From Halichondria panicea (lineage: Eukaryota > Porifera > Demospongiae > Suberitida > Halichondriidae), in the NCBI RefSeq assembly GCF_963675165.1, contig NC_087387.1:4428990-4492989 (forward strand): 64,000 nucleotides of DNA, written 5' to 3'. Positions 1 to 64,000 of this stretch are shown here, piece after piece; position 1 is the first letter of the stretch, and each line of letters opens with the position of its first letter. The notes beneath the pieces are model-generated. The model saw nothing but the letters and a program-made list of their open reading frames with translations. It was not told where the DNA came from and did not search any database. Position numbers and translations under genes: made by a program.

Positions 1-1053
1 GTAAGGAAAACCAGTACATATAAGCAAATTTGTGCCAGTCCATGACACATAATTATATGCTGACAAAATTGCAATGCTGAACACTGGTAGGGACTCACCA
101 CGCTCACCCCAAATAATTAACATGATACGCAGTGTAGTAAGCGAATGGCCAAGTAGAATAATTATGTGCTACTGAAAAACCAATGTTGGCAGGGAAGGAC
201 CAATTTTTTTTACCAAAATTGGTCCCCCCAGACTAATTTCAGAGGGGATGGATTATGCCATAATTATCGTTATGACAGGCCAAATAGCTTCGACTCGACT
301 CCAGACCCTTGAGAAAGAGAAGGGCCATATGAGGTACAGAACTAGTTCCACTATAGTGGCGGTGATGATGAAACGGCATGCCAGATTATGTACACTGTGT
401 GGCCTGCCTTTTAACTTACAGTGGATACAGTAGTAGGTGTACACTAAAAGGTCAAGGACATGTAGACCACCAAAGAATTCCCTGGTGCATGGAGGTGACC
501 TCTATTACATAACAAAGCAGTATGTGATCCCACAAAGATTAGTTGCTCAGCAACTGGTGCAAGTGTACAAACTTTCCCATGGGAACCTTGAACCGGTGGT
601 CTAGGAGACGTGACATACACCTCCACACACTCTGGCATAATTAATTCTTCTTGTAATTGAACCCAGAGAAAAGCCCACTTGGGCACAAAATGAAAGCAGT
701 TGCAAAATTAGCTGTCTATCAGCTAACTGCTAAGTTAAGCATATTGAATCAACAGCCAAAGAAAATACTAAAGAAAAAATGCTAAAGAACAACTGCTAAA
801 GAACTGACATTAATACCAGTTTATTGTGAAAGTAATATCAAGTTCCAATCCGACAATTCCAAAAAGGTGGGTGAGCTATCTATCAGAAACAATATAGCAG
901 AAGCATTACTATTGCGACAACTAAAGTCTTTCTTAACAGTCCTTCTTTTTTAACAGTCCTAAATTATAATGATTAGAGCCTTGAAAGCACCAATTTTAAT
1001 TTAACTTACTTTTCTGTCTGCCAAATTGCTGGATTTGGACTATTAATCAATTA

Positions 1054-1529
1054 CCGTATTCACCCGAATTATCGGGATACTCTATTCTAAGGGACACTTC
1101 GGACTTACGTAATTTTTTTCATTCTATATTAAGGAACAACAGGAAATGTAAATATTTTTAGACGTCCCGATCTAATTAGAACGAAAAAGAGCATGTTAGC
1201 TCGATAGACACTCAAAACTCTTAGAAACTCTCTGGATTCTACTCTCTGGCACCGTAATATGTCACTGACGGTTGAAGACACCTTTGTAGACATGGAACCC
1301 GCGAACACAGCTTCTAAACTGCACAAAAGACATTTTAGCTGCAGAGCTAGCCTCGGCCTGGAATCGAGGCCGTGTAGTACCTTAAATGGGGAAATATTCG
1401 TTCTAATTACTACGGGACACCCTAATACAAGGGACACTTCGACTTTAACGTAATTTTTCTTGCTCTATTCCAAGGGACACTGCAAGCCGTAATTATTTTT
1501 TTGTGTCCCGGTAATTCGGGTGAATACGG
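1054..1529. repeat. TA-flanked inverted-repeat element, 476 bp
   Basis: The ends ccgtattcacccgaatta and taattcgggtgaatacgg are inverted, with TA on each flank (1052-1053, 1530-1531). The interior repeats a gggacactt(cg) motif in both halves and contains a small palindrome cctcggcctggaatcgagg. No transposase is present. Confidence 0.8.
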
Positions 1530-1862
1530 TAACAAGAATTTCTGCAAAAATGCTCATACCCCCTTTCAATGGGTAGGGTCTGTAAGCATCTGGTACTTTG
1601 AAGATTCTTTGTAGAGCCCCCAGTAAAGTGGGCACTGATTCAGTAATTTTATCTTGCAAATGCTATGGTAAAGATCGTCAGAGGAGTAAACAGAAATTTG
1701 TTACATTTATGCATGTGTTTTTAAGGATCTTTACCCGATTACAAAAATGTATGTCACGACTTCTGCTGAGACTCTCTCACCTGTATAGAAGATCCAGTAG
1801 TCTGTGTGTGTGCATATGTGTGTATTTATACATTAGATTGTACTGTACCTATATAATAGTTA

Positions 1863-1986
1863 GACACTGTTTAGGAAGTTTTGTGATTTAGAAGCCCAAA
1901 GGGCGTTCTGTAGAATCCCGAACGCAGTGAGGGTTCTACTAGCCCTGAGGGCTTCTAAATCACGTGGAAACTTCCTAAACAGTGTC
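1863..1986. repeat. TA-flanked 124-bp hairpin element
   Basis: Arms starting gacactgtttaggaagttt and ending aaacttcctaaacagtgtc fold back over about 50 bases, with TA on both flanks. A truncated relative is at 52291-52388. Confidence 0.8.
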
Positions 1987-2501
1987 TAAGCATTTTAGAT
2001 CATAGCAACAACGCTCATACGCCTGACAACAATGGTTTGAACGCACAAACAATGGATTCTGAGCCTCCTCCGGTGCCAAACGCTTTCTTGAGTTAGCCTA
2101 TTACAATTACACGGTTTCTAGAACTACTTACTACTACTTGCAGTATTTATGACAAACATGATCTAAAGTAAATTGGACAATGAAAGGCAGGCAAGCCACC
2201 ATTCTCTATAATAATGATGCAAAAAGATGGTGACACACACCAGTGCTTGTTTCACACACATGCGACCTATAATAACTTTGCTTGAGGTAAACATGCATGC
2301 ACTTAGATCATTCCTCCTATGCATCAGTGGAGACAATAATTATAAAGGCCAGCCATGCATTCAAAATGATGAATACAACAATTAACATAGGCCACTTAGT
2401 TCCCAAGCCATAACTACCAATGTAGGTTTGAATGTTGTCCCATACAAAGATCCACGAATTAATTGGAAATACAATTGTCACAATATTATGCGTGCCCACT
2501 A

Positions 2502-12992
<10,491 letters not shown>

Positions 12993-13410
12993 TCTTTTAG
13001 CTTGTATCCACTATCTATCCGTTGCCATAAGCTGTAATACTTAGCGAGCTAGTTCTTGTAATCTGTGGATGATGGCAAATTAGTGGGCAGAACAATTAGA
13101 TGAGCTAGATAAAGCAAATACCTCTAAATGGCTTCTTTGAAACTAAACTAAAGATCTCTGCTAAAGAACTACTAGACTTGTTTGCTTTATGACAACAAAA
13201 TAATATTACATAATGTAGAAAGTCTTGTTTGCGGGTACAATTACATGACATCGTATTGTTTGCGTCGTGGGGGACATAAACAATCTAGAATTAACTTCCG
13301 GTGGGCATTCCGGAGGTATGTGTGTTACATCACAAGGTGTGATAAGGTGGGCGGCAACCAATCAAGCAATCAGATTTGGGTCATCACATCTCTAATTAGT
13401 GCACATCGCG
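12993..13410. promoter_or_regulatory. Shared upstream region of the KH gene and PECR
   Basis: The two genes are divergent with 418 bp between start codons, so both promoters and both 5' leaders should lie here. No TATA box or other named element could be assigned with confidence. Confidence 0.5.
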
Positions 13411-17678
<4,268 letters not shown>

Positions 17679-17836
17679 AAGAGCCAGTAGTGATCTAATA
17701 TGATGTGTGTAATTAATTTATTACTCAGCAGGTTTTAATGTGTTGACATTAATTGTGGTTTTTATAATGTGTTTAAAATCGAGGTATTCACATGAACGAT
17801 TTGAATAGGTTCCTGCAATTCCAATAAGCCCAGTTA

Positions 17837-18389
17837 AATGAAAGCACCGCAGCTGCTAGCTGATGCCTCGATGGAGATGCCAAAGCTACATAACATAAAG
17901 CTACTAAGCATGATGAACATTGCAAACTCAAAGAGTGGGTAATGATCGACATTGATTGTTGTTAAAAACGATCGTTGCCAAAAGTTCAAGTCTAAAATTA
18001 ATGGCTGCAAGTCAGCAGATCGAGCCGGCCTTGCAGCTCTCTTCTCACTCTTGCAGCTACGTAGTACCGTACCAATAGCTAGCGTTCTAGCTAGTGCAGA
18101 GCTAACTACTAAGTAGAGTAGCAACACTCGGTGAACAAGTTTTGCTACGGACTCTTCTGAAAAGGCTGCAATGGCATTCCAAGTAAGCAAAACTATCAAC
18201 CAAACCAGTCGTCATAACTCGAGAATTAAGCTTTATTTTGCAAATCCACAAATAAGAATCCAAGAAAACATGACTATAGGAGCCTATAGAAACTCTTACT
18301 TGCAATTTATTGATCCTTGAGCAGCTGTAGCGGTCTACACACACACACACACACACTACCCGTATACCTCGCTTGCGCACCGAGGCATA
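17837..18389 (-). repeat. Dispersed 450-570-bp repeat, copy 2
   Basis: This matches copies at 13849-14353 and 55067-55640 (plus), 43389-43831 (minus) and a partial one at 32725-33050. Landmarks in order are a tgcctcggtgcgcaag start, a GT or CA microsatellite, a tgctacagctgctcaa block, tctcgagttatg, and a gaggcatcagcacc...ggtgctttcat end. The outer 11 or so bases are inverted copies, suggesting a non-autonomous DNA transposon. Confidence 0.7.
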
Positions 18390-19272
18390 AAAAAAGACAG
18401 TGGACCGTATATAGCGCTATATTTTCGAGGAGCTACAGTACAGACTCTTGTTAACCTAGGTATACTGACCGTTTGGTTTGGCACGAATTTATAGTTTGTT
18501 TACTGCATAAAACTTGCCCTGAAATGCGGCTATTCGCTATTCCGTATAAACTGGCCAGTACGGCTGCCCCAAACTATAGGTATTTTATACATTATTACGG
18601 CTGGATATTATGTTTTGGGTGTGCATGGTTTGGCAGTATTACAGAGAGCATAATGATTCATTATCCTCGAGACCTCGCTATTCCGGTTGAGCTGCACTGT
18701 CACACGGGTGTAGATTGCTCAAAATAAATTGCCATTTTCGAGATTAGAGGTTCAATGTACAGTATGCCCCAGAAGGTGCAATACTAGGTTGAGATGATAA
18801 TGCATTACATGTACATGTAGTGTGAGCGATTGTTAGGTCGACAGTCACTGCGAACTGACGGTTGAAACTGTGTGCGGATGACATTGCTCCTCAAATACAC
18901 ATGATGCATGATCTCAATAGGGAGAAGGAGATACGGCATCTCAGCCACCGCATCGTGGGGCCATAGGGTTGTTTCCACTTTTCTGATAATTAGATGACCA
19001 CATGCAATGCACCTCTACAGTACCGTCAAACGTCAAATTAAGGCACCACCCTTGAACAGTCTAATTTTAATTGGGTGCCCATTTCAAAGCTTTATCCTGC
19101 AATTCAACTAATGAGGTTCCAGTACTTGTATTTTTTTTGTTGCCTTAATTTAGAGAATACCGAAAATGAAATTTTGGAAGAGCATAATTTCTACGCTTCG
19201 AGGTCAATCCATGAAATTTTAGCTCCTCAAAAGTAAAGCGCTATACGGTAACCGCCTAACCCTTTCTACGAA

Positions 19273-19587
19273 GTATGCTGATAATAGAGATGTGACAGAA
19301 ATTATACATTGTTGTATTATTATCACCATAAAAACAGGTACAAAACAAAATATGAAGATAATAGCAAGTCTACATTAATGAACCGTCTACAATGAGCTAT
19401 AGCTAGGTACAGGTACAGTACATACAGCATGCCGATAATCAGAGATGTGACAGAAATTTAATGCATTTGTTGTATTATTATCACCACAAAAACAGGTACT
19501 TATACTGAACACGAGATAATAGCAAATCTACATTAATGAACAGTCTATAATGAGCTATAGCTAGGTACAGGTACAGTACATACAGTT
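19273..19587. repeat. Tandem duplication, unit about 158 bp
   Basis: Two adjacent, slightly diverged copies each run from gataatagagatgtgacag (second copy gataatcagagatgtg) to ctaggtacaggtacagtac. The second copy abuts the last exon of NDUFA4. Confidence 0.8.
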
Positions 19588-19611
19588 TCCAGTGTTCATA
19601 GTCAGGACAGA

Positions 19612-22384
19612 CTAGATCTTTGGTCGCGTGTCCTTCAGTTGGGTGTAATCGTTTGCTTTGATAAACTGTGAAAAATATAATGAATATACACTGTAACATA
19701 TTCGTACGATAGAAATGTTACACAAAAATTAATAGGAGAAACTAGAGCACTGAAGTGCTAACCCTCGACTGTTTACTTGAATACAATCACTAAATAGTAG
19801 TATGTATGAAATATGGAAGCTGGCTAAGTAGCAAGTAACATGAGCAATGAACTGGTACAGGATCACTTCAGCTGTAAATACGTACCTTGAAAAAAGGACG
19901 CATGTAGAAGCTAGGGGCCAACGTGCAAGTTCAAGCTTCTTAGCTTTTAACATTAAAATCCGCTATTGTTACTTGTTGTGTGAAAGCTATCCATACTGTC
20001 AACGCAGTGCTATGGCATCCAGGTAAGCAGACTCACAAACTAGAGCACTAAAGTGCAAACCCTCGGCTGGTGACATGATTATAAAGAAACCAGAAGAGTG
20101 ATATACATTCAGTGCATGACTGAGCTGTCCAACACAGCAACTCAGGAGCAATAAAACTAAACCAGACAGGAGGCAAGCTGAAACATTTGAGAACTGAGTT
20201 TTAGTGGTACATAGATATACACTGTGGACTACTGTGGACTAGGATTACAGCCAAAGAAGCCTGGAGTATCAGAGAAGTAGGGCTCCTGGAGTAGGATCCC
20301 AGAGTCAGTCTAACAGATGGAGACAACAAACCAGATACAATCCCAGCTTTTTATTGTAATGACCCTTTTCCATTGTTCCTGGTACAGGATCACTTCAGCT
20401 GTAAATATGTACCTCGAACAAAGGACGCATGTAGCTAGAGGCCAACGTGCAAGTTCAAGCTTCTTAGTGTTTGCTTGCTTTTATTCGACAACAAGGCTTT
20501 AACATTGAAAGCTGCCACTATTAAAAGTACTGACTTGTTGTGAGGCTACCCATGCTGTAAACGCAGTGCTATAACATCCAGATAAGCAGGCCCAGACACA
20601 AGCTTCTTAGCTTTTGCTTGTTTTTATTTAAAAGGTTAAGACTATCCATGCTGTAAACAGAGTGCCATGGTACCCGGGTAGGTAGATTCATCTGTCACAA
20701 ACAAACAAACAAACCAACGGACTACTATACCCGTGGCCATCTACGCGCGCCTCGGGTAATTACAAACAGACAAACAAATAAACTGAGCACTGAAGTGCTA
20801 ACCCTCAGCTGTTGACATGATCTACAGGTGTATATGATCTTCAGCTACAGGTGTATAGCAACCAAACGAGTGTTATACAATGCTAGCTAAGCAGCAAGTA
20901 ACAAGAGTTAGAGGCATGTTGAGATTGGAGTTTTTTGGATCATTTCAGCTGTGAATACATAGTTTACCTCGAATAAAGGCCGCGTGTAGTCAGCTATAGA
21001 TCTATAGCTGCCAACGAGCAAGTTCAAGCTTCTTAGTCAACAATGAAGCTGCTTTAACATCAAAATCTGCCATTACTTAAATCAAGATCTCGTTGTGTGA
21101 AGGCTATCCATGCTGTAAACGCAGTGCTATGGCATCCAGGTGAGTAGAATAGGCCATCACAAACAAACAAACAAACCAACAGACTACTATACCCGTGGCC
21201 GCCCACACACACATCGGGTAACAAACCTAACAACTACTATACCAGCTGGCCGCGGCACAGCCTCGGGTAATAATCATGCGCTATATACATGTACTGTGTC
21301 CCAGTAGCAGTTGTGTACACATACAAGTAGATGATACGTGCATGCACACAGAGTGTATGGAACTGTGGGGGCAGCTACATTGTACATGTGTTATAATTCT
21401 GATACAGTTAACAGGTTAGGCAAGCTCAACATTCAGTTCAGCTAGATGGTTATACATGTACCTACCTTTGTCTGTTCATTGTGCTTGACGTTGAGCCAGG
21501 GGTGTTGGTTGTTTTTCCTGTCCCACCTGATATATAAATAACGAGCTGACACAAATATGTAGGCATGAACAACTATGTATGATGAAGCCTGTCCATTGTG
21601 GTCACCCCTTATGGGCAGACCAAACAGTATCAGTAATGCACATATCAATGTGTTACCCCACTACCCCCCGGAAGGGGTCGGGTTAACATGGGGGATTTGA
21701 CCATTCCCCAGGTCAAATTTCTCCTGGTGGGAGAGGATTCTTTGTTCAACTCCCCTAATTCCCTCCAGTCAACAAGGTGAGTCCTGGGTTTTAAAAGCAG
21801 TCTTTATTACGCAAGGCTAGGTCAAATTCCTATGGGGCCAATATTTCAACAAAATGAAATTAGAGTCAATTCCCCCCTGTCCCAGGGAGGGGGAGGGGGG
21901 TAGTGGGGCAACACATTGATAGGTGTAGACGTGGCCTACTGAAGAAAGACTACATATAATAATCTTAAATTAAAGCTCCACCTACTAACTAAGTATAGAC
22001 ACTTACGAGACGTCAGTATAGAAAATTGATGCTCTGGCGATGGCTGCACCAGCAAAGGCCGCCCCCAGGATTGTGATGACAAATACTGGAGCCACCTGCA
22101 GACAATCGAGAACAACAATAGTGTGCCTTAAATAGGAAAACTAGAATACTTCGTATTTAATACACGGCACTGGTAGGACTACTACTATACCGAGACATTC
22201 TTTGCGTAAGCCATCTGTATAACAACATACACAAACCTCTTACTAATGTACACGTACTACATAACTGCTATAAAATGAATGAACTTGATAATTCATTGTT
22301 GATTTAAGAGACCAAAAATGGCTATTTTCTGGCTCAACTCACATCAGGATGCTCTTTGACCATCCTCAAAATCCGACCAGCCAT
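19612..22384 (-). CDS. NDUFA4: Cytochrome c oxidase-associated subunit NDUFA4
   Basis: Four minus-strand exons join in frame: 22384-22343, 22095-22007, 21526-21466 and 19665-19612, giving 81 residues, the same length as the human protein. NDUFA4 is a small single-pass subunit of the mitochondrial inner membrane, first assigned to complex I and now placed with complex IV. The first exon gives a short basic N-terminus (MAGRILRMVKEHPD). The second is a Gly/Ala-rich membrane helix (VFVITILGAAFAGAAIA). The third has the family motif WDRKNN..PW, and the fourth ends YTQLKDTRPKI, matching the conserved YxxLKxxRP tail. All splice sites are GT-AG. The last intron is 1.8 kb and packed with tandem repeats. 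It is divergent from PPCS with 338 bp between start codons. Confidence 0.92.
19739..21270. repeat. Tandem array of diverged ~400-550-bp units in NDUFA4 intron 3
   Basis: At least three units share, in order, actagagcac(t)aaagtgc, a tgacatgat block, aggatcacttcagctgtaaa, a cgcatgtagc block, gtgctatggcatccagg and an end reading actactatacccg...cctcgggtaat. A related single unit lies at 3637-4245 in the KH gene. No coding sequence is seen in any unit. Confidence 0.7.
21645..21919. repeat. TA-flanked inverted-repeat element upstream of NDUFA4 exon 3
   Basis: The ends tcaatgtgttaccccacta and tagtggggcaacacattga are inverted copies of at least 23 bases. TA dinucleotides flank both sides (21643-21644 and 21920-21921). 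This pattern fits a Tc1/mariner-derived miniature element. Confidence 0.8.
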
Positions 22385-22722
22385 TTTTCAGATCAATAGA
22401 GAAGAGAGAAGATGGGAAACAAACTCGTACTATATTAGCTAGCTATACTCTGTGTGTTGACTTCTTTATTAGGGTTCAAAGGTTGATGTGCACGTGCACC
22501 ATAAAATCATTTCCCTAACATGTTGGGGGGGGGCTGACGTGCCTGCAACATCATAGGGGAATCCCCACTGTACATAGCCAATTAATAAATTCTGCACATG
22601 TTGATCAGGAACACATCATACACTGATTCAGTGAAGACCCTCTCTTTGTAGTGGAGCAGTATTGTGCTTTCAGTAAAAACTGTTGATTACTTGTTAGCAC
22701 AACTCTGTTGATATAAGAAACT
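22385..22722. promoter_or_regulatory. Shared upstream region of NDUFA4 and PPCS
   Basis: The start codons of the two divergent genes are 338 bp apart, so a bidirectional promoter is likely. No specific binding site could be assigned. A short G run and cctgcaacat stretch are present but not diagnostic. Confidence 0.5.
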
Positions 22723-25700
22723 ATGGAGCTTTGTGAGGAGTTTTTCGAAGCAAACTCTCCACCAGCTGATATTCAATCCATCACTGATGGAGTTACGGAA
22801 TTCGTGAGAGAGCATCATATTAATGGACGGCGCATTGCAATGATAGCTGTAAGAGTAATACATATATTGGTTGTTTTACTGTCAGTGTGAGACGGTACAA
22901 TCATTTTCATTTTCAAGTACAATTGTGCATGCCATTATGTACAAGATTGTATGAGTTGAGCACTAATATACTATTGACTAATTGCTTACAGTCTGGGGGT
23001 ACCACTGTTCCTGTGGAGAGAAATACTGTTCGTTTTCTGGACAACTTTAGCTCTGGACAAAGAGGAGCTGCGTCTGCCGAGTATCCTTGAAACACTATAA
23101 ACTATAGCTTTGGGAAAATAGGTGCATTATCCACTTATTTTCCCACACACTAATCACTGGGAAAAGGATTATTTAACTCAAGTGCAGATATTTTCTCGCT
23201 CAAGGATATGCAGTGATATTTTTGCACAGAAGTTCTTCTTTGAAGCCATTCCAAAGACACTGTGCATCAGACAATCCTCTTGACTGGCTCTCTTACGGTG
23301 GAAGAAAACTGCAAGGTGAGCTATATAGTGACAGTAACCAGCTCAATAAAGTATCTGTTTGAACTGTGCACGATTGCATGTATTGTTTTCTGTATGTTTT
23401 GTAGTGGATACTGCTACATCTGAGAATCTTGAGGGGAAGTTGGCGTCCGTGTTACCACAATACATTGAGGTACGTAGCATGCTTACATTGTATGCTGTTC
23501 AACCGTACATCCGTTCTTCAAATGTAGTTCCCAAGTTAGTGTTCCATGTTATAGGTTAAGAAGAACAACTCGCTCCATCTTGTTCCTTTCACATCTGTGT
23601 TTGAGTATTTCTTTTATCTGAGGCAAATTTCGAATGCTTTAAAGCCGATCGAGAAACAAGCTCTTTTCTATCTGGCAGCTGCTGTTTCTGACTTTTACAT
23701 AAAGCCGTCAGACATGGTGAGTGATGACATCATTATGCTATAACAGAGCTGATTGTTATCAGAGCTGTTTAATCAGCAGTTAAATTAGTATTATAACCAC
23801 TGATTATTTTGAGTGCTTATCAGGGTGTCATATACAGTATTTTGAGGTACGAAAAGTATGTAAAATTGCCAGCTATGGACCCCAACTAGTACCTGAATGC
23901 AAATTTTAGGGGGATATCCCCCTTTCCCCCCTGTATGACACCCTGCTTATAATGTACGAATTTAATTTGTATCGTGCAATTTTATAAGTTATTATCACAT
24001 GCCATTGTACACAGGTCTAATTAGCAATGAAAGTATGTACTCACGTTTAACACTACAAAAACCGTTTTATTTATTTCTATTGTGTGTTAATAATTCCCAG
24101 TTCCACGCTTTCAATGGACACATTTCCAAACTTTGAGGGAGGAGCTATCCCGCCAATAACCAATATCGTGTCGTTATGTAGTGTAGCTGCAAAACACATT
24201 GCGCGAGGATTGTTTAGTGGGTCAATTTCGTGCCAGGTGTTATTTTGCTTGTCATACACATGTACATTGGTAGTAGGAATGTTTTTCGTATCTCGGCCAC
24301 CGATAGCTAATAGATGGTTGTGATAGTTGACGCATGTAGCACCAAGCACTGGAATATCTTCAATGGGTGACCACAATGTAGAATGCCTTTTGGAAGAGAA
24401 CTTTAGAAAAGCGTTCGTTCGACACGACATCAGTAGATCAACTACAGAGCAAGAATAAACAATTTTAGATTCGTTGAGTGATTTATCCAAACCTCCAACT
24501 AGATAAATGTTGGAGTCTACTAGCTGGCCTGAGCATGCGTACAGAGGCTGTGGAATGTCGACTGCCGTAGCCCATTGTTTCTCATCAGTATTTAGCACTT
24601 CAACGGATCGAATAGCTTGCATACCAGACTGGGTTACTGTCAATCCTCCGATTACTATCAGCACAGAAGCATTGGAGATAGCAGTGCAACTAGATCGCTC
24701 AATGCCCATGCTTGGATATTTTTCTGTCCAATATTTCCCGTCGTTAGATTGTGTTAGTGTACAGTTTACTGCTCCTCGTACCACCCACTGTAGTTATGAA
24801 ACCGTCGATAACAGCTAATGTAGTGTTGTCCGTTAAGCATTCGACCGACTTCAACCACAAACTTGCCGTTGAATTGTAACAGTAGATCTTTCTTGTGCGA
24901 TGCGGACGTATATAGACAGTGCTACCGTTAATAACAGCGTTTGTGTCTCTACTCATGACCGTGGGTGCATTTCTCCCTCTTCTCCATGTGAGGCTAACGG
25001 GGTGCATTGCTGAAGGAAGTCGCAGCTCAGGCTTTGATGATGGTTTCTCTCTCTCGTGTTTCAAAGTGTCGGTAGTAGTAAGAGTTGATTTAGTCGATGT
25101 GTGTGTATCTAGAGGTACAGTTTTCCTAAGCCAAACTTTTTGTTTGGGGTGTGATCTTATTGGGGGAGTAGTTGAAGGAGGTTTCAATTCTTGTTTCGTA
25201 GCAGTTACAGGTGGTGTATTTGATCTGTGCACTTCTGTCGATAGAAGAGGGGCACTTTTTCTTATTCCAACTTTCTGTTGGATAGCTGATGTTTTTGAAT
25301 TCCTTTGGGAGGAAGTGCCGGAGGTAAAATAGTATCAACCGTTGTTGATTCAGTGTCAGCTCTTTTGTGGTATTCTCCGAGGTACTCATTCTGTTCCTCG
25401 CTTGAGGTGACTTGTTTTTCTTTCGCTATAATGATTCCTTTAGCTGTTTGAAGTTCTTGCTGTAAAACGTTTAATTGTGTCGCTTGGATTTTAATTACTT
25501 GCTTCAGTTTCTCGTTTTCGAGATTTATATCAGTGGATTCAGTCTGCTTTACATGTATGTGCTCTGTCGTGATAGCTGTTTCTTGTTGGGGTCTAATTTG
25601 AGTTTTCAAAGTGAGAAACCTTTTACAAAGCTCGCTAGCTGTTGGTCTGTCGTATGCTTTATCCTTGAGACACCTGAGTGCAATTGGTAGTAGAGGGTGG

Positions 25701-28700
25701 GATGATTCAATGCTGTTGATATCTACAATCCTTCGCTCCACTTCAGAAACACGAACGTCAATCGATCCTTGAGGAATCTGTGGATGGTCGATGTGAAGAG
25801 TCTTGAATCTATCCCCTGGAGCCGGAAATTTCTTAGTTAGAATTTGAATTATATTAACTCCAAATGAAAAAAGGTCTCCTTTGTCTGTGAAGACTGCATT
25901 GTCCAGGGCTTCTGGCGGCATGTATGCGTCTGTTCCCGGGCAAATGGTATTCGAGATCTGTGAGTTGTTGTGTGAAAGAAATTTAGCCATTCCAAAGTCG
26001 CTCAGTTTTGCTTGGTATCGACCAATTAGAAGGATGTTGTTGCTCAAAAGATCTCGGTGTACAATTTCATTTGAGTGAAGAAAAGACAAAGCACATGTGA
26101 CATCAGAGCAAAGTTTTAACTGGATAGAATATGATACCGTAACTTCAGATTCGTTTTCTAAGAAATGAGTCAGACTCTCGTCCATTAGCTCTAGTAACAA
26201 AACAGGAAGACCAGTGTCTTGATCTTGAAACATGCCCAGATATTGAACAATGTAAGGATGCCGAATTTCTTTCATGAAGCTACATTCTGCTTCAAATCTT
26301 TTTATAGGAAGCCTATGTACCTTTTCTGCACTGACTGAAGGTTCATCATGACCAGTTGGGACTAGTGTAGGGTGTATAATTTTGGCAGCACAAACGAGAT
26401 CATCACAATTAGCTCTGAACACTGAGCCATAGGATCCCACCCCTAGAGGGTGCTTTTTCTGCAGGGTAATACTCTTGAATTTCAAATCCCCGCTTTGTTC
26501 TTTGTGTGCCATTATCACTGTGTTCTATGTGTCTATCTTTGCTTAAAATAAACTGCGTTTGGGGGAGTAAATCTCTATGGGATATTATGAGTAGTAGTTA
26601 ATCATATTCACGATTCAATATGTAAATTCATTTATTCTACACCTGTTGTTTTTCATGGCATCCTCATACCTGGTCTCACGAATCAGCCGCACCTCTCAGG
26701 GAGGAACGTCTTTACGTGTATAAAGTCATAGCACAATGGAATGTATTATGTTACTATATAACTAAAAAATGTAACCATATCCGCTATCTCTGCTCAGCCC
26801 ACATCACTGCTTGCTGCTCAACCGCATGTAAGGTTCATTATTTGCTGCCTCCTATTCAAGTCACCTGATATGTATTTGTGAAGAATCTCATTGGTCACGT
26901 TAGAGTTCTATACTGTGGCCCATGAGTTCATGTAAAGAGTGCTCAGACGGTCTTCCCAAACGAAGGGCGGCAGATTCATGAGACTACCTCATACCTTGTA
27001 TGATTTCAGTTTAGTCCATGGATTATGCCCCGATCTTTACGTTAAGGCCGAAGAAGGATCTAAGTATATTGACATCAGAGTCAATTATAACATACCGGGA
27101 TTAAACGGCTGGGACTTTATCTCCTAGCAACGTCTGTATAAAGAGGGCATTTAAACGAGATGGGCGATTATTTAGAAACGGGCGTTTATTGTTATGTGTC
27201 TACTCCAAACTCTTGCGCAGCAGCAGTTATTGTGCTCACTTCAATTGCATGCATGCATATGGCTACTGTCTCTGCATAGGAGTGGTGTTTCTTCCTCTGT
27301 GTCAGTATCTCTGCCATAAATAGTATCTATTATTCTATATCAGTGCTGCCATGCTTGCAACTGGTTCCACGTGCTACTTCAGCTCCACCCACAGTGCCAC
27401 ATCCTATATGGTGTTATTTTATAGTATAAGTATATTTCACGCATGTCTCTAAGCTTTACTCTTTGTATTGCGTTCTTGTCTATCGATTTACCTGTGTGTC
27501 TATATAAAAAATTATGTATCAACTGGAATTAACTTTCTTGTTTTCATTGTGATATCAATCAATCTGTGTTTGTGAGAGTAACTCTATATATATAGGATGC
27601 GTTTCCTTGATAGTTGATCATAATTATATTATTCACAATTTTGCTATATTCATCTGTTATGCTAAAATAGTCCCGTGTGAATAATGATACTTTTACCCAA
27701 ATTAGCCAACTGCATGAAGTTTAAGATAATAGATGTGCAAATAGGTTTGTGAGATAGTTATACTAACACTCTATCCAGTACATGCTGTAGTGTATATATA
27801 TATATAGAATTGCTATTTGAATAAATGTTTTCATTGGATTTGTGATGATCTCCTTGTCCATTTGGATTCTGGGTACCATCCTACTGACTTGTAGAGCACA
27901 GGAGCTCTACGTCACTCCAACTCTAACTGCCTGTCCCTCTGGTGTGGCTAACTGTCACACTCTGGACTACTATGCTATTAATGGCAGCTCACTTTGGTTT
28001 GGAAAAGAGAATGTCTCTCTTATCTTCCTGGAGGGAAATCACACCTCAAATAAAAGATTTCAAGTATTGGGTTCCCATTTATTAACTGTCAAAAGCAGTG
28101 GTGATACAGACAGTGTGTTCGTTTTCTATGTCGATTTCTGGGCCTTTGCACTTGATCGTCTTGTCATAGAGAATTTGAATTTTGTTAACTGCGACTTGCA
28201 CTTGCATTGCTACGGTAGTATGGTAGGTATGAAAGAAACAAATCTCAGAAATTCTTATATTCACATTCAGAGCCAAAATGATGGTGTTCAACTGGTTGAA
28301 CTAAAAGAGCTGACCACAGATTATATTAGTAGGCCATTTGAAATTGACCTCTATAATCACACGGTATTGACTATTTCAAACTGTATCTTTCAACAGCCAA
28401 TTAGTGTGAGGACATTAGTAAATAATGAAAGAATCTTTATAAAAGCAAGCGTCATAGATAGTACATTTAGATCGATCAATGTGTATTCTGCTCTACAATT
28501 TTCACGTTACACAAATTTAACAGTAGCCGAAGAGTTTGAAGGCTCACTTACACTTGAAAATGTATCCTTCATTGACAATACCGCCACTGGCCTGGAAATA
28601 CAACAACCAATGGATGTAATCATTAATGGTTCCAAGTTCATCAACAATTCTGGTTTGCTTGGAGGTGCAATAAACGTGTCAGATTCAAGATTGTTCTTTG

Positions 28701-31700
28701 TTGGGGATAACCTATTCCTTAACAATTCTGGTAGCAATGGCGGAGCTATTCACTTATCTAATTCAATAATTTGGTTAGAAGAAGACTCCAATATTACCTT
28801 TCAAGAAAATAGGGCCTCTGAAATCGGAGGTGCTATTTCTAATGAAGCTCAAAACAGTTGTTTTTACAGCCTAACATTTGATGTCGATAAAGAGAGCACT
28901 TCTATTCCCGTGTCCATTAAGTTTAGAAAAAATACTGCTTTAGCTGGTAGGGACATTTATGGTGCTGGCTTACAGAACGATTGTAAAGTTACTCCGAATG
29001 GAACTGTTTATAGCTGTGATATTCAAAATTCTGTTTTCAAATTCATAAACCGAACGTTATCATCTGTTTCTACAAGTGCTAAAAGAGTGTGTCTATGCGA
29101 GAATGGTGTGCCTCAATGTGCAAATATCGACTACATCTTTTATAACATATCCGCAGCTCCCGGAGAAAAGTTTAACCTCAGTGTGGTACTTGTGGGAGAG
29201 GATTTTGGAAGTAATCCAGGAGGTGTATATGCTTCCAGTATCAAACAAAGTACTACTGATTCTTGTTTCACTTTTGGTTCAAGACGAAGCCTCCAACTTT
29301 CTGAAGCCAAATATTCTGACAATTGCTCATTACTGGAATACTCCATAGAACCAAAACACAAAAGTACCCGGAGTGTGAGTTTTATTTTATCAAGAGACAG
29401 AGTTGAGGCTTCTAAACATCAGGAAGCACTAACTACTCTAGACACCGTTCGAACTGAGTTAGAAAGTAGTATCTTACTATACAATGATTCCGGGTGTATA
29501 GACAACAATCTCCTCAATGCAGCTGTGGTCATCAATGTGATTGTTCTTCCTTGCCCTCGTGGGTTCATATTGTCTGAGAAAAATATCTGCATATGTGATC
29601 CACAACTGAATAGCTCCGTTGAGTATTGTAATGTAAAAAATAAAACTGGGTTACTTTACCGCTATAGAAATGTCTGGATAGGCCGGCCTAACATCAATAA
29701 AAATGACTCAGATGTAATTCTTGTTCACAGTTTTTGCCCATTCGACTACTGTAATTCGAACCCAGTTGGTGTTGACCTGAACAATCCAGACAGCCAGTGT
29801 GCTCTCAGTCACAGTGGTGTTCTCTGTGGAGGTTGTCTACCAGAGGTCTCAGTCTGGCTATCGGCAGCTCTAGATGTAAGAATTGTACTGACCAAAATGA
29901 TCACATCGCTTTTCTAGGAGCATTTATTGTAGCTGGTGTTGTCCTTGTGCTCTGCATAAAGGTGTTTGATTTAACTGTTGCCCACGGAACAATCAATGGA
30001 CTCATCTTCTACGCCAATGTTGTCTGGATAAATCAAGGTGTCTTTTTTTCCAACATTAGTGATCACTATGATGTGCAATGTTTTGGCATAATGAAAGGAT
30101 TTATTGCCTGGCTTAATCTCGACTTTGGTATTGAAACTTGCTTCTTCAGTGGGCTTGATGCTTATTGGAAAACTTGGTTGCAGTTTGCTTTCCCCTTATA
30201 TCTCTGGTTCTTGGCTGGTCTAATTGTTCTTTTGTGTCACTATTCTATCAGAGCCACCATGCTGTTTGGAAATAACGCTGTGGGTGTTCTCTGTACTGTG
30301 ATCCTACTCTCGTATATGAAGCTTTTACGGACCATTGTATCAGCACTTAGTCCTGCAGTTCTTCATCAGTTTAATCCTTACGGTACAAAATGGGTGTGGT
30401 TGATGGACGGTAATGTAGAATATCTCGGATTTAGGCATTCTTTTGTATTTGGAGTAGCCTTGCTGATGTTGCTGTTTTTATGGCTACCTTATACGTTTGC
30501 ACTTCTATTCGTGCGCTGCCTGCACAGATTTCCGTGTGCTACACGCTTTATGCCAAACTTGAAACCATTCATCGATTTTTACACTGGTCCACTGAAAGTC
30601 AAGCATCATTACTGGGTGGGTTTGACTCTACTAGGTCGGGTTGTTCTAGCTATCACTGCTATTGTTTCCCAAACTGTTAGCCCCTCGTTAGGTATCGGTG
30701 TTCTCTGTATTATGTCGGCTATCTTCTGTGCATTTGTAGTCAATGTGTATAAAAATACACTGATTGCGTTTCTGGAGCTACTATTTCTGTTCAACGTAGT
30801 TTCCCTCGGTATTGCCTTTCTATCATCTGAGGATATTGAATCAAAATCAAGAGCAATAAGCTCTTGTGTTTCAAGCTTTGTTTGTCTCCTCCTGTTTATT
30901 GCGATCGTCTGTTATCATGTTTATCTGACATTGAGGAAGTGTTTCCGTCTGAATCAGAGAAATGGATACCATGATATTAGCGCAGCTGATTTGGGCTATG
31001 ATGATAGGGATGACCAAATTAAAGTAGCCGCGACAAGCACTATTGTTGGCTTACGAGAGGAACTATTGTCGAGTACTGAATTATAGCTAGTTTATGGGTG
31101 AAGATAATGTTTTATGATGTGTGTTTGAGAATATATTTTATGCTATGTACATGTAGACTATTTTTTTATTTTATGTGTGTGTGCGATGCATATATATATA
31201 CACATGATTGCTTGTTTCTTCACGTATTTTTATATATCTAGTGCATGTGTGTGTGTACAATTACAAAGTATTTGTTTTTGTCGTTATTATGTATCGTGAA
31301 TGCATGGTTTTCAAGATAAAGTATGTGCATGTGCTGTTAGCTATATGCATGACTGTGTTATTAATTATGACATATCACCTATATAGAGTTTGTGTTTGTA
31401 CTCTAGCTGGAGTCATCGTTTTGTTCTAAAAGATTCCCCTCCAAAATTAGTCAATGCAATGAGAGAAGAGAAGAGTCAAGACAATGAGAAAAGAGTCAAG
31501 ACAATGAGAGAAGAGTCCAGATATACAGTTCATTGTAGTTATTGTTCTTGACCTATACTTGCATGACTGATACAATTATATTAAATATCTGGTTTTTGTT
31601 GTAGTACATTGTACTACCTATTTAGTCATGCATGTGGTATTATGCGGCACAGATATTTTGGTCTCATAGTTCTACTTCCATTATGCTGACCTATCAAGCA

Positions 31701-34700
31701 CATGAGTATACTACGTTATATACCCAATCCTCAATCCTGTGCTGATAACCTTGATAACCTTGATAGTCAGTCACAACCTGTCAGTGCATGGCAGTCACTT
31801 ATTACTATCCCACAACACATTGAAAACACCGGTTTTCGCCCTGCCATGCAGTGGGTGTAGAGATCTTTATTTTGTGCAAGTTGAGTCTTTGGCCATCACT
31901 TTGTAAAAATCCCTGCTTGCATTGCATTGGAGTTGTATCATCAGCTTGGTTACAAATTATCAATAATGTATTTGGTTTTTCATATAATGACACTTTAAAT
32001 TCTCAACACCTAGTTCTTTTTGCGCCATGTTATATAGTTCTCAAGGCTCAACACTTGACATAATTTTATGTATCCAGCTTATTCAAAGTATCACGTCATA
32101 ATTGTTATTGTAAAAGTGCAGGCATTGTCTTCTCTGACGATGGTCATTCCCCTTTTAACAATAATATTATTATAGGCAGTGTGCAATTGCTTGTTGTCTA
32201 TTGTGTCTGCTGCGAATGGTTTATAGAACTGTGTAGTTTTATACAGTATAATTATATAAAATTGCTAGCTGGTATAGCTGCGATAAACTTTAATTGTCAC
32301 AACCTGTCAGTGGCAGTCACTTATTACTAACATGCATATAACTTTTCAGGGATTCATATAGGATTTTTAGCTGGGAGGGGGAAACGTTTAATTCAGAGGC
32401 GCCCGGGAGTCATTACTCCAATTTTTTAACGAAATGATCATCTGAGGTGAAAATTTGGCCTTTTTGTGTGTTTCAAACCATGAAGTATACTTCTAGGGGG
32501 GGGTTGGCTGGGGGTGGAAAATCCCAAGGCTGAAACCCTGCCCTTTGAAACACCAGTTCTCATCCTGGGTGGAAATAATTATAATTACAGGTTGCTTTCT
32601 TGCACAATTTAACACTTGTCTCATTTCTACACTCGCCCTGGTAATCATCATCTTCGCTGGTTATTAGCAAATTGAGTCTGTAGCCATCATATCACTTAGT
32701 CCCCAAATTAGTGAGTATATTTATGCCTCGAGGCGTAGCCGCACGAGGGATACGGTAAAGCTGACTGTGTGTGTGTGTGTCTGTGTGTCTGTTCCAGCTG
32801 TAACTGCTCAACGGTTGCAATGCGACGAAAACTAACAGCTTCTATAGGCTTCTAGCCACGTTCTCTTGGATTTTGATTCGTGGATTAGCAAACTAAAGCT
32901 TCTTTCTCGAGTTATGGCTAGTTTGACTCACATTGAAGGCTGTTGCAGTCTCTTTAGAATCTTTCATAGCATCATCTGTCCGCACATACTTTCTATTCAA
33001 CATATGAGTTAGCCTTGCACTAAAGCGCTAGCTTTTTGTTAGCTACAAGACTCAGAAAATATCTGTTAAAACAGCTAGCTAGCAGTAGCCATTGATCTGT
33101 TTGGACACACCCTTTATTATTCCTGTGGATGTAATGCGCATGCGCGCTCATTCCCCACGTGTGAGAAACCAAGATCCAGATCCAGATCCTCCTGGCAGAA
33201 TCATCTTTGTCTTGAGGGCCTGGTAAGCCACAAAACACTACCATATAACAATATAGATAACAATATGCATGTACACAGGTCTGATATTATATACACTGAA
33301 CTACAGATCCTGGAAGAATCAATTTTCTTCTTTCTTGAGGTCCTGGTAAGCCACATAATACAATAAATAACAACAATAGATGCATGTAAATAAGTCTTTT
33401 CTTCTCAGTGACTTTATATAGGTAAGCTAACTTTAATATAAAATTCATTATAGAAACTAATATAACACTCTTAATACTTTTGAGCGAAAGCAAAAACATG
33501 GCGAGAGGCATTAGCACAGCGCCAGCTTGAACACTAGTCTTTGCTGGCACTTATCAAAATACATTTCACTGTTCTAAAAACTTTGTTTTCTTTAATGCGC
33601 CATGTGAGTTTTCAAGGCTTAACACTTTATATGTGTCCAGCTTATTCAAAGTATCATCACGTCATTGTTATTGTAAAAGTGAAGTGTGCAGACATTTTCC
33701 TCTGACTATGCATGGTTATTCCCTTAAAGAACAATACTACAATAGCCAGTGTTCACTTTGCTTGTTGTTTTTCAGCTCTGTAATGTTTTATTTTGTCGTG
33801 TCTGCTGCAATTGGTTAGAACAGTGTATATTATAGTTTTGTTGTGTCTATACATGCAGTAGCCTCGATCCCAGGCCGAGTTTTCGCTTTTATAACGGTTA
33901 GGTGAACAACTGGGCCTGGTACTAGTTGTCTGCGCATGCGTCAGTCGTTCGTCAGATTCTGACAAATGGATATTCTCGTTCACTTTCGTGACATTTATAT
34001 TCGTGTACTATCGTGTACTAGAAGTCAGTTCCCGTTTTATCATTATTGGAATCGATTGGAATGGCTCTTAGCTGAAGCTTCTCTCTTCTCTGAAGCTTAT
34101 TCTGAAGACTGAACAACAAGGGAAGAGGTATAAAGCTTTGTCAAGCTTGTTAAGGTCAGATATTTTTGTGTGGGCCCTATGGCCGGCTATGCTATCAAGT
34201 CTTGTTCATGTTTGGCAAGAATGTAGGTAGACTATAGTTTCATCATTAATATGGTGGATCAAGTGAAGAGTTTGAGCTAAAGAACTTGGTGCTGCCATCA
34301 TCAGCTCGTCGACAATGACACTATAACCGAGAAATTTAATATGTATAGATCTACACGTATTTAAAATGTCTACTTCTCTGTACAGGAGCAATGGCTAATA
34401 TCCAGCTATCCCAAGCTCCTCTTGGCTATACTAACGGACGAGACTGGACAGTTTGAGGTAAGGGTTTAACCGTCTTTGGTTTCTTTTAATATTGTCCTAT
34501 ACTCACAGACACAGGACTGGAGTATGACCTGCTCATTCGAGCGTTGCTGGGTAGCTCAGAGACATCAAGAGAATCTACGTTTTCTCAAGCAATGAGTTAC
34601 GAGTTGGGGCCTAGAATCAGAGAAGTCCAGCAGCCTGCTAAATCTTTTTGAAACGTAATTTGAAGGCATTCAATCATCTTGAAGTTGCCCTGGGTCACTG

Positions 34701-37700
34701 TAATTGTGCTGCAGCACAACTGGCAACTCCCCAGGCCTTTGTGAAGCAGCTCCCTATGTGCATCTTTTGTGTACTCACTCTGTGCATTTTCTGTGTACAA
34801 ATTTCGATTATTGATTTATTAAATATTTTTGCCGACCACAAATATACAATGAAAATTTGACGCATGCGCAGACAACTAGTACCAGGCCCAGGTGTTCGCC
34901 TAACCGTTATAAAAGCGAAAACTCGGCCTGGGATCGAGGCTATACATACAGTGTAAAATATTGCTAGCTGCATGATTTTAGGTTTACAATAATAAATAAA
35001 GCTGCTCTGAAGCAGTGTTTTGATTGCACACCCAGTGATGGTCTCCTCATCAGTTTGGATGCTGTGTACCATCCTACTGACTTGTAGAGCCCTGGAACTC
35101 TATGTCACTCCCTCCTCCTCCTTCTCGGACTGTCACCTCTGATAAAACTTGTCTCACTCTGGAGGAGTATACTATACTAATGGCAGCTCATATTGGTATG
35201 AAAAAGAGAATGTCTCCTTACTTCCTGGAGGGAAATCACACTATACACATTAAATTATTACCAATATCTTGACTGTGACAAGTAGTGGTGATAGAGACGA
35301 AGTGTTCATTCTCCAAAATTCCGTTTCACATTTCGAATCTAAACCACATTGTCTGTTTCTACCAGTCCTAGGTAGGGGTTGGTAGATTATTCGAGATATT
35401 GCCTATTATGCTATTCTTTTATGCACTCCAAGTTAACAGCCTATTATTTTTTTCAAATCGCCTATCAGTATTCCCACATTTTTCCCTCTAAAGCACAACA
35501 TAGACCCCATGTTGTCGCATAAGTAACATCAAACTATGCCACACGACTCTATCTATTAGCACTATAATGTAGAATGCCAAGGAAATAATCATTCACCAGT
35601 ACTTCTATCAGGCCTACAAAATGTTTATACTACTATTAATACTAGTTGTACATGTTCATGACGTTGTAACAGATTGGAAGTAGGCTTTCATCTGATATTT
35701 CTTGTTCCCACGCTTTTAAAAGCAGTAGAGCTCATCTGCCTTGTGGAAGCAATCACAAATCTGAAGAAGCGCTTTGTAATCCAGGTTGTAATCGTTTGGA
35801 AACCCTGTGCAGAATGTCCTGGAGATGGCTGTACTTGGAGAAAATGCTCCCCATGAAACTTACTCATTTACTTAGTCAGTCAGACAAAGAGCGGTGAAAT
35901 GTCAAAATAGTGCAGTTTTAAAATGACAATATTAAACGTTCATGGATTATAAAATGAGACATACAAACAGAGAAAAGGCTAAACAAATTCATTCATTAAA
36001 ATGTTCATGGATTATGAAATGAGAGATGCAAAGAGAGAAAAGGCTAAATAAACTATCTGTCTAGCCAGTTCCTTGATTTAGCCTTACCCTGCAGAGATAG
36101 AACAGTTTAAACACAAGTTAAAATAATGTGCTAACACAGGCAAACCCACTGCCAATGATACCTACATAAAACCTACTGGTTTTACTAATGGAGCCATGCA
36201 CAAGTTCTAAAAATTGCACATTGCTGGAATACTCCATAGAACCAATACACAGAAGCATTATAGAAGTATTATAATTATCTAAAGACAGTGATGCATCTTC
36301 AGAAGCAATTGCTATAATAGTCCAAACCAAACTATGCTCTCGCCGAATTTCTGGAGCTCGGTACACACTTGAGAAGTAAATGATTGTCAGTTTTTGCTTA
36401 TTTCAATCGACGTGAAAAGGGTGCATGTACATACATAGTCATATTGTATGATATCTCTCCAGCCCATAATTATGTATTCATCGTGTTAGTCCTTATAATT
36501 ATGACGTATGTTTGTGGGAGTCTGGTTAGCTTGGATATCTGTGCGTTTCCTTGCATGGTAGCTCACAATTTCATTGTGTGTGTATTCATTGTCATGCACC
36601 TCTGGACTTAAATAGTCCCTTTTAATGATGATAATTCTGTCCCAAATAAGCCTTATGTGAGAATAGGGTTTTAGTTGGCAGCTATATATAGTTGCACTGT
36701 GTAGTTTTGTTGGGTCTATACAGTAAGTGCTGTAGTGTAGAGTTGGTTAAAGCTAACTGATTGACTGTGTACTAAGAATACCTATACACTGAAGGAGTGT
36801 TTTGATTGTATTATTCGATCGATTTATGATGGTCTCCTTATCCATTTGGATTCTGGGTACCATCCTACTGACTTGTAGGGCGCAGGAATACTATGTCACT
36901 ACCAACTCATCTGCTTGCCCCCCTGATGCGATTAATTGTCACACTCTGGACTACTATGCTATTAATGGAAGCACACGTTGGTTAGGAAAAGAGAATGTCT
37001 CTCTTATCTTCCTGGAGGGAAATCACACTACACTGAATGGCTATTTTTGGATATCGGGTGTCAATTTCTTAACTATCACAAGCAGTGGTGATAGAGACAG
37101 TGTGTATATTTTCGATACGTTCCCTTTTCTGGCATTGGCGTATAAAAGTCTCGTAATTAAGAATTTGAATTTTGATAATTGCTACTTGTATAGCTATTTA
37201 CAACACACCAATAAACCTTCTACTAATGTCACCGATGTGATGCGTATAAGAGATTTAAATCTCAGAAATTCTCTGGTATATATTTACACTGCTGAATGGG
37301 GTAACATAAGGGATATACTGGTTGAACTAAAAGAGCTGACAACAGATAATAGTTTCCAGCTATTTTATTTTGACTTCTATGCTTTTCACACGGTGCTGAC
37401 TATTTCAAACTGTGTCTTCCAGCAACCTGTTAGTGTAATCATATTTCGTAATAGCATTCAAGTAAATGTGACAGTCACAGATAGTATATTTAGAAGGATC
37501 AACCGCCAATCTGCTCTACAATTTTCACTTTCTAACACTGTAACAGGGGCAGTAACCAAAGACTTTGAATGCTCGCTTATACTCGAGAATGTATCTTTCA
37601 TTGAAAATAGTGTCACTAGCTTGGAAATACAACAGCCAATGGATGTAATAATTAATGGATCTCAGTTCATCAACAATTCTGGTTTGCTAGGAGGTGCGAT

Positions 37701-40700
37701 AAACGTGTCAGATTCGAGATTATTCTTTGTTGGGGATAACCTATTCCTTAACAACTTTGGTAGCAATGGCGGAGCTATTCATTTATTAAACTCAGTGATT
37801 TTGCTTCAAACTAATTCCAGTATTATCTTCCAAGAAAATAGGGCCTCTGAAATCGGGGGTGCTATTTCTATCGAACCTGGTACAAATCAAGGCAATTGTT
37901 TTTACAGCCTAACCTTTGATGTCGACAAGGAGAGCACTTCTATTCCTGTGTCTATTGTGTTTGACAACAATACTGCTTTAACTGGTAGTGACATTTATGG
38001 TGCTGGCTTACAGAACGATTGTAAAGTTACTCCGAATGGTAACATTAACAGCTGTGATATCCAAAACTCCGTTTTCACATTCCTAACCCGAACCGCATCT
38101 TCCGTTTCTACCAGTCCTAAGAGAGTGTGTCTTTGCAAGAATGGTGTGCCTCAATGTGCAAACATCGATTACATCTTTTACAACATGTCCGCAGCTCCCG
38201 GAGAAAAGTTCAACCTCAACGTGGTACTTGTGGGAGAGGATTTTGGAAGCATAGCAGGAAGTGTGTATGCTTCCAGTATCAAACAGAGTAGATATAATTC
38301 TAAATCTGACTATATTTTTGGTTCCAGTCAAAGCCCTGGACTGTCTGGAGCCACAAATTCTAAAAATTGCACATTACTGGAATACTCCATAGAATTAGAA
38401 CCAATAAACAGAAATATTGGGAGTGTTAGTTTTATTTTATCTAAAGACAGTGTTGCAGCTTCAAAAAACCAAGACGCAATTGCTACTCCGAACCGTACTC
38501 TAGAATTAGAAAGTAGTATCTTGCAGCATCACAATTCCGGATGCATATTTGACAATCTCCTTGATGTATCTGTAGTCATCAATGTGACCATTCTTCCTTG
38601 CCCTCGTGGGTTCTACTTGACTATGTCTGAAACTGAAAAAAAATTTTATGTCTGTAAATGTGATCCGCAACTGATTCAGAAGTACTACGTTGAATACTGT
38701 AATGTAGAAAATAAAACTGGTTTCCTTCACCCCTCTAAGAATGTCTGGATAGGGCCTAACAATGAAAATGACTATGCCGATTCAATCCTCGTTCACAGCT
38801 TCTGCCCATTTGACTACTGCAATTCAAACTCAGTTGGTGTTGACCTGACCAATCCGGACAGCCAGTGTGCTCTCAGTCACAGTGGTGTTCTCTGTGGAGG
38901 CTGTCCACCAGGTCTCAGTCTGGCTATTGGAAGCTCTAGATGTAAGGATTGTACCGACCAAAATGGTGACATCGCTTTTCTAGGTGCATTTATTGTAGCT
39001 GGTGTTGTCCTTGTGTTTTTCATAAAGGTGTTTGATTTGACTGTTGCCCATGGAACAATCAATGGACTTATCTTCTACGCCAATGTTGTCTGGATAAATC
39101 AAGGTGTCTTTTTTTCCAACGTTGGTGATCACGATGAAAACATGTTTTTTGGCCTAATGAAAGGATTCATTGCGTGGCTAAATCTCGACTTTGGTATTGA
39201 AACTTGCTTCTTTGATGGGCTGGATGGTTATTGGAAAACTTGGTTGCAGTTTGCTTTCCCCTTATATCTCTGGTTCTTGGCTGGTCTAATTGTTCTTTTG
39301 TGTCACTATTCAATCAGAGCCACCAAGCTGTTTGGAAATAACGCTGCAGGTGTTCTCTGTACTGTGATCCTACTCTCGTATATGAAGCTTTTACGGACTA
39401 TTGTATCAGCACTTAGTCCTGCAGTTCTTCATCAGTTTAATCCTCCCGATAAAAAATGGGTGTGGTTGATGGACGGCAATGTAGATTATCTTGAACCTAA
39501 GCATTCTATTCTATTCGGAGTAGCCTTGCTGATGTTGCTATTCTTGTGGCTACCGTATACGTTTGCACTTTTGTTTGTGCGCTGCCTGTACAGATTCCCC
39601 TGTGCTACACGCTTTATGCCAAACTTGAAACCATTCATTGATTTTTACACTGGTCCACTGAAAGTCAAGCATCATTACTGGGTGGGCTTGACTCTACTAG
39701 GTCGGGTTGTCCTAGCTATCACTGCTATTGTTTTCCAAACTGTTAGCCCCTCCCTAAGTATCAGTGTTCTCTGTATTATGTCGTCTATCTTCTGTGCATT
39801 TGTAGTCAATGTGTATAAAAATACACTGGTTGCGTTTCTGGAGCTACTATTTCTGTTCAACATAATTTCCCTCGGTATTGCATTTCTATCATTTGTGGAG
39901 GATGAATCAAGAGTAAGAAGTTCTTGCATTTCAAGTTTTGTTTGTCTCCTCTTGTTTATTGCGATCGTCTGTTATCATGTTTATCTGACATTGAGGAAGT
40001 GTTTTCGTCCAAATCAAAGAAATGGATATCGTGATATTGACGCTGCTGATTTGGGCTATGATGATAGGGACGACCAAATTAAAGTAGCCGCGACAAGCAC
40101 TATTGTTGGGTTACGAGAGGAACTGTTGTCGAGTACTGAATTATAGCTAGTTTATGGGTGCAGATAATGTTTTATGACGTGTGTTTGAAAATTTGTATGC
40201 TATATATGTACATAATTATAGACTATTTTTTTATTTTATGTGTGTGTGTACGATGCTATACACAATGTCATGATTGCTTAATTGTTTCTTCACGTATATT
40301 TTTATATAATTATATCTAGTGTGCATGTATGTACAATTACAAAGTATACAATGAATTTTGTTTTTGTCTTTATTATGTATCGTGAATGGTCTTCAAGATA
40401 AAGTGTGTGCATGTGCTGTTATAGCTATAATATGCGTGCATGTGTATAACATATCCCCTATAGAGTTGTGTTTATACTCTGGAGTCATTGTTTTATTCTA
40501 AAAGATTCCCCTCCAAAATTAGTCATGAGAGAAGAGTCCAGATACAACCAGTTCATTGTAGTTATTGTTCTTGACCTACTTGCATGATTGATCAGGGTGT
40601 CATACAGGATTTTGAAGTAGAAGGGGGAAATAAGGCATGCATGCTTTTGAAAATTAACCAGAACATTTTGCTAAAAAAAGAGGTCAACTGCTATTTCAAT

Positions 40701-43216
40701 ACCCTGTTAGTACATGCTGTATGACCCAGCTACATATACATGTATATGGACACTCAACTGCCAAGGTTACTAATTGCACGAGGCGTAGCCGAGTGCTATT
40801 AACCTTGCCAGTGCTTGTTATGAGTGCAACACATTCAAAACAGGAGATCATAAATATTTATTGTTTTCCTTAGCAAGGCGATTATTCTCAAAACCCACTT
40901 CTCCTTTGCATGGCTATCTTCTTGCCATGTGAGTTCTCCAACACTCATACATGCAGGTGTGCAGCTTAAGTATGATGTCATTGCTATTGTAGACATTGTC
41001 CTCTGACTATGGACATTCCCGACACAATGCTCTATAATAATTATTATAGCCAGGCAGTGTGCACATTGTTTTTCAGCTCTGTAATAATAATTATAGTTGC
41101 AATGCATGTGTTCTTTTGTTGTGTCTGCTAAAAATAATGGTTATAAGAATTGTTGCCAGTAATGTGGTATACAGTGTATAGGAGCACATGTGCTACTGAG
41201 TGTATAAAGTGGTTATTAATAACGTTATTTGTGGGGATCAATCAAAAGCAATAATTAAGTTCTTGCGTTTTAATCTCCTCTTGTTTATTGTGATCCTTGC
41301 TACCATGTATATCTGACATTGAGGAAAATTATAAATCAGTGAGAAATGGATACCAGGATAAATATTGGCGCTGCTGCATGATTTTGACTATTAGTGAGAG
41401 GAACGATCCAATTAGAGTAGCCACGACAAGGAACTGTTGTCAAGTACTGGGTTGTAGCTGGTGTTTCTTGCAGAGTATAGAGCCAGTTCTTGAGACCCTC
41501 GAGACTGAAGGAGAGTGAGACCCTCAGCTGCAGTACGCACACGGCCAGTAGAAGATTACGATCATCAAGACATCATAATCATGTGGAAGAAAGGGTTCAC
41601 ATCAGATATGCCAAACTGAGACAGAACAGCATTTTTTACAGACGATTATAGCATATAAGAGTTTGTGTGTGAAATTAACTATTTTCTGACTTTATACTGT
41701 ATATTTTTTAGTGTTAAGTTATTTATGACTATCATAGTGATTGATATCAACGAGAATCCATACCGTAATCCATACCAGCTATGCCAGGGAAGGCACAACA
41801 TCATGTATACTGGCCGGAGGTGTTCCCGAAAGGGGTGCAAAGCAGAAAAATTCAACAGGAAATGCACGAACTATATGCACTTGAACAACAAAATACTAAA
41901 AGCTACCATGTGTACATGCCCAGCTGTATAACCCCCCCCCCTTTGTATATAACTGTGACAGGTGTGTATCTTAGCTCCTATATACGAGCTACAAGACCTC
42001 CTGGGCAGACAAAGCCATTGTGAACTTTAAAATCTGCATGCAGATTCTCTCCTTTTAATCACTATAATTATATATAGGGGTATACATTAAACGCAACAAT
42101 TTATCGCTCAGTAGTTGTAATAGCATTAACAAATTTACAAATTAACAAATCAATGACATGTGGTATTAAAGTTGTCCGCATCGCCCACGTTCATCAGCTC
42201 CTCTCTGCTCACTATCACACGCAGGCACAGCTCCACTAGACTAGCCAGACCCGTACAGGGAAATAGGTGTATAGTGATACATTAACAGTTATCATTGTGT
42301 TGGAAAAACTCCATTAGAATACTGAGTATATTCATGACATTTGTACATCATAATAAATCATTGTTGCACAGGGTATACTTGGGGCTGCTGAGTAACATGT
42401 ATAATACTCATCAGTAGAATCAGAGGCTTTGTGTTTGATTGTTATACGGTCCTTTTGAAGTAAATAGTCTATACGAGAAATAATTCAATAATAATCATAC
42501 ACATGACAATGATCAATTACACCCACTTATTGCAGCCACAGCACAAAGTTCAATCATCAGGGGAACTTCAGTTAAAGTTTAGCCATACACCAAAGATGCT
42601 CCTACTCCTGACCAGTAAATGGGTACCTAAAGCCTTTGTGGTCACTTTTAAAGTCAGTGTTACTTATTAGTACTTAATACTCTAGACAGGCCTTCTCAAT
42701 AGTACTATTTATACCTGCTCTCTCGACTGAATGCCTGTTAAGAATACAATAACATTTTCATTAAGTCAAGGCATGGATTTACACACAAAGATTTACAATA
42801 ATACGCTTATGACAATAATGATTGTACAGTTGGAAACTGAAGAGCCTCTGCTAATACCTCATGCAAAGGCTGCACTGGACAAGTATCATCATCAGGTATA
42901 TACCATAATTATGCTCTGGCTGTTCCCATGTATGCATGCATGCAGTATAGCTATATGCTGTATTTTATATAGTGGTCTATATAAAATTATACACTTTTCA
43001 ATACTGAATGAATGTAATATTGAAATTCAGCTGGTTGTGGCCAATTTGCTGGAGACAAGAAGAACGTCTGTGACCCTCGTGTGCGTTGAAAATCAAGAGA
43101 CGGTAACTATGAAACTCTCAACTGCTACCAAGGTATCAGGTATCTGTGCAGTTAGGGAACTGGAGGACTCAATTGTTTCTGAGATTGTGCAAAAGCATTC
43201 CTTCTTTCTAGCATAG
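22723..43216 (+). CDS. PPCS: Phosphopantothenate-cysteine ligase (phosphopantothenoylcysteine synthetase)
   Basis: Eight exons join in frame: 22723-22848, 22992-23080, 23188-23315, 23405-23469, 23555-23716, 42536-42652, 42830-42895 and 43031-43216. They total 312 residues; human PPCS has 311. The enzyme joins cysteine to 4'-phosphopantothenate, the second step of coenzyme A synthesis, in the cytosol. Diagnostic segments are [38 protein letters not shown], then [19 protein letters not shown] and the helix that begins [12 protein letters not shown]. Exon 5 ends SDM and exon 6 opens PQHK, just as SEM-PEHK runs on in the human protein, so the joint across the 18.8-kb fifth intron is well supported. 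That intron holds three protein genes, two of them on the same strand. A precursor RNA must be transcribed through all of them if the gene is functional. Confidence 0.9.
23821..23945. repeat. 125-bp inverted-end miniature element
   Basis: The ends cagggtgtcata...acag and ctgtatgacaccctg are inverted, with cttat directly repeated on each flank. One end of the same family recurs at about 40594 (cagggtgtcatacagg). Confidence 0.7.
24077..26512 (-). pseudogene. Protein kinase-coiled coil-kelch fusion gene with two frame breaks
   Basis: The first open segment (26512-25262, 416 residues) is a TKL-like kinase. Its glycine loop GVGSYG is at 24-29, the ATP-binding Lys at 44, HRDLLSNN at 152-159 and DFG at 172-174, followed by PPEAL and a charged, coiled-coil-like stretch ([20 protein letters not shown]). 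A second frame (to 24744) continues with a Pro/Ser/Thr-rich linker and a first kelch-like unit ending [13 protein letters not shown] third frame (about 24784-24077) carries further kelch units (VLIVIGG, IYLVGG, LLAIGG, ILVIGG). The frame changes near 25265-25320 and near 24750-24790 have no plausible GT-AG intron. All catalytic residues are kept. It is therefore either a recent pseudogene or a real gene with sequence errors. It is intronless and lies antisense within PPCS intron 5. Confidence 0.75.
26513..27844. other. Gene-free spacer between kinase-kelch and receptor A
   Basis: No supported gene. A 62-codon open frame at 26939-27127 has no recognisable motif. The kinase and receptor A are transcribed away from each other, so both promoters should be here. 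A short (TA)n run precedes receptor A at about 27795-27806. Confidence 0.5.
27845..31086 (+). pseudogene. Beta-helix multi-pass receptor A, one 2-nt frame break
   Basis: A signal peptide ([13 protein letters not shown]) is followed by the family signature [12 protein letters not shown] and a long ectodomain rich in NxS/T sites. Repeated Gly-Gly-Ala turns ([25 protein letters not shown]) fit a right-handed parallel beta-helix like Chlamydia Pmp repeats. A cysteine cluster (CPRGF, CICDP, CPFDYC, VLCGGC) comes next, then about eight or nine membrane helices and the tail [11 protein letters not shown]. The frame is lost at 29841-29845, where this copy has ccagaggtctc against ccaggtctc in receptor B; it resumes in the next frame to the stop at 31084-31086. 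The 2-nt AG duplication is the only break seen. Function is unknown. The ATG at 27845 was chosen because it directly precedes the signal peptide. Confidence 0.8.
31087..33858. other. Spacer downstream of receptor A
   Basis: No gene. The first ~350 bp match the region after receptor B (40147-40510), showing that the duplication included 3' flank. It also contains a short GAGAAGAGTCAAGACAAT-type tandem (31450-31520), a partial dispersed repeat (32725-33050) and a roughly 115-bp diverged duplication around gcctggtaagccaca (33185-33270 and 33305-33395). Confidence 0.6.
32725..33050 (+). repeat. Dispersed repeat, partial copy 3
   Basis: The start (atgcctcgaggcgtagc), GT tract, ttctcttggattttgattcg and tctcgagttatggctag segments match the family, but the gaggcatcagcacc end is missing. 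Confidence 0.6.
33859..34942. mobile_element. Mutator-like element, copy 2 (1084 bp)
   Basis: This is the same element as at 8582-9666, in the same orientation, with matching long inverted ends. Its flanks are tacatgcag (33850-33858) and tacatacag (34943-34951), a 9-bp target duplication with one change. It sits in PPCS intron 5, just before a decayed receptor fragment. Confidence 0.87.
35037..36310 (+). pseudogene. Decayed receptor fragment (5' end and scattered ectodomain)
   Basis: At 35037 the signal-peptide region is recognisable ([17 protein letters not shown]), but a stop follows within about 30 codons and the CHTL signature is frame-shifted. Further pieces match receptor B: ttctaccagtcctag at about 35355, and a block at 36195-36310 similar to 38345-38500 (attgcacattgctggaatac). 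The membrane part is missing. Confidence 0.8.
36826..40146 (+). CDS. Beta-helix multi-pass receptor B (1106 aa)
   Basis: This is the intact close relative of receptor A. It has a signal peptide ([13 protein letters not shown]), [12 protein letters not shown], and a roughly 650-residue ectodomain with many N-glycosylation sites and Gly-Gly-Ala turns ([27 protein letters not shown]). Then come cysteine motifs CPRGFYL, CKCDP, CPFDYC and [11 protein letters not shown]. About eight or nine membrane helices follow, such as [36 protein letters not shown] and [19 protein letters not shown]. The cytosolic tail is short and acidic ([12 protein letters not shown]) and ends [11 protein letters not shown]. 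The arrangement implies a plasma-membrane receptor or adhesion protein with a beta-helix outer domain; ligand and signalling are unknown. It is intronless, on the same strand as its host gene PPCS. The ATG at 36826 is followed at once by a second at 36829; either could be used. Confidence 0.85.
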   Translation: MMVSLSIWILGTILLTCRAQEYYVTTNSSACPPDAINCHTLDYYAINGSTRWLGKENVSLIFLEGNHTTLNGYFWISGVNFLTITSSGDRDSVYIFDTFPFLALAYKSLVIKNLNFDNCYLYSYLQHTNKPSTNVTDVMRIRDLNLRNSLVYIYTAEWGNIRDILVELKELTTDNSFQLFYFDFYAFHTVLTISNCVFQQPVSVIIFRNSIQVNVTVTDSIFRRINRQSALQFSLSNTVTGAVTKDFECSLILENVSFIENSVTSLEIQQPMDVIINGSQFINNSGLLGGAINVSDSRLFFVGDNLFLNNFGSNGGAIHLLNSVILLQTNSSIIFQENRASEIGGAISIEPGTNQGNCFYSLTFDVDKESTSIPVSIVFDNNTALTGSDIYGAGLQNDCKVTPNGNINSCDIQNSVFTFLTRTASSVSTSPKRVCLCKNGVPQCANIDYIFYNMSAAPGEKFNLNVVLVGEDFGSIAGSVYASSIKQSRYNSKSDYIFGSSQSPGLSGATNSKNCTLLEYSIELEPINRNIGSVSFILSKDSVAASKNQDAIATPNRTLELESSILQHHNSGCIFDNLLDVSVVINVTILPCPRGFYLTMSETEKKFYVCKCDPQLIQKYYVEYCNVENKTGFLHPSKNVWIGPNNENDYADSILVHSFCPFDYCNSNSVGVDLTNPDSQCALSHSGVLCGGCPPGLSLAIGSSRCKDCTDQNGDIAFLGAFIVAGVVLVFFIKVFDLTVAHGTINGLIFYANVVWINQGVFFSNVGDHDENMFFGLMKGFIAWLNLDFGIETCFFDGLDGYWKTWLQFAFPLYLWFLAGLIVLLCHYSIRATKLFGNNAAGVLCTVILLSYMKLLRTIVSALSPAVLHQFNPPDKKWVWLMDGNVDYLEPKHSILFGVALLMLLFLWLPYTFALLFVRCLYRFPCATRFMPNLKPFIDFYTGPLKVKHHYWVGLTLLGRVVLAITAIVFQTVSPSLSISVLCIMSSIFCAFVVNVYKNTLVAFLELLFLFNIISLGIAFLSFVEDESRVRSSCISSFVCLLLFIAIVCYHVYLTLRKCFRPNQRNGYRDIDAADLGYDDRDDQIKVAATSTIVGLREELLSSTEL
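40147..42535. other. Spacer between receptor B and PPCS exon 6
   Basis: It holds 3' flank homologous to that of receptor A (40147-40510), one end of a miniature element (about 40594), and a decayed receptor C-terminus at 41236-41460. A 12-base C run lies near 41932. No other gene is seen. Confidence 0.55.
41236..41460 (+). pseudogene. Receptor C-terminal remnant
   Basis: Nucleotide matches to the last ~220 bp of receptors A and B are visible: ttgcgttttaatctcctctt, tatctgacattgaggaa, gagaaatggataccag and tagccacgacaag. All are shifted in frame relative to each other. The rest of the gene is gone. Confidence 0.75.
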
Positions 43217-45475
43217 TCCTTGTTATTGGCAATTTATTTGCGAAGTGCACACTTTGTACCGAATAAGGATGTTGATTGTTAATGTTGATTGTTGAACAGT
43301 TTATCGCTGCTCACAAATACACTATTTCACTTGCAACTTTGGCATTTAATTTCCAATAAACAAGTTTGGCAGTGCAGCATATAAAATAAATGAAAGCACC
43401 GTGGGTGCTGATGCCTCGATGGAGGTGTCAAAGCTACATAACATAAAGCTTCTAAAGCTACTAGCTATTAGCTTTTATACACATGATGAACATTTTTGCA
43501 TTGCAACCAAAATCCAAAATCACAGAAAGTGGGTAAGGATCGACAATGATTGTGTTAAAAAGAATTGATGCCACAAGTCCAAGTAGAGTAGTATGGACAA
43601 GTTTTTCTACGCACTCTTCTGAAAAGTAAGCAAAACTAGGCATAATTATAACTCGAAAACCAAGCATTATTTTGCAAATCCACAAATTAAATCCAAGAAA
43701 ACATGACTAGAAGCGTATAGAACTCTTACTTGCACTTCATTGATCCTTGTGAGCAGCTGTAGCAGTCTACACAGACAGATACACAAACACACTACCGTAT
43801 ACCTCGCTTGCGCATGCGCACCGAGGCATAACTAAGGGAATGCTGGAAGCATTGTGTGCATGGGGCGAGCCTAGCCTTAGTGAAGAGAAGTTGTAGTGAT
43901 TACTAATCACTTGTTCGACTTGCTGTTTCCTATAACTGCTCTTCCTCTTCAATTCGAACCTTTTGACGACAGGTAAGCTTCAGACAAGCTCATTAGCTCC
44001 TACTTGTTGGTTATTCAATGGTAGCAGGGAGATTTGCTGACGTCAATAGACTAGGTACAGTTTAAGTGTGCAGTGACTGTGTGTGTGTGTGGGGGGGGGT
44101 GTGAGCTCCTAATATACATTGTACGTACTTCTGGTAGTCCTTCCAAAATGTTCTCATTACTTGCTATAATAATTATTAACTGTCAAACTTCCCTTAGCCT
44201 TGCCAGCAGATGGTGTCTTAGGTATGACGTAGGGAACGCCATTGCCTCGTTGCCTTAGTTGTTGAGCTGTATCAGTTTGTCCAGTAGAAATATTAATGTC
44301 TTGCTCATGATTGTTAATACAAGCAATCGTTAGAAAATGCAGCAATCGTCACGCTAAAAAGCTTGAACTGACCGTAGGATAGGCTTACAGACGGATATAA
44401 AAAGACAGACAGACAAATATCCGGTTGCTGAGCTTCTCTGCAGTACTCGCTACTATGGGAACGAGCTTCGATCAGGGCTCGCCCCAATTATGGAGTGTTT
44501 AGGTACCCATGCGACAATTATTGTTGGGTGATCATTGACCAGGATTTCTTGGGTGGTCTGTTCATATGTCGGATTATTCGTGTACTAATTTAATATCTTA
44601 CTTCTGCAGTTCTAAACTGAACCTGAACCGTCAAGCACCAATGTTATGACACTCACACCACACCCCTCCGTCTGCGTGCATGGCATATCCTGATCGAGCT
44701 ATTACATGCCAGTGCTGCATGTACACGCTTGTATGTTACGTAAATTCTTACTAGCTATACAAAGTCATCAAATATCCCTAACCCTAACCCTTGCATGCTG
44801 AGTTCAGATTGTTCGATTTCTAAACAAGTTTCAGTAATTAGTAATGAGCATAATTATTTGGGAGCTCTATCTAATAGCTATACAAAATGTAAGAAATATG
44901 TCTCATAGGAGGTTTTCAAACGATAAATGCACTAGCTTACAAACAATCTCACACTTTTTTTGTTCTCATACGCATGCATGGGGGTATATAATATAGAGCA
45001 ACTCTTTTGGAAATTGTGAGTAGCTACGTATGACCCACATGCACACTATATATCAGTATAGGTTCTATGACCACTTCTTCTCAGAGTCAGATCTTCTGTC
45101 ACCATAATGTTATTTTCTGTAGATAGTAATACTCAAGAAAACGCTATATTTTTTAACATGTAGTCCGACACACACACACACTTAATACCTAAGATTTTAT
45201 TAGACATGCATGCTAATTATTGAGTGCTTAAATAAATTCAAAAATGTTTCACGCTGTCGTTACAATTACGGAAGTTATATTTATAATCTGTCTAACAAGG
45301 CTATAATATGCACAATTATGATGAGAGAAATCAAACTATATAGTGCTATAGACAGATATAGGGTCAAATGATTATGTATCATGCATGCACTTCCAACCAA
45401 ATACCGTATAATTATGTTCTAGTTTATCGGGGTAGTATTTTGATGTAAATGTATAGGTTTTTTCTTTAGCACTCT
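43217..45475. other. Spacer between PPCS and the minus-strand receptor pseudogene
   Basis: It contains a dispersed repeat copy (43389-43831, minus). Nothing else is supported; the short open frames here have no recognisable motif. Confidence 0.5.
43389..43831 (-). repeat. Dispersed repeat, copy 4
   Basis: The sequence runs from atgaaagcaccgtgggtgc to gcgcaccgaggcataac and matches the copies at 17837-18389 and 55067-55640. The microsatellite found in other copies is reduced to a few CA units. Confidence 0.7.
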
Positions 45476-48400
45476 TAGAGCAACTCTTCTCGAAATTGTG
45501 AGTAACGAATCCGTGATCTAGGTTCTACAATCACTCCTCCTTCTGTAGGAGTCAGATCTGCATCATCTCGCCTAAGAGCATCTTCTGTCACCATATTTTC
45601 TAATTGAAGTGTCTCAATATCCACATCCACTGTGGTTGTAGTTGGACGGTTAAGCCGTTCTTCCAATTGTTCATCTGCATCATCGTTCTTCACCACGTTT
45701 TTCTTGGTCTGTCTTTCCACACGAAACTTCAATATTGTACTGCATATATACTTTTCCAACTAATTCTACAGCATGATATACAAAAACACCAAGAAACAGT
45801 AAAATACTGATTGCTATAGACACAGTAGTAAAAACTGCTCGATACTTTGTGTCTGAACCTATAAAATAAGCTGATACCACTATAAGATTAAGCATAAACA
45901 CGATTTCAAGAGGGGGTAGGCCGCATTTTCTTTATCAGCTTGAAATACTATCAATGCAAGGCAGAAGGTACCAGTAATTGTTAAAAGCAGATTTATTTCT
46001 TGATACAGGGCGAGAGATGCAATAGCCGCAACGACGCTGTCAGTGTTACACCAATCCAGTTTTGATGATTTTCTTTGAGTTTTCCGGTAAACGACTCAAC
46101 TATTGGTTTCATTTTGTAATACTTCGGCATCCTGGGGGTGTATTGTATCATCAATAGCCAAATTGTGATTGCCAACAAAAAAGCTGCGAATATTGCTGAA
46201 ACTAAGCACAAGAGGATGTGACTGATGTCATTGTAATCGACATTGCCGTCCACATACCATACTTTATGTGTAAGGGCACTACTCAAACTCTGGAGGGTAG
46301 CGTACCTGAACACTGAAATGATGACCCGTATTAGCTTATGTATGCTAAAATGAAGAGAGTTATGAGCACTGAAACTGGGTGTTCTCCGAATAACCTAGTA
46401 AGCATTGAGGAGTACTTACATGCCAATAATATGATCACTCCACACGTATAATGGAAAGAGAAATTGCAGCCAGGTTTTTCCTATGGCGTCAAGCTTATTA
46501 ATGAAACATTTTTCAATACCAAAATCCCGGTTGCACAAAGCAATAAGTACTTTTTCTACTTGAATATAGCTATTATAATTGTCATTCAGCCCCGAGAAAA
46601 ATACTTCTTCGTTTACAAATCACATTAGCATAAAACATTAGTCCATTTATTGTACCGCAAGTAATGGTGAGATCAAATATAAATATAAATAGTCAAGTGC
46701 AGCTCTGATTAGAAGAAACACTATAATCATAGCAACATAAGAATTATCGGGACAGTACTTACATCTAGAGCTTCCAATAGCCAGACTGAGACCAGGTGGA
46801 CAGCCTCCACAGAGAACACCTGTGCGATTGAGAGCACACTGGCTGTCGGGAGCATAAGGATTAACACTGACGGTACTAGAATGGCAGTAGTCAAAGGGGC
46901 ACCAAAAATAATATTCAAAATGCAGTAGGCTGCTTCATTATGTATGCGGAGCCAATTTCTTCCATTTTCGCTAATTATTATTTTTCTATTATCGACTGAA
47001 CATTCACTAGCGATGTGCGCTAACTCTTTACTGCACATGCAGACCCCAGATGTAATGTTGAACTCGAAACCCAAAGGGCAAGGTAGCAAATCAACAGACA
47101 CTACAATTGGTACGTTTTGAAGGTTTGATCGAATAAATCCGTCTTTTGAGTAGTTTTGTATACTAATACTTATTGACTCATTAATTCGAGAAAATAGTAT
47201 CAATTCTGAGTTTCTGCATTCAGGCTACTAGTAGTAAGAATAAAATGAACGTGTTAACATCAGCACTGCTAGATGTACCATTAACTGAGTACTCCAGAGT
47301 CGTGCAAGACTCTTTTGAAAATACCTGTTGAATTCCTTCTCCATTGCCTAGGGAGTTGTGTTGTCTGCAGTTGCGAATATCCCGCCTGTTGTAGCTCCAA
47401 AGTCGGACCCTACCAGCATTGCATTAATTATGAATTTTTCACCCAGAGTAGCGGATTTTCTTATAAAACTATATCTGTACATTGAGGCTGATCATTTTCA
47501 CAGACGCAAACTCTTCTCGGGCTCGAAGAAACAGAAGACAATGATGGGGTTTGAAAATCTAAAAGTTCATGTTGAATTTCAAAGCTGTGCAGTCAAATTT
47601 TTTGGATCAGCAGTATCAAATAATAGCTGATAAAAGCATCTTGGACGTGGATCTGTAATTATTCGTGCAAACTCGTTTGTATAAAGGTTAAAACTTTCTT
47701 TTACAGTGATTGCCCCTCCAACAAAAATCGGCACTGTTACCAATGAAAGTAAGGTTGAGGCTGCTAGTAAACCTTAAGTAAGACCCGCTCATGTAGATAG
47801 CACCTGCTGAAAAACCTGAATAGGGGTAACGTCACCCATAAAAGTAATATTTGAGTTGAATAACTGTATGCCTCCAGAGAGATGGGAGTAATTGTTCTTA
47901 AAAGTACTTATTGTCGATGGTCATATGAACAGGTCCATTTAATGTTACTATCCCGTTAAGAAAATGATTGTTGAGAATTGTCGATATTATTTCTGTGGGT
48001 AATGGCTCCCCGGTTTCTACACATAATATTATGACTACAGTTTGAAAGTTTAAGCCTGCATCATATCCATATCCATCAACAAACCAACTATCATCGATTA
48101 AAGCATTGATCTGTTCATAATTTCAAGAGAATCGAGTTTGGCATTAGAGAAAATGCATCTAGATACAGTCAGTACAACCGAGGCCGAATGTATTACATCA
48201 AAATTAATACTCAGTCCTCCTGTGAATGCATTGTCTACCATTAAAGCATGGATAGTACTCTCAACAGCTAATATCCAAACCGAATCAAAGATGGGATCTA
48301 TACAAAATAACATCTGGCAATGGCCAATGCTTTTTGATTTGCAACGATATTAACTGTAGCAAAAAGGTCCAAGAAGTTGCTATCTTCTATCGATACATTG

Positions 48401-49352
48401 ATGACACTTCCATTGTTCTTGATCCAAACTGAGCTAGTGTCATTAGCAGAGTGTGTGAAATTGCAGTTAGAGATAGCCATTGACACATTGCTTGTATGAT
48501 TGCATGGCAAATACACCAGCTCCAAATGAATCCTCCGTCATGCAACAATAGATTGCGACAATGAATTTTGAACTGTATGGACAGTGAAAATCAGCCTATT
48601 TGTGTTCACGAACGTGCAGTTGCTGACATCCACTGTCACTGGCCTATTGGTACTGTTTAGAGCAAGCTTGATCCATATGAAGGATTCTCAATACCTCTGT
48701 GTTGAAACTTCAATGGTAGGTAGACTATAAGAGTATCTGTTTCTGTAAACAAACCTACAGTTGATGATGTGTCAAAGAATCTTATTAGCTCGTCTCGGTC
48801 AAAAAGCTCTTTGAATCGTATCTCGTCCGTGTGCCCCCAAGAAACTAGCCATGTGCAATAAGTTAGCCTTGATTTGATCAGTGACACACTGCTTACAATA
48901 CTGTTATAGCAAAGCACTTCATGATTGATCATAATAATTATTTATTCTGAAAGTTGGTTACATTCAAAAAAGTGTACAGTATGGCCATACTTTTTAGTGT
49001 GAACAAAGTTCCGTTAGCTATTACTAGCTCCTAGCTTCATAATAACTGCAGTGGAGGGAGCATTAGTATCAAATGGTGAATCTGTTCCAGCCATAGTCAA
49101 ATTGTTTACATTAGCTATTTCAAGGACTGTATCAGAATAATTGTAGAATCCGTCGATGAACAACAACGAAACATTGTCTCTTCCATCGATGAGGGACAAG
49201 GCATTGCTGGCATAGTAGCTCAGAGTGTGACAAGGCTTATCAGAGGGACAGGCCGGATTGGGAGGTGGGGTCGGAGTAACATAGTACTTCTGTGCTTGAC
49301 CAGACAATGGAGTAGCTGTCAGTAGCAAGTACAATAATAGCCACGACATCTT
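45476..49352 (-). pseudogene. Decayed beta-helix multi-pass receptor gene
   Basis: Starting at 49352 the minus strand reads a signal peptide (MSWLLLYLLLTA) and the family signature PCHTLSYYASN, then loses frame repeatedly. Later segments are a beta-helix piece (SMAISNCNFTHSAND), a cysteine part (LLPCPLGFEF and, in another frame, [17 protein letters not shown]), membrane segments (WYVDGNVDY, AIFAAFLLAITIWLLM) and a tail ending SQFREELL at 45478. At least five frame changes are visible and no matching splice sites were found. It is more distant from receptors A and B than they are from each other, so it belongs to an older branch. Confidence 0.8.
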
Positions 49353-50634
49353 CCTATATTTTTCACACGTGTGAATAGTCTGCAGTAAAGCATTCATAAT
49401 TATGATGATTTTATAGGTTTCTCTCTGGCTTCAATAATTATGAGCTATATATATTAGAATTATGAGCTGGAGATTCAAAACCACACCGTGAACTGTTATA
49501 ATAATGGGTCCACACTATAATTATACCGTATTACTACAAGCATTAAACATATGCGAAATTTGTGAGCGTTGATCAACTTCGCAAAACCTACTGGTAAATG
49601 ACACACGGATCCTTGCCAGAACACAATAGTTGATCACAACAGGTAAAGTTTTCAGCTGATTTGGCTCATTCGCAAAGGTTTTCACCAGCAAAATATTCAT
49701 ACACGGTACTAGCTATAGTCTAGTAAACTATAGTTACACCCCAACTCAGAATAGCTATACAGTTGCTCACTTATAGATATAGATCTGCTAATAATATAGC
49801 TGGTATACATGGAACATGGTAGCCCAGGGCCAGGGGTACAGGCATGCAGTCAGTGATGGTATAAAGCTGCATGAGCAGCTGCAAGCACCATGTGCTAAGA
49901 ATATATGATTGGCAGAAACATAATTGTACTTGTGTAGTATAGCTATACACACTCACGCTCAATGGAGGAAACTTATTTACTTGCGTCTTTAATTTGAGGC
50001 AGCTTCCTTTGCAGCCGATAACAAGTCCGCATCAAGGATAATTAAGAGAGATTTGATAAGTCCTATAGCTCAGAGTTTACTGTATACAATAGTGTCCCAC
50101 CACATTTGATCCACTTTGGAATGTTGGTAGCCTTAATTGGCGTTTGAATCTTGTGTGGTATATCCAATGGCAGCCATCCATGAACATACGAGATGGTTGT
50201 GGGATCCTATAGTATATATTCTTTTGCTGGTTGAGGACACACGGTTTGTGTTAATGGGCTGTCACTTATAGCGTTTGTAATTACTTGCAAGTGGTTCATT
50301 GCATTTTCCAATTTTCTGTTGCGAGTTTACTATCATTTGCAGAAATAGCAAAAATTGCATAAATTAATACTCGCCAAAATAATTATGTCACCTTAAGGTA
50401 TTATATAGTCCTAAATTGTATGATTGTACAAGTATTACACTAAACTGTACAATAATTATGTGACACTTTGATTGAATATTGCGTCAGGTTCTGAAAAAGG
50501 CCCAATTTTCGCAGATATTTCAATAATTATACTTCAATTCACATGCTAGATCTATATACTAAGCCACTTGGGCTACAGTCCTTTTGGCCTATACCATACT
50601 ACTCTAGTTCTAAATCTGTTCAAGTTATAATTCT
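49353..50634. other. Spacer, no gene seen
   Basis: This AT-rich stretch holds no supported gene. It separates two minus-strand genes, and the promoter of the receptor pseudogene would have been here. Confidence 0.45.
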
Positions 50635-53600
50635 CTAACTTGTAGGAGGTACGTATGAAGTTGGATGTATGGTGAAGAGATAGTAGTTATCAGGTAATGT
50701 ATCTTGTACAGCCACTATTGTCTTTATTTGCCCCTCCACCCTGCCTTGGTGATCGTAGACTGGCACCTCTTGTGGTTTAAGAAATAAATTTGTTCCTTCT
50801 TGGGTGAAACTGAACGCGTATGCTCCGGTACGGTTGTGATGCCGGGTCACCTTGGGGGGCTGGAATGAGGAACAATTGCAATGAACTTGCGAGTAATTAG
50901 AAACACTATGAAATTTCACAACTTGAGCAGGATTTAGCAGAATTTAATACTAGCAAAATGATCGAGCTAAACAGTGAAAATGCAAACAAATCTACCTGTG
51001 AAAATAATTATGTCATCTTAAAAGGTACAATGGGAAATTTAATTTGGTACCAATATTGGTAATTGGTAGGTTACTAACACCCCTTTATAATACTTCCTCT
51101 TTGATATAGCTTATCCACGCAACAATGCTGTTGTCTAAATCGTGACTAAAACAGCACTATTTAACTATACCTTTTGTGTTCAATAAAATTATATGCAGCT
51201 TACTCTCAGTACTGCATTGAATCCCACTAGGTATGTAATGGGTGAACTTTTCTCTTCAGTTGTCTTTCCAGCTTGAAAACGGGTGGTCATCGTAAGAGAC
51301 CAATTTGGAATGACCACGTTCTTCCAAATGTAATCCCCATCATTTGATCGCTCCCACTTCATCACCACTAAGTACATAAAGTAGAAAAGTGAATTATCGT
51401 GAAAAAATATAGCGTTTTGTTCTATAATTATGTGTACTTTGGCGAGACTTAGCATTATCTTCATTGCTAACACCATCCAAAATTATATTATTATAGTAAT
51501 AAATATAAGCCATGCAGACACTGAGTTTGACTCATCTGTTTCTTAGCCTTGTATATAATAACAATCTCCTGAGTATTGGTGATTATACGTAGTGATCTTA
51601 AAAGTCGGTTCTGTTCAGTATAGCATTCATGCATGCATGCATGCAAGTGGCATCAATCTACAAAATTAAATCCTGCATGGTCCCAATATTAATCTTATGT
51701 GGTGTACCTACATATACCGTGCATGCATGGGCAGTGAAACATCAGACAGTTACGTAATTATTTTCGACACTACATCGTATAGCAAAAAATTTTCACTCTT
51801 TGAAAGGAGCTCTCAGAAGATAATAAGGAAAAGTGCCTCAGAGGAGGTACCTTAAGATGACATTTTTTCACCGTATTAAGTCTGCTATTTCTGCGAATGA
51901 GAGTAAAATCGCAAAAATTGTACTTGCAGATAATTGGAAAATGCTCATTAAAACCACTTGCGAGTAATTAGAAACGCTATGAATTTCACAACTTGAGTGG
52001 ATACCAGCAAAATGAGCTAAACAGTGAAAACGCTACCTGTGAAAATAAGTCACCTTAGGTATGCAGTAGAGACTCTCGCTTGGCCTTTGTAGAAGACCTC
52101 TAAATATGTCTCAAGAGATCTTTTTGAGAAATAATGGACCTCTCAGTAACCAATCAGATTGCACCATTTGTGACAAGCATAATGTAAAACGTGCTTATAG
52201 TATCCTGTTGCCAATTTTTAGTATATTGCAATCAAGCCTCAAGGTCAAGCTTTGAGCATGCGCAATATGAGGTAGATACGTGATTTAGAAGCCCTCAGGC
52301 AGCTTGTAGTACCCTCGATATACATTTGGGATACTAAAGCAGTGCCTTTGGGCTTCTAAATCCCATAAACAGCTCCAAAACAGTGTCTATAACTATTATA
52401 ACCACCTGAATGATTTGAATGCCATGTTCCGAGGTAGACTGGTGGATCGTACAGCAATTGTTGGCTTCGGGTATCAATGTACAACTTTGGATTTTGTCCA
52501 TCCACTAACACCCCAAATTTATAGTATGGGGCACCAGCGTAGTTGTCAACCTGCATAATTTATATTGTAGTAAGTTTTAATCATGGTCTGTAACTTTCAC
52601 GCATGCATGCACAAAATTACGAGAACCCCAAACCCATAAAAGGTTAATTTAATCACTATAATTATCGTTAAGGTAGATATATACCTGTATTATGAGTCAG
52701 GGGGTATTATGGGTCTCTTTGATAAAAATATGCTTCCAAAGTTTCAGTATTATTCTTAAAAGATAACCTGATTTTCAAAATCACCATATCTTAATTGTAT
52801 TATGGCGTAATTTAACATTTTTCCAATGGTTATCTCCAGAGAAATTTATAATTAAGCTTAGGTGACTCATTATACCAACATTTACCTTATAGCAAGTTAA
52901 AATTGGGGCTGCAATAACATGCAGTGTTTGCATGCAGCCTAAACAGTATAGAATTGAACCTTTCTTAGTATCCAAACTACCGTATAGCGTGTAATTTTCG
53001 TGGGGCAAAATATCGTGGTTTTCGTGGTTGGAGGTCTGACCACGAATATTTTACCCACGAATGAAGCGACCTTGCCTACCTTTACCTGCAAGTGCAAACA
53101 GCAACCACAAAAATATTACCCACGAAATGTCTCAATATTGCTGAACCACGAATATTTTGTCCCTCGAAAATTACCTGCTATACTGTTGGTCTTTTGTCAC
53201 TCACTCTATGTAAGTGATTACCTATACTATAACGATTTTTTGCTGTTCCACAAACCCACTAATTTATGTTGCCATGGTTGATAGGTTGCAGTGTATTCAT
53301 TCACCTATACACAATGGTATCAGCACCATTTCTTAGAATCATAAGATATTTACATAACTACTCATAAGCACTGTTACAGTACCGTATTACCAGAATGTTT
53401 TGCGAGCGTCAAACATATTATGTGAACTTTTTGGGCGTTGATCAATTCGCAACAATAAAATCGCAAAAACCTAAACTGGTATATACTGGTGACATGCAAT
53501 CCTTGCCGGAACGTAGATTGCAAAGGGTCAAATTCTCTGCTGATTTGGCTCATTCAAAGGTTTCACCAGCAAAATATTGGTATTACTTACCGTATTTCGA

Positions 53601-53844
53601 GATAAACTTTGCAGAAGGATCATTAGAAAGGATTTCGTTGATTCAATGTTTGTGCACTTACAGCTTTTGGCTACATGCTTAATCAGCGAAAAACGCAAGT
53701 TTATACCCTCGCAATAATAATATACCCGCTTAATTTATACGTGTGTCTATTCTTTACCTCATCATACGAGAGGGAAATGTCAGATTCAACTACAGTTTCA
53801 TCATTTGAATCCACACAAGTGCCCTGATTTGCATCTCTTGACGC
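50635..53844 (-). CDS. Unrecognised protein, last four exons
   Basis: Four exons join in frame on the minus strand: 53844-53758, 52550-52406, 51367-51204 and 50859-50635, giving 206 residues before the stop. The phases agree at every joint (0, 1, 0) and the sites are GT-AG, which is strong evidence for a real gene. The protein is rich in Tyr, Asn and Thr with several possible N-glycosylation sites (NHSG, NWSL, NRTG), one Cys and no membrane helix. It therefore looks like a secreted or luminal beta-rich region (for example YYKFGVLVDGQNPKLYID and KWERSNDGDYIWKN). I do not recognise the family. The first exon found begins in mid-protein with no ATG, so 5' exons are missing. They should lie between 53845 and 54926 or beyond, but no candidate fits the phase. 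Confidence 0.6.
52291..52388. repeat. Truncated copy of the 124-bp hairpin element
   Basis: The segments gatttagaagccct and gggcttctaaatcc and the end cagtgtc match the element at 1863-1986. The outer left end is lost. Confidence 0.65.
52983..53182. repeat. Miniature element of the 'gcaggtaattttcg' family, copy 2
   Basis: Inverted ends tatagcgtgtaattttcg and cgaaaattacctgctata enclose internal inverted copies of the motif accacgaatattttacc. Related to 16422-16595 and 59454-59673. Confidence 0.7.
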
Positions 53845-54926
53845 CTGTAAGAAATTTGGCAAGTATATAATTATAGGTATACCTTGTGAATCAAACTTGG
53901 TCAAGATACATCATACAGTATATAGATATCTACTTACCATTAATCACAGTTCCTTTAATTGGCTTGAATTGGTTATTAGTTTGATGTCTTTCAGCTTTAC
54001 AGATGCATGGGACCTCTCAAAAGAAACAACACTTTTTAGTAGTAAATGTAGGTGGGTCAATGATAAAATATCTATGGCCATTGATGCATTTCCTCATACA
54101 CAGAAATACCCTAGCTTATTCATGGAATTACATGTCACTGAATGGTTCATCAACTGTTTAATTGCCAATACAATTATGGGTGATTGTGCTAAACTAGCTA
54201 TCTAGTCACTTTGAGTAATTGTCGATCCTTCGAATTCACTGCAGTCATATGCACAACGTTAAACGTTGTGCGTTCTCGCTATTGTAAGAGTTGACATATG
54301 CATGAACAAAGTTGAAGACTATATGTGGCTGGTCGTAGTAGTAGCACTGCAAGTATATGTGTGTGACCTAGCTCCTGGTTCTCAGTAAAAGTTCAAACCT
54401 GAGGGAGGAAAGTATAATACAATGACTGTGAACACATGTTCATATCTTTTATATTTTCACGACAGTTGCAGATCCTTAAATTGTATTACATGACTGTGTA
54501 TTATAATGGGATGGGGTACTTAATGGACGATTACCCCATTAATATTAGTTATGCTCGGTCACTTCTTAAGGTCAAGTGTAATTATAGTCAACTTGTCTCC
54601 ACTTGTGGTAAACTATGTAATGAGCATATTGGGGCGCCCTGATTTACCCCTATCATCATAATGACATGTCCAGTCTCCCACCTAAAATAGACCCTCCTCT
54701 TTTCAGAAGCCATGACACACTTGTTTACATAAATAAACCTCAGATGACCGTGATTACAGTCATCCTATGATTCACATTTCGACAACAATAAACAACATGC
54801 ACTAACTTGTAATTTGTAATTACACATAAATTGTCATGAGCTGACAAAAAGCACGGAATGTGACCTGCTACACAAACATAGATTGCTGACTATACAAGAC
54901 ACTAGCTTTTGAATAGTTCTCTGAGA
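53845..54926. other. Spacer between ATP6V1F and the unrecognised gene
   Basis: No supported exon. A 45-codon minus-strand frame at 54081-53944 and a 102-codon plus-strand frame overlap each other here; neither carries a motif or fits a splice phase. A GTAAGT donor on the minus strand at about 53938 has no matching open exon in the needed phase. Confidence 0.45.
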
Positions 54927-55089
54927 TCAGCGGAAGTCTTCAGCATTGAACATACCCTACAGAGATGAAAAAATAAATTTCTTGAAATACATGTACAGAA
55001 TGAACATTATTTTTACACTTATTTTGTCTCAGGTTGCTGTATTCTGAGAGACGTTATGTGCTATAATCATGCGCAAGTGAGGTATACGG

Positions 55090-55156
<67 letters not shown>

Positions 55157-57477
55157 TGCTACAGCTGCTCAAGGATCAATGAAGTGCAAGTAAGAGTTTC
55201 TATAGGCTTCTAGTCATGTTTTCTTGGATTTTAATTCATGGATTTGCAAAATGATGCTTCGTTCTCGAGTTATGCCTAGTTTTGCTTACTTGGAATGCCA
55301 TTGCAGCTTTTTCGGAAGAGCACGTAGCCAAACTTGTTTACCGAGTGTTGCTACTCTACTTAGTAGTTAGCTCTGCACTAGAACGCTAGCTATTGGTAGC
55401 TGGAAGAATGAGAAGAGAGCTGCAAGGCTCTGCTGATGCAGCCATTAATTTTAGACTTGAACTTTTGGCATCGATCGTTTTTAACAACAATCATGGTCGA
55501 TCATTACCCACTCTTTGAGTTTGCATGCAGCAAAATGGATCAATGCAAAAGTGTTTATCATGTGTATAAAAGCTATTAGTAGCTTTATGTTATGTAGCTT
55601 TGGCATCTCCACCGAGGCATCAGCACCTGCGGTGCTTTCATTACAACAGTGACACCGTGTAGGATTTACTTTACCACTGTATTTACCGTAAATGGACAGA
55701 ACGTGTTGTAGTGAGTATTGTTACTTAGTGTGCAGTAACCGGCAATATGCTGATTCTCATGGCTAACAGTCTAAAACTACTGTAATGGTCACTATTTGAT
55801 TGTAGGTGAAATTCTCATACCACAACATTAATTTTATTGCTCTTACAGCACCCCCCTCAAACAATCAATCCAATGCATAAATCATCTGTGAACGCAACTC
55901 TTAATTATGGCTTGTGGATTGTGATAAAACACTTTCCCTACAAATTGTGGTGAGGTAGATGCAACAATTCAAACTGACCTTTGCTCTTCTGAGGATGGAG
56001 TCTTTGGAAGGATCGTAGGGGTGGTCTTTAGAGGGGATCTCCAAGACTGCTGGGATGGGCTGCGAATAGTTGTCTATCAGGTGCCGTATCATCTCTGCAA
56101 TCTGTGTATGGTGAACACTTACTTAGGCTGAAAGAGGTATGAATAATCATACATGTGTATTTACTATACAAAACGTAAAATCTGTCAACTTTGCATATGA
56201 GCAACTTGTTTGTGGCTACTGTACATGTACAACGATGAAGCATTGTATAGTAGGTATCTTTCTGCTGAAAGTGAGATTCAAAAGTTTTGCTATGGTGCAT
56301 AATTCATGATAATCATAATTATTATAGCTTACATTCTGGTTGATGAGTATGATAGCAATGTCTCTTCTCCCAGTGAAGCTCTTGAAAGCATCTTCAATAT
56401 CACTTACTGCAGTATCTGAGCGTGAGCGTGTGTTGGGTGGGAAAGGTTACAAATTACAAAGTTTTATATTGCTTCTGCAAATGTTTTATTTGGACGTTTT
56501 GCCATACTGAAAACATACTGAGGTACAAGAACAAGAGCAGAAGCTGCTGCTGAAAGATATGTAACGTTGAACAGTGCCATGCCAGACTATATAACAGCTG
56601 AGAATAGCTAACAGAATTACATTCAGTAGTACTAACGACACCTTGTGACTGCATGCATTGGATGTAAATCACAAGACGTGAACAAAACCTGACTATTTTC
56701 ACACACAACCCACACACATGGCCACCAATGTATTAACATGTTAGCTACAATATCAAGTCTATAGCTTTTGCTTTCCTCACAAAACAGGTGGATTTGGATC
56801 GGAACGCAAACATTGATATCTAATACTGCTCTTTAACAGCTACAACTGTACAACAATTAAACGTTACAATTGTTTATACTAGATCGTGCCTCCAGTACAG
56901 AATCTTAACGGACCGAAGATCAGTACGTCACACCCATTCAATAAAGTATGTGCAGCTAGCTCAATTCGTTCGTTGTCTCAATTGCAAATACATGTAAAAC
57001 TCACTATAGAAAACAACTTATATGCCCTCTAATACTTTAAGTGAAAGCACAACATGGCGAGAGGCATTAGCACAGTGCAGCTTGCCCCACCTTTGGTCAC
57101 GATGAGGTAGTTCTCTTGCCTCTTGTTGTTGATGTCTCCTATACCACCCAGCAGAAAACCCGTACATGTGTCCTGTGCAGGGCGATATCATTGGACACAT
57201 AGCCACATACATACGGATATATATTATATATAAATATTAAAAATTCAACCGCTCACATTAATTATACATCATAGAGACCACCATAGAAGATATAATGTTG
57301 CTAAGAGAGCACACGTAACCACTAGTACAGTTTCAGTAGGGAGCACATTCATGTGAACATAAGATCAGCATTGCGTGTACAGTCTAGTGTGTGCTCAGAT
57401 TACGCAAGATTAGCTCATAACAGCTAGATCACCTCATCAGCTATGATAGCCAATAGCTTTCCACTCTTCTCTACCAT
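54927..57477 (-). CDS. ATP6V1F: V-type proton ATPase subunit F
   Basis: Five exons join in frame: 57477-57433, 57172-57091, 56415-56333, 56101-55979 and 54956-54927, giving 120 residues against 119 in human. Subunit F is part of the central rotor stalk of the V1 sector and helps couple ATP hydrolysis to proton pumping in endomembranes. Diagnostic segments are [49 protein letters not shown] and [14 protein letters not shown], then [10 protein letters not shown], with the final exon reading GMFNAEDFR and a stop. The last exon has only nine codons plus the stop and lies 1 kb beyond the fourth, with the dispersed repeat 55067-55640 in the intron between them. All sites are GT-AG with consistent phases (0, 1, 0, 0). 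Confidence 0.95.
55067..55640 (+). repeat. Dispersed repeat, copy 5, with a long GT microsatellite
   Basis: The most complete copy of the family described at 17837-18389. It contains (GT)n from about 55091 to 55155 and ends gaggcatcagcacctgcgg. It lies in the last intron of ATP6V1F. Confidence 0.75.
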
Positions 57478-57635
57478 CTCTAACACCTCGATCTATATAT
57501 TTTTTGTCTAGTTGTAAAATCTTGGTCTTGTCTGATCTTGTGACTATAAACCTGCAGACATCAGCACTTTCAGGGTCAGAGGTCAGTGGTCAGAGGGCGG
57601 TAGGGTCAGAGGTGTGGCTTGTATAAGGTAAACTA

Positions 57636-57764
57636 GCCTCGATCACAGCCCCTCTCACTAGAGAGCGGCCTGGAATCGAGGCTAACGGTAAACCAAAAGG
57701 TCCTCTGCTCTGGAACTAGCCTCGATTCCAGGCCGATTAAAATGCGGCCTGGAATCGAGGCTAC
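57636..57764. repeat. Two ~48-bp palindromic mini-elements with Mutator-like ends
   Basis: Each runs from tagcctcgat to atcgaggcta (about 57637-57684 and 57718-57764). The outer 10-18 bases match the tips of the 1085-bp Mutator-like elements, but almost nothing lies between the two ends. Confidence 0.65.
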
Positions 57765-57790
57765 TCTGGAACCATTAGAGATAAAGTTAA

Positions 57791-59026
57791 ACCATAGATA
57801 ATAGAGACAGGGATTGGAAACGTTCACGTGACCCAGTATACAACCCACAAAGTGACATCTTGCAGCTGTGTCATAATTATGCGTGTCTCGCGGTTACAAG
57901 TGTTAATTGTTTGTTTACTATTCTACTCTTTTGACAATTGGATGGCTATGAATCTGCTTTAGACCACAAAACTGTGTAGCCACCCCCGCAATCATCTTAT
58001 GTGTGCTATACCAGTGTTAAATCTCTGTTTTCTGCAGCAAAACCTCTATGAAGAAAGGTTAGTAGAGAGTCAAAGTGTTACAATATACTTGTGGAGTTTT
58101 TAGAACTTTATTAAAGTTTTCTGTACATTTTTAGAAACAAGAGTAGGTTCATTTGACAGCACTGTGTTGCACTGTCTTGTTGATTAGTCCAAATACATGT
58201 TTAAGGACCAGTTGTAACAGTAAATCAGTGCAGAATCATTGGTTGCTGTGTGGAGTTTTCCTGACCTTGCAAATGATTAAGAACAAGTGTTAAGGAGTCT
58301 CATTTGCTAAGAAGTGGTTGTAGAAATGCATGGTTAATAAAGATAACATATAAATACTCTGAGAGATCACAACATTAAAATGTCCTACATGTACATGTAC
58401 GTATGTATGTGTAGGTAATACTGATGGAACATAGACAGTTTACGTTTGGTAAATTAAATGTAATAATGCTGAAAGGCACCGACTAGGGTCTTGAAGGCTC
58501 AAAACCAGCCCAACAGTGCACACATACACAATGATCACAATGATTCCGTATCAGAAAAGGTAAACTTAATGGTAACAATTTTGTTATTGCTATTGTTCAC
58601 AGGTTCCATCTCTTGCTGACATCCAGTCTATATATTTATTAGTGCCGTCATACATCGAACAAAGTAGTAATGGTGTTCTTCTCATTTATTTCAATCTTGG
58701 CCAACTCCTGAGCTGCACCTTGAAACATCGATCACAGTTTGAGATAAGTCTCCCTGGCCCTGAGCAAGCACTGCCACAATTTTTTTTCATAGATATTGGT
58801 AATCAAGCTCACTTGCTGCAGTACTACCAGTGACTGTTTCTGCCTAGCCTGCGCCTGGAGACTAGCTTGCTGCTTGCCATAGGAATATTAAACCATTGCC
58901 ACCTGTCATGTAACTCTATTAAATCCCCACCATTAATTGGTCACGTGATGGAGACACACATATGAACCAAGAATGCTATGAATATCATTACGTTTCCAAT
59001 CCCTTTCTGTGCTCTATTATCTATGG
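57791..59026. mobile_element. TTAA-flanked inverted-end element, about 1.24 kb
   Basis: The ends accatagataatagag and ctctattatctatggt are inverted, and the match continues inward with interruptions to ggattggaaacg and cgtttccaatcc. TTAA lies directly outside each end (57787-57790, 59027-59030). TTAA targets are typical of piggyBac, though the tips lack the usual CCC. No transposase is seen inside. Confidence 0.65.
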
Positions 59027-59453
59027 TTAAACCATAGATAAACATACCAGTAGTACAGTCTAACTTCAATCTATGGTACAGTACAGTAAACTAGCTAGGC
59101 TGACTCCGATCGCGACAGTCAAACTGACTATTCTACTATCAACCGCTTTTTATGCTTGCTCTACTCTAATATTGGTATGTAATAGAGCTGTGTACGTGTG
59201 TGCATTGCTGTGATTGTCCTAGCCTTCTCTGACACCATGTACGTACCATGTAATAGAGCTGTGTGTGCATTGCTGTGATTGTCCTAGCCTTCTCTGACAC
59301 CATGTACGTACCAAGTACCAGTAGAGTACCGTAGAACGTACCGCATGCATGGTAGACTCACGCAAGCCAGCACTTTTTGCAAATTGCTGGCTTGCTAGTC
59401 TATATGATATAGATATGAATGGAGAGAGAATCTCTATACTACATACCGTAAAT

Positions 59454-59673
59454 TTTCGAGGCACTTATATTTAGTGGATTGGCCTCTAAAAGCCATTTCG
59501 TTGCACAATGTTCCCGGAATGACTGCTTACCAGAAGTCATGCCTTTAAATATTTGCATGATAGCAGGTATTTCTAATTAAAGAACAATTTTCGTAGACTT
59601 AATTTTCGTGTAGAATTCTAACCCACGAAATCCGCGAAAATTAAGCCCCTCGAAAATTTCGCGCTATACGGTA
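59454..59673. repeat. Miniature element with taccgta ends upstream of receptor C
   Basis: The ends taccgtaaattttcgag and cgaaaatttcgcgctatac-ggta are inverted, with internal tcgaaaattaag-type segments. It lies about 260 bp before the receptor C start codon. Confidence 0.65.
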
Positions 59674-59934
59674 CGTATATAGATCTATTCTGCAACAATT
59701 TCGCATTGAAGTGTACTTTATACCGAGTTCAATTCCCTGAGTTTGTTCCAGAAGTCATGCATGTGTTCCACATATCCAAAATTTAGGTGTTGCGTTAATG
59801 GTGGTTTCCCTGGGGCACACCCTTACTAGAGACTGATAGGGTAGCCTCAAGAATGCTGTCTGTCCAAGGGACTGTTTGTAGTGGTCTGCACTATAATGGT
59901 TTTGTATACTTCTTCCCATGTAGTGTACGCAGAC

Positions 59935-62900
59935 ATGAGAGTATTACTATCGATCTTCTGTCTCTTTCCCTTGTACGGTTTGGTCACGCTAAGCGACTAT
60001 GATCATGTTATTCACGTCGACCCAAACAATCCAAACAGTACTAACAATAGCACCTGCTATGATTCCGAGCAAGTTCCATGTGCTGACATAAATTTTGCAT
60101 TGGCTTTTCCTGACCGACAAAATTCAACCATTTTTATTCTCAGCTCCAATGCTACCCATAAATTAGCTAAAAATACAACTACTACAATATTCACAGAAGG
60201 TTCACAAATAGCCTTTGTTGGAGACAATGGTACCGCTACAATAGAGTGCATGGAAGGTGCTGGACTGGCATTTATTAACTATACGGAAATTGTATTAAGA
60301 GATGTCAGCTTTTTATTATGTGGAGCATGGAGAGATAGCACAAGCAAGGATTTTTCTTCAACAGCTTATAAACTGATTTCGATTCGAGTTGGCCTGTATT
60401 TTTACAATTGCCGCAATGTTAACATGTCCAACATGAATGTCTTAAACAGTACCGATGCAGTGGGTGTGGTCATGTACAGTGTGGCTGGTGATAATTACAT
60501 TAGCTACTCACATTTCAGTAACAACAGAATTAGTGAGAAAAATATGAACGAGTCCGGTGGTGGAGGGTTCGCTGTGGAGTTCAACTATTGTAAGCCGGGG
60601 GACGACACCTGTGGAGAGAACAATACACAAACTGAGAACATCCAAAATGCTTCATACACTTTTGAGAACTGTTTGTTCATCCACAATCGTGCAATAGATC
60701 AATCTGGCCAAAACAAAGCAGGTGTCTCAATTTTACCTAACAAAAAAACTCATTCCTCTCTCGGTCGTGGTGGGGGACTTTCCCTGTATTTCAAAGGAGA
60801 AGCTGCGGCCAATTTCTTTGTTATCGAAAACTGTATTTTCCACAGTAACAATGCCAACTGGGGTGGTGGGCTGTGTGTGCAATATGCCGATCACTCCATC
60901 CAGAACAATATAACCGTAACCAACACTACCTTCGTAAATAACCTTTGTTTTTCGGATCACCATCAGAGTGGAGAGACAGGGGGTGGGGCTTTGGTGTCCT
61001 CCCCCATATATTATGATGTCAAGAGGGATAATTTCGAAAGAAATGAGATATTTTTCACTGATTGTGTTTTCACTGCTAACCATGCAGTCACAGGGGGTGC
61101 TCTAGCATTTGTGTACACTCTGCAGCGTCAGTCATATTATTATCAACTATTCCGAGCAAACATTTTGAATTCCATCTTTAAATCGAACTCTGCTAGGCTA
61201 GGCTCTGCAATATCCGTAGACCACGAATATTTCTACTATCAAGGACATCTGGGAGATATTAAAATCACTGATTGTACGTTTAACGGTAACAAGATTGTCT
61301 ACACAGAACCGGAGAAGGTGTACAGTGTCGGAATAGGAGCACTATATATTTCTGAAGTTAGTGCTATTTTTCAAGGAAATATTAACTTTTTGAACAATGA
61401 TGCCAGTGCTTTGGCGCTGGTTGGAACAAGAATTAGATTTGCAGACAACTCAACCATAAATTTCACAGCAAACTATGGTGCTAATGGAGGCGCTATTGCT
61501 TTGTTAGGCGTATCTAGTATGTTGATTGGAGTCAATGCATACATGCATTTCGAGAACAATGTAGCGAGTCGATTTGGAGGAGCCATTTACAACAGCTATA
61601 CGGGTAAAGAGGATCTTCGATCATCCGTGAAATGCTTCATACAGTACGATGATCCATTTTCAGATCCTACATCTTGGAATGCACAATTTGTGTTTAAAAA
61701 CAATTCGGCCAGGAAATTAGGCAATTCAATTTACTCCACGACGATCCTCCCCTGTTCCTGGACCGAAGACTTTCAAGTGCGGCCGGAAATCACTCAAAGG
61801 ATTTTCTGCTGGAACGAATCTATCTGGAGGTACGAAGGGAGCAACTGTACTTCGCAGATATACACAGCTCCACACAAGTTTAAGAACATAACCACAGTCA
61901 ATGGTACCAAAGTTTACCCTGGCCATCCATTCCGGCTTTATATCAACGCCACAGACGATTTGGATCATGATGTCACTATTGAAACTATCTATACCGCACT
62001 TGTTAAGACTGGTACAGCTGCAATAGACCCCCAATACACGTACGTTGCAAACGGTTCCCTGGGTATTACCGGACTGGGAGGACAAAATGTTACACTTCAA
62101 TTAGATGTAGCTGGCAATCGAGATTGGCGTATAAAAGTTGAACTGGTTATTGAGGAATGTCCTATTGGGTACATAGCACAGAACGTCTTTGTCAACATAT
62201 CATCCAACGAAACAGACTCGATCAAAGAGACTAAATGCGAATGTATTGGCGGAAACGAATTGTACACATTCGGAGGAAACTTGATTTGTAATAAAGTGGA
62301 TATGACATCGAAAATTCATAATGGTTTCTGGATTGGACATATAGAAAACGTACCAGGTATTTCAAACGACACATTATATATGGGTATGTTACTACTAAAG
62401 AACATTTCAGAGAGTTATTTAACCCTCAATCATTCTAACGATACGCAATGCAGGTACTTGAATCGTACAGGTACGCTGTGTGGTAAATGTTTAGAGGGTT
62501 ATTCCGTTGCAGTGAATACTTACTCCTACGATTGTATTTTATGCAATAACCACACGAACCTTGTCCAAAATGCCTTGGTATACGTTGCGCTGACCTACTT
62601 GCCTTACTTGATTTTGTTTCTACTAATAATCTTCCTTAACATCAATTTAATGAGTGGGTCTTTATCTGGGTTTATCCTCTATGCCCAGTTAATCGGTTCG
62701 GGCGTACTAGAGCTAACAATCGATCGCCTTCCTAGCCAAAAATATGCTTACTACCTTCAGAGAGTGTATCGGATGTCGTATGGTGTTTTCAATCTCAATT
62801 CCTTCTCCGGGATATTGTCTCCGTTTTGTGTTAGCGAAGATTCTAACACTCTAGGAGTGATTAGCTTAGACTACGGTGTCGCTATTTTCCCACTAGTAGT

Positions 62901-64000
62901 GATAATCGTTATTTGGCTAGTCGTAAGTCTAGTGGACAGGTGTAACTTGCGGAGGGCAAAAAATCGATCTCTACAAACTTTTGCCAGTGTACAAGGGAAT
63001 AGTGAATCAAGTACCAGTCGAAAAATTGGAGAATCAATTAAGAAAATGTTCTCTCGCAATTTTATTCACGCTTTTGTTGGATTCATATATCTATCTTACA
63101 CCAAGATGAGCCTTGCCGCCACTCTCACCTTGACAACAGTTGGAGTATTCAATCAAAATGGAACCTACGTCACCTCTACACGCCTGATCTACTACGCTAG
63201 TCAGTATTACTTCGGACAAAATGAATATCTCTATCCGTACGGTGTAATAGCAATTACTGTGTACATTATCGCTGTTGCACTGCCCTTCGCTTTGTTAGGT
63301 GGTCTAGATTTCGTCAATTGGCTCACTGGTCTGGAAAAGTGTGTTCTGATGAGAAAATTATGGCCGAGTCTAACGATCAACTCTTTCTTAGATGCGATGC
63401 GTGATTGTTACCGGCCCAATCGACGTTACTTTGCAGGGATCTACTTTCTCTTTCGACTTGTAATGCTAATGATTTTCGCATTCTCCTCCAAACTACTCAC
63501 ACTAGTCTTGTGCCAGCTCCTGTTAATTTTCCTAATGGTTGTCGTGGTTGCAATAATGCTACCTTATAAAGAGATGCTTCACAATTTTATCGATATTCTA
63601 CTCCTCCTCAACATGGCAGCAATTACCCTCATTTCAATCTATCTCTACTCCGCTCCTTCCGACAATGGTAGTACCTACCCCTTTGAATTATACATTTTTG
63701 GTACCATTTTAATCTGGTTGCCAATGGTATATCTACTTATCTATATCTGCTCCTTTTGTCTACGAAAAACAAAAGCGTATAAAACGGCCACAGAGAAGTT
63801 TCTGGCCCACCGTGCAGTTCTGTTCTTATACAAACATTTCTCAAATTTGGAGCTTTACAGAGAGATACAACAGCAAAGCATGGTTCGTATCGTCGCCAAT
63901 GCTAGGGCCAATGGCCACGACAACAATGGAGTGTACGGACATATAACTGATAATGAGGCAGATATGACTGAATCAATGATGCTGTTAAATAGAGCTGGAG
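59935..64000 (+). CDS. Beta-helix multi-pass receptor C, truncated by the window end
   Basis: A single reading frame is open from the ATG at 59935 to the last base, 1355 codons without a stop. A signal peptide (MRVLLSIFCLFPLYGLV) is followed by an ectodomain of about 830 residues with dozens of NxS/T sites. Repeated beta-helix turns such as GGGFAVEF, GRGGGLSLYF, NWGGGLCV, TGGGALV, VTGGALAF, ANGGAIALL and FGGAIYN are spread through it. A cysteine cluster (EECPIGY, CECIGG, LCGKCLEGYSV, CILC) leads to about eight membrane helices, starting near residue 880 (YLPYLILFLLIIFLNINL). A charged tail follows. The order of parts matches receptors A and B, but sequence identity looks low, so it is a distant member. 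Only the far C-terminus is missing. It is intronless. Ligand and role are unknown; cell-surface recognition is a guess from the layout. Confidence 0.85.
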   Translation, partial: MRVLLSIFCLFPLYGLVTLSDYDHVIHVDPNNPNSTNNSTCYDSEQVPCADINFALAFPDRQNSTIFILSSNATHKLAKNTTTTIFTEGSQIAFVGDNGTATIECMEGAGLAFINYTEIVLRDVSFLLCGAWRDSTSKDFSSTAYKLISIRVGLYFYNCRNVNMSNMNVLNSTDAVGVVMYSVAGDNYISYSHFSNNRISEKNMNESGGGGFAVEFNYCKPGDDTCGENNTQTENIQNASYTFENCLFIHNRAIDQSGQNKAGVSILPNKKTHSSLGRGGGLSLYFKGEAAANFFVIENCIFHSNNANWGGGLCVQYADHSIQNNITVTNTTFVNNLCFSDHHQSGETGGGALVSSPIYYDVKRDNFERNEIFFTDCVFTANHAVTGGALAFVYTLQRQSYYYQLFRANILNSIFKSNSARLGSAISVDHEYFYYQGHLGDIKITDCTFNGNKIVYTEPEKVYSVGIGALYISEVSAIFQGNINFLNNDASALALVGTRIRFADNSTINFTANYGANGGAIALLGVSSMLIGVNAYMHFENNVASRFGGAIYNSYTGKEDLRSSVKCFIQYDDPFSDPTSWNAQFVFKNNSARKLGNSIYSTTILPCSWTEDFQVRPEITQRIFCWNESIWRYEGSNCTSQIYTAPHKFKNITTVNGTKVYPGHPFRLYINATDDLDHDVTIETIYTALVKTGTAAIDPQYTYVANGSLGITGLGGQNVTLQLDVAGNRDWRIKVELVIEECPIGYIAQNVFVNISSNETDSIKETKCECIGGNELYTFGGNLICNKVDMTSKIHNGFWIGHIENVPGISNDTLYMGMLLLKNISESYLTLNHSNDTQCRYLNRTGTLCGKCLEGYSVAVNTYSYDCILCNNHTNLVQNALVYVALTYLPYLILFLLIIFLNINLMSGSLSGFILYAQLIGSGVLELTIDRLPSQKYAYYLQRVYRMSYGVFNLNSFSGILSPFCVSEDSNTLGVISLDYGVAIFPLVVIIVIWLVVSLVDRCNLRRAKNRSLQTFASVQGNSESSTSRKIGESIKKMFSRNFIHAFVGFIYLSYTKMSLAATLTLTTVGVFNQNGTYVTSTRLIYYASQYYFGQNEYLYPYGVIAITVYIIAVALPFALLGGLDFVNWLTGLEKCVLMRKLWPSLTINSFLDAMRDCYRPNRRYFAGIYFLFRLVMLMIFAFSSKLLTLVLCQLLLIFLMVVVVAIMLPYKEMLHNFIDILLLLNMAAITLISIYLYSAPSDNGSTYPFELYIFGTILIWLPMVYLLIYICSFCLRKTKAYKTATEKFLAHRAVLFLYKHFSNLELYREIQQQSMVRIVANARANGHDNNGVYGHITDNEADMTESMMLLNRAG

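Follow-up and report, generated by a model that had tools for sequence, protein, structure and literature searches.

PPCS of the sponge Halichondria panicea as the probable host of nested genes in its 18.8-kb fifth intron

Drosophila possesses 865 host genes that together harbour 1,651 nested genes, 727 of which lie in the direction of the host (PMC3890989), and in the ctenophore Hormiphora californensis 2,357 nested genes have been counted in 1,654 hosts, many of them parallel to the host (PMC8527503). For sponges, a single table gives 2,432 nested genes in Aphrocallistes vastus, 3,358 in Amphimedon and 5,032 in Sycon, together with 83 in Oopsacas and none in Ephydatia, counts that hinge on annotation (PMC10282587). 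In Drosophila, an intact 5' splice site of the host keeps poly(A) signals within its introns silent, and deletion of that donor releases them (PMC3890989). At a mouse locus, the host is forced into intronic polyadenylation by transcription of the nested gene (PMC13309782), and intronic polyadenylation or exonization of hosts by nested transcription has been described in both mouse (PMC13309782) and human (PMC3192792).

The stretch of DNA analysed here (the window; 64,000 nt, C11:4428990-4492989) lies within a 131.5-Mb genome of 39 contigs and carries the eight exons of a PPCS gene, divided into two groups by one long intron:

22723-22848, 22992-23080, 23188-23315, 23405-23469 and 23555-23716, plus strand: PPCS exons 1-5, placed by GT/AG sites, phases and match to human PPCS
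23717-42535, plus strand: PPCS intron 5, 18,819 nt, phase 0, GTGAGT...TTGCAG
42536-42652, 42830-42895 and 43031-43216, plus strand: PPCS exons 6-8, placed by splice sites, phases, genome match and match to human PPCS

The first-pass annotation of this DNA had split PPCS into exons 1-5 and 6-8 around an intron of about 18.8 kb, and the same structure emerged when the eight exons were re-derived from the DNA. All seven introns run from GT to AG; introns 1-4, 6 and 7 measure 85-177 nt, as against 18,819 nt for intron 5. Joined, the exons give a coding sequence of 939 nt with a single terminal stop and a protein of 312 aa, with the phase held across the 23716/42536 junction. The joined protein contains a DFP domain (Pfam, E = 3.1e-19) and, in a phmmer search of PDB sequences, matched human PPCS (7edz, E = 1.4e-62) in one stretch over query residues 24-311, with the exon 5/6 joint SDM|PQHK aligned to the human SEMPEHK. 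This continuous match bears out the earlier statement that the phase is kept and that the passage from SDM to PQHK is the one expected from the human protein. With both this domain and a match along the protein to a characterised eukaryotic PPCS, the gene product is PPCS by sequence, and its exons form one coding sequence across intron 5. A six-frame search of the 131-Mb genome for the second full PPCS gene contemplated in the first-pass annotation returned only the window exons (8/8 matches; 5/5 candidates scored), a result that supports, short of proof, a single copy. Automatic annotation could split such a gene into two partial ones.

As a nearby baseline for length, the introns of a PECR-like gene appear to measure approximately 0.3-1.7 kb (from ORF positions, with exon ends placed by eye). 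This gene occupies window positions 13396-17678 (+) in about six exons and matches human PECR (1yxm, E = 1.3e-92). Elsewhere in the window, the minus strand at 2535-2732 carries an exon that presumably resembles a poly(rC)-binding KH-domain protein.

The long gap between exons 5 and 6 raises the question of whether PPCS might be split in function, with its two halves transcribed separately and united by trans-splicing, or made as two polypeptides. Reading on from exon 5 soon meets a stop, after VSDDIIML, and trans-spliced leaders have been reported in ctenophores and, in a glass sponge, at a low level (PMC8527503, PMC10282587). However, the exon 5 donor GTGAGT and the exon 6 acceptor TTGCAG are in phase, so that an ordinary pair of splice sites suffices, and the family nested in intron 5 also has members lying within introns of other genes here (see below); we regard a functionally split PPCS as extremely unlikely. 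It is instead highly probable, judging from the exons and their splice sites, that PPCS is one ordinary cis-spliced gene and that other genes came to reside in its fifth intron.

Within intron 5, the host strand carries copies of a family whose members the first-pass annotation had described as receptor genes:

27845-31086, plus strand: 'receptor' copy 1, with one 2-nt frameshift near 29842
36829-40146, plus strand (that of PPCS): 'receptor' copy 2, a single open frame of 1105 aa
35035-36304, plus strand: remnants of a third 'receptor' copy, with matches over 35035-35370 and 36199-36304
41227-41440, plus strand: 3'-end fragment of a further 'receptor' copy, by sequence match

The open frame of copy 2 lies wholly within one PPCS intron (23717-42535), so that same-strand nesting, as first proposed, holds. 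The accompanying count of three other protein genes in the intron stands for this single open frame, but of the other two one carries the 2-nt frameshift (copy 1) and one is a kinase-kelch gene with two frame changes. When copies 1 and 2 were aligned along their whole length, one of the 17 gaps (2 nt) was not a multiple of three, and copy 1 read in the register of copy 2 contains no premature stop. Their divergence (NG86) gives dS 0.33 and dN 0.14, a ratio of 0.41, with a ratio of 0.31 in the C-terminal part; these ratios therefore point to a frame break in copy 1 that is recent, allelic or an assembly error.

Although one family does contribute two long copies on the host strand, their receptor identity is unproven, as Pfam gives only a weak repeat match: Chlam_PMP repeats in copy 2 at E = 0.0042, below the curated cut-off, and in two relatives at E = 0.00017 (above the cut-off) and 0.0096 (below it). 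We therefore use 'receptor' as a label for the nested family and not as a proven identity. Copy 2 is likely to be a membrane protein; its C-terminal part has hydrophobic stretches with, by eye, a multi-membrane appearance. A structure predicted for copy 2 from five sequences was of low overall confidence (mean pLDDT 43.7, pTM 0.39), with only approximately residues 17-340, predicted mostly as strands, reaching moderate confidence, and with long helices predicted at low confidence in the C-terminal part.

Two further stretches of the window resemble this family. A relative in several frames occupies 45475-49430 (-), shortly after the end of PPCS and opposite to it in strand, and a 1385-codon open frame running from 59845 to the window end at 63999 (+) has weak, part-length similarity (31%) to it.

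The remaining coding copy in the intron lies antisense to PPCS:

24077-26512, minus strand: kinase-kelch copy, three overlapping ORFs in two frames, with kinase and kelch domains by Pfam

An AATAAA follows directly after its stop. Relatives are many in the genome (100 of 782 candidates scored), and each of the three examined forms a single ORF, of 715-729 aa; the window copy lacks one open frame that runs from kinase to kelch repeats. Aligned to one of the relatives (L007), its pieces cover residues 13-400, 438-509 and 519-710. The first frame change falls in a variable linker between approximately 25373 and 24977, where about 395 nt are available for 37 residues, enough to accommodate an intron or a longer linker. 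The second falls between 24762 and 24736 and cannot be an intron, since only about 25 nt are available for 9 residues. We read the antisense kinase-kelch copy as broken, with an intron possible at one of its two frame changes.

Mobile DNA makes up a further part of the intron, which contains other dispersed repeats besides the two given here:

33859-34942, no strand assigned: inverted-repeat element of 1,084 nt with 85-nt terminal inverted repeats, arms 98% identical
32718-33538, no strand assigned: dispersed repeat, with one other copy at 99% over 32766-33538 and another at 91% over the whole

The 1,084-nt element recurs at 98-99% identity in at least 39 other places, at one of which 40 nt are missing (40 of 4,408 candidates scored), and at 90-93% in two further places among the matches listed. 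Its inverted ends and its numerous near-identical copies scattered through the genome give it the make-up of a non-autonomous inverted-repeat DNA transposon; the element is young and records a recent transposon burst. Altogether, the named pieces account for 13,509 of the 18,819 nt of intron 5 when 35035-36304 is counted whole, and for about 12.7 kb when only its matched parts are included.

The relationship between the two long copies suggests how this array came about. Copies 1 and 2 share 69% amino acid identity in the N part and 89% in the C part, whereas the best full-length relative outside the window reaches 45% and the other matches listed are at or below 50% (42 of 583 candidates scored). 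The homologous region, which falls into two pieces, covers 27837-31571 in one copy and 36821-40592 in the other; in each it begins 8 nt upstream of the ATG and continues to 446-485 nt beyond the stop. Since neither long copy has a closer relative than the other among the matches listed, growth of the array in place is most likely, and the simplest reading of the sequences is that one ancestral copy duplicated inside intron 5. An intronless member of a large gene family would have come to lie in this intron and would then have been duplicated in tandem, leaving two copies of full length and two groups of fragments; the antisense kinase-kelch copy and the transposons would have been added to it, and all coding copies but one now appear to carry frame breaks or truncations. 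A retrocopy origin of the long copies was also considered and is not supported: no poly(A) tract was seen in the flanks examined, and their homology continues for the 446-485 nt past the stop.

The position of the transposon bears on whether the 18.8-kb block truly lies between PPCS exons 5 and 6, since a near-identical multicopy element in the middle of the block is the kind of repeat that is prone to misjoins during assembly. The copies that flank it are, however, each other's closest relatives among the matches listed and have a common 3' flank, and the two sides of the transposon therefore belong together. In addition, the window contains no N letters, the contigs examined span 5.7-8.6 Mb, with the window contig C11 extending beyond 5.6 Mb, and the same kind of nesting was found in three other hosts on other contigs. 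An assembly join thus appears very unlikely.

If PPCS is a cis-spliced host, its transcription would traverse all 18.8 kb before splicing, and the intact nested gene would use its own promoter and its own 3' end. The first-pass annotation had found it puzzling that PPCS could tolerate such a nest; a published answer exists in another animal, the poly(A) silencing of Drosophila (PMC3890989), although splicing of the host in the sponge is deduced. By analogy with the fly, intronic poly(A) signals on the PPCS strand may be ignored owing to the strong exon-5 donor upstream. Such signals are present: the host strand of intron 5 carries 26 AATAAA/ATTAAA hexamers, whereas 200 single-base shuffles averaged 23.0. 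Since they are no fewer than in shuffles, there is no sign of purging, and premature ends are possible. The next canonical poly(A) hexamer 3' of copy 2 is at 42086, about 1.9 kb past its stop, which counts against a clear 3' end of its own.

These undepleted signals, together with the transcriptional interference exerted by nested genes in mouse and human (PMC13309782, PMC3192792), could also mean that PPCS is weakened or regulated by its nest, with much of its RNA ending in intron 5 to yield a truncated protein. Against this, none of the eight exons is damaged and all match human PPCS, which is what continued production of the full enzyme would predict, and intronic signals are mostly ignored in Drosophila (PMC3890989); we consider a weakened PPCS unlikely and continue to favour the intact, cis-spliced host.

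We extended the analysis to 20 other places in the genome occupied by the 'receptor' family, drawn from 43 listed matches outside the window, several of which fall in shared clusters. Around each place, predicted exons or ORFs were read over approximately 5 kb on either side, and two promising places were given more sequence, so that the effort was unequal. Tool-supported hosts were recognised at three of the 20 places; a presumed HEATR6 host would make four:

C16:3805877 (exon end) to 3810937 (next exon start), same strand as the nested member: Rab escort protein host, GT/AG intron of 5,059 nt
DUF3694 (E = 1.7e-10) before and RabGAP-TBC (E = 6.7e-50) after the nested member, antisense: RABGAP1-like host, by Pfam
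C9:2106886 (end of N-terminal exons) to 2111415 (next exon start), antisense: mitochondrial aspartate aminotransferase host, intron of 4,528 nt
Intron of approximately 10.6 kb, same strand: presumed HEATR6 host, by resemblance to the human sequence

The member nested in the Rab escort protein intron is an open frame of 1052 aa, and a PDB match of the host to REP-1 residues 540-614 crosses the exon junction. In the RABGAP1-like host, a PID match before the nested member fell below the cut-off. The aspartate aminotransferase gave a Pfam match over the cut-off at 2112391-2112612, which crosses one TAG near its start that we take for an intron. The fourth host we take to be HEATR6 from its resemblance to the human sequence, and its peptides matched no Pfam family. 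No host was recognised in 16 of the 20 places, from which the absence of hosts there does not follow.

At the aspartate aminotransferase locus (L049-L054, C9:2102300-2129300), further family members lie downstream, with relics of the later exons of the host beside them (74-83% DNA identity at L053 and 87-91% at L050); tandem duplication of member and host exons together is the best reading of these sequences. At another of the family's places (L019, C2:654800-659800), two divergent silicatein-like genes lie near the family member. Silicatein is a hallmark of demosponges. The two genes have CGASYAF at the active site (in the second by eye only), and for one of them the best PDB match was silicatein alpha (6zq3, E = 3.2e-49), with the next chain at 9.6e-32, which points to a demosponge as the most likely source of the DNA.

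A broader proposal would be that one expanding, intronless family of membrane proteins habitually settles and multiplies in introns of essential genes on either strand (PPCS, Rab escort protein, RABGAP1-like, aspartate aminotransferase and probably HEATR6), the introns acting as nurseries in which expression is coupled to that of housekeeping genes. We hold this to be doubtful. An enrichment of the family in introns was not shown: taking p = 3358/43615 (7.7% nested, Amphimedon, PMC10282587), P(>=3/20) = 0.20 and P(>=4/20) = 0.06.

On this evidence, the PPCS nest is best described as a known arrangement that recurs elsewhere in the same genome, and what looks new within the literature searched is limited to which genes act as hosts and which family is nested in them. 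The papers listed by a search on nested genes in sponge introns did not contain the term PPCS, which is no proof of absence. The study of Aphrocallistes vastus describes sponge genomes as rich in single-exon genes, with nested genes counted in the thousands in some of them, and in the parts covered names neither a PPCS host nor a recurrent nested family (PMC10282587). As in Hormiphora californensis, the PPCS locus appears to hold protein genes inside one host intron and parallel to the host, but the ctenophore nests are backed by Iso-Seq, whereas the PPCS nest is known from sequence alone and most of its copies are broken. Drosophila supplies a mechanism by which same-strand nests are tolerated, tested in the fly and applied to the sponge by analogy (PMC3890989). 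The locus offers a clear case, from an early-branching animal, of a metabolic gene for which the search returned no second copy and whose intron contains a nested gene on the same strand, and PPCS and the three further tool-supported hosts form a natural set in which the poly(A)-silencing rule of the fly could be tested in sponges.
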